A stretch of DNA of 64,000 bases, taken from positions 50,106-114,105 of the forward strand of contig CACWLA010000002.1 in NCBI GenBank assembly GCA_902761665.1, written 5' to 3'. How positions within the stretch are numbered: the stretch's first letter is position 1; each line of letters begins with the position of its first letter. This DNA comes from an uncultured Lachnospiraceae bacterium. Its GTDB lineage: Bacteria; Bacillota; Clostridia; Lachnospirales; Lachnospiraceae. Of this stretch, positions 1 through 64,000 are shown in pieces. A program made the position numbers and the translations under genes. The notes beneath the pieces are model-generated. The model had not been told where the DNA came from. It was given only the letters and a program-made list of their open reading frames with translations, and made no database searches.

Positions 1-216
1 TGCCGCGCCATCGGCAAGAAGGAAGAAAACTGCGCCTACGTAGGCGACAACCCCATCCGCGACGTGCAGGGGACCCGCGACGCCGGTTTCGCACTGATGA
101 TCCGCATCGACGAGCCGGACACGATCGCGAAGGAACCGCAGGAGATCACCCTGCATCCGGACTATACGATCACCAGGATATCCGAGCTGCTGGACATCTT
201 CCCGCCGCTTAAGTGA
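1..216 (+). CDS. HAD-like hydrolase, C-terminal fragment (cut by window edge)
   Basis: The reading frame is open from the first base and ends at TGA 214-216, leaving 71 residues. It carries the HAD motif IV signature GDNPIRDVQGTRDAG and a C-terminal tail that resembles those of the next two genes (a domain ending in ...ELLDIFP). It is therefore the third and first-placed member of a tandem set of HAD paralogs. The nucleophile motif lies outside the window, so whether it shares the unusual motif I of its neighbours cannot be seen. The next gene starts 12 bases downstream on the same strand, which suggests the operon extends upstream of the window. Confidence 0.85.
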   Translation, partial: CRAIGKKEENCAYVGDNPIRDVQGTRDAGFALMIRIDEPDTIAKEPQEITLHPDYTITRISELLDIFPPLK

Positions 217-228
217 AAGAAGGACGAC

Positions 229-990
229 ATGGAAAGAGAATTTGATGCGATTTTCTACGATCTGGGCGGCACGCTCCGCCTGGTCGAACGGGATGCAGCC
301 TTTGAGGCCGAAGCCCGCCGCAAGATCGCCGAGATGTGCGGCGAGAAGGGCGATCCCGACGAGTTCTGCAAGTTTCTGGACTACCGCTATGCGGGCTACC
401 GCAAATGGTGCTTCGAGACCATGAAGGAAGCGCCCGAAGAGGAACTGTGGACCAAATGGCTCACGCCCGAATACGACCGCGAACTCATCAAAAAGAACGC
501 GATCGAGCTGACCATCGAATACCGCAACAAGGACGGACGCAGAGTGGTCGCTCCGAACGGCGCGCAGTCCATCAAGGACCTGTACGCGAACGGCTACAAG
601 CTCGGCATCATCAGCAACCTGGTCACCTCGCAGGAGATCCCGCGCTGGCTGAAAGCGGACGGCCTGGAGAAATACTTCGGCGCCGTGCTCCTTTCCTGCG
701 TCGAAGGCATCCGCAAGCCCGATCCGGCCATTTCCAACAAGGCCTGCGACCTCCTGGGCGTAAAACCCGAGCGCTGCGTCTACATCGGCGACAACTTAAA
801 GCGCGACGTCGAAGGCACGCGCCTTGCGGGCTACGGCATGTTCATCCTCTATACCACGCCGGAGAAACTGGCGAAGGAAACGATTACCGACGAGAACCGG
901 CCTGACGCCGTCATCTTCGATTTCAATGAGCTGAAGGAGATCTTCCCGGCAGCGCCGCACGTGGCCTGGGACAAGATAAGGAGAGTCTGA
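229..990 (+). CDS. HAD-superfamily hydrolase, paralog 2
   Basis: This 253-residue HAD-fold protein is probably a cytosolic phosphatase or phosphate-transfer enzyme of unknown substrate. Motif I is YDLGGT with the nucleophile Asp11, but the usual acid/base Asp two residues later is Gly13. Motif II Ser129 (IISN), motif III Lys163 (RKPDP) and motif IV Asp188/Asp193 (GDNLKRD) are all present. E. coli YihX, an active phosphatase, also has Gly at the +2 position as I recall it, so the loss does not prove inactivity. A helical cap lies between motifs I and II. It is co-directional with and 1 base from the next paralog, and an AAGGAC Shine-Dalgarno precedes the ATG. The neighbouring PGK/PGM genes suggest a phosphorylated C3-C6 acid or sugar substrate, which is an inference. 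Confidence 0.85.
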   Translation: MEREFDAIFYDLGGTLRLVERDAAFEAEARRKIAEMCGEKGDPDEFCKFLDYRYAGYRKWCFETMKEAPEEELWTKWLTPEYDRELIKKNAIELTIEYRNKDGRRVVAPNGAQSIKDLYANGYKLGIISNLVTSQEIPRWLKADGLEKYFGAVLLSCVEGIRKPDPAISNKACDLLGVKPERCVYIGDNLKRDVEGTRLAGYGMFILYTTPEKLAKETITDENRPDAVIFDFNELKEIFPAAPHVAWDKIRRV

Positions 991-991
991 G

Positions 992-1750
992 ATGGAAAAT
1001 ATCAAAGCGATCTTCCTGGATCTGGGCGGTACCTTCCGCATCGTGGAGGAGAACGAACCCTTCTATCATGCCGCGCGCGTCCGCATCGCGGAGATCTGCG
1101 GGACGGACATGGATCCTGATGAATATTACGCATTCCTGAACAGGCGCTATGACGAGTACCGCAAATGGGCCCTGCGCTTCATGTGCGAGGCGCCGGAGAA
1201 GGTCCTGTGGACCCGCTGGCTGGTGCCGGAACTGGACCGGGAATACATTGAAAAGAACGCCGTGGAACTGACCTATCAGTTCCGCCGCGCGAAGGGTGAG
1301 CGCGTGGTCGTTCCGGGCGGCATCGAGACCGTACGGGAGCTGCGGGCGCGCGGCTACAAGGTCGGCATCATCAGCGACCTCGTCGGAACGGTCGAGATCG
1401 ACGAATGGCTGGATAAGGACGGCATCCGCGATCTCTTCTGCACCGTACAGCAGTCTTCCGTGACCATGCTGCGGAAGCCTCATCCGGCAATTTACTACCT
1501 GGCTCTGGACGAGGCGGGCGTGCGGCCTGAGGACAGCGTATTCGTCGGCGACAACTTAAAGCGCGACATCCTCGGTGCGAAACAGACCGGCTTCGCGGGC
1601 ACGGTGGCGGCGGACTATCCGGGCGGTCTCCCCATGACCTTCAATGAAGAAAACAAGCCCGACTGCTTCATCCATCATTTTAACGAACTGCTGGACCTGT
1701 TCCCCGGTGAAGGAAAATACCTTCCGGAACGCGGCGAAAGGAGAGACTGA
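992..1750 (+). CDS. HAD-superfamily hydrolase, paralog 3
   Basis: A 252-residue paralog of the preceding gene with the same architecture. It shares the PDE(F/Y) cap segment, the YRKW block and motif IV GDNLKRD. Motif I is LDLGGT with nucleophile Asp10 and again Gly instead of the second Asp. It starts one base after the upstream stop codon, with GGAG in the upstream gene's last codons as ribosome binding site, so translational coupling is likely. Having three diverged copies side by side suggests either different substrates or a hetero-oligomer. Family assignment is firm; the substrate is unknown. Confidence 0.85.
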   Translation: MENIKAIFLDLGGTFRIVEENEPFYHAARVRIAEICGTDMDPDEYYAFLNRRYDEYRKWALRFMCEAPEKVLWTRWLVPELDREYIEKNAVELTYQFRRAKGERVVVPGGIETVRELRARGYKVGIISDLVGTVEIDEWLDKDGIRDLFCTVQQSSVTMLRKPHPAIYYLALDEAGVRPEDSVFVGDNLKRDILGAKQTGFAGTVAADYPGGLPMTFNEENKPDCFIHHFNELLDLFPGEGKYLPERGERRD

Positions 1751-1756
1751 CAGACC

Positions 1757-3322
1757 ATGAGCAAATACCTGAAAGCCGGCGGCGAAGCCCTGGCGAAAGC
1801 GGTGGAGAAAGTCTATGAGAGCGGGAAGACGGATTACCATCTGGAACCGCTGAACCTTTGGGAAGGCGGCGCGCCCGTCGGGACCGTGAAGCCCGGCGAC
1901 GGCGTCATTTTCTGCTGCCGCAGAGGAGAGCGCGAGGTCGAACTGACCGACGCGTTCACGGATCCGGCATTTCCGGGATTTTCGCGGGAAAAGATTGAAC
2001 CTCTGGATTTCGTGATCCTGACGATGTACAATGAAAAATACACCTACCTGCCGATCGCCTTCGCCCCGTCCAAGGTGCAGATGGGCCTCGCGCAGGTCCT
2101 TTCCGAAGCCGGGAAGACCCAGCTGCATCTGGCTGAGAGTGAAAAATACGCCCACGTCACCTTCTTCTTCAACGGCGGCAACAATACGCCCTACGCAGGA
2201 GAGGATGATATCCGCGTCCCTTCGCCGAAGGGCGTGGCCTTCGAGACCGTGCCGGAACTGAGCCTGCCGAAAGTGGCGGAAACGCTCGGGGATGCACTGC
2301 GGAAGGGCTATGACTTCATCGTGACGAACTTCGCGAACGGCGACGTCATCGGCCATACCGCAAGCGACGATGCAAAGCGTAAGGCCGTCACGGCGGTAGA
2401 CAAATACCTCGGCGAGACCCTGAAGACCGCCCGCGAAGAAGGCTATACCGTCTTTGTGACCGCCGACCACGGCAACATTGAGACCCTTCGGACCGGCGAC
2501 GGCAAGCCTCACGGGGCGCATACCACGAACCTGGTCGCGATAAGCGCCGTGGGCGAGGGCGTAAGACGCCTCACGAACCGCGGAAAACTCTGCGACGTCG
2601 CGCCGACCGTCCTGTCCGCGATGGGGCTTCCGCAGCCGAAGGAAATGACCGGTTCACCGCTTTTCGCTTTCGAGAAGACCGGCGGCAAGGTCCTGCTCCT
2701 CATCCTGGACGGCTGGGGACTGGATTCCCCGACGAAGGACAATCCGCTTGCGACCGAGCCGATGCCGGTATGGAATGCGTTAGTCAGCGAAAACCCGACG
2801 GCGCAGCTCGATGCATCCGGTCCCGCCGTAGGCCTGGCGGAAGGCAAGACCGGCAACTCCGAAGCCGGCCACATCAACCTCGGCTCCGGCCGCGTGGTCC
2901 TGCAGGACGACGTCCGTCTGGACAACGCGATGAAGGACGGTTCCTTCTATGAGAATCCCGTCTTCCTGAAGACCATCCGGGACGTGAAGGCCCGCGGCGG
3001 CGCGCTGCACGTGCTGGGGCTCCTCACGAAGAAGTCCTCGCACGGCTCGGTGGATTATCCGCTCGGCGTGCTGAAGATGGCGGAAGCGGAAGGCCTGAAA
3101 GAGGTGTACGTGCACGTGATCTTCGACGGCCGCTCCACGCAGCCCGGCAGCGCACCTGCGCTTCTCAGGGAGTTCGGGGGACAGATCGAGGAGATCGGTT
3201 CCGGCATCATCGTTTCGGGCGTAGGCCGCGGCGTCGCGCTGGACCGCGACCAGAACTGGGCCAAGGTCGAGCGGGCCTACCGCTCCCTGACCGAGGGCAA
3301 AGGCGAAGTTTACGGAGAATAA
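1757..3322 (+). CDS. Circularly permuted cofactor-independent phosphoglycerate mutase homologue
   Basis: At 521 residues this is the size of GpmI, but the halves are swapped. Residues about 15-310 match the canonical C-terminal three fifths (late transferase domain, then phosphatase core) and residues about 312-521 match the canonical N-terminus. Using remembered Geobacillus GpmI numbering, the metal-site residues all map: Asp12/Ser62 to Asp318/Ser368 (spacing 50 kept), Asp403/His407 to Asp196/His200, Asp444/His445 to Asp237/His238 and His462 to His255. Substrate residues His123, Arg153, Arg185 and Arg191 map with the same +306 offset to His429, Arg459, Arg491 and Arg497. Lys336 maps to Lys130 and Arg261/Arg264 to Arg56/Arg59. 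Asp154 is replaced by Ser460. An intact active site suggests a working phosphomutase; the changed residue leaves the substrate open. It lies 6 bases after the HAD gene. Confidence 0.85.
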   Translation: MSKYLKAGGEALAKAVEKVYESGKTDYHLEPLNLWEGGAPVGTVKPGDGVIFCCRRGEREVELTDAFTDPAFPGFSREKIEPLDFVILTMYNEKYTYLPIAFAPSKVQMGLAQVLSEAGKTQLHLAESEKYAHVTFFFNGGNNTPYAGEDDIRVPSPKGVAFETVPELSLPKVAETLGDALRKGYDFIVTNFANGDVIGHTASDDAKRKAVTAVDKYLGETLKTAREEGYTVFVTADHGNIETLRTGDGKPHGAHTTNLVAISAVGEGVRRLTNRGKLCDVAPTVLSAMGLPQPKEMTGSPLFAFEKTGGKVLLLILDGWGLDSPTKDNPLATEPMPVWNALVSENPTAQLDASGPAVGLAEGKTGNSEAGHINLGSGRVVLQDDVRLDNAMKDGSFYENPVFLKTIRDVKARGGALHVLGLLTKKSSHGSVDYPLGVLKMAEAEGLKEVYVHVIFDGRSTQPGSAPALLREFGGQIEEIGSGIIVSGVGRGVALDRDQNWAKVERAYRSLTEGKGEVYGE

Positions 3323-3375
3323 GCAAGCGAGAAAATGATCCTCAGGATGACAGAGGAAAAGGAGTATACATCGAT

Positions 3376-4392
3376 ATGATCAATGTTGGCATCATCGGAG
3401 CCGGCCGCATCGGCCAGGTCCACATGAAGAGCATCATGACCGGCGTACCGCAGGCGAAGGTCCTTGCCGTTGCCGATCCTTACATGAAACCCGAGGTCGC
3501 TGCGTGGCTGGAAAACGCGGGCGTGGAGAAGATCACGAAGGACTATCGCGAGATCCTGGACGATCCCCGCATCGACGCGGTCCTCATCTGCGCCTCCACC
3601 GACCAGCATGCACCGCTGTCCATCGAAGCGATCCGCGCCGGCAAGCACGTCTTCTGCGAAAAGCCTGTCGACCACTCGCTTGAGAGGATCGAAGAGGTGA
3701 AGGCCGCGCTTGAAGCTTCCCCGAAGAAGATCAAATACCAGGTCGGCTTCAACCGCCGCTTCGACCACAACTACCGCGCGATCCGGAAGGCCGTCGAGGA
3801 CGGAAAGATCGGCAAAGTTGAATTCATCCGCATCAGTTCCCGCGACCCCGAACCGCCGTCGCCTGCCTACGTGGCCGTATCCGGCGGCATCTTCCTCGAC
3901 ATGATGATCCACGACCTTGACATGCTGCGCTATCTTTCCGGCGATGAGGTCGAAGAGGTGACGGCTTACGGCGCGAACCTCGTGGATCCCGAGATCGGGA
4001 AGGCCGGCGATGTGGACACCGTCGTCATTTCCGCAAAGCTGAAAAGCGGCGCGCTTGCCGCGATCGACGGCTGCCGCAAGGCGGTCTACGGCTACGACCA
4101 GCGCGGCGAAGTTTTCGGCTCGAAGGGCTGCATCACGAGCAGCAACGACGCCGCGAACAACACAGTGCTTTCCACGGCGGACGGCATCATTTCTGAAAAA
4201 CCGCTCTGGTTCTTCCTGGAACGCTACATGGGCGCCTACCAGGAAGAGATCAGGAGCTTCATCGACTGCATCGTGAACGATACCGAACCCGAAGCCGGGA
4301 TCGAAGCCGGCCTCATCTCCGTGAAGCTGGCGATCGCCTGCAAAAAGTCCATGGATGAGCACCGCGCGGTCCGGATCGACGAGATCAAATAA
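3376..4392 (+). CDS. iolG: myo-Inositol 2-dehydrogenase (IolG family)
   Basis: NAD-dependent oxidoreductase of the GFO/IDH/MocA family, 338 residues, catalysing the first step of inositol catabolism (myo-inositol to 2-keto-myo-inositol). The N-terminal Rossmann fold starts with GIIGAGRIG. Lys96 in the EKP motif and the Asp175-x3-His179 pair (DMMIHD) are the family's catalytic residues, and the C-terminal half is the substrate domain. The ATG is preceded by AAGGAG at 3359-3364. The IolG assignment over a generic family oxidoreductase rests on length, motif set and co-transcription with iolE, iolB and iolD. A scyllo-inositol or other polyol dehydrogenase role remains possible. Confidence 0.85.
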   Translation: MINVGIIGAGRIGQVHMKSIMTGVPQAKVLAVADPYMKPEVAAWLENAGVEKITKDYREILDDPRIDAVLICASTDQHAPLSIEAIRAGKHVFCEKPVDHSLERIEEVKAALEASPKKIKYQVGFNRRFDHNYRAIRKAVEDGKIGKVEFIRISSRDPEPPSPAYVAVSGGIFLDMMIHDLDMLRYLSGDEVEEVTAYGANLVDPEIGKAGDVDTVVISAKLKSGALAAIDGCRKAVYGYDQRGEVFGSKGCITSSNDAANNTVLSTADGIISEKPLWFFLERYMGAYQEEIRSFIDCIVNDTEPEAGIEAGLISVKLAIACKKSMDEHRAVRIDEIK

Positions 4393-4409
4393 TCCAGGAG
4401 GAAATCATT

Positions 4410-5462
4410 ATGGCAAAAGTCAGAGTCGGCGTAGCCGGTTACGGCACCATCGGGCAGCGCCTCGCGGACGGCGTCGCCATGCAGGGAGACATGGAACTGG
4501 TCGGGATCGCGGATCTCGTTCCTTCGCTTTCCATCCGCGCGCTGCGTGAAAATGACATGATCGGCGCGAACGATGTGGAATACAAGCTCTATCTGGTCGA
4601 CGGAGCTGATCCCGCGGCCTTCGCAAAGTACGACATCCCCGTCGCCGGGACCTTTGAAGACCTGTGCAGGAACGTGGACATCATGCTCGACTCCTCCCCG
4701 GGCGGCGTCGGCGCGAAGAACAAGCTGATCTACGAAAAACTCGGCGTCAAGGCCGTCTTCCAAGGCGGCGAAGCCAATTCCGTGGCGGACGTCTTTTTCC
4801 ACGGCTACGCCAACTACGAAAAGGGTGTGGGCGTCGATTACCTGAAACTGACGAGCTGCAATACGACCGGCCTCATCCGGACCGTGGATGCGCTTGACCG
4901 CGCCATCGGCATCGAAAAGGTCGCGATCACGATCATCCGCCGCGTGGCCGATCCGGGCGACTATCACCGCGGACTGACGAACGCCCTGCAGATCGACAAG
5001 GCGCCGTCCCACCAGGCACTTGACCTGATGACCATCATGCCGCACGTGGAAGCGACCGGCATCCTTGTCCATACGCCGGTCACCCACGGCCACATCATCA
5101 CCGTGCTGGCGACGGCAAAGGACGGAAAGAAGATCACCCGCGAGCAGGCGCTCGAAGTCTTCCGCGCGCATCCGCGCATCCGCACCGTCACCATCGACGA
5201 GGGCTTCAAGGGCAATGCATCTTTGTTCAAATATGCCCGGGATCTCGGCAACCGCCGCGGCGACATGTATGAAATCGGCCTCTGGGAAGACAGCATCGTG
5301 GAAAGCGGAAACGACATCATGTACGCGATCAACATCCCGCAGGAGAGCGTCACGATCCCCGAGACCATGGACGCGATCCGCGCCGCGATGAAGATGCAGC
5401 TGACCCGCGAAGAGGGCACTGCCGAGACCAACAAATATCTGAAGATCGGCCGTTTCAAATAA
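4410..5462 (+). CDS. Type II (archaeal-type) glyceraldehyde-3-phosphate dehydrogenase homologue
   Basis: A 350-residue protein that matches the archaeal type II GAPDH family rather than bacterial GapA. It has an N-terminal Rossmann motif GVAGYGTIGQR, the conserved GGVGAKNK and QGGEA blocks, and the active-site SCNTTGL with Cys150. Downstream conserved segments IRRVADP, KAPSHQ and the RDLGNRRGDMYEI block follow the archaeal pattern. The family oxidises D-glyceraldehyde 3-phosphate to 1,3-bisphosphoglycerate with NAD(P). AGGAGG lies 8 bases before the ATG, and the gene is 17 bases after iolG and 16 before the PGK gene. Pairing with an archaeal-type PGK suggests they form an oxidation/ATP-generating couple. 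Whether the aldehyde is GAP itself or an inositol-derived analogue cannot be told from sequence. Confidence 0.85.
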   Translation: MAKVRVGVAGYGTIGQRLADGVAMQGDMELVGIADLVPSLSIRALRENDMIGANDVEYKLYLVDGADPAAFAKYDIPVAGTFEDLCRNVDIMLDSSPGGVGAKNKLIYEKLGVKAVFQGGEANSVADVFFHGYANYEKGVGVDYLKLTSCNTTGLIRTVDALDRAIGIEKVAITIIRRVADPGDYHRGLTNALQIDKAPSHQALDLMTIMPHVEATGILVHTPVTHGHIITVLATAKDGKKITREQALEVFRAHPRIRTVTIDEGFKGNASLFKYARDLGNRRGDMYEIGLWEDSIVESGNDIMYAINIPQESVTIPETMDAIRAAMKMQLTREEGTAETNKYLKIGRFK

Positions 5463-5478
5463 GGCCGGAGGGAGAACG

Positions 5479-6729
5479 ATGCGCTTCGGGATCAGAACGC
5501 TGGACGAGATCGATGTGAAAGGAAAAACGGTCCTGTGCCGGGTGGACATCAACCAGCCGGTGGACCGCGAAAAGGATGCCCTGAAAAGCATCAACCGGAT
5601 CCGGGCCTGCGTGCCGACGGTCCGGGAACTTGCGGATAAGGGCGCGAAGCTCGTGCTCATGGCGCACCAGGGCAGCGACATCGAATATAAGAATTTCTAC
5701 ACGACGAGGCCGCACGCGAAGGTCCTTGCCGAACTGCTCGGCAGGGAGGTGAAATGGATCGACGACGTCTGCGGCCCCGCCGCCCGCGAAGCGATCCGGG
5801 CCCTTAAGGAAGGGGAGATCCTCCTTCTCGACAACGTGCGCTTCGTCGCGGAGGAACAGACCCTCTTCGAAATGAAGCTGCGCCTGACCCACGAGCAGCA
5901 GGCAAAGACCCTGCTCGTGGAAAAACTCGCACCGCTCGCGGATCTCTACGTCTGCGACGCTTTCGCAGCCGCACACCGCGACCAGCCGAGCCTCTGCGGC
6001 TTCGAGCAGGTCCTGCCTTCGGCCATGGGGCGGCTTTTCGAACAGGAATACTGCACCGTTTCCGGCGTGATGGAAGCGCCGGAGCGTCCCTGCGTCTTCG
6101 TGCTCGGCGGCGCCAAGATCTCCGATGCCTTCCGCATGATGGAGACCGTGCTTTCGCGCGGCACCGCGGATGAGATCCTGACCGGCGGCCTCGCCGCGAA
6201 CATTTTCCTGATCGCGCTCGGAAAGAAGATCGGAAAGGGAAGCGAAGATTTCATCGAAGCCTCCAACTACACCGAATTCTACCCGAAGGCGAAGGAACTG
6301 TACGAGGCGTACGGGGATAAGATCGTGCTGCCTGAAGACCTCGCCTGGACGGAAGACGGGCTGCGGAAAGAGGCGGCGGTCGGGGAGATCCCGGACGGCG
6401 CCGCAGCCGTGGACATCGGTTCACGGACGGCAGTCCTGTACCGGGAGAAGATCCTGGCGGCAAGGACGGTCTTCGTGAACGGACCCATGGGCGTCTTTGA
6501 GAAGCCGGAGACCGAACTCGGCACGAAGGCGGTCTGGCAGGCACTGGCGGATACGGAAGGTTTCACCGTGGTCGGCGGCGGCGACTCGATCGCCGCGACC
6601 GAGAAGTACGGCATGACGGATAAGATGGGCTATATCTGCACGGGCGGCGGCGCGCTCATCCGCTTCTTAAGCGGTGAGGAACTGCCGGTCGTGAAGGCAC
6701 TCAGGCACGGCTCGCAGTTGCCGCTGTAA
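5479..6729 (+). CDS. Phosphoglycerate kinase homologue, archaeal type
   Basis: This 416-residue protein has the two-domain PGK layout. The N-terminal acyl-phosphate domain has RVDINQP, NRIRA, His63, LLDNVRF and DAFAAAHR. The C-terminal nucleotide domain has GGAKISD, NGPMGVFE and GGGDSIAA. Overall wording (AHQ, DAFAAAHRDQPS, FLSGEELPV near the C-terminus) follows archaeal PGKs. Of the basic residues that hold 3-phosphoglycerate in classic PGKs, the Arg of the HxGRP motif is replaced by Ser66 and a short insertion follows (residues about 66-76). The others are present. That could shift substrate preference. The start has GGAGG eight bases upstream, and the gene sits 16 bases after the GAPDH gene. 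Confidence 0.85.
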   Translation: MRFGIRTLDEIDVKGKTVLCRVDINQPVDREKDALKSINRIRACVPTVRELADKGAKLVLMAHQGSDIEYKNFYTTRPHAKVLAELLGREVKWIDDVCGPAAREAIRALKEGEILLLDNVRFVAEEQTLFEMKLRLTHEQQAKTLLVEKLAPLADLYVCDAFAAAHRDQPSLCGFEQVLPSAMGRLFEQEYCTVSGVMEAPERPCVFVLGGAKISDAFRMMETVLSRGTADEILTGGLAANIFLIALGKKIGKGSEDFIEASNYTEFYPKAKELYEAYGDKIVLPEDLAWTEDGLRKEAAVGEIPDGAAAVDIGSRTAVLYREKILAARTVFVNGPMGVFEKPETELGTKAVWQALADTEGFTVVGGGDSIAATEKYGMTDKMGYICTGGGALIRFLSGEELPVVKALRHGSQLPL

Positions 6730-6758
6730 ATACGACGTACTGACGAAGGAGACGGACA

Positions 6759-8012
6759 ATGAAGCTGCGCTACGGTTTCGGAAACGGTTTTCAGGAAGTG
6801 GAGGTCCCGGAGAAGAATCTCATCGGGGAACTCCATGCGAACCCTGTGCCGCCGGGACTTCCGGAGGCGGAGGAGGTCGCCCGCGCCCTGCGCGAACCGA
6901 TCGGTACCCCGCGTCTGCGGGACATCGTGCATCCGGGAGAGAAGATCGCCGTCATCACGAGCGACGTTACCCGTCCCATGCCGACGGCGAAGGTCATGCC
7001 GCTCCTTCTGGACGAACTGTACGCCGGCGGCGTGAAGCCGGAGGACATCACCCTCGTTTTCGCCCTGGGAAGCCACAGACGCCAGAGCGATGAAGAACAC
7101 CGGCGCCTTGCCGGCGAACGCGCCTTCCGCGAGATCCGCTGCATCGACAGCGATCCGGATGACTGCGTTTCCTACGGGAAAACGTCCTACGGAACGCCGG
7201 TCGACATGACGCGAACTGTTGCGGAGGCGGACAGAAGGATCTGTCTCGGCAATATTGAATATCACTACTTTGCCGGATACTCCGGCGGCGCCAAGGCGGT
7301 CATGCCCGGCTGCTCCACGCGGGCGGCCATCCAGGCGAACCACAGCCGCATGATCCTGCCGGAATGCTGTGCGGGATCGCTGGAGAACAATCCGCTCCGC
7401 CATGACATCGAAGAAGCCGGCAGAATGGTCGGCATCGATTTCATCCTGAACGTGGTCCTGTCGGAGCACAAGGAGATCCTGAAGGCCGTGGCCGGCGATC
7501 CCGTGCTTGCGCACCGTGAGGGCTGCGCTTTCCTGGATAAGCTGTACCGCATCGAACTGCAGGAGGCTGCGGACATCGTCCTGGTCTCGCAGGGCGGAGC
7601 GCCGAAGGACCTGAACCTCTACCAGACGCAGAAGGCGCTGGACAACGCGAAGCATGCCGTAAAGGACGGCGGCATCATCATCCTGATCGGCTCCTGCCGG
7701 GAAGGCCTCGGGGAAAAGACCTTCGAGGAATGGATGACGGCGGCGCCCACGGCCCGGTCCCTGATCGAGCGGATCCGCCGCGAATTCAGGCTCGGCGGCC
7801 ATAAGGCGGCAGCCATCGCGATGGTGCTGGAGCGCGCGGAAGTGGACCTCGTCAGCGAACTGGACGACGATTTCGTCCGCTCGATCTTCCTTGAACCGCA
7901 GCCTTCGGCGCAGGCGGCGCTCGACCGCGCCTTTGCAAAACTCGGCCCGGACGCGCGCGTTCTCAGCATGCCGTACGGCGGCTCGACCCTGCCGAAGATC
8001 GTCCGGAAATGA
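6759..8012 (+). CDS. LarA-family nickel-pincer 2-hydroxyacid racemase/epimerase
   Basis: A 417-residue protein with the full LarA layout. His106 lies in GSHR, and His169 lies in EYHYFAGYSGGAK with Lys179, the lysine expected to link the nickel-pincer cofactor. His195 follows in NHSRM. The spacings 169-179-195 equal the 174-184-200 spacing of lactobacillar LarA as I recall it. LarA homologues racemise lactate or epimerise C2 of other 2-hydroxyacids, so the substrate is open. LarB, LarC and LarE, which make the cofactor, are not in the window. Its place between PGK and iolE suggests a hydroxyacid made in this pathway, for example a glycerate or aldonate. Confidence 0.85.
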   Translation: MKLRYGFGNGFQEVEVPEKNLIGELHANPVPPGLPEAEEVARALREPIGTPRLRDIVHPGEKIAVITSDVTRPMPTAKVMPLLLDELYAGGVKPEDITLVFALGSHRRQSDEEHRRLAGERAFREIRCIDSDPDDCVSYGKTSYGTPVDMTRTVAEADRRICLGNIEYHYFAGYSGGAKAVMPGCSTRAAIQANHSRMILPECCAGSLENNPLRHDIEEAGRMVGIDFILNVVLSEHKEILKAVAGDPVLAHREGCAFLDKLYRIELQEAADIVLVSQGGAPKDLNLYQTQKALDNAKHAVKDGGIIILIGSCREGLGEKTFEEWMTAAPTARSLIERIRREFRLGGHKAAAIAMVLERAEVDLVSELDDDFVRSIFLEPQPSAQAALDRAFAKLGPDARVLSMPYGGSTLPKIVRK

Positions 8013-8020
8013 TATTCTGC

Positions 8021-8070
8021 GGCAGGCTCCGGCCTGCCCGAAAAGAAAAGGGACCGCCCCGGGACGGTCC
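8021..8070 (+). other. Two hairpins between larA-like gene and iolE
   Basis: Two back-to-back inverted repeats fill the 72-base gap: GGCAGGC/GCCTGCC at 8021-8038 and GGACCG/CGGTCC at 8051-8070. Neither is followed by a T-run, so they do not look like terminators. They could be processing or stability elements that set different levels for the upstream and downstream halves of the operon. Confidence 0.5.
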
Positions 8071-8084
8071 GAAGGAGCATGAGC

Positions 8085-8993
8085 ATGCGCTTATTCGACC
8101 CTGAAAAAGTAAAACTCGGCATCGCCCCCATCGGCTGGTGCAATGACGACATGCCGGAACTCGGCGCAGAGAATACCTTCCGTCAGACGGTGAGCGAAAT
8201 GGCACTCGCCGGTTTCACGGGCTGCGAGATCGGCAACAAATATCCGAAGGATCCTGCCGAACTGAAGTGGGAACTGGATCTGCGCGGCATGCGGATCGCG
8301 AGCCGCTGGTTTTCTTCCTTCCTGCTGACGAAACCTCTGGAAGAAAACCTGGCGGACTTTGAGAAGGAACTGGATTTCCTCGCGGCCGTAGGCGCCGACC
8401 GGATCAACGTATCGGAGCAGAGTTGGTCGATCCAGGGAAAGACGGACGTCCCCATCCTGACCGGCGGCTTTAAGCATGTGATGAACGATGAGGAATGGGA
8501 GCGGCTCTGCAGCGGCCTCGACGCCCTCGGCAAGGCGGCGGCGGAGCGGGGCTTCAAACTCTGCTACCACCACCATATGGGGACCGTGGTCCAGACTGCG
8601 GCCGAAACGGACCGCATGATGGCAAATACCGATTCGCGCTATGTGTTCCTGTGCTACGACACCGGCCACTTTACCTTCGCGGGCGAGGATCCCCTGGCCA
8701 TGCTGAAAAAATATGTGGACCGCGTGGGGCACGTGCATCTGAAGGATATGCGCCTGGACGTCGTCAGGCAGGCGCGGGAAAACGGCTGGAGCTTTCTTCA
8801 GGCCGTGCGCGAAGGCGCATTCACGGTACCGGGCGACGGGGACGTCGATTTCGACCCGGTCTTCCGTCTGCTTTCGGAAGCCGGCTACGAAGGCTGGCTG
8901 CTCGTCGAGGCGGAACAGGATCCGGCGAAGGCGAATCCGCTGGAATATGCCATCAAGGGACGCCGCTACATCGCGGAACATACGGGACTGTAA
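8085..8993 (+). CDS. iolE: Inosose dehydratase (IolE family)
   Basis: A TIM-barrel protein of the sugar phosphate isomerase/epimerase superfamily, 302 residues. It starts GIAPIGWCNDD and has the YHHHMGT and HVHLKDMR strands that carry metal ligands. IolE removes water from 2-keto-myo-inositol to give 3D-trihydroxycyclohexane-1,2-dione. Two in-frame ATGs occur (8079 and 8085). The second is chosen because AAGGAG at 8072-8077 lies seven bases from it but only one base from the first. iolB follows after 13 bases. Confidence 0.88.
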   Translation: MRLFDPEKVKLGIAPIGWCNDDMPELGAENTFRQTVSEMALAGFTGCEIGNKYPKDPAELKWELDLRGMRIASRWFSSFLLTKPLEENLADFEKELDFLAAVGADRINVSEQSWSIQGKTDVPILTGGFKHVMNDEEWERLCSGLDALGKAAAERGFKLCYHHHMGTVVQTAAETDRMMANTDSRYVFLCYDTGHFTFAGEDPLAMLKKYVDRVGHVHLKDMRLDVVRQARENGWSFLQAVREGAFTVPGDGDVDFDPVFRLLSEAGYEGWLLVEAEQDPAKANPLEYAIKGRRYIAEHTGL

Positions 8994-9006
8994 GGAGGAA
9001 GAACAG

Positions 9007-9798
9007 ATGTATCTGAACAAGGAACTGCACCGCGGATACAATGCCTATATCGATACGGCGGAAGATGATCTGGGAACGCGCATGGACGTGGGGCTCCTCG
9101 TCATGGAAGCCGGCGACGAATACTGCATCGATGACCCGGTGAAGGAGACGGCGGTCCTTCTTTTTGAAGGAAACGTGACGTTCCGGTATGCGGACAGGGA
9201 AGTCCGCGCCGAACGCCCCGACTGCTTCCGCCATGAGGCGTACTGCCTGCTGGCGCCCCGCCGCACCCGCATCGAGATCCTTGCGGAAAGCCACGCGGAA
9301 CTCTACATCCAGCAGACGGACAACGACCGCGATTACGAGCCGGTCATGTATACGCCGGAGACCGTCCAGACCCAACACGCCGGCAATAACGGCGAGCTCA
9401 TGGGCTGCATGCGCCGCGAGATCAAGACCTTCTTCGACTACGACAACGCGCCGTTTTCGAACATGGTCCTCGGCGAGGTCCTGAACTATCCGGGCAAATG
9501 GTCCTCCTACCCGCCGCATTACCATCCGCAGCCGGAGGTCTACTTCTACCGTTTCGACTATCCGAACGGCTTCGGCGTGGGCTTTGCGAACGGACAGGTC
9601 CACAGGACCGGCCACAACGGCTGCCTCGTCATCAACGAAGGCATGCACTCCCAGGCGGCGGCGCCTGGCTATGCCATGTGCTATTCCTGGGGCATCCGCC
9701 ATCTGGAAGGCGACCCGTGGCTGAAGACCCGCATTGATGAAAAAGAACACGAATGGCTCTGGAAAGCCGATGCCAACGAACATATCTTTCAAGGCTGA
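9007..9798 (+). CDS. iolB: 5-deoxy-glucuronate isomerase (IolB)
   Basis: A bicupin-fold protein of 263 residues matching IolB, which isomerises 5-deoxy-D-glucuronate to 2-deoxy-5-keto-D-gluconate. The C-terminal cupin contains SSYPPHYHPQPEVYFYRF, with the histidines and glutamate expected to bind metal, and later HRTGHN and MHSQAAAPGYAMCYSWGIRH. The start at 9007 is preceded by AAGGAGGAA. An in-frame upstream ATG at 8947 lies inside iolE and is not needed. It sits between iolE and iolD. Confidence 0.9.
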   Translation: MYLNKELHRGYNAYIDTAEDDLGTRMDVGLLVMEAGDEYCIDDPVKETAVLLFEGNVTFRYADREVRAERPDCFRHEAYCLLAPRRTRIEILAESHAELYIQQTDNDRDYEPVMYTPETVQTQHAGNNGELMGCMRREIKTFFDYDNAPFSNMVLGEVLNYPGKWSSYPPHYHPQPEVYFYRFDYPNGFGVGFANGQVHRTGHNGCLVINEGMHSQAAAPGYAMCYSWGIRHLEGDPWLKTRIDEKEHEWLWKADANEHIFQG

Positions 9799-9822
9799 TG
9801 CTGCAGCAGTAAGGAGGGAAAG

Positions 9823-11745
9823 ATGAAGACAGTCCGCCTGACCATGGCACAGGCCCTGGTCCGTTTTCTGGAAAATCAGTACATTGCCTATGACGGGAAG
9901 GAAGATCCCTTTGTCGAAGGCGTGATCATGCTCCCGGGCCACGGCAACGTGGTCGGCCTCGGCCAGGCGCTCCGGCAGGAGACCCGCCGCCTCAAGGTCT
10001 GGCAGGGCAAGAATGAGCAGGGCATGGCGCACACCGCCGTGGCCTACGCGAAGCAGATGAAGCGGAAGAAGATCATTGCCGTGACGTCTTCCGTCGGCCC
10101 CGGCGCCGCCAACATGGTCACCGCTGCTGCGACGGCGACTGCGAACAACATCCCGGTCCTGATTCTGCCCGGCGACGTCTACGCCTGCCGCCAGCCGGAC
10201 CCGGTACTGCAGCAGATCGAGCAGACACAGGACCTGTCCATCTCCACCAACGATGCGTTCCGGGCGGTCTGCCGCTACTGGGACCGCATCGTGCGGCCTG
10301 AGCAGCTGATGAGTGTGATGATCTCGGCCTTCCGTACTCTGACCGATCCGGCGAATACCGGCGCGGTCTGCATTGCGATCCCGCAGGACGTCGAAGGCGA
10401 AGCCTATGACTATCCCGAATCCTTCTTCGCGAAACGCGTCTGGCGGCTCGCAAGGCGCCTTCCCGAAGCAGAAGCGGTCGCCGAAGCGGCTGAAGTGATC
10501 CGCGCGGCGAAGAAGCCGCTCCTCATCTGCGGCGGAGGTGTCCGCTACAGCGAGGCGCACGAAGAGTTCCGGACCTTTGCCGAAGCGACGGGCATCCCCT
10601 TCGGCGAGACCCAGGCGGGCAAGAGCGCCGTCCCTTACGATCATCCGCTGAACCTCGGCGGCATCGGCGTGACGGGCTGCTCGGCGGCCAATGAGATCGC
10701 GAAGGAAGCGGACGTCATCATCGGCGTCGGCACGCGCTACACCGATTTCACCACCTCTTCAAAGTGGCTGTTCCGCGACGGGGCGAAGTTCGTCAACATC
10801 AACGTGTCTGAATTCCAGGCCCTGAAACTGGACGCCGTGCCGGTCATTGCCGACGCGAAGCGCGCCCTGCCGGCCCTGCTGGCAGCGCTGGACGGCTACA
10901 AGGCGCCGTACGCTGGCGAGATCGAGGCCGCAAGAGAGCGCTGGGCGAAGGAACTGGACCGCCTGCAGCATACCGCCTACGGCGAAGGGTATGTCCCCGA
11001 GGTCAACGACGCGAACGCCGCCTCCGCGGACCGCTTCGCTAAGGATCTGGATGCCTGCCTGACCCAGACCGCGGTGCTCGGCGCCATCAACTTTGCGATC
11101 GATCCGGACGACGTCGCCATCGGCTCCGCCGGCTCCCTTCCGGGCGACATGCAGCGCATGTGGTGCGCGCGGGGCGTTGATACCTACAACATGGAATACG
11201 GTTATTCCTGCATGGGCTATGAGATCTCCGGCGCCCTGGGCGTCAAGTACGCGATCGGCGACCGCGATGTCTATGCCATGGTCGGCGACGGGAGTTTCGT
11301 CATGCTGCATTCCGAGCTGCTGACGGCGGTGCAGGAGCATAAGAAGATCAATGTCTGCGTGTTCAACAACGCTTCCTTCGGCTGCATCAACAACCTGCAG
11401 GTCGGCCACGGCAACGACACCCTCTGCACCGAACTGCGCTTCCGCGGCGATGACGGTGAGCACTCCGGGAAATTCATGCCGGTCGATTTCGCAAAGATCG
11501 CCGAAGGCTACGGCTGCCGTGCTTTTACGGTACGCTCCATGGAAGATCTCACGGCGGCGCTTGCCGAGGCGAAGAAGATCAAAGACGTTCCGGTGGTCTT
11601 CGACATCCGGGTCCTGCCCAAGTCCATGACGGACGGCTACGGCTCCTGGTGGCGCGTGGGAGATACCGAGGTCTCCGAAAACCCGAGAAACGTCGCGGCT
11701 TACGAAGACCATCTGGCTCACGTGAAGGACGCGAAGAAATACTGA
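9823..11745 (+). CDS. iolD: 3D-(3,5/4)-trihydroxycyclohexane-1,2-dione hydrolase (IolD)
   Basis: A thiamine-diphosphate enzyme of 640 residues with the acetohydroxyacid synthase-like three-domain plan. The N-terminal PYR domain has the catalytic Glu65 in NEQGMAH, a central domain has the [13 protein letters not shown] segment, and the C-terminal PP domain carries GDGSF...[10 protein letters not shown] for ThDP/Mg2+. IolD opens the inositol ring to give 5-deoxy-glucuronate. It is the last gene of the run and is followed by a strong terminator. TAAGGAGGG precedes the ATG. Length and order support IolD over other ThDP enzymes. Confidence 0.9.
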
Positions 11746-11767
11746 TCCGCCTGCGGCGGTACATCAA

Positions 11768-11813
11768 AAAAGGCCGTGACAGCTCCGATCTCCGGGAACT
11801 GTCACGGCTTTTT
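11768..11813 (+). terminator. Rho-independent terminator after iolD
   Basis: A perfect 10-bp stem GCCGTGACAG (11773-11782) with CTGTCACGGC (11799-11808) is followed by TTTTT and preceded by an A-run. It closes the inositol operon. Confidence 0.92.
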
Positions 11814-11918
11814 CATTGCCTTTTTGCGGCGTACCCGCCGGGACTTACGGGAAAGCGCGGAGGAAAAGTGTCATTTTTGTCCGCTTTTGTGTTATGATGG
11901 CGCAAAAGGGAGGATGAG

Positions 11919-13529
11919 ATGAAAGCAATCTGGTACAACGGAAAAGTATATACGGGAGACGAAACGCTGCAGCAGGCTTTCCTCGTGCAGGACGGCCTGT
12001 TCCGCGCGGTCGGAAATGATGCGGAGATCCTGGCGCTCGCCGATGCGGATACGGTCCGTACGGACCTCGCGGGGCGCTTTGTCTGCCCCGGCTTCAACGA
12101 TTCGCACATGCATCTGTTGGGCTTCGGCCAGTCACTCGGCGCCGCCCGGCTTGCGGAACATACGGGAAGCCTTGCGGAACTCCTTGCCTATCTTCGGGAG
12201 TACGCTGCGGAAAATCCGCCGCGCGAAGGAAGGTGGCTCCGGGGACGCGGCTGGAATCAGGACTATTTTGCCGACACTTCCCGCATGCCGGACCGTCATG
12301 ACCTGGATGCGGTCTCGGCAGAATTCCCCATCCTCATCTCCCGCGCCTGCGGGCACTGCTGCGTTGTCAATTCGCGTGCCCTGGAACTGGCCGGGATCGG
12401 CCCGGATACCCCGTCTCCGGAAGGGGGTAGGATCGGTATGGAGAACGGCGTTCCGGACGGAAGGCTGTATGACAATGCCATCGAACTCGTCAGCGCCTGC
12501 ATTCCGGAACCGGATAAGGAAGAGATCAAGGACCTGATCCGGCGGGCCTGCCGCGCCCTGAATGCCTATGGGATAACGAGCGTGCAGACCGACGATTACA
12601 GCACGTTCCGCGGCGTGCCGTTCGAAACCGTGAATGCCGCATACCGGGAACTGGAGGAAAGCGGCGAACTGAGCGTCCGCGTGTACGAACAGGCGAATTT
12701 CACGGATACGGAGGAACTGCGGCGCTTCATTGAAGCCGGAAACGTCACCGGGACCGGCAGCCGGATGTTCCGCATCGGGCCGCTGAAGATGCTGGGGGAC
12801 GGCTCGCTCGGGAGCCGTACGGCGTGGCTTTCCCGCCCCTATGCCGACGATCCCGGAACTTCGGGCTTTCCGCTTTTCAGCAGGGAGAAGATGGAAGAAA
12901 TGATCAGCCTGGCCAATGAAAGCGGCATGCAGATCGCCGTCCACGCGATCGGCGACGCCTGTCTGGACCAGGTCCTGAATGCCCTGGAAAAGGCGCTGCG
13001 GGAGCATCCGCGCAGGGATCACCGCCACGGCATCGTACACTGCCAGATCTCGCGCCCCGACCAGCTCCGCCGCATCCGGGAGCTCGGTCTTCACGTCTAC
13101 GCCCAGTCCGTCTTCCTTGATTACGACAATCATATCGTAGAAAAACGGGTCGGTCCGGAACTTGCCGCGAGCAGTTACGCCTGGAAGACCCTGATGAGAA
13201 GCGGCGTTTCGGTCTCGAACGGCTCGGACTGTCCGGTCGAGGCGCCGGACGTGATGCGCGGGATCGAATGCGCGGTCACGCGCACCTCGCTGGACGGAAC
13301 CGGCCCTTACCTGCCGCAGGAGGCCTTCACGCTCCGGGAGGCGCTTGACAGCTTCACCGTCCGCAGCGCCGAGGCGAGCTTTGAAGAGAATTTCAAGGGA
13401 CGGATCGCACCGGGTTTTGCGGCCGACTTTACGGTACTGGAGGAAGATCCCTCCACGAAAGAGCCGCGGGCGCTCCACACGATCCGGGTGAATGCCTGTT
13501 ATCTCGGCAGAAAAAACTTTTTATCATAA
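11919..13529 (+). CDS. Amidohydrolase family protein, YtcJ-like
   Basis: A 536-residue metal-dependent amidohydrolase of the YtcJ/N-substituted formamide deformylase group. The N-terminal beta-sandwich ends in FVCPGFNDSHMHL, where the HxH metal pair sits. Next come CGHCCVVNSRALE, KMLGDGSLGSRTAW with the barrel lysine, VHAIGDA, HGIVHCQ and a C-terminal SNGSDCPVEAPD aspartate. The C-terminus returns to the sandwich (GFAADFTVLEEDP). Substrates in this group are diverse and mostly unknown. GGGAGG lies eight bases before the ATG. It stands between two terminators or leaders and so is probably monocistronic. Confidence 0.8.
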   Translation: MKAIWYNGKVYTGDETLQQAFLVQDGLFRAVGNDAEILALADADTVRTDLAGRFVCPGFNDSHMHLLGFGQSLGAARLAEHTGSLAELLAYLREYAAENPPREGRWLRGRGWNQDYFADTSRMPDRHDLDAVSAEFPILISRACGHCCVVNSRALELAGIGPDTPSPEGGRIGMENGVPDGRLYDNAIELVSACIPEPDKEEIKDLIRRACRALNAYGITSVQTDDYSTFRGVPFETVNAAYRELEESGELSVRVYEQANFTDTEELRRFIEAGNVTGTGSRMFRIGPLKMLGDGSLGSRTAWLSRPYADDPGTSGFPLFSREKMEEMISLANESGMQIAVHAIGDACLDQVLNALEKALREHPRRDHRHGIVHCQISRPDQLRRIRELGLHVYAQSVFLDYDNHIVEKRVGPELAASSYAWKTLMRSGVSVSNGSDCPVEAPDVMRGIECAVTRTSLDGTGPYLPQEAFTLREALDSFTVRSAEASFEENFKGRIAPGFAADFTVLEEDPSTKEPRALHTIRVNACYLGRKNFLS

Positions 13530-13549
13530 GAAAAAAACACTTTTCTGAA

Positions 13550-13579
13550 TTGACAATGCGCCTGCCGCTGTGGTACCTT
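13550..13579 (+). promoter_or_regulatory. Candidate promoter of the purine operon
   Basis: TTGACA (13550-13555) is followed after 17-18 bases by a weak -10 (GTACCT or TACCTT). The -35 is perfect but the -10 matches poorly. Position just upstream of a structured leader supports the call. Confidence 0.45.
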
Positions 13580-13589
13580 TGTGGTGGTT

Positions 13590-13692
13590 CCTTTAAGGCG
13601 ATGCGAGACATCGGCAAGGCTCATTCAGTTTGTAAGGTGTTCCCGGCTCCCAGAAATGATCATTTCTTTTTCGCGCCGGGATTTTTGTTTTT
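13590..13692 (+). promoter_or_regulatory. Structured leader with attenuator upstream of purE, PyrR-like in outline
   Basis: The leader has CCTTTAAGGC, then a small hairpin (CGATG/CATCG, loop CGAGA, 13599-13613), then GGCAAGG, and about 30 bases later an intrinsic terminator. The terminator stem is TCCCGGC 13641-13647 with GCCGGGA 13675-13681, and the T-rich tail runs 13682-13692. An inner palindrome AGAAATGATCATTTCT (13652-13667) lies in its loop. The outline (CTTTAAGGC, hairpin, AAGG, terminator) matches the clear PyrR leader at 61235-61357, but the loop is not the PyrR consensus. It could bind PyrR weakly, bind another ligand, or be an unrelated attenuator. Confidence 0.5.
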
Positions 13693-13727
13693 CAGGACAC
13701 CGTAATCACAGAGGAGAAGAGGCAAAA

Positions 13728-14210
13728 ATGAAGAAAGTCGGGATCGTAATGGGAAGCGCAAGTGACCTGCCGGTGGTGAAAAAGGCGGCAGACGTCCTCG
13801 CGGAGTTCGGCGTACCGTATGAGATGCACATTTATTCGGCGCACAGGACGCCGGACGAGGCGCGGGATTTCGCGCGGAGCGCAAGGGAAAACGGTTTCGG
13901 CGTGCTCATTGCGGCAGCCGGCATGGCAGCGCATCTGGCCGGGGCGATCGCGGCGAATACCACGCTTCCCGTGATCGGGATCCCCTGCAAAAGCGCAGCC
14001 CTTGAGGGCATGGATGCCCTGCTCGCCACGGTACAGATGCCGTCCGGCATCCCGGTGGCAGCGGTTGCGATCGACGGTGCGAAGAACGCGGCGTTCCTGG
14101 CAGTCGAGATCCTCGCGGTCACGGACGGGGAACTTTCCGATAAGCTTGCGGCCCACCGCCGCAGACAGGCGGAAGAGGTCCTGGCAAAGGACCGCGAACT
14201 GAACGCGTAA
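13728..14210 (+). CDS. purE: N5-carboxyaminoimidazole ribonucleotide mutase (PurE)
   Basis: 160 residues, normal for class I PurE. It contains the N-terminal [13 protein letters not shown] phosphate loop, SAHRTPDEA and [11 protein letters not shown], which form the CAIR binding site of the octamer. It interconverts N5-CAIR and CAIR; the PurK partner is not in the window. The start at 13728 is set by GAGGAGA at 13711-13717 and by the family N-terminus. Longer in-frame starts fall inside the leader. First gene of the purine operon. Confidence 0.93.
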
Positions 14211-14292
14211 GAAGGCAAAAACAGCAGGCCGGAAGCGCGGAAGGCGCCGGGCTGCCGATCAAGCAATAAATAAAAAACGGGAGATAAAACGC

Positions 14293-14973
14293 ATGAAGCT
14301 GATCTACACGGGTAAGACAAAGAATGTTTACGCAATGGACAACGGCCACTATCTGCTGAAGTTCAAGGATGACTGCACCGGCAAGGACGGCGTGTTCGAT
14401 CCGGGTGAAAACAGCATCGGCCTGACCATCGAAGGCGTCGGCGACGTGAACCTTCGGATGTCGATATATTTCTTCGAAAAGATCAATGCGGCCGGGATCC
14501 CGACCCACTACGTGAGCGCGGATCTTGCAAATACCACCATGGAAGTGCTGCCTGCGAAGGTCTTCGGCAAGGGCCTCGAAGTCATCTGCCGCTACAAGGC
14601 CGTCGGCAGCTTCCTGCGCCGCTACCGCGACTACGTGGAAGAAGGCGCAGACCTTCCTGCCTACGTGGAAATGACCTTCAAGAACGACGCCCTCGGCGAC
14701 CCGCTGGTCACGAAGGACGGCCTGATCGTTCTCGGCGTGATGAGCGCGGAACAGTATGACGCGATCAAGGAAGAGACCCAGAAGATCACGGCGATCGTGG
14801 CAGAAGAGATGAAAGCCCGCGGCCTCGACCTTTACGATATCAAGTTCGAGTTCGGCTATGACGCCGACGGCAACGTGATGCTGATCGATGAGATCGCCTC
14901 CGGCAACATGCGCGTCTACAAGGACGGCGCCTACATCGATCCCATGACGCTCTCCGAGCTGTTCTTTGCCTGA
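14293..14973 (+). CDS. purC: SAICAR synthetase (PurC)
   Basis: 226 residues, matching PurC, which ligates aspartate to CAIR using ATP. It begins with the ATP-binding [14 protein letters not shown] and has [10 protein letters not shown], the [14 protein letters not shown] block and [14 protein letters not shown] near the C-terminus. The stop overlaps the purF start (TGATG). An 82-base gap separates it from purE, and GGGAGAT precedes the ATG. Confidence 0.93.
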
Positions 14974-16400
14974 TGGGCGGCTTCTTCGGAACGGTATCCC
15001 GGCGGGATACCGTCATGGACGTCTTTTTCGGAACGGATTACCATTCCCATCTGGGGACACGGACGGCCGGCATGGCCATGTGGAGCGCGGAAAACGGCTG
15101 CAAGCGCCAGATCCACTCCATCGCCAACTCGCCCTTCCGCACCCGCTTTGAAAACGACCTTCCGGAATTCTCCGGCGGCTGCGGTATCGGCTGCATCAGC
15201 GATACGGATCCGCAGCCTCTTCTCGTACGCTCAAAACTGGGGCTTTACGCGATCGTTACGGTCGGCGTCATCAACAACGCCGAGCAGCTGGTTGCGGACT
15301 GCTTTTCGGATTACAGCCTGCAGTTCATGGCCAACAGCAAGGGAAACGTCAACTCGACGGAGCTTGCGGCTGCCCTGATCAATGAGGGCGGTTCGATCAT
15401 GGACGGGATAAGGCTCGCGCAGGAGCAGGTCGACGGCTCCCTGACCGTGCTGATCATGACCGGACCGGATGAGATCATTGCGGCGCGCGACCGCAGAGGG
15501 CGCCTGCCGGTGCTGATCGGAAAGGATGCCGACGGCTACTGCGTCTCCTTCGAATCCTTTGCCTATCAGAAACTGGGCTATCAGGACGCCTATGAACTCG
15601 GCCCCGGCGAGATCGTGAGCATCCGGCCGGACGGCATCACGCAGCTGCTGCCTCCCGGTGATCAGATGAAGATCTGCGCTTTCCTCTGGACATATTACGG
15701 CTATCCGACCTCCCGCTACGAGGGCAAGAACGTCGAAGTCATGCGCTATGAGAACGGCGCGATCATGGCTGCGCACGACCGTGAAAACGGCGGCATCCCG
15801 GAAGTCGACTGCATCGCCGGCATGCCGGATTCTGGCGTTCCGCACGCCATAGGCTATGCCAATGAGGCGAAGCTCCCCTTCACGCGGCCGTTCATCAAAT
15901 ATACCCCGACCTGGCCCCGTTCCTTCATGCCGTCCAACCAGGACGTCCGCAACCAGGTCGCCAAGATGAAGCAGATCCCGGTACCGGAACTGATCGAAGG
16001 GAAGAAGATCCTCTTCGTGGATGATTCGATCGTCCGCGGGACGCAGATCCGGGAAACGGCGGATTTTCTGTACGAATGCGGCGCGGCTGAGATCCACATG
16101 CGCTCCGCCTGCCCGCCGATCATGCATAACTGCAAGTTCCTCAATTTCTCCCGCAACAATGCCGAGACCGATCTGCTGGCCAGAAAGATCGTCCAGGAAC
16201 TCGAGGGCGACGAAGGCAGCCTCCATCTGGATGAATACGCCGATGCGAAGACCGAAAGAGGGCAGTGCCTGCTGAAGAGGATCTGTGAGAAGATCGGCTT
16301 CGCGTCGATCGGTTATCAGTCGCTGGACGGCCTGCTTGAGGCCATCGGCATCGACAAGGACAAGGTCTGCACCTACTGCTGGACCGGAAAGGATCTGTGA
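14973..16400 (+). CDS. purF: Amidophosphoribosyltransferase-like (PurF) without N-terminal cysteine
   Basis: 475 residues, PurF-like throughout. The N-terminal Ntn-hydrolase-like domain includes DYHSHLGTRTAGMA and the phosphoribosyltransferase domain includes ILFVDDSIVRGTQIRE. Classic PurF begins with a catalytic cysteine (MCG...), but here the N-terminus is MGGFFG, so Gly2 occupies that site and no Cys is available to become residue 1. Cys235, Cys387, Cys466 and Cys469 sit where the B. subtilis enzyme holds its 4Fe-4S cluster, so the cluster seems kept. From memory, similar MGGFFG sequences occur in other clostridia. The enzyme may use free ammonia or a partner glutaminase. Start overlaps the purC stop (TGATG) and no better in-frame start exists. 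Confidence 0.88.
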   Translation: MGGFFGTVSRRDTVMDVFFGTDYHSHLGTRTAGMAMWSAENGCKRQIHSIANSPFRTRFENDLPEFSGGCGIGCISDTDPQPLLVRSKLGLYAIVTVGVINNAEQLVADCFSDYSLQFMANSKGNVNSTELAAALINEGGSIMDGIRLAQEQVDGSLTVLIMTGPDEIIAARDRRGRLPVLIGKDADGYCVSFESFAYQKLGYQDAYELGPGEIVSIRPDGITQLLPPGDQMKICAFLWTYYGYPTSRYEGKNVEVMRYENGAIMAAHDRENGGIPEVDCIAGMPDSGVPHAIGYANEAKLPFTRPFIKYTPTWPRSFMPSNQDVRNQVAKMKQIPVPELIEGKKILFVDDSIVRGTQIRETADFLYECGAAEIHMRSACPPIMHNCKFLNFSRNNAETDLLARKIVQELEGDEGSLHLDEYADAKTERGQCLLKRICEKIGFASIGYQSLDGLLEAIGIDKDKVCTYCWTGKDL

Positions 16401-17437
16401 TGACGGAATCCCATTCTTCCTCCTATGCCGCGGCCGGCGTGGACATCGAAGCCGGCTACAAGGGCGTGAAACTCATGAAAAAGCACGTGGAGAGGACGTT
16501 TACGCCCGGAGTGCTTTCGGATATCGGCGGCTTCGGCGGCCTCTTCGCCCCGGACATTGCGGGCATGAAGAAACCGGTTCTGGTTTCCGGAACTGACGGC
16601 GTGGGCACGAAGCAGCGTCTCGCGCAGCTGATGGGAAAACACGATACGGTCGGCATCGACTGCGTGGCAATGTGCGTGAACGATATCGTCTGCTGCGGTG
16701 CGAAGCCCATCTTTTTCCTGGACTACATCGCGATCGGAAAGAACATTCCGGAGAAGGTCGCGGAGCTCGTTTCGGGCGTGGCGGAAGGCTGCGTCCAGGC
16801 CGGCTGCGCGCTTATCGGCGGCGAGACGGCCGAGCATCCCGGAACCATGGCGCCCGACGATTACGATCTTGCCGGCTTTTCAGTCGGCATCGTCGATGAG
16901 GAAAAGATCCTGGATCAGAAGCGCATGCAGGCGGGCGATGCCGTGATCGCCCTTCCTTCGAGCGGAATCCATTCGAACGGCTACTCGCTGGTTCGCAAAG
17001 TCTTCGACGTGGAGCACGCGGATCTCGGGGCGGTGATCCCGGAACTCGGTGCGCCGCTCGGCGACGTCCTGCTCACCCCCACCCGCATCTACGTGAAGCC
17101 CGTGCTTGCCGCTTTGGAAGCGGCTGACGTCCGCGGCATTTCCCACATTACGGGCGGCGGCTTTTATGAGAACATCCCGCGCTGCATCCCGGACGGCTTC
17201 GGCGCCGTCATCGAAAAAGCGGCGGTCAGGACGCCGGTGGTCTTCCGGGTCCTGCAGGAAGCTGGGAACATTCCCGAACGTGACATGTTCAACACCTTCA
17301 ACATGGGCGTCGGCATGACGATGATCGTGCGCCCGGATACCGCGGAAGCGGCGCTTGCCGCACTGCGCGCGCAGGGCGTGGATGCCTACGTCATCGGCGA
17401 GGTAAGAACTTCGGAAGAGAAGGTGGCGTTATGCTGA
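16400..17437 (+). CDS. purM: AIR synthetase (PurM)
   Basis: 345 residues, normal for PurM, which closes FGAM to 5-aminoimidazole ribonucleotide with ATP. It shows YAAAGVDIEAG, FGGLFA, GTDGVGTK, the dimer-interface CVNDI and GGETAEHPG, and the C-terminal FNMGVGM. The ATG overlaps the purF stop codon (TGATG). An in-frame GTG three bases earlier is less likely. It overlaps the next gene by seven bases. Confidence 0.93.
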   Translation: MTESHSSSYAAAGVDIEAGYKGVKLMKKHVERTFTPGVLSDIGGFGGLFAPDIAGMKKPVLVSGTDGVGTKQRLAQLMGKHDTVGIDCVAMCVNDIVCCGAKPIFFLDYIAIGKNIPEKVAELVSGVAEGCVQAGCALIGGETAEHPGTMAPDDYDLAGFSVGIVDEEKILDQKRMQAGDAVIALPSSGIHSNGYSLVRKVFDVEHADLGAVIPELGAPLGDVLLTPTRIYVKPVLAALEAADVRGISHITGGGFYENIPRCIPDGFGAVIEKAAVRTPVVFRVLQEAGNIPERDMFNTFNMGVGMTMIVRPDTAEAALAALRAQGVDAYVIGEVRTSEEKVALC

Positions 17438-18036
17438 AGAAGACCGTTTCCGGGATCACGGCGGGCCTCCTCATCAGCCTCGGCGGCACGGTATTTCTGG
17501 CGGCCGAGAACAAGGTGGTCGGCGCGGTCGCCTTTACGATAGGCCTCCTCAGCATCTGTTACTACGGGCTTTCCCTCTATACGGGCAAGGTCGGCTATCT
17601 TTTCGAAAAACACGATAAGGAAGCTTTTTCCGTGCTGTTTCTGGGACTTCTCGGGAACACCGTCGGGACGGTCGTCTGCGGCCTTCTGCTGCGCGTCTGC
17701 CGGCCTGCCGTCGCGGAAAAGGCGGAAAGCATATGCGCCGCGAAACTCGGGCTGGATCCGCTGAACGTGTTCCTGCTCGGCTGTTTCTGCGGCATTCTTG
17801 TTTATGTTGCGGTCAATCTGTTCCGCGACAAAAAGACCGTATTGGGCATCCTCATCGGGATCCCGGTCTTCATTCTGAGCGGTTTCGAGCATTCGATCGC
17901 GGATATGTTTTACATGGCGGCGGCCGGAGAATTTTCGCTCCGGGCGCTTGTTTTCATCCTGTTGGTCATTGCCGGGAACAGTGTCGGCGCGCTGGTCTTT
18001 GACCGGCTGCTGCATTTATCCGGCGTGAAGAAATAA
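17431..18036 (+). CDS. Formate/nitrite transporter family channel, compact
   Basis: 201 residues with six predicted membrane segments in the FNT order. The most telling segment is the fifth, ending SGFEHSIADMFYM, which matches the FNT filter helix. The second helix ends in YTGK, near the FNT hallmark TGN. FocA-type proteins usually have 260-280 residues, so this one has short termini and loops. It starts inside purM and is followed by purN after 10 bases. The purine pathway consumes formyl groups twice, so formate import feeding formyl-tetrahydrofolate is the natural inference. Confidence 0.8.
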   Translation: MLKKTVSGITAGLLISLGGTVFLAAENKVVGAVAFTIGLLSICYYGLSLYTGKVGYLFEKHDKEAFSVLFLGLLGNTVGTVVCGLLLRVCRPAVAEKAESICAAKLGLDPLNVFLLGCFCGILVYVAVNLFRDKKTVLGILIGIPVFILSGFEHSIADMFYMAAAGEFSLRALVFILLVIAGNSVGALVFDRLLHLSGVKK

Positions 18037-18046
18037 GGAGTGGGGC

Positions 18047-18670
18047 ATGGAAAAAACAAAGATCGCCGTCCTGGTTTCCGGGGGCGGCACCAACCTGCAG
18101 GCGCTGATCGACGCGCAGGAAGCCGGAAAGCTGAACAGCGGGAAGATCGTGCTCGTGGTCTCGAATAAGGAGGGCGCCTACGCGCTCGAGCGGGCCGAAA
18201 AGGCCGGCATCCCCGCGCTGACGCTTACCCGCAAGGCCTGCGGTTCGCAGGAGGCTTTTGAGGCTGCCCTGCAGGCGGCGCTTGAAGAAGCCGGCACTGA
18301 GCTCATCATTCTTGCGGGCTTTCTCAGCATCCTGAGCGGCGAATTCACGAAGAAGTGGCCGGAGCGCATCATCAACGTGCATCCCGCCCTCATCCCTTCC
18401 TTCTGCGGCAAGGGATTCTACGGGCTGAAGGTGCATGAGGCCGCACTTTCGTACGGCGTGAAGGTGACCGGCGCCACGGTGCATTTCGTGAACGAAGTCC
18501 CGGACGGCGGGCGCATCATCCTGCAGAAGGCCGTGGAGATCAAAGAAGGCGATACGCCGGAGGTCCTCCAGCGGCGCGTGATGGAAGAGGCGGAATGGAT
18601 CCTGCTGCCGCAGGCGGCGGAACTGGTCTCCGAACAGATAAAAAACGAAAAGGAAGGCAAAAAGGCATGA
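18047..18670 (+). CDS. purN: Phosphoribosylglycinamide formyltransferase (PurN)
   Basis: 207 residues, the formyl-THF-dependent GAR transformylase. It has the N-terminal VLVSGGGTNLQALID, the folate-site AGFLSILS, NVHPALIPSF and the catalytic HFVNEVPDGGRII with the conserved His/Asp. TAAGGAG lies before the ATG. Its stop overlaps the next start (ATGA). Confidence 0.93.
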   Translation: MEKTKIAVLVSGGGTNLQALIDAQEAGKLNSGKIVLVVSNKEGAYALERAEKAGIPALTLTRKACGSQEAFEAALQAALEEAGTELIILAGFLSILSGEFTKKWPERIINVHPALIPSFCGKGFYGLKVHEAALSYGVKVTGATVHFVNEVPDGGRIILQKAVEIKEGDTPEVLQRRVMEEAEWILLPQAAELVSEQIKNEKEGKKA

Positions 18671-19299
18671 CCGATTTTCTTGAATTCTTACGTTCCCATC
18701 CCTATCCCGGACGCGGCATCGTGGTCGGCAGGGACAGAGTCTACTATTTCATCATGGGCCGGAGCACGAACTCCCGCAACCGCATCTTCTCGCTGACGGA
18801 CGACGGGATCCGGACCGAGGCCTTTGACGCATCGAAAATGGTCGACCCGAGCCTGATCATTTACCACCCGGTGCGCGAGACCGAAAAAGGCCTGATCGTG
18901 ACGAACGGCAACCAGACCGATACGATCCGCGACTTCGGCGACTTCCGCGCTGCCCTGATGACGCGCGAATATGAGCCGGATGAGCCGAATTTCACGCCGC
19001 GCGTGTCTGCCATGGTCTATCCGGACGGCAGCTTCGAGATGTCCATCCTCAAATACAATGACGGCAGGTGCCTGCGCGAATTCTTCTGCTACGAAGGCTG
19101 CGAGGAGGGCAAGGGTTATTTCATCAGCACCTACGAGGGGCTGGGAAGCCCGCTGCCGAGCTTTTACGGCGAACCGCTCGAGATCACCATGCCCGAGCCG
19201 GACGAGGTCTGGGAAGCCCTGAACGAAGACAACAAGGTCTCGCTTTACACGAAAGTGAACGGCGAGGTCCGCATTTTCAATAAAAACCTGGGGGATTAA
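18667..19299 (+). CDS. purO: IMP cyclohydrolase, PurO-like
   Basis: 210 residues resembling the archaeal-type PurO family that closes FAICAR to IMP, instead of the N-terminal domain of bacterial PurH. It shows GRGIVVG, YYFIMGRSTNSRNRIF, TNGNQTD and EPDEPNFTPRVSAM. The ATG overlaps the purN stop (ATGA). The stand-alone formyltransferase next to it supplies the other half of PurH activity, which supports the call. Confidence 0.85.
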   Translation: MTDFLEFLRSHPYPGRGIVVGRDRVYYFIMGRSTNSRNRIFSLTDDGIRTEAFDASKMVDPSLIIYHPVRETEKGLIVTNGNQTDTIRDFGDFRAALMTREYEPDEPNFTPRVSAMVYPDGSFEMSILKYNDGRCLREFFCYEGCEEGKGYFISTYEGLGSPLPSFYGEPLEITMPEPDEVWEALNEDNKVSLYTKVNGEVRIFNKNLGD

Positions 19300-19302
19300 G
19301 CG

Positions 19303-20481
19303 ATGAACGAACTTGAACTGAAATACGGCTGCAACCCGAACCAAAAGCCCGCACGCATCTTCATGCCGGACGGCAGTGACCTTCCGGTCGAAGTCCTGAA
19401 CGGACGCCCCGGCTTCATCAATTTCCTCGACGCGCTCAATTCCTGGCAGCTCGTGAAGGAACTGAAGGAGGCGACCGGACTGCCGGCTGCGGCTTCCTTC
19501 AAGCACGTTTCCCCTGCCGGCGCCGCGGTGGGCAAGCCCCTCTCGGCAACGGACCGTGCGATGTATTTCGTAGATCCGGACGAGGAACTTACCCCGATCG
19601 CGAGCGCCTACATCCGCGCCCGCGGGGCGGACCGGCTCTGCTCCTACGGCGACTGGGCGGCACTTTCCGAAGAGTGCGATGCCGCGACCGCGCGCTATCT
19701 GAAGGCTGAGGTCTCGGACGGCGTCATTGCCCCGTCCTACAGCGAGGAAGCGCTGGAGATCCTCCGCACGAAGAAAAAAGGCGGCTACAACGTGGTCCGG
19801 ATCGATCCGGATTACGTGCCCGCGCCGCAGGAATACAAGGACGTTTTCGGCATCCGCTTCGAGCAGGGCCACAACAATTTCAAGATCGACGAAGCCCTGC
19901 TGTCCAACATCGTGACGCAGAATAAAGACCTTCCCGAGGCGGCGAAGATCGACATGATCGTGGCACTGATCACCCTGAAGTATACCCAGTCCAATTCGGT
20001 CTGCTACGTGAAGGACGGGCAGGCGATCGGCGTGGGCGCCGGCCAGCAGAGCCGCATCCACTGCACGCGCCTTGCCGGCAGCAAGGCCGACAACTGGTAT
20101 CTCCGTCAGAGCCCGCAGGTGCTCGGCCTGCCGTTCAAGGCGGATATCCACCGTGCGGACCGCGACAACGCGATCGACGTGTACATTTCCGACGAGTACG
20201 ACGACGTCCTGCGCGACGGCGAGTGGCAGAAGGTCTTCACCGAAAGGCCCGCGGTGTTCACGGCTGAAGAAAAGAAGGCCTGGATCGCGACCCAAAGCGG
20301 CGTGACCTGCGGCTCCGATGCCTTCTTCCCCTTCGGCGACAACGTCGAGCGCGCGAGAAAATCCGGCGTGCAGTACATTGCCGAGCCCGGCGGTTCCATC
20401 CGTGACGATCATGTGATCATGACGGCTGACCGCTACAACATGGTCATGTGCTTCACCGGCATGCGCCTGTTCCATCACTGA
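19303..20481 (+). CDS. Stand-alone AICAR formyltransferase (PurH C-terminal-type)
   Basis: 392 residues corresponding to the AICAR transformylase part of PurH with no cyclohydrolase domain. It begins LKYGCNPNQKPA and includes SFKHVSPAGAA with the catalytic Lys-His pair, KYTQSNSVCYVKDGQAIGVGAGQQSR, and the C-terminal AEPGGSIRDD block. It transfers the formyl group from 10-formyl-THF to AICAR. It starts 3 bases after the PurO-like gene, so both halves of the final two steps are co-translated as separate chains. Confidence 0.9.
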   Translation: MNELELKYGCNPNQKPARIFMPDGSDLPVEVLNGRPGFINFLDALNSWQLVKELKEATGLPAAASFKHVSPAGAAVGKPLSATDRAMYFVDPDEELTPIASAYIRARGADRLCSYGDWAALSEECDAATARYLKAEVSDGVIAPSYSEEALEILRTKKKGGYNVVRIDPDYVPAPQEYKDVFGIRFEQGHNNFKIDEALLSNIVTQNKDLPEAAKIDMIVALITLKYTQSNSVCYVKDGQAIGVGAGQQSRIHCTRLAGSKADNWYLRQSPQVLGLPFKADIHRADRDNAIDVYISDEYDDVLRDGEWQKVFTERPAVFTAEEKKAWIATQSGVTCGSDAFFPFGDNVERARKSGVQYIAEPGGSIRDDHVIMTADRYNMVMCFTGMRLFHH

Positions 20482-20509
20482 TCAATCAAAACGACGGGAG
20501 ACCACCGAC

Positions 20510-21778
20510 ATGAAAATACTGGTCGTGGGCGGCGGCGGACGTGAGCACGCCGTGATCAAGAAACTGAAGGAAAATCCGAAGGCGGAGAAGATCTTTGCCC
20601 TGCCCGGCAACGGCGGGATCGCCGCCGATGCGGAATGCGCTGGCATCAAGGCAACGGACATCCCCGGCATCGTGAATTTCGCGAAGGAAAACGGCATCGA
20701 CTATGCCGTGGTGACGCCGGACGATCCGCTGGTCCTCGGCTGCGTGGACGCGCTGGAGGCGGAGGGCATTCCCTGCTTCGGACCGCGCGCGAATGCCGCG
20801 ATCATCGAGGGCAGCAAGATCTTTTCCAAGCGCCTGATGCAGAAATACGGCATTCCGACGGCGGCCTGCGAGGTCTTTGAGGAGATGGAGCCGGCGCTCG
20901 AATACCTGAAGACGGCGCCCCTTCCCGCGGTCGTGAAGGCCGACGGCCTCGCGCTCGGCAAGGGTGTGATCATCGCGGAGACCCGCGAAGAGGCGGAGGA
21001 AGCCGTCCGCGGCATGATGCAGGACCTGAAGTTTGGAAAGAGCGGAAGCCGTATCCTGATCGAGGAATTCCTGGAAGGCCCGGAGGTCTCCGTGCTGGCT
21101 TTCACCGACGGAAAGGCCATGAAGCCCATGGTCTCGTCGATGGACCACAAGCGCGCGGGCGACGGTGACACCGGCCTCAATACCGGCGGCATGGGCACCA
21201 TCGCGCCGAACCCTTACTACACCGAAGAAGTCGCGGCGCGCTGCATGCAGGAGATCTTCCTGCCCACGATGGCTGCGATGAACGCCGAGGGACGGACTTT
21301 CAGGGGCTGCCTCTACTTCGGCCTGATGATCACGGAAAAGGGACCGAAGGTCATCGAATACAACTGCCGCTTCGGCGACCCCGAGACGCAGGTGGTGCTG
21401 CCGCTCCTTAAGAGCGACCTTCTGGAGATCATGCTGGCAGTTACCGAAGAACGCCTGAGCGAGGTCCCCGTGGAGTTCGAGGACGGTGCAGCCTGCTGCG
21501 TCATCATGGCATCGGAGGGGTATCCCGTCGCCTACGGCAAGGGCTATCCCATCACGATCCCGGCGGACCTTCTGGAAAAGGTCTACGTGGCCGGCGCCGC
21601 GGTAAAGGACGGCGCCCTGGTCACCTCAGGCGGGCGAGTTCTCGGCGTGACGGAGACCGCAGAGAGCCTGCCCGAGGCAATTGAGAAAGCCTACGCGGAC
21701 GTTGCCCGCATCCATTTTGACAACGAATATTATCGGAAAGACATCGGACAGCGCGGCCTTGCCGCCGTCACAAAATAA
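20510..21778 (+). CDS. purD: Phosphoribosylamine-glycine ligase (PurD)
   Basis: 422-residue ATP-grasp enzyme. It has the N-terminal LVVGGGGREHAV, the hinge YGIPTAACEVFEEME, the ATP-binding VVKADGLALGKGVIIA and the metal-binding IEYNCRFGDPETQ. It makes GAR from phosphoribosylamine and glycine. It lies between the AICAR formyltransferase and purL with 14-28 base gaps. Confidence 0.95.
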   Translation: MKILVVGGGGREHAVIKKLKENPKAEKIFALPGNGGIAADAECAGIKATDIPGIVNFAKENGIDYAVVTPDDPLVLGCVDALEAEGIPCFGPRANAAIIEGSKIFSKRLMQKYGIPTAACEVFEEMEPALEYLKTAPLPAVVKADGLALGKGVIIAETREEAEEAVRGMMQDLKFGKSGSRILIEEFLEGPEVSVLAFTDGKAMKPMVSSMDHKRAGDGDTGLNTGGMGTIAPNPYYTEEVAARCMQEIFLPTMAAMNAEGRTFRGCLYFGLMITEKGPKVIEYNCRFGDPETQVVLPLLKSDLLEIMLAVTEERLSEVPVEFEDGAACCVIMASEGYPVAYGKGYPITIPADLLEKVYVAGAAVKDGALVTSGGRVLGVTETAESLPEAIEKAYADVARIHFDNEYYRKDIGQRGLAAVTK

Positions 21779-21792
21779 AGCGGAGAGAAACT

Positions 21793-24700
21793 ATGGTCTA
21801 TCGCATTTTCGTGGAGAAAAAACCGGGACAGGACAGCGAAGCGAAGGCACTTGCCCGGGAGATCAGGGAATTTCTGGGGATCGAAGCCCTTAAGGATCTG
21901 CGGCTGCTGAACCGCTACGACGCGGAGGGACTGGACAAGGCGCATTTCGACTACGCGGTCCGCACCGTGTTTTCGGAGCCGCAGGTGGATACCGCTTCGG
22001 AAGAGGTCAGCTTCCCGGGCGCGGCGGTCTTTGCCGTGGAATACCTGCCCGGCCAGTTCGACCAGCGCGCGGACTCTGCGGCGCAGTGCATCCAGCTGAT
22101 CTTCCAGGGAGAGCGTCCGCTCGTGAAGACGGCAAAGGTCTACGTCCTCTACGGTGATCTCAGTGAAGAGGAGATCGCGGCGGTCAGAAAGTACGTGATC
22201 AACCCCGTTGAAGCCCGTGAGGCAGCGCTCGAAAAGCCCGAAACGATCCGTCCGCGCTACGCCGTTCCGGAGAGCGTGGAGATGATGGACGGCTTCCGGG
22301 AAATGGATCGCGAAGCCCTGTCGGCACTTTCCGCCCGGCTCGGCCTTGCCATGGACACGGACGACCTCGAATTCTGCCGCGATTATTTCCTCACCGAGCG
22401 GCGCGATCCGACCATCACGGAGATCCGCATGATCGACACCTACTGGTCCGATCACTGCCGCCACACGACCTTCAATACCGTCATCGATGCGGTCAGCTTT
22501 GAGGATCCGCTCCTGCAGCAGGCCTGGGACCGCTATCAGGAAACGCGGCGGGAACTCGGCCGTACGAAGCCCGCGTGCCTCATGGACATCGCGACGCTGG
22601 CGGTCCGGTACCTGAAAGCGCACGGCTGCCTCGACAAACTTGACGAATCCGAGGAGATCAATGCCTGCACGGTCCGCATCGAAGCCGAGATGGACGGCAA
22701 AAAGGAACCGTGGCTCCTCCTTTTCAAGAACGAAACACACAATCACCCGACCGAGATCGAGCCCTTCGGCGGCGCGGCCACCTGTATCGGCGGCGCCATC
22801 CGCGATCCGCTTTCGGGAAGGTCCTACGTCTACGGGGCCATGCGCCTGACGGGCGCGGCAGACCCGCTGAAACCGGTGGAAGAGACACTTCCCGGCAAGC
22901 TTCCACAGCGGAAAATCGTGACGACGGCGGCCGCAGGCTATTCCTCCTACGGCAATCAGATCGGCCTTGCGACCGGCATTGTCGACGAATGGTACCATCC
23001 CGGCTACGAAGCGAAGCGCATGGAGATCGGCGCGGTCATCGCAGCGGCGCCGGCGGAGAACGTCAGGCGCGAGCGCCCGGCGCCCGGAGACGTCGTGCTG
23101 CTTCTCGGCGGCGGGACGGGGCGCGACGGCATCGGCGGTGCGACAGGCTCCTCGAAGGCCCACACGGCGCATTCCGTGGAAGACTGCGGCGCGGAAGTTC
23201 AGAAGGGCAACGCCCCCGAGGAAAGAAAACTCCAGCGCCTGTTCCGCAGGCCTGAGGCATCGAAACTCATCAAGCGCTGCAACGACTTCGGCGCGGGCGG
23301 CGTGTCGGTCGCGGTCGGCGAACTCGCGGACGGCCTCGTCATCGATCTGAACGCAGTACCGAAGAAGTACGAAGGCCTTGACGGCACCGAGCTTGCGATC
23401 AGCGAGTCGCAGGAGCGCATGGCCGTGGTCGTGGCGCCGGAGGACGCGGAGACCTTCCTGCGCCTTGCGGAGGAAGAGAATCTGCAGGCGTCGGTCGTGG
23501 CGAAAGTGCAGGAGGAAAGACGCCTCGTCATGCACTGGAACGGGAAGACGATCGTGGACATCAGCCGCGACTTCCTGGATTCGAACGGCGCGGAGAAGCA
23601 CATCACGATCGCGCCGGCAGCCCCTGCCCTGAAGGCGGAAGATGTCACTGGCAGTTTCACCGATAATTATAAAGCCCTTGCGGCGGACCTCAACTGCTGC
23701 TCGAAGCGCGGCCTTTCCGAACGCTTTGACTCGACGATCGGCGCCGGCACGGTGCTGATGCCCTTCGGCGGCGCAAGGCAGCTCACCCCCGCCCAGGCGA
23801 TGGTCCAGCTTGTTTCCTCCGAGACGAAGCATACCGACGACTGCTCGCTGATGGCCTGGGGCTTCGACCCGTACTTAAGCAGCGAAAGCCCGTACCACGG
23901 CGCCTACACGGCTGTCGTGGAATCGGTCTCGAAGCTGATCGCGAGCGGCGCGGAGTTTAAGGATGTTTACCTTTCCCTGCAGGAGTATTTCGAAAAGCCC
24001 GGCCGCGATCCGAAGCGCTGGGGCAAGCCCCTCGCCGCCCTGCTCGGCGCCTTCAATGCCCAGATGGACCTCGGCATCGGCGCCATCGGCGGCAAGGACT
24101 CCATGTCCGGCTCCTTTGAGCAGCTGGACGTCCCGCCGACTCTCGTTTCCTTCGCGGTCACCACGCAGAAGACCGGCGACATCGTTTCCCCGGAAATGAA
24201 GCAGGCCGGCCACGTCCTCATCCGCCTCGCGCCTGAACGGACGTCGGAAGGGCTGCCGGACGCGGAGAGTCTGAAGAAGGTCTTTGCCCTTGTCACGGCT
24301 GCGGTACGGAGCGGCCGCGCCTTTGCGGTGTATACGCCCGGCCACGGCGGGATCGCGGAAGCGGTGATGAAGATGAGCTTCGGAAACGGCTTCGGCTTCC
24401 GCTTCGCGGACGGCCTCAGCCTCCGCAAACTTTTCGGCCGGGACCACGGTGCATTCCTGCTCGAGGTCGAAAAGGCGGAGGAAGGCGAGGAAGTGATCGG
24501 CGTGATCACGAATGACGACGCTTTCACTCTGGGCAGCGAAACGGTCCCTGCCTCGGAACTCCTCCGCATCAGTGAAGACCGGCTCGAGAGCGTCTTTGCC
24601 TGCAATATCCCCATGCCGGAAGAAGAGATCCCGGCGTTCAGCTTCGAAGCAAAAGACCGACCGGCGCCTGCCGTGCTGACGGCAAGGCCGAAGATCCTCA

Positions 24701-25488
24701 TCCCGGCTTTCCCGGGCACCAACTGCGAATATGACAGCGCGAAAGCGGTCGCGGATGCAGGCGCCGAGCCGCAGATCATGCTGATCCGGAATCTCACGGC
24801 GGACGCCGTTGCCGAAAGCGTGGAGCGTTTCGCGGCAGCAGCCCGCGGCGCGCAGGCGATCTTCATCCCCGGCGGTTTCTCCGGCGGCGATGAGCCGGAC
24901 GGCAGCGGCAAGTTCATCACGGCTTTCTTCCGGGCAGCCCCGGTGAAGGAAGCGGTGACCGAACTTCTGGAGCGCCGCGACGGCCTCATGCTCGGCATCT
25001 GCAACGGCTTCCAGGCTCTGATCAAGCTGGGCCTCGTGCCTTACGGCAAGATCCTGGATGTGGACGAGACTTTCCCGACCCTGACTTTCAATACCATCGG
25101 CCGCCACCAGTCGCGCATCGTGCGCACGCGGATCGCGTCGAATAAGTCCCCGTGGCTCGCGCTGACGAAGCCCGGCGAGATCTACTCCGTCCCGATTTCG
25201 CACGGCGAGGGCCGCTTCTTCGCGGACCGCGCGCTGGCGGAAAAGCTGGCGGAAAACGGTCAGGTCGCGACCCAGTACGTGGACGCGGACGGCTGCCCGA
25301 CCCTGGACGTGCATTTCAATCCGAACGGCTCGCTGCTGGCCATCGAAGGCATCACCTCGCCCGACGGCCGTGTCTTCGGCAAGATGGGCCATGCGGAGCG
25401 CATCGGCGCGGGACTCTACAAAAACGTCCCGGGCGAATACGACATGCAGCTCTTCAAGGCCGCAGTGAAGTATTTCAGGAGAGAATGA
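21793..25488 (+). CDS. purL: Phosphoribosylformylglycinamidine synthase, single chain (PurL)
   Basis: 1231 residues, the clostridial single-chain form with the glutaminase fused at the C-terminus. The FGAM synthetase core includes DTYWSDHCRHTTF, FKNETHNHPTEIEPFGGAATCIGG and IGGKDSMSG. The class I glutaminase begins near residue 970 (LIPAFPGTNCEYD) and has the nucleophile Cys in LGICNGFQALIKLG and the HGEGRF histidine/glutamate. It ends the purine operon and is followed by a dispersed repeat. Confidence 0.95.
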   Translation: MVYRIFVEKKPGQDSEAKALAREIREFLGIEALKDLRLLNRYDAEGLDKAHFDYAVRTVFSEPQVDTASEEVSFPGAAVFAVEYLPGQFDQRADSAAQCIQLIFQGERPLVKTAKVYVLYGDLSEEEIAAVRKYVINPVEAREAALEKPETIRPRYAVPESVEMMDGFREMDREALSALSARLGLAMDTDDLEFCRDYFLTERRDPTITEIRMIDTYWSDHCRHTTFNTVIDAVSFEDPLLQQAWDRYQETRRELGRTKPACLMDIATLAVRYLKAHGCLDKLDESEEINACTVRIEAEMDGKKEPWLLLFKNETHNHPTEIEPFGGAATCIGGAIRDPLSGRSYVYGAMRLTGAADPLKPVEETLPGKLPQRKIVTTAAAGYSSYGNQIGLATGIVDEWYHPGYEAKRMEIGAVIAAAPAENVRRERPAPGDVVLLLGGGTGRDGIGGATGSSKAHTAHSVEDCGAEVQKGNAPEERKLQRLFRRPEASKLIKRCNDFGAGGVSVAVGELADGLVIDLNAVPKKYEGLDGTELAISESQERMAVVVAPEDAETFLRLAEEENLQASVVAKVQEERRLVMHWNGKTIVDISRDFLDSNGAEKHITIAPAAPALKAEDVTGSFTDNYKALAADLNCCSKRGLSERFDSTIGAGTVLMPFGGARQLTPAQAMVQLVSSETKHTDDCSLMAWGFDPYLSSESPYHGAYTAVVESVSKLIASGAEFKDVYLSLQEYFEKPGRDPKRWGKPLAALLGAFNAQMDLGIGAIGGKDSMSGSFEQLDVPPTLVSFAVTTQKTGDIVSPEMKQAGHVLIRLAPERTSEGLPDAESLKKVFALVTAAVRSGRAFAVYTPGHGGIAEAVMKMSFGNGFGFRFADGLSLRKLFGRDHGAFLLEVEKAEEGEEVIGVITNDDAFTLGSETVPASELLRISEDRLESVFACNIPMPEEEIPAFSFEAKDRPAPAVLTARPKILIPAFPGTNCEYDSAKAVADAGAEPQIMLIRNLTADAVAESVERFAAAARGAQAIFIPGGFSGGDEPDGSGKFITAFFRAAPVKEAVTELLERRDGLMLGICNGFQALIKLGLVPYGKILDVDETFPTLTFNTIGRHQSRIVRTRIASNKSPWLALTKPGEIYSVPISHGEGRFFADRALAEKLAENGQVATQYVDADGCPTLDVHFNPNGSLLAIEGITSPDGRVFGKMGHAERIGAGLYKNVPGEYDMQLFKAAVKYFRRE

Positions 25489-25505
25489 GCAGAAATCAGC
25501 CACGC

Positions 25506-25748
25506 CCGGCAGCAGTCCTGTACGGACACGGCATGAGGACGTCCGGCTGACGGCACATGCGGCGGAAAGCGCAGGCTCCGGATAAAAACCGCGCATTCTT
25601 CTGCGCGGTTTTTACCGAGGTTCAGCGAAAATGCATCAGGCATTTTCGCGGTTTACGAGGCTGCCGGAAAGCCTGCGTGAAGCCGCCGCATCTTCGTGCC
25701 GTCCCGGGCGGACGTCTGCCGGGGATGGGCAGGACTGCTGCCGGGCGG
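25506..25748 (+). repeat. Dispersed intergenic repeat, copy A (contains terminator hairpin)
   Basis: About 240 bases that match copy B at 52396-52654 on the opposite strand over most of their length. Shared blocks include the hairpin AAAAACCGCGCA/TGCGCGGTTTTT, then ACCGAGGTTCAGCGAAAATGC followed by the palindromic GCATTTTCGC, then GGTTTACGAGGCTGCCG, GAAGCCGCCGCAT and GCCGTCCCGGGCGGA...GGGGATGGGCAGGAC. Both copies lie just 3' of a gene on the same strand as that gene. No coding frame is convincing. It occupies most of the 330-base gap after purL. Confidence 0.8.
25594..25616 (+). terminator. Terminator hairpin inside repeat copy A
   Basis: AAAAACCGCGCA and TGCGCGGTTTTT form a strong hairpin ending in a T-run about 110 bases after purL. 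It is symmetrical and could act in either direction. Confidence 0.75.
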
Positions 25749-25767
25749 GGCGGACTTCATGACAGAA

Positions 25768-25804
25768 AAAAAAGGCGCAGCCGGTTTTCCGGCTGCGCCT
25801 TTTC
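25768..25804. terminator. Bidirectional terminator between purL and clpB
   Basis: AAAGGCGCAGCCGG and CCGGCTGCGCCTTT form a perfect stem with a TTTT loop, flanked by A-run and T-run. It serves the convergent clpB transcript and backs up the purine operon terminator. Confidence 0.92.
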
Positions 25805-25818
25805 ATGTTTGGCAGGGC

Positions 25819-28416
25819 TTATTTTTCCTCTACCGCAAGTTCACCGTCCTTCACGTCGACGATGACGGTCTCGCCTTCGGTGAGCTCGCCGGCAATGATC
25901 GTCCGCGCGATCAGCGTTTCCACGTGGGTCTGCAGATAACGCTTGATCGGCCGTGCGCCGAAAGCCGGATCGTAGCTGTGGCTGATGATGAAGTCCTTCG
26001 CCGCGTCCGTGATCTCGAGGTGCAGCGATTTTTCTGCCATGCGCTTCGCGAGCGACGCGGTCAGCAGGTCGATGATGCGGTACATGTTGTCCTGCGTCAG
26101 CGGACGGTAGAAGACGATCTCGTCCAGACGGTTCAGGAACTCCGGACGGAAGGTGCGGTGCAGGAGCGCCGTCACTTCGGCCTTCGCGTCTTCGGTGATC
26201 TGCCCGTCGGCACCGACGCCTTCAAGGAGCGCCGTCGAGCCGAGGTTCGAGGTCATGATGATGATCGTGTTCTTGAAATCCACGGTGCGGCCCTGCGAAT
26301 CGGTGATCCGCCCGTCGTCCAGTACCTGCAGGAGGATGTTGAAGACATCGGGGTGCGCCTTCTCTATCTCGTCGAAGAGCACCACGCTGTACGGTTTTCT
26401 CCGCACGGCTTCAGTCAGCTGGCCGCCCTCGTCGTAGCCCACGTATCCGGGCGGCGCGCCGATCAGTCTTGACACGCTGAACTTCTCCATGTACTCCGAC
26501 ATGTCGATGCGGACCATGTTGTGTTCATCGTCGAAGAGGGCTTCCGCCAGTGCCTTGGCGAGTTCGGTCTTGCCGACGCCGGTGGGGCCGAGGAAGATGA
26601 ATGAGCCTGTCGGCCGGTTCGGATCGGCGATGCCGGCCCGCGAGCGAAGGATCGCGTCGCTTACGGCCTGGACGGCTTCGTCCTGGCCGACGACCCGCCT
26701 GTGCAGGATCTCGGGCAGGCGCAGGATCTTCTGGCGCTCGCCTTCCATCAGCTTGGAGACCGGGATGCCGGTCCAGCGTGCGACGACCTCGGCAATCTCT
26801 TCCTCGGTCACGGTGTCGCGGACCATCGGGTCCTTGCTTCTGTCTTCTGCAGCTTTCTGGGCCTTCGCGAGTTCCTCTTCGAGTTTTGGCAGCTCGGAGA
26901 ATTTCAGCCGCGAAGCCTTCTCGTAGTCATAATTTCTCTGCGCCGCTTCGATGTCGCGGTGCATCTGCTCGATCTTTTCCTTCAGCGCCTTGGTGTTCTC
27001 CACGGCGTTCTTCTCCAGATCCCAGGCTGATTTCTTTTCGTTGAACTCGTCGCGGTGGGCAGCCAGTTCTTCCTCCAGCTTCGCGAGCCTTTCCTGCGAA
27101 AGCTTGTCCGTTTCCTTCTTCAGGGCGACTTCCTCGATCTCCAGCTGCATGATGCGGCGTCTGAGGTCGTCCAGTTCCGACGGCATCGAATCCATCTCCA
27201 TGCGCAGGGACGCACAGGCTTCGTCGACCAGGTCGATGGCCTTGTCCGGCAGGAAACGGTCGGAAATGTAGCGGTGGGAGAGGGTCGCAGCGGCGATGAG
27301 CGCGCGGTCGTGGATGGTCACGCCGTGGTAGATCTCGTAGCGTTCCTTGAGGCCACGGAGGATGGAAATGGTGTCCTCAACGGTAGGCTCGTCCACCAGC
27401 ACCGGCTGGAAACGGCGCTCCAGGGCGGCATCGGTCTCGATGTACTTGCGGTACTCGTCGAGGGTCGTTGCACCGATGCAGTGGAGCTCGCCCCTTGCCA
27501 GCATGGGCTTTAAGAGGTTGCCGGCGTCCATCGAGCCTTCGGTCTTCCCGGCGCCTACGATCAGGTGCAGCTCGTCGATGAAGAGGATGATGCGGCCTTC
27601 AGACTTGCGGATCTGCTCCAGCACGGCCTTCAGCCTTTCCTCAAACTCGCCGCGGTACTTCGCGCCGGCGATGAGGGAACCCATGTCCAGGGAGAAGACG
27701 GTCTTGTTTTTCAGGCCTTCAGGCACGTCCCCGCGCATGATCCGCTGCGCAAGGCCTTCGGCGATGGCGGTCTTGCCGACGCCGGGTTCGCCGATCAGCA
27801 CGGGGTTGTTCTTTGTCTTGCGGGACAGGATGCGGATGACGGAACGGATCTCGCTGTCACGGCCGATGACGGGATCCATCTTGCCGTTCCGGGCCCGTTC
27901 CACGAGGTCGGTTCCGTACTTCGACAGGGCGTCCACGGTATCCTCGGGGTTGTCATTCGTCACGCGGAAGTTGCGGACGGAGGCAAGCGCCTTCATGAAG
28001 CCTTCCTTCGTAACGTTGTACTGCTTGAAGAGATTTTTCAGGCCGGACGTCGAATGCTCGAAAAGGCCCAGCATCAGGTGTTCGACGGAGACGTATTCAT
28101 CCTTCATCTGCTTCGCGACGCGTTCCGCGAAGGTCAGCGCCCGCTCGGTGTCGTTCGAAACGTAGATCTTGCCGGGCTCGCGGCCGGGGCCGGAGACGCC
28201 GGGGATGCGGGAAAGCTCGTCTTCCAGGGAAGCCGTGAAACCGGGGACGTCGATCCCCATTTTGCCGAACAGAGAGCCGATCAGCCCGCCGTCCTGCGTC
28301 ACCAGGGCGTAGCAGACGTGCTCGGGCCGGATCTCCATGCTGCCGCGGTCGAGAGCGAGAGCCTGCGCTGCCTTCAGTGCCTCCAGTGTTTTTTGCGTAT
28401 ATTTATCAAGATTCAT
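25819..28416 (-). CDS. clpB: ATP-dependent chaperone ClpB
   Basis: 865 residues, the usual ClpB size. The N-terminal Clp repeat domain is followed by a first AAA+ module with [16 protein letters not shown] long coiled-coil M domain (about residues 400-530) sets ClpB apart from ClpA and ClpC. The second AAA+ module has [16 protein letters not shown]. It resolves protein aggregates with DnaK. GGAGG precedes the ATG. A vegetative promoter and a perfect CIRCE lie upstream, so HrcA control is expected. Confidence 0.96.
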
Positions 28417-28499
28417 GAGATAACCTCCTTGTGTCTTCGGACCGGACGCCGCTGCTTTTTCAGTAGCCTCCGGGAGGCCCTTTTCAGGTCTCTGCCTAC

Positions 28500-28528
28500 A
28501 TTATAGAAGGGGAAAAGGAGAAAGTCAA
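28500..28528 (-). promoter_or_regulatory. clpB promoter
   Basis: On the minus strand TTGACT (28523-28528) and TATAAT (28500-28505) are 17 bases apart. Spacing and -10 are ideal for the housekeeping sigma factor. Confidence 0.88.
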
Positions 28529-28535
28529 GCAATTT

Positions 28536-28562
28536 TTAGCACTCACCATTAAAGAGTGCTAA
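28536..28562. promoter_or_regulatory. CIRCE operator (HrcA binding site)
   Basis: TTAGCACTC-N9-GAGTGCTAA with no mismatch to the CIRCE consensus. It lies just upstream of the clpB -35 box rather than overlapping the transcription start, which is less common. Confidence 0.95.
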
Positions 28563-28667
28563 CAAAAATCTGAAAAAACGGTAACATCTTCATCAAATCT
28601 TAATCCCGTTCCACCTTTTTTCTTCATCAGAGATGGGATAGAATGAGATCGGCAAGGAGGAAGAGCC

Positions 28668-29366
28668 ATGGCGAACATACTGATCTGCGACGACGAGAAG
28701 GATATCGTAAACGCGCTGAAGATCTATCTGAACGATCCGGACTACGCGCTGTATGAAGCGTATGACGGCGAAGAGGCTTTGAGGATCCTGCAGGAAAACG
28801 ACATCCAGCTGATCCTTCTGGATATCATGATGCCGAAACTGGACGGGATCTCGGCGCTCGCGCGGATCCGGGAGATCAGCAACGTCCCGGTCATCCTGCT
28901 CTCCGCCAAAAGCGAAGACGCCGACAAGATCCTGGGCTTAAACGTCGGGGCGGACGATTACGTCACCAAACCCTTCAATCCGCTTGAAGTAACGGCCAGG
29001 GTGCGTTCGCAGCTGCGGCGTTTCCTGAAACTGGGCAGCGGAATGCAGCAGCCGGAGGTCCTCCGCATCGGCGGCATCGAACTGGACGATAAGGAAAAGA
29101 AGGTCCGGCTGGACGGGGAAGAGGTTCAGCTGACCCCGAAGGAATACGAAATCCTGCGCTTTCTCATGATGGTGCCCGGACGCGTGTTCTCCCCGAAGGA
29201 GATCTACCGGGCCGTGTGGAAGGAAAAGCCCTTCGGGACGGACAATACGGTGGCGGTGCATATCCGTCATCTGCGGGAGAAGATCGAGATCGACCCGGCA
29301 GATCCGCGCTACATCAAGGTGGTTTTCGGCCAGGGCTATAAGATGGAAGGAGGAAATCGGAGATGA
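28668..29366 (+). CDS. OmpR-family response regulator
   Basis: 232 residues. The receiver domain (1-120) has the acidic pair in ICDDEKD, phosphoacceptor Asp52 in LLDIMMP, and the lysine of VTKPF. The C-terminal winged helix (about 130-230) has LTPKEYEILRFL, the typical RxVW segment (YRAVWKEKPFGTDNTVAVHIRHLREKIE broken over helix 3) and a final GQGYKME. It overlaps the sensor kinase gene by four bases (ATGA) and shares its transcript. AAGGAGG precedes the ATG. Regulated genes cannot be inferred. Confidence 0.93.
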   Translation: MANILICDDEKDIVNALKIYLNDPDYALYEAYDGEEALRILQENDIQLILLDIMMPKLDGISALARIREISNVPVILLSAKSEDADKILGLNVGADDYVTKPFNPLEVTARVRSQLRRFLKLGSGMQQPEVLRIGGIELDDKEKKVRLDGEEVQLTPKEYEILRFLMMVPGRVFSPKEIYRAVWKEKPFGTDNTVAVHIRHLREKIEIDPADPRYIKVVFGQGYKMEGGNRR

Positions 29367-31282
29367 AGTCATTTTTCAGAACTGTCTGGGGAAAGCTGAT
29401 CCTGGTGATCGTGTGCACCCTATCGGTACTGCTGACGGGGGCCTGCGTTCTTGGCGCATCCCTTACCATAACAGTGGAAAACGGGAATATACACCTTCGT
29501 CCCAAAGAAGAGATCGAGCCCCTCTCGACGGAGAGTTTTTTTGAGATAAAAGCCTGGCACGTGCTGATCTCGCAGCTGAACACAGGAGTAATTGATTACA
29601 GTTATGCGGATAATTTAAACTTCCGCATTTTGAATGCGGAGTCCGGAAACTGGCTCTATAAGGGGCAAACGGGACCGTCGTGGGAATACCACTATCGTTT
29701 TTATGGCTACGATGGGCCGGGATCATACAGAGTCGCTTTTACAAAGGAAGAGATACCCTCCGAATATCGGAATCATGTCATACCGTATGACGTTTTTGTC
29801 GGCGTTCCGGATGCTTCCTATGCTTACGATTACGGAAATGACTGGGTTAACGCTGCCTACCGCCTCGGCTGGTGGATCCTTGCAATCGGACTTTCGGCCT
29901 TCGCCCTGGTGATGGTCTGCTATATTTCTCTGCTCAGGGTATCTGCGCGTAGATCCGGACGGGATGACCTCGTTCCCGGACCGCTGCATAAGCTTCCCTT
30001 TGATCTGCTGCTGGCAACATGTCTTGCAGCCTTTCTCGGTCTGGCGGTCCTGATCGACTGGATCCTGCCGATCGACTACATTGCCGAGCTGTATTTCGCC
30101 ATCGGTGCGTTTGTGACCGGCATCATCATTTTCCTGGGGCTTTCCATGAGCGCGGCAGCGCGCATCAAAACGCGCACGCTGCTCCGTAATACCCTGATCT
30201 TCCGCGTCCTGAAATATCTGGTGGCAAAGCCTCTGGCCTGGCTGTGGAAGGGCCTGAAGAAGCTTCACGCCTTCAACATGAGCATTCTGCGGGGGCTGCC
30301 GCTCGTAGGGAAGACCGCGTTGTTTCTGGGAGTTCTGGCAATAGTGGAGCTGAATGTCACGGCTGCCGCTGACGGCGGCCCGCTGGTCCTCCTTAGCCTG
30401 ATCAAATATCTGATCCTGATCCCGCTCGTTCTGTATCTCGCGCTCTGCTTAAGACGCCTGCAGAAGGGCGGCGAAGCGCTGGCGGCGGGCGACCTTGCCT
30501 ACCAGACCGATACGAAAGGCCTGCCGCATGACCTGAAGAAACATGCGGAGGATCTGAACAGCATCGGCGGCGGCATGGCGATCGCGGTCAGGGAACAGTT
30601 AAAGAGCGAACGCATGAAGACCGAACTGATCACCAACGTTTCGCACGACCTGAAGACGCCGCTGACCTCTGTCATCAACTATGCGGACCTGATCGGCAAA
30701 GAACCCTGCGAAAACGCGAAGATCAAAGAGTACTCCGGAGTGCTCCTCCGGCAGTCCGAGCGCCTGAAACGCCTGATCGACGATCTGGTGGAGGCTTCCA
30801 AGGCATCCACCGGAAACCTGGAAGTCGACCTTGTTCCCTGCGACGCCTCCGTGTTTCTCGCCCAGGCAGCCGGGGAGTATGAAGAAAAACTGCGGGATGC
30901 CGGTCTTGCCCTGGTCACGAAGCAGCCGGATGAAGAGGTCAGCATCATGGCGGACGGCCGGCGGATGTGGCGCATCTTCGACAACCTCATGAACAATATC
31001 GTCAAATATTCGCTCTCCGGGACACGCGTATACCTCAGTCTGGAACAGGCGGACGGTGACGCCGTGATCACTTTCCGGAATACTTCCCGCGAGCCGCTGG
31101 ACGCCGTGAATACGGAGGAACTGGTCGAACGCTTTACCCGCGGCGACGTCTCCCGGAATACCGAGGGCAGCGGCCTCGGCCTTGCGATCGCGAAGAGCCT
31201 CACGGAGCTGCAGGGCGGGAAGTTCCTGGTCTCGGCGGACGGCGACCTGTTCAAGGTGATCCTGAGATTTCCGAAGATCTGA
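29363..31282 (+). CDS. Membrane sensor histidine kinase
   Basis: 639 residues. An N-terminal membrane helix (about 10-33) precedes an extracytoplasmic domain (about 34-165). Further hydrophobic helices lie between about 168 and 365, more than in simple two-helix sensors. The kinase core follows: His428 in the dimerisation motif VSHDLKTPLTS, N box FDNLMNNIVKYS, and G box GSGLGLAIAKSL. The extracytoplasmic part (about 29470-29830) is richer in A+T than its surroundings. It is the partner of the upstream response regulator. The signal is unknown. Confidence 0.9.
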   Translation: MKSFFRTVWGKLILVIVCTLSVLLTGACVLGASLTITVENGNIHLRPKEEIEPLSTESFFEIKAWHVLISQLNTGVIDYSYADNLNFRILNAESGNWLYKGQTGPSWEYHYRFYGYDGPGSYRVAFTKEEIPSEYRNHVIPYDVFVGVPDASYAYDYGNDWVNAAYRLGWWILAIGLSAFALVMVCYISLLRVSARRSGRDDLVPGPLHKLPFDLLLATCLAAFLGLAVLIDWILPIDYIAELYFAIGAFVTGIIIFLGLSMSAAARIKTRTLLRNTLIFRVLKYLVAKPLAWLWKGLKKLHAFNMSILRGLPLVGKTALFLGVLAIVELNVTAAADGGPLVLLSLIKYLILIPLVLYLALCLRRLQKGGEALAAGDLAYQTDTKGLPHDLKKHAEDLNSIGGGMAIAVREQLKSERMKTELITNVSHDLKTPLTSVINYADLIGKEPCENAKIKEYSGVLLRQSERLKRLIDDLVEASKASTGNLEVDLVPCDASVFLAQAAGEYEEKLRDAGLALVTKQPDEEVSIMADGRRMWRIFDNLMNNIVKYSLSGTRVYLSLEQADGDAVITFRNTSREPLDAVNTEELVERFTRGDVSRNTEGSGLGLAIAKSLTELQGGKFLVSADGDLFKVILRFPKI

Positions 31283-31296
31283 TTCAAAAACAACAA

Positions 31297-31333
31297 AATA
31301 CGGCCGGGCAGGTCTCCCTGCCCGGCCGTGTTG
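31297..31333. terminator. Terminator between kinase and MscS genes
   Basis: ACGGCCGGGCAGG (31300-31312) and CCTGCCCGGCCGT (31317-31329) form a 13-bp stem between A-rich and TTGT tails. It probably serves both convergent transcripts. Confidence 0.8.
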
Positions 31334-31356
31334 TCCGTACGGATCATCGTTCGCGC

Positions 31357-32310
31357 TTACAGGTCGCTCGGCTTGATGCCGGCGGCGTCGAGGGCTTTCT
31401 TGAACTCGCGGTTCATCATGCGGCGGGCCATGTAGATGTTGGCTTCCTCAACGCTTGCAGTCACCTTCAGGACTACGTTGGTCTCGTTCAGGCTCTCCAC
31501 GCCTACGTAGCGCGGTTCGCTCTTGAAATACTTCGGATATTTCTCCGGCAGGGTCTTGGCGACCCCGGCAATGACCTCTTCAGCCTGATCCAGATCCGCA
31601 CTGCAGGCGACGGAGATCAGGGATACGGCAACGGAGGTGATCTCAGAGAGGTTCGTCAGCACCCGGATGTCGGAATTGTTGATGACCCGGAGGTTCCCGC
31701 CGGCGTCGGCGAGCTGCGTGGAAACGATGCCGATGCTCTTCACTTCGCCGCGGAAATCGTCCACGTTAATGATGTCGCCCACGTAGAAACGGCCTTCAAA
31801 GAGGATGAACAGGCCGGAGAAAATGTCTTCGATGAGGCTCTGCGCGCCGAAGCCGATGATCAGGGCCAGGATCCCGAGCCCGGCGATGACCGTGAGCACG
31901 TCCGCCCCCAGAATGTTCAGCCCGAAGATGATCGCGAAGATCACGATGGCGTAGCGGATCACATTTGCCGCAAGGCCTTTCAGGGTCTCCGCGTGGCGGT
32001 TCTTCGTCCTGATGAGGCTGAAGATCCATTTGATCACGCGCGAAACGGCCCAGCAGGAGGAGACCATGATGGCGAGCGCGACCAGCCGCAGCCAGTCAAA
32101 GCCGCCTTCCGCGTTCCGGATGGGGGTATACTGGTCAAGATAGGTCTCCCGGAAGAGTTTGACCGCTTCCTGCTGCTCCGGCTTCAGGAAGAAGAGGAGC
32201 TGCGGCAGGTTGAGCGCAAGCAGGATCAGCAGGATCACGATGATCCCGATGAGGCGGGAGGTGTTTTTCCGAGGCTGTTTTTTCTGAATGGGCTTGGTCT
32301 TTTCCGTCAT
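31357..32310 (-). CDS. Small-conductance mechanosensitive channel (MscS family)
   Basis: 317 residues. An N-terminal basic tail is followed by membrane helices around 20-45, 65-85 and 105-150. The pore helix and following segment LGILALIIGFGAQSLIEDIFSG is the MscS signature, then the beta domain with FYVGDIINVDDFRGEVKSIGIVSTQLAD. The C-terminal alpha/beta domain completes the family layout. It opens under membrane tension to release solutes. It lies 46 bases downstream of the Cys-repeat protein gene on the same strand and is probably co-transcribed. Confidence 0.92.
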   Translation of the reverse strand: MTEKTKPIQKKQPRKNTSRLIGIIVILLILLALNLPQLLFFLKPEQQEAVKLFRETYLDQYTPIRNAEGGFDWLRLVALAIMVSSCWAVSRVIKWIFSLIRTKNRHAETLKGLAANVIRYAIVIFAIIFGLNILGADVLTVIAGLGILALIIGFGAQSLIEDIFSGLFILFEGRFYVGDIINVDDFRGEVKSIGIVSTQLADAGGNLRVINNSDIRVLTNLSEITSVAVSLISVACSADLDQAEEVIAGVAKTLPEKYPKYFKSEPRYVGVESLNETNVVLKVTASVEEANIYMARRMMNREFKKALDAAGIKPSDL

Positions 32311-32356
32311 GGTTTTCTCCTTTGCTGGGGGCGCGCAGAAGGTCCTGCGTAATGCG

Positions 32357-34189
32357 TTACGGTACGGTCACGGTATTTGTTGAGATACTGTAATAGTTGC
32401 TGGCGTTGAAGATGTGGAGGATCAAATAGGTCCTGTCTCCGGAGAAGACGTTGCCGGCCGTGAAACTGTTGCTGCTCCTGTTTTTCTCGTCATCCGTGAA
32501 ATACTGGTCACTTGCGATGACATAGGAGCCGGAACCGCTGTCGTACCTCATGACGCTGACGGTATTGTCAAATTGGTAGCCGGAAGAGGTGACGAGAGAC
32601 AGGTACTGGCTGTCGATCGTGTAGGTGACCGGGGCTCCGGTGGAGGTGCCGGTGCGGGCAGTGAGCTGGACGGCATTCCGGCTGCAGCGGCTGCAGGTTC
32701 CGGTCGAGAGCGTATAATCGTGACCGAGAGCGGCGGTCGTGCGTGTTTCCGCATTTCCGCAGCGGCTACAGGTCCGTCTGTCGCTGCCTGCGGCGGTACA
32801 GGTGGCGCGGACTGACGTGGTCCAGGCGCCGTAGTCATGCCCCAGAGCGGCAGTGTAAGTATCGGTATAACTATCGCCGCAGCGGCTGCAGGCATGCGTG
32901 GTATAACCCTGTGCAGTACAGGTGGCAGCCGTAATGCGGGCGGTGTAATCATGGCCGAGCGCAGCTGTGTAGCTGTTGGTATAACTGTCGCCGCAGCGGC
33001 TGCAGGTATGGGTGGTGTAGCCCCCTGCGGTGCAGGTGGCAGCCGTAATGCGGGCGGTGTAATCATGTCCTGCTGCGGCGATGACCGTCCTTTCCCGGGA
33101 AAGCTCTTCGCCGCAGACCTCGCAGTAGATGACGCTGTCGAAGCCGCCGTCTTCCGTGCAGGAGGCTTCGCTGCGGTTCTCCTCGACAGCCTCACCTTCG
33201 GTATGCCCGAGCGCTTCAAGAACGGTAGTCTCACGGGAGATCTCCTCACCGCAGACCTCACAGTAAACGACGGTATTGAAGCTGCCGTCCTCAGTGCAGG
33301 TCGGATCGGTCTCGTTTTCGGTAACGGCGTCGCCTGCGGTATGGCCGGCCGCCTTCAGCACCGTGGTCTCGCGCGAGATCTCCTTGCCGCAGACGCCGCA
33401 GTAAACGACGGTATCGAAGGACCCATCCTCCGTGCAGGAGGCTTCCCTGCGGTTCTCCTCGACGGGATCTGCGGGCGTGTGCGGGCCGAGCGCCTGTGCG
33501 GCTTTCTCGCGGGAAAGCTCCTCGCCGCAGACGCTGCAGTAAACGACCTCCTCCGCCGTTCCCTGTTCCAGACAGCTGCTCGCGACCTCGTTCTCCGTGA
33601 CCTTTTCCGAAGGCACATGGCCGTGCGCCGGCGTGGCTTCCTTCAGGATGATGCCGCACTCGGTGCAGACAAAACGGATCTCACCTTCTTCGGTGCAGCC
33701 CGCTTCTTTCGCAATGATCGGGTGCTCCAGGTCGTATTTGTGCGGGGCGGCAGGATCGCCGGCCCATACGCCGCCGATCTCCCCGGGACCGTAAATATCC
33801 GGCACGGACTGAAGCGGGCGCTGCGCGGCTTCGAGGATCTCCTTTGCCTGCAGCGCGGATCCGGAATCCGAACTGTCCCGGTTCAGCAGGATGATCAGGC
33901 CGATGAGCAGCAGCAGGCCGAAGGCCGCGGCACCGGCGCGTACGGCTCCGGCAAGAAACCTGCTCAGCAGGGCATAACGCTTCTTATCTTTCTTTTTTCG
34001 CCGCGCGGCGGTGAAGGGATTTTCCTCCTCACCGGGCGGAACGGTCCCCTGGAAGATGTTCTCTTCGGCAGCGGTCACGGCGGATTCCCGAAAACAGGAG
34101 ATATCGGGATTAAGCGGGCCATACTCCGCGTGGGAAGTATGCTCCGGCAGTTCCCGGTATTCATGAGATCTGACATCGTTTTCCGCCAT
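32357..34189 (-). CDS. Membrane-anchored protein with eight CxxC repeats
   Basis: 610 residues of unknown function. A charged N-terminal cytosolic tail (about 1-80) precedes one membrane helix (about 83-106, LLLLIGLIILL). Residues about 155-490 hold eight repeats of about 30-50 residues, each with C-T...G...C-x-x-C-G and ending in GH. The first five are of the VVYCxVCGEE type and the last three of the THTCSRCGDSY type. A ninth CSRC is degenerate. The remainder (about 500-610) is Ser/Thr/Tyr-rich and beta-like. Such repeats are frequent in surface proteins of gut Firmicutes. Metal or disulfide stabilisation is plausible. A good promoter lies upstream. Confidence 0.8.
   Translation of the reverse strand: MAENDVRSHEYRELPEHTSHAEYGPLNPDISCFRESAVTAAEENIFQGTVPPGEEENPFTAARRKKKDKKRYALLSRFLAGAVRAGAAAFGLLLLIGLIILLNRDSSDSGSALQAKEILEAAQRPLQSVPDIYGPGEIGGVWAGDPAAPHKYDLEHPIIAKEAGCTEEGEIRFVCTECGIILKEATPAHGHVPSEKVTENEVASSCLEQGTAEEVVYCSVCGEELSREKAAQALGPHTPADPVEENRREASCTEDGSFDTVVYCGVCGKEISRETTVLKAAGHTAGDAVTENETDPTCTEDGSFNTVVYCEVCGEEISRETTVLEALGHTEGEAVEENRSEASCTEDGGFDSVIYCEVCGEELSRERTVIAAAGHDYTARITAATCTAGGYTTHTCSRCGDSYTNSYTAALGHDYTARITAATCTAQGYTTHACSRCGDSYTDTYTAALGHDYGAWTTSVRATCTAAGSDRRTCSRCGNAETRTTAALGHDYTLSTGTCSRCSRNAVQLTARTGTSTGAPVTYTIDSQYLSLVTSSGYQFDNTVSVMRYDSGSGSYVIASDQYFTDDEKNRSSNSFTAGNVFSGDRTYLILHIFNASNYYSISTNTVTVP
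32690..33620 (-). repeat. Tandem DNA repeats encoding the CxxC units
   Basis: Within the preceding gene, units of about 114-150 bases repeat. The pair near 32840-33070 is nearly identical (shared blocks include GTCGCCGCAGCGGCTGCAG), so copy number may vary by recombination. Confidence 0.75.
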
Positions 34190-34233
34190 GTTTGCTCCGC
34201 CGGCGCTCCGTGCGCCTTGTTCTTCTTAACGGA

Positions 34234-34262
34234 ATTATCGCAGATGCGGGAGGCTTTGTCAA
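34234..34262 (-). promoter_or_regulatory. Promoter of the CxxC-repeat protein/MscS transcript
   Basis: Minus strand TTGACA (34257-34262), 17-base spacer, GATAAT (34234-34239). It lies 45 bases upstream of the start codon. Confidence 0.85.
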
Positions 34263-34297
34263 TCAACGCCCATCGGGGAAGACGATCTGCAAATCCG

Positions 34298-34327
34298 TTG
34301 ACAAAGCGCGCCCGTGCGTGCTAAGAT
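34298..34327 (+). promoter_or_regulatory. tRNA-Leu promoter
   Basis: TTGACA (34298-34303), 18-base spacer, TAAGAT (34322-34327), 16 bases before the tRNA 5' end. It is divergent from the promoter at 34234-34262. Confidence 0.8.
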
Positions 34328-34343
34328 ACTGAAGACATGCCCC

Positions 34344-34427
34344 GCCGGTGTGTCGGAACCGGCAGACGAGACAGACTCAAAATCTGTTGTCCGCAAGGGC
34401 GTGTGGGTTCGAGTCCCACCACCGGCA
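34344..34427 (+). tRNA. tRNA-Leu (anticodon CAA)
   Basis: An 84-base class II tRNA. The acceptor GCCGGTG pairs with CACCGGC, the anticodon loop is CTCAAAA (anticodon CAA) between AGA/TCT stems, there is a long variable arm typical of leucine tRNA, and the T loop is GGTTCGAGTCC. The CCA end is not encoded (ACTTT follows). It reads UUG codons. Confidence 0.95.
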
Positions 34428-34437
34428 CTTTACTGAC

Positions 34438-34487
34438 ATGATCCGAACCCGGTCCCGCAGGGAATCAGGTTCGGATCATTGCTTTTT
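34438..34487 (+). terminator. Terminator after tRNA-Leu
   Basis: ATGATCCGAACC (34438-34449) and GGTTCGGATCAT (34468-34479) form a 12-bp stem followed by TGCTTTTT. Read-through would enter the lyxose isomerase gene. Confidence 0.85.
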
Positions 34488-34506
34488 ACACAGGGAGGAA
34501 CTCCGG

Positions 34507-35208
34507 ATGAAACGTTCCGAGGTCAACAGGGCGCTGAAGGAAATGGAAGCCGCGTGCGTGCGGGAGCATTGCTTCCTGCCGCCGTTCTGTCATTTCACGC
34601 CTGAGGAATGGAAGAGCAAAGGCCATGAATACGACGAGGTGCGCGACTGCATGCTCGGCTGGGACATCACGGACTACGGAATGGGCGATTTCGAAAAGTA
34701 CGGCTTCTCCCTGATCACGATCCGGAACGGGAACCGCCGCATGGCGGACCGCTATCCGAAGGTCTATGCGGAGAAACTGCTCTATCTTAAGGAAGGGCAG
34801 TATGCACTGAACCATTTCCACTGGTCCAAGACGGAAGACATCATCAACCGCGGGGGAGGAAATATCCTGATCCGCGTGTACAAATCTCTGCCGGACGAGG
34901 AGATCGACCGCGAGAGCGACGTGACCGTGCACTGCGACGGCCGGACGCTGACGGTTCCGGCGGGAACGCAGATCCGGCTTGCGCCCGGCGAGAGCATCCA
35001 CATCTCAAGACGGCTGTACCATGATTTCTCCGTGGAACCCGGAACAGGTGCCGTCCTCCTGGGAGAGGTCAGCGAGTGCAACGATGACGTCACGGACAAC
35101 CGTTTTAGTCCGCCTGCAGGCCGTTTCCCGCAGATCGAAGAGGACGAGCCGCCCTACCGGCTGCTCTGCAATGAGTATCCCGCGGCCGTTTCCGACGAAG
35201 TGCGGTAA
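34507..35208 (+). CDS. D-lyxose isomerase-like cupin
   Basis: 233 residues matching D-lyxose ketol-isomerase, a cupin that interconverts D-lyxose and D-xylulose. The N-terminal EVNRALKEMEA and WDITDYGMGDFEKYG, the metal-site segment NHFHWSKTEDIINRGGG and the later His in RRLYHDF follow the family. GGAGGAA lies before the ATG; longer in-frame starts run into the tRNA. It is 19 bases from the following reductase. The exact sugar is an inference from family. Confidence 0.85.
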   Translation: MKRSEVNRALKEMEAACVREHCFLPPFCHFTPEEWKSKGHEYDEVRDCMLGWDITDYGMGDFEKYGFSLITIRNGNRRMADRYPKVYAEKLLYLKEGQYALNHFHWSKTEDIINRGGGNILIRVYKSLPDEEIDRESDVTVHCDGRTLTVPAGTQIRLAPGESIHISRRLYHDFSVEPGTGAVLLGEVSECNDDVTDNRFSPPAGRFPQIEEDEPPYRLLCNEYPAAVSDEVR

Positions 35209-35227
35209 GCCGGAAAAGGAGAAGACC

Positions 35228-35962
35228 ATGAGAAAAGTCGCACTGATCACGGGAAGCTCACGCGGCATCGGCCGCGCCGCAGCGGCGCGCCTTGCCCGCG
35301 AAGGCTACGCGGTCTGCATCAACTATATCGAAAGAGAAGACAAGGCAGAGGAACTGGTGCGTGAGCTCCGCAGAGAAGGCCATGACGCGATCGCGATTCA
35401 GGCAGACGTTGCCGATGGGGAGGCGGTCCGCGCGATGGCTGCGGCCTGCGAGAAGGCTTTCGGCCCCATCACCCTTCTCGTCAACAACGCCGGGATCGCC
35501 GGCCAGAGCGTGTTCCAGGACATTTCCGACGAAATGTGGAACCGCTACTTCGCCGTGAACATCGGCGGCATGCGCCACACGATCCAGGCGGTCCTGCCGC
35601 ATATGATCCATGAAAAGAACGGCTGCATCGTGAACATTTCTTCGATCTGGGGCAGCCACGGCGCTTCCTGCGAAGCCGCCTATTCCGCAACGAAGCACGC
35701 CATCATCGGGCTCACGCGTTCGCTTGCCATGGAACTTGCCCCTTCGGGTATCCGCGTGAACTGCGTCGCGCCCGGCGTCATCGATACCGACATGGTAAAA
35801 GTGCTGGGGGAGGAGACGCTGAAGGATCTGGCGGAGCAGACTCCCCTCGGACGCCTCGGCAAACCGGAGGACGTCGCGGCGGCAGTCGCATTCCTTGCTT
35901 CGGACGACGCCTCCTTCATCACCGGACAGGTGCTGGGCGTCGACGGCGGCTTCATCATCTGA
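35228..35962 (+). CDS. Short-chain dehydrogenase/reductase, FabG-like
   Basis: 244 residues, classical SDR. The cofactor motif is TGSSRGIG, followed by NNAGIAG, catalytic Ser in VNISSIWGS and the YSATK Tyr-Lys pair, and the C-terminal ITGQVLGVDGGF typical of FabG. Annotation as 3-oxoacyl-ACP reductase would be conventional. Beside a lyxose isomerase, a sugar or polyol oxidoreductase is as likely. Confidence 0.85.
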   Translation: MRKVALITGSSRGIGRAAAARLAREGYAVCINYIEREDKAEELVRELRREGHDAIAIQADVADGEAVRAMAAACEKAFGPITLLVNNAGIAGQSVFQDISDEMWNRYFAVNIGGMRHTIQAVLPHMIHEKNGCIVNISSIWGSHGASCEAAYSATKHAIIGLTRSLAMELAPSGIRVNCVAPGVIDTDMVKVLGEETLKDLAEQTPLGRLGKPEDVAAAVAFLASDDASFITGQVLGVDGGFII

Positions 35963-35971
35963 GGACAGAAA

Positions 35972-37186
35972 ATGAGTAAGACAAACGATAAACAGAAGAA
36001 ACTGATGATCCTCGGCGGCTCGCGCTACGCCCTGCCGGTGATCGAAGCGGCGCATAAGCTGGGCATTTATGTGATCACCTGCGACTACCTGCCGGACAAC
36101 TATGCCCACCGCTTTTCCGACGAATACTGCAACGTGAGCATCATCGACAAAGAGGCTACGCTCGAGGCGGCAAAGCGCCTGATGATCGACGGCATCGTGT
36201 CCTTTGCCTGCGACCCCGGCGTGGTGACGGCTGCTTACGTGGCAGAAAAGATGGGGCTTCCGAACGTCGGCCCCTACGAGTCGGTCTGCATCCTGCAGAA
36301 CAAGGGACGTTTCCGCAGTTTCCTTGCGGAGCATGGCTTTACCGTGCCGACGGCAAGGCAGTACGTAAGGGGCGACGAGGCCGACCCTTCGCTCTTTCAC
36401 TGGCCGGTGATCGTTAAGCCGACGGATTCCGCGGGCAGCAAGGGCGTGACCCGGGTGGACCGGCCGGAGGACCTTCCTGCCGCCGTCTCCCACGCCCTCG
36501 ATTTCTCTCACTGCGATGAGTTCATCGTGGAGGATTTCATAACGCAGAAAGGCTTTTCCTCGGATACGGACTGCTTTTCCGTTGACGGCGAGCTGCGCTT
36601 CGTTTCCTTCAACAACCAGCGCTTCGATCCGGACTGCGAGAACCCTTATGCTCCCGCGGGCTTCAGCTGGCCCTCGTCCATGAGCGAAGAACATCAGGAA
36701 GAACTGAAGAACGAACTCCAGCGGCTGCTGCGGCTCCTCGGCATGCGGACGGCGCTTTACAATATCGAATGCCGCGAAGGGACCGACGGAAAGGCGTATC
36801 TCATGGAGGTTTCGCCGCGCGGCGGCGGGAACCGTCTCGCAGAATGCCTGCGCCACGCGACCGGCGTCGATCTCATCGAGGCCGTCGTACGGGATGCAGT
36901 CGGCCTGCCGCTCGGCGACGTTTCGCAGAAGCCGTACCGCGGTCATTTCGCGGAGGTGATCCTGCACAGCGAAAAGCCGGGAATCTTCGAAAGCCTGGAG
37001 ACAGATCCCTCTCTTGCGGAGAATATCGTGGAACGGGATCTCTGGGTGGAACCGGGGGATGCAGTCGGCGGCTTCAGCGCCGCGAACGAATCCCTGGGAA
37101 CGCTGATCCTTTGCTTCGACAGCGAGGACCGGCTTGTGGAAGTGATGCAGAACGTGCGGAAATACGTGCATGTTAACGTGAAATGA
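35972..37186 (+). CDS. ATP-grasp ligase of unknown substrate
   Basis: 404 residues in the carbamoyl-phosphate-synthase-like ATP-grasp fold. The N-terminal preATP domain is KLMILGGSRYALPVIEAAHKLG. The ATP-grasp region has VIVKPTDSAGSKGV, the FIVEDF strand and the metal-binding YLMEVSPRGGGNR. It would join a carboxylate to an amine or thiol via an acyl-phosphate. The substrate is unknown. It is the last gene of the three-gene run and starts 9 bases after the SDR. Confidence 0.85.
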   Translation: MSKTNDKQKKLMILGGSRYALPVIEAAHKLGIYVITCDYLPDNYAHRFSDEYCNVSIIDKEATLEAAKRLMIDGIVSFACDPGVVTAAYVAEKMGLPNVGPYESVCILQNKGRFRSFLAEHGFTVPTARQYVRGDEADPSLFHWPVIVKPTDSAGSKGVTRVDRPEDLPAAVSHALDFSHCDEFIVEDFITQKGFSSDTDCFSVDGELRFVSFNNQRFDPDCENPYAPAGFSWPSSMSEEHQEELKNELQRLLRLLGMRTALYNIECREGTDGKAYLMEVSPRGGGNRLAECLRHATGVDLIEAVVRDAVGLPLGDVSQKPYRGHFAEVILHSEKPGIFESLETDPSLAENIVERDLWVEPGDAVGGFSAANESLGTLILCFDSEDRLVEVMQNVRKYVHVNVK

Positions 37187-37193
37187 CTTTTCA

Positions 37194-37226
37194 GGGCTTG
37201 ACAATTATTCGTCAAGCCCTTATATT
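37194..37226 (+). promoter_or_regulatory. Promoter embedded in a 9-bp inverted repeat, upstream of the APC permease
   Basis: GGGCTTGAC (37194-37202) and GTCAAGCCC (37211-37219) form a perfect inverted repeat with an 8-base spacer. TTGACA (37198-37203), 17 bases, TATATT (37221-37226) make a strong promoter overlapping it. The repeat may be an operator, or a terminator for the upstream ATP-grasp gene, or both. Confidence 0.7.
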
Positions 37227-37240
37227 CTGTTTCAGCAGAC

Positions 37241-37308
37241 AAAGATCAGACGGCGTGATGAAACGCCTAACGGTCTTTGCCTCTCATTTGTGCTTTTTCG
37301 AGAGGAGA
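37241..37308 (+). promoter_or_regulatory. Structured 5' leader that can mask the permease ribosome binding site
   Basis: First hairpin: CAAAGA with TCTTTG around an inner GGCG/CGCC. Second hairpin: CCTCTC (37280-37285) with GAGAGG (37300-37305), which covers the Shine-Dalgarno AGAGGAG. This is the layout of a translational riboswitch or thermosensor. I do not recognise a known aptamer class. Confidence 0.4.
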
Positions 37309-37314
37309 TTTTTC

Positions 37315-38814
37315 ATGGCAGCGAATCAGACCACTGAAATGAAACAGAATGAACCCGGCCTGCGCAAGCAGCTTTCACCGATGCACGTCTGGGCCATCGC
37401 CTTCGGCTGCGTGATCGGCTGGGGATCCTTCATCAACCCCGGCAAGAAATTCCTGCCGAATTCCGGCGTGGCCGGTACGGCGATCGCCATGTTCATGGGC
37501 GCGCTCGTGATGATGATCATCGCGTTCAGCTATGCCTACATGGTCCCGAAATATCCGAAGGCCGGCGGCGAGTTCACCTTCACCAAGATGTGCTTCGGCC
37601 GGACCTCGGCTTTTGTCTGCGGCTGGTTCCTGGTGGCGGCGTATCTCACCAACGTTCCGATGAATTCGACGGCCATCGGCCTGATCGTGGACGGTCTGGA
37701 CGGCGCGAAGGATATCCTGAAGTTCGGCTTCCACTATCAGATCGCCGGTTTCGACGTCTGGATGGGAGAGATGTTCTTCGCCATGGCGATCCTCGTCATT
37801 TTCGGAACGCTGAACATCATCGGCGTGAAGAAAGCCGGGATCGTACAGACCGTTCTGGCCTGCCTGCTGGCTGTTTCCGTACTCACGCTGACGGTGTCCG
37901 CCCTCGTTTCCAGCAAGACCAGCGTCGCCAACATGGCGCCCTGGTGGGGCTTTGCCAAGTCGGACGCGGTTGCCGCCTACACGAACGGCACGTTCACGAG
38001 CATTGACGAATTCGCGCACGGCGGGAGCCTCGGCATCACGTCGGCCATCCTGGCCACCTTTGCCATCGCACCCTGGGCTTACGTCGGCTTCGATACGATC
38101 CCGCAGGCGGCTGAGGAATTCAAGTTCTCCTACAAGAAGGTCAGCCTGATCATGATGGTTGCCATTCTGTTCGGCTGCTTCGTCTATACCGCGAACAACA
38201 CGATCGCAGCGGCTGCCCTTTCCAACTGGCCGGAGCTGATCGTCGAAGCGAAGTCCACGCCCTGGCTGCTGCTTGCGGCTGCGGAGATGCTGCTGGGTAC
38301 GCCCGGCAAGGTCCTCGTGGGCGTCGCGGTCTCCTGCGCAGTGCTTTCCGGCATCATGGGCTTCTATCTGGCCACGAGCCGGCTCATGTATTCCATGAGC
38401 CGCGACGGCTATCTTCCGCAGTGGTTCGGCAAAGTCGATCCGAAGTTCGGCACCCCGAAGAATGCCATGATCTTCTGCATCCTGATCTCCCTGTCCGGCC
38501 CGATCCTCGGCCGTGAAGCCCTGGGCTGGTTCGTGGACATGGCGGCCATCGGTGCCTCGATCGGTTACTTCTTCACCGCTGCAGCAACGCTCATTACCTT
38601 AAAACGTTTCGGCGATCAGAGGCCGTTCCTGAAGGCCATGGCGATCCTGGGCGTTGTCTTCTCGGTTGCCTTCATGATCCTGCAGCTGATCCCGATCCCG
38701 GGCCTTTCCGGCGTGCATTTCGGGAAGGAATCGTATATCATGCTGCTGATCTGGATCGCGATCGGCGCGGCTTTCTACTTCAGCCAGCGCAGCCATTTCG
38801 AAAATAACAAGTGA
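37315..38814 (+). CDS. APC-family amino acid/amine permease
   Basis: 499 residues with about 12 membrane helices in the amino acid-polyamine-organocation pattern. The first helix GCVIGWGSFINPGKKF carries the unwound substrate motif. Helix 6 lies near APWAYVGFDTIPQAAEEF, which is common in amine and ethanolamine-like permeases. The start at 37315 follows AGAGGAG; an earlier in-frame ATG at 37258 has no ribosome binding site. The next gene is a LicC-like fusion only 14 bases away, which makes a choline- or ethanolamine-type substrate plausible. That is an inference. Confidence 0.85.
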   Translation: MAANQTTEMKQNEPGLRKQLSPMHVWAIAFGCVIGWGSFINPGKKFLPNSGVAGTAIAMFMGALVMMIIAFSYAYMVPKYPKAGGEFTFTKMCFGRTSAFVCGWFLVAAYLTNVPMNSTAIGLIVDGLDGAKDILKFGFHYQIAGFDVWMGEMFFAMAILVIFGTLNIIGVKKAGIVQTVLACLLAVSVLTLTVSALVSSKTSVANMAPWWGFAKSDAVAAYTNGTFTSIDEFAHGGSLGITSAILATFAIAPWAYVGFDTIPQAAEEFKFSYKKVSLIMMVAILFGCFVYTANNTIAAAALSNWPELIVEAKSTPWLLLAAAEMLLGTPGKVLVGVAVSCAVLSGIMGFYLATSRLMYSMSRDGYLPQWFGKVDPKFGTPKNAMIFCILISLSGPILGREALGWFVDMAAIGASIGYFFTAAATLITLKRFGDQRPFLKAMAILGVVFSVAFMILQLIPIPGLSGVHFGKESYIMLLIWIAIGAAFYFSQRSHFENNK

Positions 38815-38828
38815 CGGAGCAGAGAAAC

Positions 38829-39722
38829 ATGGGAAATCTTTCTCGCAAGGAATTTGACGTACTGAACGCCATGCTCGGAACGAAGGAACGTCTGAGCCAG
38901 CGCAGGCTTGAAGAACTGACCGGCTACTCCCTGAGTACGGTAAACCGCACTGTCCGGGACCTCGCGGACAAGGGGCTGGTACAGGGCGGATCCGTGACGA
39001 ACCACGGGATCTCGGCCATGGAGCCGTACGCGGCAAAGCGGGCGGTCTTTGTTGCCGCCGGTTTCGGTTCCCGCATGGTGCCGGTGACCCTGAATACGCC
39101 GAAGCCGCTCGTCCGCGTGAACGGCAGGCGCATCATCGACGGACTGATCGATGCCTGCCTCGCGGCCGGGATCGATGAGATCTACATCGTTCGCGGCTAT
39201 CTTGCCGAACAGTTCGATCAGCTGCTGTACAAGTATCCGATGCTGCATTTCCTGGAGAACCCGGCTTACAATGACGCCAACAACATCTCCTCGGCGGTCT
39301 GCGCACGCTATCTCCTGCAGAATGCCTACGTGTTCGAGGCGGACCTGGTCATCAGCAACCCGTCCATCGTGACGAAGTACCACTACACCTCCGATTTCCT
39401 GGGCATCCGCATGGACCGCAGCGACGACTGGTGCTTCACCGTGAAGAACGGGATCATCACCGGACAGAAAGTCGGCGGCCTGGACGTCTACCAGGAGGTC
39501 GGGATCTCGTACTGGGACGGGGAAGCCGGGCGGAAACTGGCGGATGACCTGAAGACCGCCTATGAGATGCCCGGCGGCAAGGAACGCTATTGGGACCAGG
39601 TCCCCTTCAGCATCTTCCCGGAGCATTATCAGGTGGAAGTCCGTCCGTGCCTTGCGAGCGACATCATTGAAATCGACTCCTTCAAGGAACTGAAGGCGAT
39701 CGACAAGACATATGACATTTAA
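38829..39722 (+). CDS. Winged-helix domain fused to LicC-like nucleotidyltransferase
   Basis: 297 residues. Residues 1-70 form a winged helix-turn-helix (LSRKEFDVLNAML...LSQRRLEELTGYSLSTVNRTVRDL), typical of MarR/DNA-binding domains. Residues 76-297 are a nucleotidyltransferase with AAGFGSRMVPVTLNTPKPLVRVNG, resembling CTP:phosphocholine cytidylyltransferase LicC. The later YNDANNISS and FEADLVIS carry the expected metal and substrate contacts. The fusion suggests an enzyme that also regulates its own operon. The ATG at 38829 has GGAG eight bases upstream. Confidence 0.85.
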   Translation: MGNLSRKEFDVLNAMLGTKERLSQRRLEELTGYSLSTVNRTVRDLADKGLVQGGSVTNHGISAMEPYAAKRAVFVAAGFGSRMVPVTLNTPKPLVRVNGRRIIDGLIDACLAAGIDEIYIVRGYLAEQFDQLLYKYPMLHFLENPAYNDANNISSAVCARYLLQNAYVFEADLVISNPSIVTKYHYTSDFLGIRMDRSDDWCFTVKNGIITGQKVGGLDVYQEVGISYWDGEAGRKLADDLKTAYEMPGGKERYWDQVPFSIFPEHYQVEVRPCLASDIIEIDSFKELKAIDKTYDI

Positions 39723-39752
39723 ACTCTCTGGAATCGGATCCAGGGGAGGCAG

Positions 39753-39779
39753 AAAAGCCGGCCAAGCGCCGGCTTTTTG
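39753..39779 (+). terminator. Terminator after the LicC-like gene
   Basis: AAAAGCCGGC (39753-39762) pairs with GCCGGCTTTT (39768-39777), with a T-run at the end. Confidence 0.9.
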
Positions 39780-39788
39780 CTTGAATGC

Positions 39789-39817
39789 TTTACAAAAGAC
39801 GGGCATTCTGCTATAAT
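39789..39817 (+). promoter_or_regulatory. Promoter of the CapD-like gene
   Basis: TTTACA (39789-39794), 17-base spacer, TATAAT (39812-39817), 40 bases before the start codon. Confidence 0.88.
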
Positions 39818-39856
39818 TTAAATGTTATATTATGATAACCACAAGGACCTGACGAC

Positions 39857-41821
39857 ATGATCGAGTCATTTGGCAGCAAACTTTTCAAAGGCCGCTATAA
39901 TCGGAAATGGACACTGGCAGTGTTCGATCTGATCTGCTGCATTATCGTGGCCTTGTTTTATTATGAGCTGATCTACAAAGTCGCTATCGGCGCGGATCCC
40001 GAAGGAAGGAGAGCGTTCCTGCTGCAGCTGGGGCTCCAGACGGGGCTGATCCTCCTGCTGCGCACGTTCTTCGGCATCTACGGCAACATCTGGCGCTACG
40101 ACAATGCCAAGGCCTATCTGAAACTGGTCATTGCGGACGGCATCGCAACGAGCGTCACCTATGTGATCCTGCGGCTGACCGCCAGGGAACTGATCATCAG
40201 CAATTACCTCGGCGGAAGACAGGCCATCATCATCGGCACGCTGATCTGCCTGCTGGCCCTGTCAGCCCGCTTTGCCTACAGTGTCCTGTACAAGAAGTAC
40301 AACCGCCGCAGCCACGTTCAGGAAAAAACGCCGGTCGCGATCGTCGGCGCGGGACAGCTTGGCGCGCTGCTGGCGGAAGACCTGAAGGAAAACCCGAATT
40401 CCCGCTACAAACCGGCATTCTTCATCGATAAGGATGACAGCAAGGTCAATTACAGCCTGGCGGAATGCCGCGTTTTCTCCGAAAAGGCAGGGGATGAACA
40501 GATCCGGCTGCAGCATATCCGGGACGTGATCATCGCGATCTCCAAGGCGGATGCGGAGAAACTGAGCGAACTGTACCACCACTACACTGATCTGGGGTGC
40601 CGGGTCAGGGTGTACGATACCCTGGTCAGCGCGGAGAGTTCGCAGCAGCGCGAAAGGCCGGCGATCCGTGATTTCACGGTGGAAGACCTGCTGTTCCGCT
40701 CGCCGCTCAACGTGGAATCGGAAGAAAGCTTTGCCTACTACCGGGACAAGACCGTCATGGTCACGGGCGGCGGCGGTTCCATCGGTTCCGAACTCTGCCG
40801 GCAGCTCGTCAAGTGCCATCTGAAGAAACTGATCATTTTTGACATTTACGAAAACAATGCCTATGACATCCAGCAGGAACTGGTGCGCCGCTACGGCAGC
40901 AAACTGGATCTCGAAGTGGTCATCGGTTCGGTGCGGGATGAAGCCAGAGTGAACGCAGTCTGCAAGGAGTTCCGCCCGCAGGTGATCTTTCATGCCGCGG
41001 CGCACAAGCACGTGCCGCTCATGGAATACAGCGCCGGTGAGGCCGTCAAGAACAACGTCTGCGGCACCTACAACGTGGCAAATGCCGCGGAACTGTGCGG
41101 CGCCGAGAAATTCATCCTGATCTCCACGGACAAGGCGGTCAACCCGACGAACATCATGGGCGCCTCCAAGCGGATGTGCGAGATGATCGTGCAGAGCCGG
41201 ACGGACAGCCGGACGAGCTTTGCCGCCGTGCGTTTCGGGAACGTTCTGGGCTCCAACGGCTCAGTCATCCCGCTGTTCAAGAAACAGATCGCCGAAGGCG
41301 GACCGGTCACGATCACGGACAAGCGGATCGTGCGGTATTTCATGACGATTCCCGAAGCCTCCCAGCTGGTGATGCAGGCCGGCGCCATGGCAAAGAACGG
41401 CGAACTTTACGTGCTCGACATGGGCAAACCGGTCAAGATCTATGACCTTGCGAAGGACGTCATCCGCATGAGCGGCCTGGAACCCGACAAGGACATCGAG
41501 ATCCGCGAGATCGGCCTGAGGCCCGGTGAGAAGCTGTATGAAGAACTGCTGATGAAGTCGGAAACGCTGTCCAAGACCGAAAACGACATGATCTTCATCG
41601 AGAAGGATAAGCCTTACTCCCGCGCGGAAGTGGCTGAGAAGATGGAAGTCCTGCGCGCCGCGATCGACGATTACGACCTGGGCGGGAAGAGCATGAAGAA
41701 AGCGTTCAGGCAGGTGATCCCCACGTACCGGGAGGCTGCAGAAGTGAACCGGGAAGCGGAAAAAGCTCCCGAGATGAACGATGTTAATAAGGGAAACGGC
41801 TCAGACGAGAGCAAAGAATGA
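39857..41821 (+). CDS. Membrane-bound nucleotide-sugar 4,6-dehydratase, CapD/FlaA1-like
   Basis: 654 residues. Four N-terminal membrane helices (about 18-140) precede a CoA-binding-like Rossmann domain (VAIVGAGQLGALLAEDL). The catalytic SDR domain from about residue 290 has VTGGGGSIGSELCRQLV, STDKAVNPTNIMGASKR in place of the usual YxxxK, and LRPGEKLYEELL. The family dehydrates UDP-GlcNAc-like sugars for capsule or glycoprotein glycans on the inner membrane face. It has its own promoter and terminator, so it is probably monocistronic, next to a glycosyltransferase on the other strand. Confidence 0.9.
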   Translation: MIESFGSKLFKGRYNRKWTLAVFDLICCIIVALFYYELIYKVAIGADPEGRRAFLLQLGLQTGLILLLRTFFGIYGNIWRYDNAKAYLKLVIADGIATSVTYVILRLTARELIISNYLGGRQAIIIGTLICLLALSARFAYSVLYKKYNRRSHVQEKTPVAIVGAGQLGALLAEDLKENPNSRYKPAFFIDKDDSKVNYSLAECRVFSEKAGDEQIRLQHIRDVIIAISKADAEKLSELYHHYTDLGCRVRVYDTLVSAESSQQRERPAIRDFTVEDLLFRSPLNVESEESFAYYRDKTVMVTGGGGSIGSELCRQLVKCHLKKLIIFDIYENNAYDIQQELVRRYGSKLDLEVVIGSVRDEARVNAVCKEFRPQVIFHAAAHKHVPLMEYSAGEAVKNNVCGTYNVANAAELCGAEKFILISTDKAVNPTNIMGASKRMCEMIVQSRTDSRTSFAAVRFGNVLGSNGSVIPLFKKQIAEGGPVTITDKRIVRYFMTIPEASQLVMQAGAMAKNGELYVLDMGKPVKIYDLAKDVIRMSGLEPDKDIEIREIGLRPGEKLYEELLMKSETLSKTENDMIFIEKDKPYSRAEVAEKMEVLRAAIDDYDLGGKSMKKAFRQVIPTYREAAEVNREAEKAPEMNDVNKGNGSDESKE

Positions 41822-41837
41822 CAGGATAAAATGAACG

Positions 41838-41879
41838 GACCGCCCGGTGCTTCGCAAGCAAAGCACCGGGCGGTCTGTT
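41838..41879. terminator. Bidirectional terminator between CapD-like gene and glycosyltransferase
   Basis: GACCGCCCGGTGCTT (41838-41852) pairs with AAGCACCGGGCGGTC (41861-41875), a 15-bp stem between convergent genes. Confidence 0.9.
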
Positions 41880-41894
41880 TTCGTCAGCCGGAAC

Positions 41895-43271
41895 TCAGTC
41901 CAGGAAAAAGCGGCGGGCGGCTTCTTCGACGGTCGCCTCATCCACCTGCATCGAATCGTCCAGTCCGTCGAACGATGCGTTCCGGATGAAACTGCCGATC
42001 CGGTCCATCGTCTGACGGCGCCGGAGATTGAGCTGGTTCTGCAGATCGAGCAGCGCGGCGACCTGGCCGTAGAAGCTGCCGTCGTGCTTCTCATGCACAG
42101 GGCAGCGCCCTGCCCGGTAGTTTTCCAGTACGGTCTCATAGCGGCGTTCGGCGCCGACTACCGCATCACTCCAGGACAGGTACAGATGCTCCTGCGCACC
42201 GCGGCCGACTTTCTTCATGGCCTCCGGCTGTTTGAGAAGGCGGATCAGGCATTCGGCCATGGAACCGGCGTTTTCTTCAATGAGGAAACTGCTGACGCCG
42301 TCTTCGGAATCCTCGGCCGCGCAGCTGCCCCCAACCAGAACGCTCGGCAGGGCGCAGGCCGCGGCTTCCCGGACCACGAGGCCGTTGGTGTCGAAGGTGG
42401 AAGGGAAGAGGAAGAGATCCGCCCGGCAGTACCAGGCACGGACCTTTTCACGCTCGTAGACAGGATCTTCGAAGAAGACCCTGTCGGACAGCCCGAGGCT
42501 TTCGCTGTACTGAACGATCTCATCCCTGTCGATCCCGCCGCCGACGAAGACCATGCGGAAGTCACAGCCGGCTTCGCGCACCTTCTTCAGGGCGTCCAGG
42601 GTGATCCGCATGCCTTTGTACCACATCATGCGGCCGAGATATAAGAAGACGGGGACACCGTCCGGGAAGGAAAATTTTCCCGTAACATCTTCGACAAAAG
42701 ATTGTTCAACCCGCCCAAGAGGAAAATCGACACCGTTCGGCATGACAACGCATTCCCCTTCGAAACCGTTCTTCCGCAGATTCTCGCCGGCGCCGCGGCT
42801 TACGGTCCAGACTTCGTCGGAAGCACTGATGTTCGCGATGAGAAGTTTCAGCACGCTCTCCTGGAGCAGTTTCGAACGGATCGCATGCGCGATGTCAATG
42901 TCATATTTCGTGTGATAGGTCATGATGAGGGGGACGTGAAGTTCCGAGCGGAGCGTCCGCGCCAGCATCTGGCTCGTGAAGGGACAGTGGGAGTGCAGCA
43001 GGTCCGGCTTTCCGTCCTTCAGCTGACGTACCGCGTTCGCGTCAAAGGGAAGCCCCGTGCGGTAGCCGACCAGCTTCGATGTTTCAATACTGGGATAGCG
43101 GACCACCGGAAAAGGAAAGACACTGTCATCCGCATGCGGGACGAAGGGTACCGCGGCAACGGCCTTATGGCCGTGTACGGTGAGATACCGCCCGTAATTG
43201 GCGACGGCAGTGGCGACGCCGTCGATCTGCGGCGGAAAAGCGTCGTTAAGCAGTGCAACGGATAAAGACAT
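41895..43271 (-). CDS. Glycosyltransferase, GT4 family
   Basis: 458 residues with the two-Rossmann GT-B layout. The N-terminal domain starts LSVALLNDAFPPQIDGVATAV and contains SHCPFTSQMLARTL and TYHTKYD. The C-terminal domain has FLYLGRMMWYKGMRI and the nucleotide-sugar segment LFLFPSTFDTNGLVVREAAACALPSVL with the EX7E pattern. It resembles 1,2-diacylglycerol glucosyltransferases and mannosyltransferases. A C-terminal extension (about 400-458) is charged. The start at 43271 is taken because the family N-terminus begins there. Acceptor unknown. Confidence 0.88.
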   Translation of the reverse strand: MSLSVALLNDAFPPQIDGVATAVANYGRYLTVHGHKAVAAVPFVPHADDSVFPFPVVRYPSIETSKLVGYRTGLPFDANAVRQLKDGKPDLLHSHCPFTSQMLARTLRSELHVPLIMTYHTKYDIDIAHAIRSKLLQESVLKLLIANISASDEVWTVSRGAGENLRKNGFEGECVVMPNGVDFPLGRVEQSFVEDVTGKFSFPDGVPVFLYLGRMMWYKGMRITLDALKKVREAGCDFRMVFVGGGIDRDEIVQYSESLGLSDRVFFEDPVYEREKVRAWYCRADLFLFPSTFDTNGLVVREAAACALPSVLVGGSCAAEDSEDGVSSFLIEENAGSMAECLIRLLKQPEAMKKVGRGAQEHLYLSWSDAVVGAERRYETVLENYRAGRCPVHEKHDGSFYGQVAALLDLQNQLNLRRRQTMDRIGSFIRNASFDGLDDSMQVDEATVEEAARRFFLD

Positions 43272-43334
43272 GAATGACCTCCGGCCCGAAAGGATTCGGA
43301 CTTGGAACTGCGTCCTGCGGGCTTCAGGACTCCG

Positions 43335-43340
43335 ATTATA
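43335..43340 (-). promoter_or_regulatory. Candidate -10 box for the glycosyltransferase gene
   Basis: TATAAT on the minus strand 64 bases upstream of the start; no clear -35 box is visible at the right distance. Confidence 0.45.
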
Positions 43341-43363
43341 GCACACGCGCGCGGAAAAATCTC

Positions 43364-43393
43364 TTGTGCATCCGCGCTTTTTTATGGTATATT
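43364..43393 (+). promoter_or_regulatory. Candidate kup promoter
   Basis: TTGTGC (43364-43369), 18-base spacer, TATATT (43388-43393), 71 bases before the kup start. Confidence 0.6.
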
Positions 43394-43464
43394 TTTTCTG
43401 GACCCGGAGGCCGTGCCGCCCGGGATATGTACGGAACCATACAATCGTGAAAGGAGCGCTTCCC

Positions 43465-45486
43465 ATGCATCAGGAGCAGCATAAGCGCAGCGCGTTCACC
43501 GCGTTTTTACTGGCTATCGGCGTGGTCTTCGGCAATATCGCTTCCTCGCCGCTTTTCGTGATGAAGACGATCGTCCGCTACAACGGCGGGCTGCCCGCCG
43601 TGACCGAGGAATTCGTGCTCGGGGCACTCTCGCTGATCATCTGGACGCTGACCATTTTGGCGACGCTCAAGTACATCTTCCTGGTCATGAAGGCCGACAA
43701 CGGCGGTGAGGGCGGCATTTTCGCCCTGTATTTCATGGTGCGCCAGGACCGCAGAACACGGAAAGTGCTCAGAGTCGCGGCCATCGTCGGTGCCGGCATG
43801 CTGCTTGCCGACAGCATCATCACCCCGTCCATCACCGTCACGAGTGCGGTCGAAGGCCTGCACACCGCGCAGGCAACGGATCGCCTGCTCGGTGAGGGCG
43901 ACGTGAAAAAGATCCTGTTTATCCTTCTGATCGTCGTGCTCCTTTATATCAGCCAGGGTGTCGGCCGCAACCGCATCACGGTCGCGCTTGGCCCCATCGT
44001 CTTTGTCTGGCTCCTTTTCATCGGGGGCACGGGAACGGCCCTGCTGCTGCATCACCCGGAAGTGCTCCGGGCTTTTGATCCGGTGCTCGGCGTGAAATTC
44101 CTCACCAGCAACCTCAATAACGCCGGCATCAAACTGATGGGAAGCGTTTTCCTGGTCGTTACCGGCGCAGAAGCTTTTTACTCCGACATGGGGCACGCTG
44201 GACGCGACGCCTCGCGCGCGTCCTGGCCTTTCGTCAAGATCTGTCTGCTGCTGAGTTATCTGGGACAGGGTGCCTACCTTCTGGATGCGGCGAAGGATAC
44301 GTCCCTTGCGGCCGTGGAGGATTTCAACCCATTCTTCTACATGCTGCCCGAAAAGCTCCGTCCGCTTGCCGTGATCCTGGCCGTGCTGGTCGCCTTCGCG
44401 GTCTCCCATACCGTGGTGGTCAGCGCGTTCACCATGGTCTCCCAGGCGATCCGCCGCGAAGTCCTGCCGCATATGGAAACGCTCTATTCCCCGCGCCATG
44501 AAGGCAGCGTGTTCATTCCCGCGGTCAACAGACTGCTCTTCGTCGGCTGCGTCTTCGTGGTCCTGTTCTTCCGCAGCAGCACGCGCATGGAAGCCGCCTA
44601 CGGCCTCGCCATCGCCGTTGCCATGCTGATGACCACGGTCCTCCTTTCCGTCTACCTCTGGAGGACCAAGAAGAAACCGGTCCTTTCCGTCCTGTGCACG
44701 GTCCTTTTCGGCGCGGTCGAACTCATATGCATCAAGGGAAGCAGCCATAAGTTCACGGAGGGCGGCTACGTATCCGAAGGACTTGCCCTTCTCCTGATCA
44801 TCCTAATGATGGTATGGAAATACGGCTGCGTCCTGGAGAGCCGCCTCACGAAACGGGTCCCGATTGCCGATTACGTCGGCAAGCTGCAGGCTCTGAAGGC
44901 AGATGACAGCATTCCGCTCACCGCGGACAACATCGTTTACGTCTGCTACGGCGACGATTTCGACTACGCCGATCACGCCGTGCTTTATTCCATCCTGGAT
45001 AAGGACGTCAAGCGGGCACAGGCCTGGTGGTTCATCAAGGTCAACGTGCTGGACGTTCCGAACGGACAGTCATACCGGGTGGAAACTTTCGGCACGGACT
45101 GCGTGTTCCGTGTGATGCTGTATCTCGGTTTCGATGAAGAACAGAGCATCAACCTGTACCTTCGGAAGATCGTGGAGGAACTGATGGACAGCGGAGAGAT
45201 GCCGAAGCAGCGCCGCAAATTCTCCGTGTATGACAACGACCGCGTGGGCGACTTCCGCTTCGTGTTCATCAAAAAGAAGATGCCCATGAAGAGCGGGCTC
45301 CCGGCCTGGCAGGACGTGATCCTTCGGAGCAAGTATGCGATCCGCTCCCTGGCAGGAAAGGACGAGCAGTGGTACGGCCTCGATACGGCCATCCTGATCC
45401 ATGAGACGGTGCCGCTCTTCATCTCCCCGAGACGCATGGACGGTGTTGAACTCACGCGCATCCGGACCGGAGAAACGGAAAAGTAG
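43465..45486 (+). CDS. kup: Kup-family potassium uptake protein
   Basis: 673 residues, the normal Kup length. The N-terminal 12-helix domain has IGVVFGNIASSPLFVMKTI, the GGEGGIFALY loop, GAGMLLADSIITPSITV and GAEAFYSDMGHAG, all Kup signatures. The C-terminal cytosolic domain (about 470-673) includes NIVYVCYGDDFDYADHAVLYSILD. It imports K+ probably with protons. The start at 43465 follows AAAGGAG. The MATE gene begins one base after its stop. Confidence 0.92.
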   Translation: MHQEQHKRSAFTAFLLAIGVVFGNIASSPLFVMKTIVRYNGGLPAVTEEFVLGALSLIIWTLTILATLKYIFLVMKADNGGEGGIFALYFMVRQDRRTRKVLRVAAIVGAGMLLADSIITPSITVTSAVEGLHTAQATDRLLGEGDVKKILFILLIVVLLYISQGVGRNRITVALGPIVFVWLLFIGGTGTALLLHHPEVLRAFDPVLGVKFLTSNLNNAGIKLMGSVFLVVTGAEAFYSDMGHAGRDASRASWPFVKICLLLSYLGQGAYLLDAAKDTSLAAVEDFNPFFYMLPEKLRPLAVILAVLVAFAVSHTVVVSAFTMVSQAIRREVLPHMETLYSPRHEGSVFIPAVNRLLFVGCVFVVLFFRSSTRMEAAYGLAIAVAMLMTTVLLSVYLWRTKKKPVLSVLCTVLFGAVELICIKGSSHKFTEGGYVSEGLALLLIILMMVWKYGCVLESRLTKRVPIADYVGKLQALKADDSIPLTADNIVYVCYGDDFDYADHAVLYSILDKDVKRAQAWWFIKVNVLDVPNGQSYRVETFGTDCVFRVMLYLGFDEEQSINLYLRKIVEELMDSGEMPKQRRKFSVYDNDRVGDFRFVFIKKKMPMKSGLPAWQDVILRSKYAIRSLAGKDEQWYGLDTAILIHETVPLFISPRRMDGVELTRIRTGETEK

Positions 45487-45487
45487 G

Positions 45488-46885
45488 ATGCAGGCGCAGG
45501 GGCAGAAAGTCATCAATTTTACGACAGGCGGGGTCATCGGCAAGCTGATCCTGTTTTCCGTACCCATCATCATCAGCGAACTGCTCCAGAACCTTTACAA
45601 CAGCGTGGATTCGATCGTCGTCGGGCGCTTCGTGAGCGACGCAGCTCTCGCGGCGGTCAGCGTCTGCACGCCCATCGTCCAGCTGATGGTCGGCTTCTTC
45701 AACGGGATGTCGATCGGCAACACCGTGGTCACGGCCAAGGCCTTCGGGAGCGGAGATGAGGAAGCGACCGCGAGGGCGGTCCGCTACGCCTTTTCGTTTT
45801 CGGTGGCGCTCGGCATCGTCGTTTCCGTTCTCGGCATCCTGCTCGCGCCGGTCTTTCTGGACCTGACCGGCTGCAATGAGGAGATCTACGGCGAGGCCAT
45901 CACCTACCTGCGGATCTACCTGGCCGGGCTCATGTTCACGGTCATCTACGATGCCGGCACCGGGATCCTCCGCGCGATCGGGGATTCCCGCACGCCGCTT
46001 TACATTCTTGCCTTTACGAGCGTCCTGAACATCGGGCTGGACGTTCTTTTCGTTGCTGTTTTCCACTGGGGAACGGCCGGGGTCGGCATCGCGACGATCC
46101 TCGCCCAGGGCCTCTCCATGCTGCTTGTCGCTGCGGTGCTGAAGAGCCGCATCAAGTCGCCCTGCATCGCCATGCAGGAGACCTGGAAATACGGCAGGAA
46201 GACCGTACTTTCCTCGGTCAGCATCGGCTTTTCCGCCGGCCTGCAGAACGCGCTGATCTCATTCTCCAACATCTTTGTCTGGTCCTACATCAACCGCTTC
46301 CCGACGGGCGTCGCAGCAGGGATCGGCGCGGCCAACAAGGTCGACCGCTTCGTCGTGCTGCCGTGCAAGTCCCTGGCCATGACGACCACGACCTTAGTGA
46401 GCCAGAACCTCGGCGCGCGGAACTATGAACGGGCCCGGAAGGGCTTCCTTTACGGCTTCGGCCTCTGCGCCGCCGTAACGCTTCCGCTGACCGCCCTGGT
46501 CTATGTCTTCGCGCCTGAAGCTGTCGGGCTCTTCAGCCAGGACGCCGCCGTGATCGCGGCCGGTGCCGGCATGACCCGCTACCTGTCGCGCCTGTATATC
46601 CTCCTCCTGGTCCGCGACGTACTGCTCGGATATCTCCGGGGGTACGGGCGCAGCCGCATGCCCATGATCCTGTCCCTCATCGGGATGGTCGGCATCCGGC
46701 AGATCTTCCTGGCGGTCGCGACGGCAAGAAGCAGTTCCCTGGACATCATCTACGCCAGTTTTCCGATCGGCTGGGGCGCGGCCATGGTGCTGCTCCTCAT
46801 CTATGCGGGGATCGTCGTGAAGAAGATGTGGCGGGACGCGGAGGCTGAAGGCGATGCGCCGCCCGGAGAAGCGCAGGGAGCGTAA
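45488..46885 (+). CDS. MATE-family efflux transporter
   Basis: 465 residues with 12 predicted helices in two MATE repeats. The N-terminal repeat begins VIGKLILFSVPIIISELLQNLYNSVDSIVVG and the second starts near VLSSVSIGFSAGLQNALISFSNIFV. MATE proteins export drugs or metabolites using Na+ or H+ gradients. It starts one base after the kup stop codon, so the two are translationally coupled. Export substrate unknown. Confidence 0.92.
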   Translation: MQAQGQKVINFTTGGVIGKLILFSVPIIISELLQNLYNSVDSIVVGRFVSDAALAAVSVCTPIVQLMVGFFNGMSIGNTVVTAKAFGSGDEEATARAVRYAFSFSVALGIVVSVLGILLAPVFLDLTGCNEEIYGEAITYLRIYLAGLMFTVIYDAGTGILRAIGDSRTPLYILAFTSVLNIGLDVLFVAVFHWGTAGVGIATILAQGLSMLLVAAVLKSRIKSPCIAMQETWKYGRKTVLSSVSIGFSAGLQNALISFSNIFVWSYINRFPTGVAAGIGAANKVDRFVVLPCKSLAMTTTTLVSQNLGARNYERARKGFLYGFGLCAAVTLPLTALVYVFAPEAVGLFSQDAAVIAAGAGMTRYLSRLYILLLVRDVLLGYLRGYGRSRMPMILSLIGMVGIRQIFLAVATARSSSLDIIYASFPIGWGAAMVLLLIYAGIVVKKMWRDAEAEGDAPPGEAQGA

Positions 46886-46910
46886 CGGCTTCCGACGCAG
46901 GCACCTCTCA

Positions 46911-46939
46911 TTGACTTTACGTCCGTACGGGACTATAAT
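46911..46939 (+). promoter_or_regulatory. Promoter of the Gate-domain gene
   Basis: TTGACT (46911-46916), 17-base spacer, TATAAT (46934-46939). The expected transcription start near 46946 rules out ATGs at 46944 and 46953 as starts. Confidence 0.88.
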
Positions 46940-46997
46940 AAACATGCTCAGAATGTACGGAGCATATGAAAACGGCAGCCCGCTGACCCCGGGAGGG

Positions 46998-48188
46998 ATG
47001 CGCGCGGCCGCCGTGAAGGCAAGGCAGATGAAGAAGAAAAAGGCGATCGGCGTCGAGAACTTCGTGTTTCTCGCGTGTTTCGTGGCGTTTTTTGCCGCGT
47101 TTGGCTGGAAAATGGGCCTGATGAACATGATCAATACCATGATCAACACGGCCTATTCCCTCTTGATTGAAACCGTTTTTTATCTGATGGCGATGTGCGT
47201 GATCATGGGGGCGATATCCTCCCTGTTCACGGAATTCGGCATTATTTCCCTCTTCAACCGGCTGCTGTATCCGCTGATGCGGCCGGTCTACGATCTGCCC
47301 GGTGCGGCTTCGGTCGGGATCATTACGACCTTCCTGTCGGACAACCCGGCGGTCCTGACGCTGGCGGACGACAAATATTTCCGCAGCTTCTTCAAACGCT
47401 ACCAGTTTCCGGCGATCACGAATCTCGCGACAGCGTTCGGCATGGGCATGATCGTCTGCACCTACATGCTGGGGCTTTCCGGTCTCGGCGGGGGCGAACA
47501 CTTCGGAAAGGCAGTTCTGATCGGCCTGCTCGGCGCCGTGATCGGCAGCATCGTCAGTACGCGCCTGATGATCGCCTTCTCCGCGAAGCAGTACGGAAAG
47601 GACGCCTGGATGCCGGAGCACGAGGAAGGTGTCGACCAGAAAAAGGAACAGCTGCGCCCAGTTCGCGCAGGCAACGTCGCGAACCGTTTCCTGTCGGCGA
47701 TCCTGGACGGCGGAAAGTCCGGCGTCAAGATGGGATTCGAGATCATTCCCGGTGTCCTGCTCATCTGTACGCTTGTCCTGATGATGACCAACAGCATGCC
47801 AGAAGGCGGTTATACCGGCGCAGCCTATGAAGGCGTTGCGCTTCTTCCCATGCTTGCCGGCAAGGTCGATTTCATCCTGAAACCGCTGTTTGGCTTCTCC
47901 TCTCCGGAAGCAATCGGCGTTCCGATCACGGCGCTCGGCGCGGCCGGCGCTTCCCTCACCATGGCCAGGCAGCTTGTCGTGACGAGCCTTGCCGGCGCGA
48001 ACGACATTGCCGTGTTCACGGCCATGTGCATGTGCTGGAGCGGGTACCTCAGCACCCACGTTTCCATGATGAGTACGATCGGATGCACGGAAATGACCGG
48101 CAAAGCCCTCGTCAGCCATACGGTCGGCGGCCTCGTCGCCGGCATCACCGCGCACTGGCTCTTTGTCCTGGTCAGCCTGATCCTGTAA
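46998..48188 (+). CDS. Nucleoside-recognition (Gate) domain membrane protein
   Basis: About 396 residues from 46998. It has at least eight membrane helices, with two related Gate-type regions (around GIITTFLSDNPAVLTLADDKYF and GVPITALGAAGASLTMARQL). The family includes spore-maturation SpmA/SpmB and transporter-like proteins with unclear substrates. The start is uncertain. At 46998 the GGGAGG is only one base away. At 47028 an AAGG sits at better distance and the protein would begin MKKKKAIG. It is monocistronic with its own promoter and terminator. Confidence 0.8.
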   Translation: MRAAAVKARQMKKKKAIGVENFVFLACFVAFFAAFGWKMGLMNMINTMINTAYSLLIETVFYLMAMCVIMGAISSLFTEFGIISLFNRLLYPLMRPVYDLPGAASVGIITTFLSDNPAVLTLADDKYFRSFFKRYQFPAITNLATAFGMGMIVCTYMLGLSGLGGGEHFGKAVLIGLLGAVIGSIVSTRLMIAFSAKQYGKDAWMPEHEEGVDQKKEQLRPVRAGNVANRFLSAILDGGKSGVKMGFEIIPGVLLICTLVLMMTNSMPEGGYTGAAYEGVALLPMLAGKVDFILKPLFGFSSPEAIGVPITALGAAGASLTMARQLVVTSLAGANDIAVFTAMCMCWSGYLSTHVSMMSTIGCTEMTGKALVSHTVGGLVAGITAHWLFVLVSLIL

Positions 48189-48203
48189 CTTCACAGGCAT
48201 ATG

Positions 48204-48234
48204 AAAACGCCCGGCGGCATGCCGGGCGTTTTTC
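48204..48234. terminator. Bidirectional terminator between Gate-domain gene and feo genes
   Basis: AAAACGCCCGGC (48204-48215) pairs with GCCGGGCGTTTT (48221-48232), ending in TTTTT. Confidence 0.92.
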
Positions 48235-48248
48235 GTTGAAACAGGTGA

Positions 48249-48404
48249 TCAGCTGCGGTTTTCCGGCGTCCGGGAAGGGCAGCTTTTCGTGCATCCTTCG
48301 CAGCCGCATCCGCAGCCGCTTTTCTTTTTTGTACGCAGATGCCGGAGCGCAAGGAAGGCGGCGCCCGCGATGATGAGGATCAGAATGATGTCGACAGGTC
48401 CCAT
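48249..48404 (-). CDS. FeoB-associated Cys-rich small membrane protein
   Basis: 51 residues: one N-terminal membrane helix (IILILIIAGAAFLAL), a basic stop-transfer RHLRTKKK, and a Cys-rich tail (CGCGCEGCTKSC). Small proteins of this type commonly follow feoB in Firmicutes and are thought to assist Fe2+ uptake. It starts 10 bases after the feoAB stop with GGAGG upstream. Confidence 0.85.
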   Translation of the reverse strand: MGPVDIILILIIAGAAFLALRHLRTKKKSGCGCGCEGCTKSCPSRTPENRS

Positions 48405-48414
48405 GGCTCCCTCC

Positions 48415-50760
48415 TTACAGCCCGAGGGCAAGCCCCGCGAGACGGACAAGAAGCGCACAGAGCCAGGCGACAAAGCACTGCCAGACGACAACGTAGGCTG
48501 CCCATTTCCCGCCGAGTTCCCGCCGCACCGCGGCGATGGAGGCGACGCAGGGGGTATACAGCAGGCTGAACACGAGCATGCTCGCGGCGGCGAGAGAAGA
48601 GATGACAGCCGCGACGCCGCCTTCCGCGGCAAAGAGCACCCCGAGGATGGAGACGACGCTCTCCTTGGCCAGGAAGCCGCTGATGAGCGAGGTGACGATC
48701 CGCCAGTCGCCGAGGCCGAGAGGCTTAAAGAGCGGTGCGATCATGCCGGCAAGCGAGGCCAGGATGCTTTCATGCTCCGCGACGATGTTGAAGTGAAAAT
48801 CGAAGGTCTTCAGGAACCAGACCACGATCGTGGCGATCAGGATGACGGAGAAGGCACGCTGGATAAAGTCCTTTGCCTTGTCCCACAGGAGCTGCAGGGT
48901 GTTGCGCGGGCTCGGCATCCGGTAGTTCGGCAGCTCCATGACGAAGGGGACCGCCTCACCCCTGAAAAAGAATTTCTTGTAGATCAGGGCGACCAGGATC
49001 CCGACGGCGATGCCGGTCACATAGATGCCGATCATGACGAGAGCCTTGTGATCCTTGAAGAACGCGTCCACGAAAAAGGCGTAGATCGGGAGCTTCGCCG
49101 TGCAGCTCATGAAGGGCGTGAGAAGGATGGTCATCCGGCGGTCGCGTTCGCTGGGGAGCGTGCGCGAGCTCATGACGGCAGGGACCGTGCATCCGAAGCC
49201 GATGAGGAGCGGTACGATGCTGCGGCCAGAAAGGCCGAGCTTCCGCAGAAGCTTGTCCATGACGAAGGCGACACGCGCGATGTAGCCGCTGTCCTCAAGC
49301 AGGGACAGGAAGAGGAACATGGTCACGATGATCGGCAGGAAACTGAGAACGCTGCCGACGCCCTCGAAGATGCCGCCGACGATCAGGCCGTGCAGGGCTT
49401 CATTGACGCCAGCGGAAGTGAGCGCCGCGTCCACCGCGGCCGTGAGGGATCCGATGCCTGCGGCCAGGAGATCCTGCAGCCACAGGCCGATCACGTTGAA
49501 GGTCAGGTAAAAGACGAGCCCCATGACCAGGATGAAGATGGGGATCGCGGTATATTTGCCGGTGAGAAACCGGTCCAGTTTCTGGCTGCGGGTACGTTCA
49601 CGGCTTTCGCGCGGTTTCTTGACACAGGCGCGGCAGACCTTCATGATGAAGGAAAAGCGCATCTCGGCAATGGCGGCGCTGCGGTCGAGGCCGCGCTCCT
49701 TTTCCATCTGCAGGGCAATATGCTCGAGCGTTTCCCGTTCGTTGTCGTCAAGACCGAGCTGTTCGATGATCAGTCCGTCGCCTTCGATGGCCTTGTCGGC
49801 GGCAAAGCGGACCGGAAGGCCGGCCGCTTCCGCGTGGTCTTCGATCAGGTGGATGGCTGCATGCAGGCAGCGGTGCACCGCGCCGCCGTGGTCGTTCTGC
49901 CCGCAGAAATCCTGCCGCGCGGGTTTTTCCTGATATTTCGCGACGTGCAGTGCGTGCTCCACGAGCTCGTGCACGCCCTGGTTTTTCGCGGCGGAGATGG
50001 GAACGACCGGAACGCCCAGCATGGCTTCCATCGCGTTCACGTCCACGGAGCCGCCGTTGCCGGTCATCTCATCCATCATGTTCAGGGCGACGACCACGGG
50101 GATGCCCATCTCCAGCAGCTGCATGGTAAGGTAGAGGTTCCGCTCGATATTGGTCGCGTCGACGATATTGATGATGCCTTTCGGCTTTTCCTTCAGTACG
50201 AAGTCGCGGGAGACCAGCTCCTCGCTGGAGTAGGGCGACATCGAATAGATGCCGGGAAGGTCTGTGATCAGGGTGTTTTCCCTGCCGATGATCATGCCGT
50301 CCTTCCTGTCCACGGTGACGCCGGGAAAATTGCCGACGTGCTGGCGGGATCCGGTCAGCTGGTTGAAGAGCGTCGTCTTGCCGCTGTTCTGGTTGCCGAC
50401 GAGGGCAAAGGTGAGGAGCGTGCCGTCCGGCAGCGGATCGCCGCTTCCCTTCGGATGGAAGCGCCCGCCTTCGCCGAGACCGGGGTGCTCATCGCCCAGA
50501 TCCGGGATCTCTTCTTCCTTTTCCGCGCCTTTTTCGGGCAGCGGTCCGACGCCGATCTCCCCGGCCTCGTTCAGGCGGAGAGTCAGCTCGTAGCCGTGGA
50601 TGCGGATCTCCAGGGGGTCGCCCATCGGCGCGTACTTGACCACGGTCACTTCGGCACCGGGAATGATCCCCATGTCGAGAAAATGCTGGCGCAGCGCGCC
50701 CTCGCCGCCGACTTCGGTCACTGCGGCGGTCTTTCCTATCTGTAAATCCTTAAGAGTCAT
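48415..50760 (-). CDS. feoB: FeoA-FeoB fusion, ferrous iron transporter
   Basis: 781 residues. Residues 1-75 form a FeoA-like SH3 domain (LKDLQIGKTAAVTEV...HGYELTLRLNEAG). A charged linker (about 76-115) follows, then the FeoB G domain with GNQNSGKTTLFNQLTG (P loop), NFPGVTVD and DLPGIYS. The membrane part has two Gate regions with the conserved FGCTVPAVMSSRTL and a later LLYTPCVASIAA, whose cysteines are typical. It imports Fe2+ with GTP hydrolysis. The start at 50760 follows AGGGAGA. The Cys-rich small protein is downstream in the same operon. Confidence 0.95.
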   Translation of the reverse strand: MTLKDLQIGKTAAVTEVGGEGALRQHFLDMGIIPGAEVTVVKYAPMGDPLEIRIHGYELTLRLNEAGEIGVGPLPEKGAEKEEEIPDLGDEHPGLGEGGRFHPKGSGDPLPDGTLLTFALVGNQNSGKTTLFNQLTGSRQHVGNFPGVTVDRKDGMIIGRENTLITDLPGIYSMSPYSSEELVSRDFVLKEKPKGIINIVDATNIERNLYLTMQLLEMGIPVVVALNMMDEMTGNGGSVDVNAMEAMLGVPVVPISAAKNQGVHELVEHALHVAKYQEKPARQDFCGQNDHGGAVHRCLHAAIHLIEDHAEAAGLPVRFAADKAIEGDGLIIEQLGLDDNERETLEHIALQMEKERGLDRSAAIAEMRFSFIMKVCRACVKKPRESRERTRSQKLDRFLTGKYTAIPIFILVMGLVFYLTFNVIGLWLQDLLAAGIGSLTAAVDAALTSAGVNEALHGLIVGGIFEGVGSVLSFLPIIVTMFLFLSLLEDSGYIARVAFVMDKLLRKLGLSGRSIVPLLIGFGCTVPAVMSSRTLPSERDRRMTILLTPFMSCTAKLPIYAFFVDAFFKDHKALVMIGIYVTGIAVGILVALIYKKFFFRGEAVPFVMELPNYRMPSPRNTLQLLWDKAKDFIQRAFSVILIATIVVWFLKTFDFHFNIVAEHESILASLAGMIAPLFKPLGLGDWRIVTSLISGFLAKESVVSILGVLFAAEGGVAAVISSLAAASMLVFSLLYTPCVASIAAVRRELGGKWAAYVVVWQCFVAWLCALLVRLAGLALGL

Positions 50761-50793
50761 CTTCAGTCTCCCTTTCCCCGGGAATACGGGCTC

Positions 50794-50823
50794 AGTATAG
50801 CACAAAAGCAGCCGGGATGGCAG
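50794..50823 (-). promoter_or_regulatory. Candidate feoAB promoter
   Basis: Minus strand CTGCCA (50818-50823), 18-base spacer, TATACT (50794-50799), 34 bases before the start. The -35 is weak. Confidence 0.5.
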
Positions 50824-50833
50824 ATGAAAATAC

Positions 50834-50862
50834 AAAAAAGACGCCGGAGTTTCCGGCGCCTT
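50834..50862 (-). terminator. Terminator after the alpha/beta hydrolase gene
   Basis: On the minus strand GGCGCCGGA pairs with TCCGGCGTC, followed by TTTTTT. It lies 41 bases past the hydrolase stop. Confidence 0.85.
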
Positions 50863-50902
50863 CTCATGAAAGCGGCAGGGAGGATGAGGCCGCCGGCGGA
50901 AG

Positions 50903-51661
50903 TCACCGACCGGTCAGCAGCAAGGCGGCTTCTTCTGCCGTCCGTGCGGTCTGCTCTGCGCGGGTGATGCGCGGCGCGCCGTCGCCTTTCTGGGGACCGT
51001 AGGCGCCGAAGCCGGCGTGGCAGCCGCCTTCGATCACGGTCTCCCGGGCGTCCTCAGGCAGGTTCCCGCGGTACTTTTCGTATTTCTCCCGGTTCAGCAC
51101 GCCGTCCTCTGAGCCGTACAGGCTGAGGACCTGAAGACCGCTGCCCGTAAGGTCCGCCGTGGAATAGGCAGCAAGGAGAAGCAGACCGTCAAACTCCTCC
51201 GGATGCTTCGCCGCGCAGGAGGCAGCCATCGCTCCGCCGAGAGAGTGGCCGGCGAGGATCCAGTGCTCCACATCGGGGAACTCCGCCGGGATCCCATGCG
51301 CGGCATCCATGCCCAGCACCGCCAGATTGAGCGGCATCTTCAGCAGGACGCATAGGAAGCCTTCTTGTGCCAGTTCGGCCATGAGCGGGGCGTAGGCGCT
51401 GTATTCCACCTTGCCGCCCGGGTAGAAGATGAGTCCGGCTTTCGGGCTTTCAGGCGTGAAGACGGTGCGGCCGCCTTTCTGTTCCACCTGCACGCCCGGG
51501 GCGCCTTTTTCCAACACGGCGAGGGCTTCGGGCTCCGCGCGGTAATAGTCGCCCGCATAGATCCCGGCGCTGCCCGCGAGAAGAAGAAATACGGCGAGAA
51601 TGATCCACAGGGCAAGATGCCTTTTCCGCGGCGTCTTCTGTTTTTTTTCTTTATTGTCCAT
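50903..51661 (-). CDS. Membrane-anchored alpha/beta hydrolase
   Basis: 252 residues. A basic N-terminus and one hydrophobic helix (LWIILAVFLLLAGSAGIYAG) suggest anchoring with the catalytic domain outside. The hydrolase has the nucleophile elbow GHSLGG, a later Asp in SLYGSEDGVL and a His in IEGGCHAGFGAYGPQ, the pattern of dienelactone hydrolase/esterase-like proteins. Substrate unknown. It has its own terminators on both sides. Confidence 0.85.
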   Translation of the reverse strand: MDNKEKKQKTPRKRHLALWIILAVFLLLAGSAGIYAGDYYRAEPEALAVLEKGAPGVQVEQKGGRTVFTPESPKAGLIFYPGGKVEYSAYAPLMAELAQEGFLCVLLKMPLNLAVLGMDAAHGIPAEFPDVEHWILAGHSLGGAMAASCAAKHPEEFDGLLLLAAYSTADLTGSGLQVLSLYGSEDGVLNREKYEKYRGNLPEDARETVIEGGCHAGFGAYGPQKGDGAPRITRAEQTARTAEEAALLLTGR

Positions 51662-51678
51662 GATCTATCCTTCCGGCG

Positions 51679-51709
51679 AAAAGGCCGGAGGCACTGCGCC
51701 TCCGGCCTC
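51679..51709 (-). terminator. Terminator after the 217-residue unknown gene
   Basis: On the minus strand GGCCGGAGGC pairs with GCCTCCGGCC, followed by TTTT. It separates this gene from the hydrolase. Confidence 0.88.
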
Positions 51710-51719
51710 CTGTCCGTGC

Positions 51720-52373
51720 CTAGCGGCAGCAGAAGACGTATTTTTCGAAGACCTCGCGGGCTGCCTCCTCGCCGATCAACTTCTTGAACTGGTCGACGGC
51801 CGGGCCGCCGTTCTTAAAGAGGCCGTCCACGTAGGCCGCTGTCTTTGCCCGCTTTTCCGCGGGATCGCAGGCGGCTGAGCGCGCGACGTTTTCCAGATAG
51901 GCGTCGAAGTAATCCTTCGTGATCTGCCCTTCCTTCTCCGCGAGACCCTTGCCCGACGCGCCGAGCGTGAAATCGTAGCGGATATCGTCATACCAGTGCG
52001 GGCCGGTCACGTAGGGCGGAAGGTTCCTGTACTTCTCCCTGACCTTCCGGTAGGGCGTCTTCGCGTCCTCACTCATGGGATCGATCATGGTGTTGTAGAA
52101 CTCCTGAAGGACCGTGCATTTGCCGGCTACGCGGATGAGGTCGCCGGAATAGAGCGGCAGATCCCGCGTTTCCGCATTCACGACCACGCTCTCCATCTTC
52201 ATGAGGCCGAGCATGGCCTTCATGTCGATGACGGAGAGGTGGCCGAAGCCTTTCACGGCATAGGTCGTGATCCTGAAATGCATGCCGTTCTTATCGATCT
52301 TTGCGTAGGGATTGCCGACGATCGGTTCCAACCCGTAGAGTGACTGGAGCCCGGAAATGATGACTTCCTGCAT
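51720..52373 (-). CDS. Uncharacterised 217-residue protein
   Basis: I do not recognise this family. It has no membrane helix or signal peptide. Visible features are a mixed alpha/beta N-terminal half (HFRITTYAVKGFGHLSVIDMK, SVVVNAETRDLPLYSGDLI) and a helical, charged C-terminal half ending in a CC pair. The central segment is vaguely reminiscent of ferredoxin-dependent bilin reductases, but I cannot support that. The ATG at 52373 has AAAGGAAT upstream; longer in-frame starts run into repeat copy B and are rejected. It is flanked by terminators. Confidence 0.75.
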   Translation of the reverse strand: MQEVIISGLQSLYGLEPIVGNPYAKIDKNGMHFRITTYAVKGFGHLSVIDMKAMLGLMKMESVVVNAETRDLPLYSGDLIRVAGKCTVLQEFYNTMIDPMSEDAKTPYRKVREKYRNLPPYVTGPHWYDDIRYDFTLGASGKGLAEKEGQITKDYFDAYLENVARSAACDPAEKRAKTAAYVDGLFKNGGPAVDQFKKLIGEEAAREVFEKYVFCCR

Positions 52374-52395
52374 AATGATTCCTTTCTGAACAAAT

Positions 52396-52654
52396 ACTGC
52401 AGCAGCTGCCGCTGTCCTGCCCATCCCCGGCGGTAATCCGCCCGGGACGGCACGGATATGCGGCGGCTTCACGGAGGCTCTCGGCAGCCTCGTAAACCGC
52501 GAAAATGCCTGACGCATTTTCGCTGAACCTCGGTAAAAACCGCGCAGAGGAATGCGCGGTTTTTTTCCGGCGCCCGGTTTGCCGGCACATATGCCGTCAA
52601 ACCGGGCGTCTTAATGCCGTGTCTGTGCAGGCAGCGGCATCTGCTGCCCATCTC
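52396..52654 (-). repeat. Dispersed intergenic repeat, copy B
   Basis: Inverted relative to copy A (25506-25748) and alignable with it across about 240-260 bases with scattered differences. It includes the shared terminator hairpin (52535-52566), the GCGAAAATGC/GCATTTTCGC palindrome (52498-52523) and the GGGGATGGGCAGGAC block. It fills the 317-base gap between the unknown gene and the membrane protein gene, and lies 3' of the latter in the same orientation that copy A has to purL. Confidence 0.8.
52535..52566 (-). terminator. Terminator hairpin inside repeat copy B
   Basis: AAAAACCGCGCA and TGCGCGGTTTTTT form a symmetrical hairpin with A- and T-runs. It would end the four-gene minus-strand operon. 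Confidence 0.78.
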
Positions 52655-52690
52655 CGCGGTCATTCACCGACAGCGGTGTGTTGGCAGGCT

Positions 52691-53302
52691 TTATTCCGCC
52701 TCAGCCGTTTTCTCCTTCTTTGCCAGCATGCCTGCCGCAAGGAGAAGGATGAGCTGACCAGCAACGTTGACGCCTTCGGCGATCCAGTTCATGGATGCTT
52801 TCGCAAAGTCACGGGAGGAAAGATAGCCCATCCCAAGCATGAAGATAAACGCGATCAGGAACAAGACGGCGGCTTTTCCCTTTTTCAGCCGCTTCGCGTA
52901 CAGCGCAAGGCCGCCGCAGTAGCCGAGGCAACCGAGAACCATCAGGGCGACGAAGACCATCGTGCCCGAAAAGACGGCCGGCGCGCCGACGGCGGCGAGA
53001 GTTTCTTTCTTCTGCGGGAAGAAGAGAAGCGCGCAGACGGAGATCCCGGCCAGCAGAAAGCCGACCGACTGCATGGGGAAGAAGCACTGGTTCAGGCGTT
53101 CAAAATCGCAGACGCCAAGCGCGTACAGGAGCTTCCAGGTCGCCTTCATGAGGCCGGCTGCGATCACCATGATCGTGCCGCCGGAAAGCAGTGCGAACGC
53201 TCCCTTGCTCATTATAGCATATAATCCGCGCTGGATCATGATGGCTGAGATGATAAAGAACAGAACAGGAATGTAATCGACGATTGCCATGGGGACTGAC
53301 AT
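52691..53302 (-). CDS. Uncharacterised integral membrane protein
   Basis: 203 residues with about six hydrophobic helices (around 8-25, 33-55, 75-100, 110-130, 142-160 and 180-195) and no motif I recognise. Two ATGs near the 5' end (53302 and 53290) are possible. It starts 9 bases after the DUF1295-type gene, so it belongs to the same operon and may be a partner or structural membrane subunit. It ends at repeat copy B. Confidence 0.8.
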   Translation of the reverse strand: MSVPMAIVDYIPVLFFIISAIMIQRGLYAIMSKGAFALLSGGTIMVIAAGLMKATWKLLYALGVCDFERLNQCFFPMQSVGFLLAGISVCALLFFPQKKETLAAVGAPAVFSGTMVFVALMVLGCLGYCGGLALYAKRLKKGKAAVLFLIAFIFMLGMGYLSSRDFAKASMNWIAEGVNVAGQLILLLAAGMLAKKEKTAEAE

Positions 53303-53311
53303 GACGGATCC

Positions 53312-54103
53312 TTATTTCTCCTTTACCAGATGATAGACCGGGATGAACGGGACGAGGATCGGGGTCTTCTTCACGTAGGCCTGATACTCGGGGAGACTCC
53401 CGTAGTTCTTGTTCTGGCGCTTTTCGAGACGCTGTGCCCCGCTGATCATGATGCCGAGGATCATGACGTAGCCGAGGACGGCAATGAGCCACTGCCAGCC
53501 CTTGAGGATGCTCCAGCCGGAGATGAAGACGCCGGTCCAGAAAGTGATCTCACCGAAATAGTTGGGGCAGCGGCTGATCTTATAAAGTCCGTCCATCGCA
53601 GGCCTGTTTGGCGCGATCTTCTTGGCGGCGCTTTTCTGCTTATCGGCCAGCGCTTCGATCAGGATGCCGCAGAGCATGACGGCGGCCCCGATCCAGGCCG
53701 TAAGCTGCGGACCGTTCGGTGCAGTCGCTTCGCGGTACCAGACCGCAGAAGCTTCCATGACATACAGCACGGCCATGAAGATCCACATGAAGAATTTCAC
53801 GAAGATCGGAACGGGCTTGTCGGTCTGGGCGTTCAGGGTCTTGCGGTAGGCGGCGCTCTTCATCTCACGGATGAGCAGGAAGAGGCCGAGCCGGAGGCCG
53901 TAAACGAGCAGGAGGCAGCAGAGGACTGCCATGACCGGGGTGAGGTCTCCGCGGATGACAGCGATCAGGAAGACGGCGACGCCGATGCCGCCGACGGCGA
54001 GGCCGTAGCCGACGGACATGAACCACACGAATTTAATGAAGCCGATGGCGCAGAGCGCCGCGGCGACAACTAAGAGTACCCAGGTAAGGGGCGGGAATAC
54101 CAT
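53312..54103 (-). CDS. DUF1295/steroid 5-alpha-reductase-like membrane enzyme
   Basis: 263 residues with about seven membrane helices. The C-terminal region contains GLYKISRCPNYFGEITFWTGVFI and NYGSLPEYQAYVKKTPILVPFIP, the pattern of DUF1295 and related steroid 5-alpha reductases or isoprenylcysteine methyltransferases. Such enzymes act on lipophilic substrates. The start at 54103 (ATG) is preferred over TTG 54109 because AAAGGAG lies eight bases before the ATG. It is 20 bases after the NmrA-like gene. Confidence 0.85.
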   Translation of the reverse strand: MVFPPLTWVLLVVAAALCAIGFIKFVWFMSVGYGLAVGGIGVAVFLIAVIRGDLTPVMAVLCCLLLVYGLRLGLFLLIREMKSAAYRKTLNAQTDKPVPIFVKFFMWIFMAVLYVMEASAVWYREATAPNGPQLTAWIGAAVMLCGILIEALADKQKSAAKKIAPNRPAMDGLYKISRCPNYFGEITFWTGVFISGWSILKGWQWLIAVLGYVMILGIMISGAQRLEKRQNKNYGSLPEYQAYVKKTPILVPFIPVYHLVKEK

Positions 54104-54123
54104 GATCAATGCTCCTTTCCGCT

Positions 54124-54981
54124 TTATTTGAAGTAGTTCTTAATGTATTCCGCGAAGCTGTGTTCGCCGACCTTCGTGTCGCCGACCAGATCGTGGCTCA
54201 GGGTCCAGCGGGAGAAGAGGATGATGTCGTGCTTGCCGGCCTTCTTGATCTTCGGCAGGTTCGCCAGGATGCCGAACAGCCAGATGGGCGCCCATTTGAT
54301 CTTCAGGGGCTTGCCGGCCGCTTTAAAGCACATGTCAGCCATCTCTTCGTAGGTGTAGGTTTCCTTGCCGCCCACGTTGTAGGTGACGTTCGTGTCAAAC
54401 ATGTGGTCCACGATGAAGTCTGCGAAATCCGGGCAGTCCACGACGTTGGCCTTCACCTTGCCGTAGCCCTTCAGCAGCTGCATCTCACCCTTGTCCACAT
54501 AGGGCTTGAAGACCTTGCAGATGTCATAGAAGTAACCGGTCGGACGGTAGATGACCCAGTCCATGGGCTGCTTCTTCAGTTCCTGCTCCACGAGGTATTT
54601 CGCATGCAGCATGGGAACGACTTCTGCGCCGGGTTCGTCGCAGGAGATGACGGAGATGTAGTTGAATTTCTTCACGCCCGCGCGTTTTGCTTCCTCATAG
54701 AGATTCATGTTGCCCTTGAGGTCGATGTCATAGTTGTTGAAGCGGGTGGAGGCGCCGGTGAGGCCCATCGTCGTGATGACGACTTCCGCGCCGTCGCAGA
54801 GGCCTTTCATGGTCTCGGGGTTCGTGGCGTCGATGGAGACGAAGGTATATTTGCCCTTCAGGGCGGGCAGATCCAGCTCCTTCAGATCGGCGGCAACGAC
54901 TTCATAGTTTTCTTTTTCGCACAGGGATCTCAGGATCTCCCTGCCCAGGTTGCCGAATGCACCGGCTAATACGATTTTCAT
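54124..54981 (-). CDS. NmrA-like NAD(P)-binding protein
   Basis: 285 residues, atypical extended SDR. It begins KIVLAGAFGNLGREIL (GxxGxxG variant), has a TTMGLTG segment and YISVISCDEPGA, and lacks a clear YxxxK pair, as in NmrA/HSCARG-like proteins. YRPTGYFYD and YNVGGKETYTYEEMA resemble complex I assembly or NAD-dependent epimerase relatives. It may be a reductase or a redox sensor. In operon with the DUF1295 and flavin-reductase-like genes. Confidence 0.85.
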   Translation of the reverse strand: MKIVLAGAFGNLGREILRSLCEKENYEVVAADLKELDLPALKGKYTFVSIDATNPETMKGLCDGAEVVITTMGLTGASTRFNNYDIDLKGNMNLYEEAKRAGVKKFNYISVISCDEPGAEVVPMLHAKYLVEQELKKQPMDWVIYRPTGYFYDICKVFKPYVDKGEMQLLKGYGKVKANVVDCPDFADFIVDHMFDTNVTYNVGGKETYTYEEMADMCFKAAGKPLKIKWAPIWLFGILANLPKIKKAGKHDIILFSRWTLSHDLVGDTKVGEHSFAEYIKNYFK

Positions 54982-55011
54982 GGTTAATTGTCCTTTCTGT
55001 ATTTATCCGTT

Positions 55012-55064
55012 TGTCATCCTGAGGAGCGAAGCGACGAAGGATCCTTCGCTTTGCTCAGGATGAG
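55012..55064. repeat. TGTCATCCTGAG-type palindromic intergenic repeat
   Basis: TCATCCTGAG (55014-55023) and CTCAGGATGA (55054-55063) flank an inner GCGAAG...GAAGGATCCTTC...CTTTGC, forming one long hairpin. From memory, this motif is scattered between genes of many unrelated bacteria. A 14-base fragment, TCCTCAGGATGACA, is present on the + strand at 3339-3352 between the PGM-like gene and iolG. Confidence 0.75.
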
Positions 55065-55072
55065 ACTTCGTG

Positions 55073-56011
55073 TCATTTATTTTTTTCCTTGGCTCTCTTA
55101 TCGTTGATGATGTCCATGTGTTCTGCGGTGATCAGCTTCACGTCATGCTCCCTTGCCCAGGCGACGCAGCCCTTCAGGGCGGTCGGCAGGAAGATGCGAG
55201 GCACGTTCACGAGCTTCGCGCAGGCATCTTCCGTGAATTTGATCTCCGGATCGATGCGGTCCGCGGCATACATGACGTTCTGGACGGTCGTCGCACGCAC
55301 GGGCAGCAGCTCGGGGATGGCGCCCAGGAAGTTGCCGAAGCCCGGGAAGCGGGTGTACCAGAAGTTCTTGGAATCGCGGTAGCCGTAGTCCACGGGGACC
55401 TTCGGGAAATCGGAAGCCTTCACGCCGTTGATGATCGCGTTGTAGTATTTCTCCTTCATCAGGATCTTGTCCACGCGCAGGATGAAGGTCGCGCCGAACT
55501 TGGAGGTGATGCCGTTGAAATCGTGGTAAGGCGGTTCATATCCGTCCATCTGTCCCGGTTCGTCGCGGTCTGCGCCGTCCAGATGCCGCATCCAGGTGCA
55601 CTCAATAACCTGGAAGGCTTCCTGCACCACCAGCGGGCGAGGACCTTCGCTCTCATCCGCAATGCCCTTTTCCAGCGTGAATTTGCAGTCCTTCATCTTT
55701 TCCGCCGGCGTATCGCCCGGCCAGCTGAGTTTGACGGCCCACTTGAAGTATTTCCGGTCGTCGGGGATGAAGTTGATGGCGCATTTGCCGGTGCGCAGGA
55801 TGTGCTGCGCGGTGTTGGACGAGTTGCGGCAGTTGAGGAGCATCGCGTAATACTCCTTGCCGGCAACGTAGTACGGCTGGACCAGGCTGTAAGGCCCCAG
55901 GCTCGTCGATCCGTCCGCGGCAATGGTGCTGATCAGCACCGTCGGCATCGGGAAGAAGAGCGAAGTCTGGTAGAAGTTGTCTACGATCCGCAGATCCTTA
56001 AAACTGCTCAT
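55073..56011 (-). CDS. Flavin reductase-like FMN-binding split-barrel protein
   Basis: 312 residues. The N-terminal part has PMPTVLISTIAADGSTSLGPYSL and NCRNSSNTAQHILRTGKCAINFIP, the FMN-binding split barrel of flavin reductase-like proteins. The C-terminal 90 residues are an extension longer than the usual 170-200 residue domain. It could reduce flavin or be an FMN-dependent oxidoreductase. It is the first gene after a strong promoter with a palindromic operator. GGAGGAA precedes the ATG. Confidence 0.82.
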   Translation of the reverse strand: MSSFKDLRIVDNFYQTSLFFPMPTVLISTIAADGSTSLGPYSLVQPYYVAGKEYYAMLLNCRNSSNTAQHILRTGKCAINFIPDDRKYFKWAVKLSWPGDTPAEKMKDCKFTLEKGIADESEGPRPLVVQEAFQVIECTWMRHLDGADRDEPGQMDGYEPPYHDFNGITSKFGATFILRVDKILMKEKYYNAIINGVKASDFPKVPVDYGYRDSKNFWYTRFPGFGNFLGAIPELLPVRATTVQNVMYAADRIDPEIKFTEDACAKLVNVPRIFLPTALKGCVAWAREHDVKLITAEHMDIINDKRAKEKNK

Positions 56012-56071
56012 GTTTCCTCCTTGTCAGACGCAAAAAGCGTTTTTTGAACTTTTGCGGGTTTTGTCTTTTTG

Positions 56072-56083
56072 TGAACGTGTTCA
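56072..56083. promoter_or_regulatory. TetR-type palindromic operator
   Basis: TGAAC-GT-GTTCA lies just downstream of the -10 box, between promoter and gene, a usual repressor position. Arms extend imperfectly to TTGTGAAC/GTTCATAA. No regulator gene is adjacent. Confidence 0.6.
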
Positions 56084-56090
56084 TAATAAG

Positions 56091-56119
56091 AATATAAGTC
56101 CGAAAACCGTTTTTGTCAA
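56091..56119 (-). promoter_or_regulatory. Promoter of the four-gene redox operon
   Basis: Minus strand TTGACA (56114-56119), 17-base spacer, TATATT (56091-56096). Confidence 0.88.
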
Positions 56120-56177
56120 GATTGAAGAGCCGGAGAAAACGGAAGCGTCTGGTCATTTCAGCTGCAGAAAAGACACG

Positions 56178-56207
56178 AAAAAAGGCCTTCCCGCGGAGGG
56201 GAAGACC
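56178..56207 (-). terminator. Terminator after the DMT transporter gene
   Basis: On the minus strand GGTCTTCCC pairs with GGGAAGGCC (one G-U) and is followed by TTTTTT. Confidence 0.8.
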
Positions 56208-56270
56208 GTTTTCGAACCGGGCTGCTTCAGCCGGAAACATGAGATGCAGGAAAGGCCTGCAGTGCCGGAT

Positions 56271-57140
56271 TCAGAGATTCAGCAGGACCAGGGCGCAGAG
56301 GATGAGAGCGAAGCCGCACAGCTGCCGTTTTCCGAGCCTTTCACCGAAGAAAACGGCGCCGGCGGCTGTCACCAGAAGAATGGCGCCGACGCTGAAGACC
56401 GGGTAGACCAGGGCTGCCGGAAGCACAAGCAGGGCTTTCAGCAGGAAATAGGAGGAAAAATAATTGGGGATGCCGGCGAGGATCCCGGCCGCCAACTCGG
56501 CGATCCGGATCCCCTTTCCCGTTTTGCGTTTCTCCGCGGTACCCAGGATCAGGGTCAGCAGGGCAGCCGTGAGGAAAAGAAATAAAAAGTAGCGCGTATC
56601 CTCCCGCTGATCGCCCAGGCGGGAAAAGACCTTGGCCATGGTTTCGCTGCAGCCGCAGGCAAGAAGCGTCATCAGCAATACCGCGAGGTTTTTCCTCTCT
56701 CCGCCGGATGAGGCCTGAACGGACGGATTTTTCCCGGCAGACGAATTGATCAGCCAGATGGCGGCTCCTGCCAGAACAAGTCCGCCGATCTTCAGCAGGG
56801 AAGGAACCTCGTCAAAAAACAAAAAGCTGACGGTCAGAGGTACGATCAGCCCGAGCCTCGAAAAGGCAGAGGTCAGCGTCGCACCGTTCTTTCGGACGCT
56901 CGTCTGGGTGAAGACGAGTCCGGCAACGTAGAGGAACCCTGCTGCGGCGCTCATCAGCAGTGTGGAAGAACTGACGGCAAAGAGCCGGCCTTTTTCCGGC
57001 ATCTGCAGGAAAGCGATCAGCACGCATGTCAGGTAATTGCCCAGGATGATGCCGAAACGGTTCCCTTTCGGGTCCCGAAACAGCTTAAGCACGAGGGTGA
57101 GAACGGCGCTGCAAAGTGCCGCAAGGATCAGGAAAAGCAT
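56271..57140 (-). CDS. EamA/DMT-family transporter
   Basis: 289 residues with ten short hydrophobic helices arranged as two five-helix EamA repeats. The first repeat ends near VPLTVSFLFFDEVPSLLKIGGLVLAGAAIWLI and the second near LVYPVFSVGAILLVTAAGAVFFGERLGKRQLCGFALI, both with the conserved Glu in the loop before the last helix. DMT proteins export or import small metabolites; the substrate is unknown. It has its own promoter and terminator. Confidence 0.88.
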   Translation of the reverse strand: MLFLILAALCSAVLTLVLKLFRDPKGNRFGIILGNYLTCVLIAFLQMPEKGRLFAVSSSTLLMSAAAGFLYVAGLVFTQTSVRKNGATLTSAFSRLGLIVPLTVSFLFFDEVPSLLKIGGLVLAGAAIWLINSSAGKNPSVQASSGGERKNLAVLLMTLLACGCSETMAKVFSRLGDQREDTRYFLFLFLTAALLTLILGTAEKRKTGKGIRIAELAAGILAGIPNYFSSYFLLKALLVLPAALVYPVFSVGAILLVTAAGAVFFGERLGKRQLCGFALILCALVLLNL

Positions 57141-57183
57141 AAGTCATCTCCGTAAGTCAGGGCATATGTCAGCCCTCGACGGA

Positions 57184-57212
57184 AATATAGCAAAATATCT
57201 GCCCCGAATCAA
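57184..57212 (-). promoter_or_regulatory. DMT transporter promoter
   Basis: Minus strand TTGATT (57207-57212), 17-base spacer, TATATT (57184-57189). Confidence 0.82.
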
Positions 57213-57224
57213 CCGGCTGTGTGC

Positions 57225-57230
57225 TATAAT
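57225..57230 (+). promoter_or_regulatory. Candidate -10 box for the M48 protease operon
   Basis: TATAAT 54 bases before the start of the M48 gene. No matching -35 box is clear. It is divergent from the DMT promoter. Confidence 0.5.
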
Positions 57231-57283
57231 ATATTAACTGTCCGCAGATCCGCGGACGATTTCCGGAAGAGGAGGAACGTTCC

Positions 57284-58510
57284 ATGACCGTCAGGATCTT
57301 CGTTTTGACTGCTGTCACGCTGGTCTTTCTGTACGAACTGTACCTGAACCGGCTGCGGATCAGCTCTGCGAAAAATCCGGTCCCGGCATGCGTGGCCGAC
57401 GTCTACGACGCCGAAACGCATGCGAAGCAGCAGGCTTACAATACCGAAAAGTGCCGTCTGAACTATCTGCGGCTCAGCGTTTCGTTTCTCATTGACGCCG
57501 CCCTGCTTCTGACGAATGCCTACGCCGCCTTCGCCGGCCTCTTCGCGAAGGATGACTGGCCGCAGATGTTTGCGGTCCTGCTCTTAAGCGTGCTTACGTC
57601 GCTGGCGCTCTTACCCTTTTCCTGGCATGAGACGATGGTCATCGAAGAAAAGTACGGCTTCAACCGGACGAGCCCGAAGACCTTCATCCTTGATTCTCTC
57701 AAGGAATTTCTGCTCCAGCTGGGGCTCCTCACCGGCATCGGGAGTGCGCTCTTAGGCCTGCACAAACGCTTCGGCGACTGGCTGATCCTGGTTTTTGCGG
57801 GCGTGATGACCCTGGGCGCTCTCTTCATCGCCTTTCTCTATCCCTTCTTCAGTAAGCTGTTCAACAAGTTTACGCCGCTGCCGGACGGGGAACTGAGGAG
57901 CCGCCTTACGGCCCTGCTCGAAAAGAACGGCTACCGGGTCAGGGCGGTCAACGTCATGGATGCTTCGCGCCGCTCCACCAAGTCGAACGCATATTTTGCT
58001 GGCTTCGGCAAAATGAAGACTATCGTCCTTTACGATACGCTGCTGGAGCGGATGACGGACGATGAGATCTGCGCTGTTTTCGCCCACGAAATGGGGCACG
58101 GCCTGCATAAGGACACCCTGAAGAACCAGCTGACGAGCTTCGTGCAGATGCTGATCATCGGCCTGCTCGCATGGCTGACCCTCCGCACGCCGGCGCTGTT
58201 TACGGCTTTCGGCTTTGAAAAAGTCAATTACGGTTTTGCACTGATCCTGATCATGAGCGTGGAATTCGCTCTCTTCATGCCGCTGTTCGGCTTCCTTGCG
58301 AACGCCCTGTCGCGCCGGGCGGAGTACCGCGCGGATGCGCACGCGGCAAAGGAGGGATATGCGGACGCCCTCGTCTCGGGGCTGAAGAAACTGTCGCGCG
58401 AGAATTTTTCCGACGTCGCGCCGTCCCGTACCCTGGTTGCTCTTACCTATTCGCATCCGACGCTTGCACAGCGGATCGAAGCGCTGAAGAAAGGAGATAA
58501 GAAAAACTGA
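57284..58510 (+). CDS. M48-family membrane metallopeptidase (Ste24-like)
   Basis: 408 residues, close to CAAX protease 1. Membrane helices lie near residues 3-20, 65-90, 98-118, 142-165, 172-195, 290-310 and 320-340. The zinc site is His268-Glu269-x2-His272 (VFAHEMGHGLHKD) with the third ligand Glu347 in EYRADAHA. It degrades or trims membrane or lipidated peptides. AGAGGAGGA precedes the ATG. Its last base is the first base of the next ATG, so the three genes to 61151 form one operon. Confidence 0.92.
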   Translation: MTVRIFVLTAVTLVFLYELYLNRLRISSAKNPVPACVADVYDAETHAKQQAYNTEKCRLNYLRLSVSFLIDAALLLTNAYAAFAGLFAKDDWPQMFAVLLLSVLTSLALLPFSWHETMVIEEKYGFNRTSPKTFILDSLKEFLLQLGLLTGIGSALLGLHKRFGDWLILVFAGVMTLGALFIAFLYPFFSKLFNKFTPLPDGELRSRLTALLEKNGYRVRAVNVMDASRRSTKSNAYFAGFGKMKTIVLYDTLLERMTDDEICAVFAHEMGHGLHKDTLKNQLTSFVQMLIIGLLAWLTLRTPALFTAFGFEKVNYGFALILIMSVEFALFMPLFGFLANALSRRAEYRADAHAAKEGYADALVSGLKKLSRENFSDVAPSRTLVALTYSHPTLAQRIEALKKGDKKN

Positions 58511-60465
58511 TGAATTCGTCAGCGAATCATCTGGAATATGAAAAGGCTCTGCGCCTGGGCCAGAAGGAAAAGAAGGCGCTTGCGGACGCAGGCCGGGATC
58601 CCTACCCGGCCGTGCTGGACGAGGTCCTGCCGGACCTGTCCGTCCATGCCATCCGGGAACTCGGCATTATCGATATCCCTGCGGACCGTATCGTCGGGAC
58701 CGTGGCGGCAGGCCGCGTCAATGCCTTCTCCGCCGGTTTTTACCCGCTGCTTGAGGAAAACAGTGAGTTCGGCCAGAAATGGATCGCCCTCTGCGGCGCG
58801 CATCTCTCGGAGACCGGGATCCGCGAACCCATCCTGTGCTACGAGTATCTGGGCGACTTTTACGTCCAGGAGGGCAACAAGCGCGTCAGTGTCCTGAAGT
58901 ATTTCGGCGCCGCCCGCATCCCGGCAAAGGTGCGTCGCGTGATGCCGCTTCCTTCCGACGACCCGCGCATCCGCGCCTACGGTGAATTCCTGGATTTCTA
59001 CGCTCTGACCGGCCTCTATGACATCCAGTTCAGAAAACCCGGCAGCTACGCAAGGCTCCTGGCCTTCCTCGGCCGCGACGACACAACGCCCTGGACGGAT
59101 CTCGAAAAGCGGGCGCTGTCATCCCGCTGGCATTTCTTCAAGGAGGCATTCAACAGCCTGGAAAAGAAGGAACAGGGACTGTACCCTGAAGAAGCCCTGC
59201 TCCTGTGGCTGAAGGTGCACCCGTATGAGCAGCTGAGCAGCATGAGTGCGAAGGAACTGAAAGCCTCGCTCGCTGCGCTCTGGGGCGACGTCATTGCCGA
59301 CAGCGGCGAGGGAACGCCCAGTGTCGTTACGGAACCGCAGAGCGGGACCAAGAGCGTTCTGGAGAAAATCATCTCTCCGGCGCCGAGCCATCTGAATATC
59401 GCATTTGTTTACAAGTGGGACAGTACGGCGAGCCACTGGGCGAGAGCCCATGAGCGGGGCGCGAAGGAGATGGAAGAAGCACTTGCGCCTCAGGTCAAAG
59501 TCCGCCACTATTTCCATGCCGATACGGCAGAAGAGGCAGAAGCACTGATCGAGAAGGCAGTGGGAGAAGGTGCTGAACTGGTTTTTACCACCACGCCGCA
59601 GCTGCTCCGCGAGACCCTGAAAGCCGCGGTCAGATATCCGAAGGTCCGCTTTCTCAACTGCTCCATCGACACCACGCTCTCAAGCGTCCGCAGCTATTAC
59701 TGCAGGACTTTTGAAGGGAAGTTTATTACCGGCCTCATCGCCGGCGCTCTGGCGGATACCAATGAGATCGGCTACATCGGTTCGTATCCGATCCTGGGCG
59801 TTCCGGCTTCCGTCAACGCCTTTGCGCTTGGCGCCCGCATGACCAATCCCCGGGCGAAGGTCATCCTGGAATGGTCGTGCCTTCCGGGCGATCCTGCCGA
59901 AAAACTTCTTTCCCGCGGCGTCAAGGTGGTTTCCAACCGGGACATCCCGCTGCAGAATAAGCGGTATCTGTCCAAGGGCCTTTACGGGACCTACCTGATG
60001 AATGACGAAGGGCAGCTGACGCCTCTCGCTTCGCCGGTCTGGCTCTGGGGAAAACTGTACGAGAACATCGTCCGCTCCGTGCTGGACGGCAGCTGGAAAG
60101 CAGGAAAGAACCCTGCTGAAGCCGTGAACTACTGGTGGGGCATGAGCAGCGGCGTCATTGACGTGGAATTTTCCGACCTGGTTCCGGAAGGCGTGAGGTC
60201 GCTCGCCGAATTCTTGATGCGCGAGATCCGCGAAGGGCGTTTCGATCCCTTTGCCCGCCGCATCACCGCCCAGGACGACACCCTGAAAAACGACGGCAGC
60301 CACGGCCTCTCACCGCTGGAACTCGTCCGCATGGACTGGCTCTGCGACAGTGTCGAAGGCCGGATCCCGTCCTTTGACGAACTTGCCCCTATTTCGCAGC
60401 CTCTGGTGAGGGAACTGGGCGTTTACCGGGAGAGCATCCCGCCGGAGAAGGAAGAAAGCCGATGA
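58510..60465 (+). CDS. ParB-like domain fused to a BMP/PnrA-type ligand-binding domain, cytosolic
   Basis: 651 residues with no signal peptide. Residues about 50-150 resemble a ParB/Srx-like domain (DLSVHAIRELGIIDIPADRIVGT and YVQEGNKRVSVLKYFGAARIPAKV). A helical region follows (150-270). Residues about 295-560 match the basic membrane protein (BMP) fold of nucleoside-binding lipoproteins (LNIAFVYKWDSTASHWARAHERGAKEME, EGKFITGLIAGALADTNEIGYIGSYPI). In classic use that domain is outside the cell, so here it is more likely a cytosolic ligand sensor, perhaps for nucleosides. It is coupled to the M48 and phosphoesterase genes. Confidence 0.85.
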   Translation: MNSSANHLEYEKALRLGQKEKKALADAGRDPYPAVLDEVLPDLSVHAIRELGIIDIPADRIVGTVAAGRVNAFSAGFYPLLEENSEFGQKWIALCGAHLSETGIREPILCYEYLGDFYVQEGNKRVSVLKYFGAARIPAKVRRVMPLPSDDPRIRAYGEFLDFYALTGLYDIQFRKPGSYARLLAFLGRDDTTPWTDLEKRALSSRWHFFKEAFNSLEKKEQGLYPEEALLLWLKVHPYEQLSSMSAKELKASLAALWGDVIADSGEGTPSVVTEPQSGTKSVLEKIISPAPSHLNIAFVYKWDSTASHWARAHERGAKEMEEALAPQVKVRHYFHADTAEEAEALIEKAVGEGAELVFTTTPQLLRETLKAAVRYPKVRFLNCSIDTTLSSVRSYYCRTFEGKFITGLIAGALADTNEIGYIGSYPILGVPASVNAFALGARMTNPRAKVILEWSCLPGDPAEKLLSRGVKVVSNRDIPLQNKRYLSKGLYGTYLMNDEGQLTPLASPVWLWGKLYENIVRSVLDGSWKAGKNPAEAVNYWWGMSSGVIDVEFSDLVPEGVRSLAEFLMREIREGRFDPFARRITAQDDTLKNDGSHGLSPLELVRMDWLCDSVEGRIPSFDELAPISQPLVRELGVYRESIPPEKEESR

Positions 60466-61151
60466 AGATCCTGGCCATAGCTGACGAAGAAAGCCCCGCC
60501 CTCTGGGACCATTACTCGCCGGGAAAGCTTGACGGCTACGATCTGATCCTGGCCTGCGGCGACCTGAAGGCGGAGTACCTTACCTTTCTGGTGACCATGA
60601 GCCATGCAAGGCTCCTTTACGTACCCGGAAACCATGACGGCACCTACGAGGAGAAGCCGCCCGAAGGCTGCGACTGCATCGATGACCAGCTGGTCGTGTA
60701 CAACGGCATTCGGATCCTGGGACTCGGCGGCTGCCTGCGCTACCATGACGGGCCGTACCAGTATACGGAACGGCAGATGCGGCGCCGCATCGCTCGCCTG
60801 TGGCTTGCACTCCGGCGGACGAAAGGCGTGGACATCGTGATCACCCACGCACCGCCCAGAGGGCTCGGCGACCGGGATGACCCTGCGCACCGCGGCTTTG
60901 AAGCCCTGGTGCGCCTCATCGACCGCTGGAAGCCGGCGTACCTCCTGCACGGCCACGTGCATCTGCGCTACGACCACACCCTGCCGCGCGAGCAGGCGTA
61001 TGGCGGCACCCGCATCATCAACGTTTCCGAGCGCTTCGAACTGGAACTCCCGGACATTCCCTGCGCCCGTCCGCGGGATAAGGACCGCCTGATTTGGAAG
61101 ACCCGCCACCGGGATGCCGGCAACCTCTGGGACTACGGCTGGAAGACCTGA
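60462..61151 (+). CDS. Calcineurin-like metallophosphoesterase
   Basis: 229 residues. Motifs in order: ADEES (usual DxH, here without the His), ACGDLKAEY (GDxxx), VPGNHD, ITHAPPRG and HGHVHLRY. The lost first-motif His would alter one metal site. Cytosolic; substrate unknown. It overlaps the preceding gene by four bases (ATGA) and ends the operon. Confidence 0.88.
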   Translation: MKILAIADEESPALWDHYSPGKLDGYDLILACGDLKAEYLTFLVTMSHARLLYVPGNHDGTYEEKPPEGCDCIDDQLVVYNGIRILGLGGCLRYHDGPYQYTERQMRRRIARLWLALRRTKGVDIVITHAPPRGLGDRDDPAHRGFEALVRLIDRWKPAYLLHGHVHLRYDHTLPREQAYGGTRIINVSERFELELPDIPCARPRDKDRLIWKTRHRDAGNLWDYGWKT

Positions 61152-61211
61152 AAACAGGCTGAGACTGCCGAAAAAAACCGATGATCTTCCGCAAAAGACC
61201 TGACGGATGAA

Positions 61212-61240
61212 TTGACAGCGCCTGGCGCGCACGCTATAAT
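61212..61240 (+). promoter_or_regulatory. codBA promoter
   Basis: TTGACA (61212-61217), 17-base spacer, TATAAT (61235-61240): a consensus promoter just before the PyrR leader. Confidence 0.93.
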
Positions 61241-61249
61241 TTCCCCAGT

Positions 61250-61357
61250 GCTTTAAGGCAGGTCCAGAGAGACCTCCAAGGACTGCGATACGCGGGCGTA
61301 TCATACGCAAATGACGAATACTGCGCGGCTTTCCTTGGATGGGAGAGCCGCTTTTTT
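61250..61357 (+). promoter_or_regulatory. PyrR-dependent transcription attenuator
   Basis: The PyrR-binding hairpin AGGTC-CAGAGA-GACCT (61260-61275) has the consensus CNGNGA loop. CCAAGGA just after it (61276-61282) can pair with TCCTTGG (61332-61338) as antiterminator. That pairing disrupts the intrinsic terminator GCGGCTTTCC/GGGAGAGCCGC (61325-61351) with its T6 tail (61352-61357). UMP-bound PyrR should favour termination. An extra hairpin GATACGC/GCGTATC lies at 61287-61302. Confidence 0.9.
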
Positions 61358-61404
61358 CATGCGGTTCTCCATGTCAGGCCAAATCGATTTGGGAGGACAC
61401 ATCC

Positions 61405-62637
61405 ATGACAACTGAAAACACGAAACAGCACACAGACGCCGACTTTTCCTTTGAGGCAGTGCCGAAAAAAGCCAGAAAAGGCTTTCTCCCCATGTTCTTT
61501 ATCATGCTGGGCTTCACTTTCTTCTCCGCCAGCATGTCCGTCGGCGCCAAGCTCGGCAACGGCCTGGACCTGTCCGGCTTCGTCTGGGCGGTCCTGATCG
61601 GCGGCGTGATCCTGGCGGCCTACACAGGAACGCTCGGCTACATCGGCAGCGAATCAGGCCTTTCCTTTGACCTGCTGGCCCGCCGCTCCTTCGGCCGCTT
61701 CGGCTCCTACCTGCCTTCGGCCATGATCTCTCTCACTCAGATCGGATGGTTCGGCGTCGGTGTTGCCATGTTCGCCATCCCGGCTGCCGAAGTCCTGAAG
61801 ATCGACCCGCTGATCCTGGTCATCGCCGGCGGCGTCTGCATGACGGCTTCCGCCTACTTCGGCATTAAGGGCATGGAAATCATCAGCTACATTTCCGTCC
61901 CGCTCATTGCGGTCCTCGGCATCTATTCCATGGTGCTCGCCACTTCCCAGGGCGGCGGCCTGAACGCCATCTTCGCGAAGAGCAGCGGCGGCATGACCCT
62001 GTTTGCCGGCGTGGGACTCGTCATCGGCTCCTTTGTCTCGGGCGGTACGGCGACTCCGAACTTCACCCGTTTCTCCAGGACCAACCGCGTTGCCGTGATC
62101 ACCACGGTGATCGCCTTCTTTATCGGCAACACGCTGATGTTCGCCTTCGGCGCGGTCGGCGGAGCCTTCACTGAAATGGATGACATCTTCTACGTCATGA
62201 TCGCGCAGGGCCTCACGGTCCCCGCTCTGATCGTGCTCGGCGCCAATATCTGGACCACCAACGACAACGCGCTGTATACCGGCGGCCTCGGCCTGTCCAA
62301 TATCACCGGCGTGCGCAAGCGCCCCATGGTCATCGTGAGCGGCATCATCGGCACGGCAGCCGCGGTCTGGCTGTACAACAACTTCATCGGCTGGCTCAAT
62401 TTCCTGAATGCCACCCTGCCGCCCATCGGCGCCATCATCATGCTGGACTTCTTCTTTAACCGCGAAAAGTACAAAGCGGAAGACGAGGCCGGGGAAGCGG
62501 TCAACCTGGGCGCGGTGCTCGGTGTCGTCGCCGGCGCGCTGGTCGGCAATTTCGTGAAATGGGGCATTGCTTCCGTAAACGCAATGGCCGTGGCGGCGGT
62601 CTGCTATCTTGTCTGGAACAAACTGATCAAAAAATAA
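61405..62637 (+). CDS. codB: Cytosine permease (CodB-like, NCS1 family)
   Basis: 410 residues with about 12 membrane helices. FFSASMSVGAKLGNGLDLSGF, SFDLLARRSFGRFGSYLPS, GGTATPNFTRFSRTN and NIWTTNDNALYTGGLGL are NCS1 cytosine permease landmarks. The start at 61405 follows GGGAGGA; an earlier in-frame ATG at 61339 lies in the attenuator. Paired with a cytosine deaminase 17 bases downstream and under PyrR control, it imports cytosine for pyrimidine salvage. Confidence 0.92.
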   Translation: MTTENTKQHTDADFSFEAVPKKARKGFLPMFFIMLGFTFFSASMSVGAKLGNGLDLSGFVWAVLIGGVILAAYTGTLGYIGSESGLSFDLLARRSFGRFGSYLPSAMISLTQIGWFGVGVAMFAIPAAEVLKIDPLILVIAGGVCMTASAYFGIKGMEIISYISVPLIAVLGIYSMVLATSQGGGLNAIFAKSSGGMTLFAGVGLVIGSFVSGGTATPNFTRFSRTNRVAVITTVIAFFIGNTLMFAFGAVGGAFTEMDDIFYVMIAQGLTVPALIVLGANIWTTNDNALYTGGLGLSNITGVRKRPMVIVSGIIGTAAAVWLYNNFIGWLNFLNATLPPIGAIIMLDFFFNREKYKAEDEAGEAVNLGAVLGVVAGALVGNFVKWGIASVNAMAVAAVCYLVWNKLIKK

Positions 62638-62654
62638 AACCTCGAGGTGTCTGT

Positions 62655-63890
62655 ATGTTATACAAGAACGCACGGATAGAAAACGCTGAGGAAACGCGGG
62701 ACATCCGCGTAAGGAACGGCTGCTTTGAAGAGATCGCGCCGGAGCTTTCTCCGCTGGAGGGCGAAGAGACGGAAGACCTCGGCGGCCGCCTGGTCCTGCC
62801 GCCGTTTGTCGAGCCGCACATCCATCTGGATGCCACGCTCACGGCAGGAGATCCCGTCTGGAACATGTCCGGCACGCTGTTTGAAGGCATTGAATGCTGG
62901 GCCAAACGGAAAGACAAACTGAATGCCGAAGATGTTAAGGACCGGGTGAGAAGAGCGGTCCGCCTGTATGCCGGAAACGGCGTGCAGTACATCCGCACCC
63001 ACGTGGACGTGACCGATCCGTCGCTGACGGCCCTGAAGGCGATCCTGGAGGTACGGGAGGAACTGAGAACGCTCGCAGACATCCAGGTCGTGGCCTTTCC
63101 CCAGGAGGGGATCCTGAGCTTCCCGAACGGTAAGGAACTCATGGAAGAGGCCGTCAGGCTCGGTGCGGACGCGGTCGGCGCGATCCCGCACTTTGAATTC
63201 ACCCGCGAGTACGGCGTGGAATCACTGAACTTTGCCTGCGAACTGGCGGCGAAAAACGGCCTGCTCATGGACGTTCACTGCGATGAGACCGACGACGACC
63301 AGTCCCGCGGCCTGGAAACGCTGGCGACCAGAGCGCTGGAACTGGGGCTGAAAGACAAGGTCACGGCCTCTCACACCTGCGCAATGCATTCCTACAGCAA
63401 TGCCTACGTGCTGAAACTGATGCGGCTCCTGAAGATGAGCGGGATCAATTTCGTGGCCAATCCGCTGGTCAATACCCATCTGGAAGGCCGCGCCGACACC
63501 TACCCGAAGCGCCGCGGCGTGACAAGGGTAAAGGAACTGACGGAAGCCGGGATCAACGTAGCCTTTGGCAATGACGATCTTTTCGATCCCTGGTATCCCA
63601 TGGGCTGCGGCTCCATGCGGGATACGGTCTATCTGGGTCTGCACGCCGTGCAGATGATGGGCTACGGCGAGATCATGAACAGTTACCGCTTCGTCACGGA
63701 AAACGCGGCGAAGGTGCTGCACCTGGGCGAGACCTACGGCATCCGGAAAGGCAATCCTGCGAGCTTCGTCGCCATGGATGCCGGGAACTACCATGAGGCA
63801 CTGAGCAAGAATGCACCGGTCGTCCTTTCCGTGAGAAAAGGAAAGGTGATTGCCCGCACGAAACCGGCGGTTCGCGAGATCGCGGAATAA
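62655..63890 (+). CDS. codA: Cytosine deaminase (CodA)
   Basis: 411 residues, closely following E. coli CodA. Metal histidines lie in EPHIHLDATLTAG, followed by RTHVDVTDPSLTALKA, VAFPQEGILSFPNG, GAIPHFEFTREYGVESL, DVHCDETDDDQSR, the SHTCAMHS strand and the catalytic Asp in FGNDDLFDPWYP. It deaminates cytosine to uracil and ammonia. The GAGGTG before the ATG is a modest ribosome binding site. Last complete gene in the window. Confidence 0.95.
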   Translation: MLYKNARIENAEETRDIRVRNGCFEEIAPELSPLEGEETEDLGGRLVLPPFVEPHIHLDATLTAGDPVWNMSGTLFEGIECWAKRKDKLNAEDVKDRVRRAVRLYAGNGVQYIRTHVDVTDPSLTALKAILEVREELRTLADIQVVAFPQEGILSFPNGKELMEEAVRLGADAVGAIPHFEFTREYGVESLNFACELAAKNGLLMDVHCDETDDDQSRGLETLATRALELGLKDKVTASHTCAMHSYSNAYVLKLMRLLKMSGINFVANPLVNTHLEGRADTYPKRRGVTRVKELTEAGINVAFGNDDLFDPWYPMGCGSMRDTVYLGLHAVQMMGYGEIMNSYRFVTENAAKVLHLGETYGIRKGNPASFVAMDAGNYHEALSKNAPVVLSVRKGKVIARTKPAVREIAE

Positions 63891-63910
63891 GAAACAAAAA
63901 GGAACTTAAT

Positions 63911-63957
63911 TGCGGAAGTTAGTTCCGCATAATCAAAACGCTTGGAATTGTGCGGAA
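63911..63957. repeat. Inverted repeats after codA
   Basis: TGCGGAA (63911-63917) and TTCCGCA (63923-63929) form a hairpin, and a third copy TGCGGAA lies at 63951-63957 with flanking AATT/TTAA symmetry. There is no clean T-run, so a terminator role is uncertain. No gene is visible from 63891 to the window end. Confidence 0.5.
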
Positions 63958-64000
63958 TTAAGCGCCGTGATGGGACTTTCCTTTTCCGCGTTTTAGGATT

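Follow-up and report, generated by a model that had tools for sequence, protein, structure and literature searches.

A conserved, circularly permuted relative of phosphoglycerate mutase encoded among HAD-family and inositol genes in an uncultured Lachnospiraceae bacterium

The window analysed here, a stretch of 64,000 nucleotides from an uncultured Lachnospiraceae bacterium, encodes a relative of the cofactor-independent phosphoglycerate mutase GpmI in which the two halves of the chain appear in exchanged order. It raises the question of whether this order is genuine and, if so, what such a protein (cpGpmI) does in a locus that also carries genes for HAD-family enzymes and inositol catabolism. 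The gene and its parts are as follows.

1757..3322, + strand: cpGpmI, circularly permuted GpmI-type enzyme of 521 aa; open frame with an ATG start, profile and structure-sequence matches
1799..2665, + strand: cpGpmI residues 15-303, equivalent to canonical GpmI 219-509; holds Arg56, Arg59, Lys130, Asp196, His200, Asp237, His238 and His255
2666..2689, + strand: linker between the former C- and N-termini
2690..3313, + strand: cpGpmI residues 312-519, equivalent to canonical GpmI 6-213; holds Asp318, the nucleophile Ser368, His429, Arg459, Ser460 (the Asp154 position), Arg491 and Arg497

The best phmmer match of cpGpmI among solved structures is GpmI (PDB 1ejj), which aligns in two stretches of swapped order, residues 15-303 with 219-509 and 312-519 with 6-213 (E 6.9e-106). 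The NCBIfam model TIGR01307 has the same swap, its best stretch pairing residues 12-303 with model positions 213-504, and in Pfam the best Metalloenzyme stretch covers residues 102-292 and iPGM_N covers 389-517. Compared in its native order with the canonical GpmI of its own host, cpGpmI gives two hits (15-303 with 218-509, and 313-518 with 6-211); rotated, it gives a single hit of 40.5% identity over 516 columns (E 9.4e-124). The new ends lie between canonical residues 213 and 219, and the old ends are joined via a short linker, the length of which differs among cpGpmI members. The archaeal-type aPGM (TIGR00306, PF10143) and phosphopentomutase share the metalloenzyme superfamily with cpGpmI, with a weak local match and scores far below the cut-off.

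An AlphaFold2 model of the whole protein, built from 53 of the 81 aligned cpGpmI sequences, has a mean pLDDT of 91.1 and a pTM of 0.81. Foldseek, which keeps the chain order, aligns about half of its length to iPGMs without stating which half (1o99: 275 columns, TM 0.48, E 2.4e-19), and all 22 matches at E <=0.001 are iPGMs. Residues 311-521 were also modelled on their own from 33 sequences, with low confidence (mean pLDDT 68.8); the 22 matches of this model at E <=0.001 are again iPGMs, the best being 1o98 with 205 columns and an rmsd of 12.9.

The permuted order is widespread. Scanning species genomes yielded 148 pattern matches, 98 of them encoding a relative, and the best 80 loci were kept and fetched; a few are truncated by contig ends, and a single genome accounts for two of them (L018, L026). 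All 80, clustered and aligned with the window protein, have the permuted order, and they are spread over Bacillota, Spirochaetota and Chloroflexota. The permuted gene is present on a complete chromosome (CP102272.1, from C. asparagiforme, L077) and on isolate contigs as well. A tree of 34 permuted sequences, out of the 81 aligned, and 38 canonical sequences is divided by a branch of 100/100 support into a permuted and a canonical side; the tree analysis warns of long branches meeting between the permuted group and the canonical rows of greatest divergence (three), so the place where the permuted group is rooted remains unsettled. A plasmid search returned 44 records, all below 60% identity; at least ten of them are joined from two pieces each, and at least six are annotated gpmI or gpmM. 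The open-access literature searched, which excludes most subscription journals, yielded no account of GpmI being circularly permuted in nature. The permutation wording in PMC2876114 and PMC6957218 concerns proteins other than GpmI, and a survey of bacterial PGMs (PMC2964296) calls iPGM paralogues rare and does not contain 'permut'.

The two-metal/Ser phosphatase site of cpGpmI is intact. The metal ligands Asp196, His200, Asp237, His238, His255 and Asp318, the nucleophile Ser368, and Arg56, Arg59, Lys130, His429, Arg459 and Arg491 are invariant in all 81 aligned cpGpmI sequences, and Arg497 is kept in 80. The Asp154 equivalent, Ser460, is Ser in 81/81, and the same position is Asp in all 32 rows of the canonical comparison set (31 distinct genes, the host protein having been entered twice). 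Many other positions that are fixed in canonical enzymes are fixed to a different letter in cpGpmI, several of them beside catalytic residues; the pocket swaps, in host canonical numbering, are G119K, G120S, V121S, S123G, H127Y, Y185G, N257C and F258R. An argument from charge is weak, because basic residues are both gained in the pocket (Lys426, Arg55) and lost from it (host R193, R327, R354, H124, H127). The residue numbers and roles assigned to this site are those that we take to be valid for the G. stearothermophilus enzyme, apart from points in PMC5382265, the source for the metal ligands of the C. elegans enzyme, and PMC12077085, the source for His462.

The preliminary description, made from the sequence alone, had read 1757-3322 as a circularly permuted GpmI, and this held: the phmmer and profile stretches are swapped, rotation yields one alignment and the order recurs in the fetched loci. 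Its residue equivalences (Asp318, Ser368, His429, Arg459, Ser460, Arg491, Arg497, Asp196, His200, Asp237, His238, His255) all held too. Its statement that only Asp154 differs held in part, being true for the named catalytic residues and false for the pocket, with its many fixed changes. It had also raised the doubt that the gene order results from misassembly; the search for homologues rules this out, because many assemblies (80 loci) and the complete chromosome CP102272.1 carry the permuted order. The structure prediction that it proposed was run, and the order-keeping Foldseek search pairs about half of the whole model with iPGMs, with no permuted superposition behind it. cpGpmI is a conserved circularly permuted GpmI paralogue, as is shown for both the permutation and the conserved metal/Ser site, and it offers a natural test of how permutation affects a two-domain enzyme that needs to open and close.

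Annotation by the TIGR01307 cut-off would name cpGpmI a glycolytic mutase, because its summed score over the two stretches is 471.1 bits and the cut-off is 330.65; in the genome search the two stretches appear as separate matches of 273.8 and 200.2 bits, both below it. The host genome also has a full-length canonical GpmI, on contig C34, together with a second PGK gene on the same contig. All 25 other carrier genomes examined have the split permuted signature, two of them in two copies (G209, G218), and in 19 of the 25 a canonical GpmI of full length also passes the family cut-off. One more (G212) has a partial match, and in five (G201, G211, G214, G215, G219) no canonical GpmI was found beyond weak local matches. 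Relative to canonical GpmI/iPGM (TIGR01307; PDB 1ejj, 1o98), cpGpmI retains the two parts of the chain, every metal ligand, the nucleophilic Ser and most of the Arg, His and Lys residues of the site; it differs in the order of the halves, in having Ser for Asp154, in its rebuilt pocket, in its HAD/importer neighbourhood and in coexisting with a canonical GpmI, as seen in the host and in 19 of the 25 other carriers. We infer that the job of cpGpmI is probably not the glycolytic one that databases would assign to it.

The neighbouring genes of the window are these.

1..216, + strand: HAD-family gene, 3' end, motif I DVGNT, in the same presumed operon as cpGpmI (whole gene at L084:13600-14319, in the coordinates of the fetched host locus)
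229..990, + strand: HAD-family hydrolase, motif I DLGGT, with Gly for Asp at D+2
992..1750, + strand: HAD-family hydrolase, motif I DLGGT, immediately 5' of cpGpmI
3376..4392, + strand: IolG, inositol 2-dehydrogenase, over the NCBIfam cut-off
4410..5462, + strand: type II (archaeal-type) glyceraldehyde-3-phosphate dehydrogenase paralogue (GAPDH-II), over cut-off
5479..6729, + strand: phosphoglycerate kinase (PGK) paralogue, profile match
6759..8012, + strand: LarAH6-type nickel-dependent malate racemase, over cut-off
8079..8993, + strand: IolE, myo-inosose-2 dehydratase, over cut-off
9004..9798, + strand: IolB-like 5-deoxy-glucuronate isomerase, 83 bits, below the 205-bit cut-off
9823..11745, + strand: IolD, over cut-off

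Gene content of the 80 loci was counted by heuristic gene picking from codon usage, by which some HAD genes were extended or truncated, and families were annotated via representatives; many loci end at contig edges. HAD genes are the most constant companions, occurring in 73 loci, four of them in 38 loci, five in 16 and fewer elsewhere. A HAD gene lies immediately 5' of cpGpmI on the same strand in 71 loci, with three more ending at a contig edge and six having another neighbour. A LacI regulator is found in 52 loci, a PfkB-like (TM0415-like) kinase in 48, IolG in 30, an ABC permease and a binding protein in 27 each, and a PHP protein and GAPDH-II in 26 each. PGK occurs in 24, including two (L033, L034) on the other strand with 39% identity to the window PGK; IolE occurs in 21, IolB, IolD and LarA in 20 each, MgtC in 18, the split transketolase subunits in 16 and 15, H+-pyrophosphatase in 15 and malic enzyme in nine. 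At least one of IolE, IolB, IolD and GAPDH-II is in the fetched flank of 26 loci. In C. asparagiforme and Erysipelotrichaceae, the importer near cpGpmI is of a different kind, and neither HADs nor iol genes accompany them.

The HADs of these loci have an atypical motif I. In the host locus they lie at L084:142-900 and 12766-15093 and at window positions 1-1750. Gly stands at D+2 in all 265 readable sequences (of 273), in contrast to the Asp-x-Asp of classical HAD phosphatases, in which this position is usually the acid/base Asp. The motif III Lys (272/273) and motif IV Asp (271/273) are kept, and motif II has Ser/Thr in 208 and Ala in 63 of 271. Some of these HADs are perhaps not ordinary phosphatases, because the D+2 Asp is absent and, in a group of 63, Ala additionally replaces the usual Ser/Thr of motif II. 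Some active HADs, such as E. coli YihX, have Asp-x-Gly. A HAD_2 search of the host genome found 13 genes, five of them at the cpGpmI locus; of the eight outside it, motif I could be read in five, as four Asp-x-Asp and one Asp-x-Gly. The phosphotransfer enzymes of the locus are alike in lacking an acidic residue (Asp at D+2 in the HADs, Asp154 in cpGpmI), and by inference a highly anionic substrate may explain both cases.

The kinase gene of the host locus (L084:9984-10874, - strand) encodes a homologue of TM0415, matched over residues 8-290 of 297 (E 1.5e-38). In PMC5931981, TM0415 and two homologues are reported to use PPi as donor for the phosphorylation of myo-inositol, and five key residues are named. 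Four of these, K171, R229, R232 and M266 in positions mapped by us from the pairwise match, are kept in all 49 locus kinases, and F221 is replaced by Leu (25), Val (16) or Ile (8). A gene for H+-pyrophosphatase adjoins that of the kinase in 11 of the 80 loci. Thermotoga combines TM0415 with an iol cluster, and the cpGpmI loci hold a near full-length homologue that lacks only one of its five key donor residues; Thermotoga is not known to have cpGpmI or such a HAD set.

The link to inositol extends beyond the loci with iol genes in their flanks. Among 25 carriers drawn from the 54 loci without IolE, IolB, IolD or GAPDH-II in the flank, 17 have IolE over cut-off elsewhere in the genome. The background was 199 genomes sampled from the phylum of the window, nine of which have IolE, including the genome of the window itself; without it the comparison is 17/25 versus 8/198 (Fisher 7e-14), with related genomes counted as independent and some carriers belonging to other phyla. 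Four of the 17 (G203, G206, G207, G211) carry IolE on the cpGpmI contig, some 11-19 kb away. The iol genes adjoin the importer/HAD/cpGpmI block in L133 (G203) and L134 (G206), and in L135 (G207) they are about 9 kb from the importer, with cpGpmI beyond the fetched piece. IolE over cut-off was not found in the other eight of the 25 carriers (L032, L043, L060, L068, L071, L072, L077, L078); L032 and L043 have the HAD/importer type of locus, and L072, L077 and L078 have another importer and no HADs beside cpGpmI.

No convincing solved relative of the importer's binding protein in the window's genome was found by sequence (best E 0.016), and the importer permease and ATPase resemble PhnU2/PhnT2, ModB, UgpC and PotA below the cut-off. 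The 12-mer GTAAACGTTTGC, a LacI-type operator sequence, precedes both the HAD-importer genes (L084:100-111) and the HAD-cpGpmI genes (L084:12758) in the window's genome, and the second copy comes just after a perfect sigma-70 consensus, TTGACA-17-TATAAT (L084:12720-12769). A copy with one mismatch is near the divergent lacI gene. The operator pattern has four matches in L084, one of them inside a HAD gene, against 0.39 expected, and none of 200 shuffles reaches four; the pattern was derived from one of the sites that it then found, so the shuffle figure is flattering. Across the 64-kb window its three matches are no commoner than chance (20 of 100 shuffles have as many). The claim of a shared operator is confined to the genome of the window, because a AAACGTTT-type palindrome is beside the regulator in just 11 of 53 intergenic regions (two of the 53 being empty). 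The importer, HADs and cpGpmI appear to form one regulon, together with the downstream iol genes if these are in a single operon; the operator copies support this.

The inositol operon at window positions 3376-11745 (also L088/L094) includes GAPDH-II, PGK and the malate racemase. IolC over cut-off was not found in the window's genome (G000; 151.8 versus 300 bits) or in 18 other carriers, 15 of them with the flank genes, plus L042, L061 and L080 (best 199.2 bits). What part of the 80 loci have instead is GAPDH-II, PGK, a split transketolase, the LarAH6 malate racemase and malic enzyme. The split transketolase on contig C28 of the window's genome has 61-75% identity to the locus copies tried (4/16 and 4/15), versus 39-52% for its two other split transketolases with the same copies. 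A variant of inositol catabolism can be envisaged in which 2-deoxy-5-keto-gluconate would be cut by transketolase to malate semialdehyde, which GAPDH-II would oxidise to an acyl phosphate; PGK would then yield ATP and malate, followed by racemisation and malic enzyme. This transketolase-to-malate route is an inference that the gene content suggests. In the open-access literature searched, no paper with both 'myo-inositol' and 'malate semialdehyde' was found.

Taken with these neighbours, cpGpmI may be an intracellular phosphatase or phosphotransferase for inositol phosphates, part of a system for their import and use; the reaction is inferred, with moderate confidence, and no activity has been shown. 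In this view, a LacI-controlled system with an ABC importer would bring in an organophosphate, the likeliest candidates being one or several of the inositol phosphates that phytate breakdown yields, and the Asp-x-Gly HADs, cpGpmI and the TM0415-like inositol kinase would strip or move phosphates inside the cell. Phosphate would go onto Ser368 at the metal pair held by Asp196/His200/His255 and Asp318/Asp237/His238, and water or a different hydroxyl would then accept it, a phosphatase being likelier and a mutase not excluded. Freed inositol would enter IolG-IolE-IolD-IolB. A substrate other than phosphoglycerate fits, because the pocket is rebuilt and Asp154 is lost. The preliminary description had suggested a paralogue with a new substrate and a survey of gene neighbourhoods of permuted homologues. 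The survey was run and found HAD and inositol genes in abundance; with the remodelled pocket and the canonical GpmI that the host and 19 of the 25 other carriers also possess, it supports that suggestion indirectly, and the substrate itself is not shown. The inositol-phosphate reading, also in its bolder version (below), is slightly weakened, and its general-organophosphate rival (below) slightly raised, because the pocket loses basic residues and 63 HADs have Ala at motif II. An inositol-based substrate is possibly not universal, given the C. asparagiforme and Erysipelotrichaceae loci with another importer and no HADs or iol genes.

Classical phytases (PTP-like, histidine acid) belong to different families from cpGpmI and the HADs, and would have in common with them the proposed release of phosphate from inositol phosphates. 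No match to PF14566 or PF00328, the only such families searched, was found at E 0.001 in the host genome, which is 94% complete. In PMC12482443 and PMC7618129, bacterial phytases are described as extracellular or membrane-located, and inositol transporters are mentioned; 'ABC transporter' is absent from PMC12482443. No paper describing this locus, as inositol catabolism with a phosphoglycerate mutase or as ABC/HAD uptake of inositol phosphates, was found in the open-access literature searched. If the inositol-phosphate reading is true, the locus marks intracellular uptake and use of phytate products by gut and rumen bacteria, and it bears on animal phosphorus nutrition.

The rival that survives best is general uptake of organophosphates, such as a sugar phosphate or a phosphonate-like compound, with the link to inositol genes secondary. 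It remains possible. In its favour, the binding protein of L072 (Erysipelotrichaceae) is related to a pyridoxal-phosphate binding protein and to 4r72-4r75, listed as of the Fe3+ type, which we take to be the hexose-phosphate binder AfuA; the importer parts have their sub-cut-off resemblances, the Chloroflexi locus L068 has hexuronate-type genes instead, and IolE over cut-off is missing in eight of 25 carriers. Against it are the TM0415-like kinase in 48 of 80 loci and the co-occurrence with IolE. A bolder version of the inositol-phosphate reading can also be entertained, in which the locus would be an unrecognised intracellular route for phytate products and inositol polyphosphates would be imported whole. 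The HADs and cpGpmI would act without an acid/base Asp, the neighbouring phosphates of the substrate substituting for it; some phosphate would be kept as pyrophosphate by the TM0415-like enzyme and the proton-pumping pyrophosphatase, and inositol would go to malate via transketolase, without IolC.

The remaining alternatives were each set aside as the main reading. As a glycolytic isoenzyme, cpGpmI would join GAPDH-II and PGK in a dedicated lower-glycolysis set for inositol-derived triose phosphate. GAPDH-II in 26 of 80 flanks, mostly with PGK, the retained Arg/His/Lys of the GpmI site, the summed TIGR01307 score above the cut-off and the five carriers without a detected canonical GpmI speak for this. 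It is nonetheless unlikely: Asp154 is lost in every sequence and the pocket is rebuilt, the host and most other carriers examined have a canonical GpmI, and GAPDH-II is unseen in 54 of 80 flanks (some truncated), whereas HADs are seen in 73. Action on a four-carbon phospho-acid, for example moving phosphate on malate or erythronate phosphate, is suggested by the window order cpGpmI-IolG-GAPDH-II-PGK-LarA; it too is doubtful, as cpGpmI goes with HADs more widely than with GAPDH-II, PGK or LarA (20 of 80). Misassembly or a pseudogene, for which only the mostly metagenome-assembled nature of the carriers can be cited, is virtually eliminated by the same order in 80 loci, the complete chromosome and isolate contigs, with open frames and invariant catalytic residues.

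Some further features of these loci stand apart from the question of function. In the Chloroflexi locus L068, a gene for an aPGM-type mutase (L068:11597-12799), a separate protein, lies directly 3' of cpGpmI, and genes of the tagaturonate epimerase and mannonate-oxidoreductase types (hexuronate-type) are nearby. By the importer, L084:5546-6094 encodes a membrane-protein-like family of about 185 aa that is present in 17 of 80 loci and has no Pfam or NCBIfam match. Further along the window, at 13581-25488, is a run of genes that resembles purine biosynthesis, as judged by eye from the translations.
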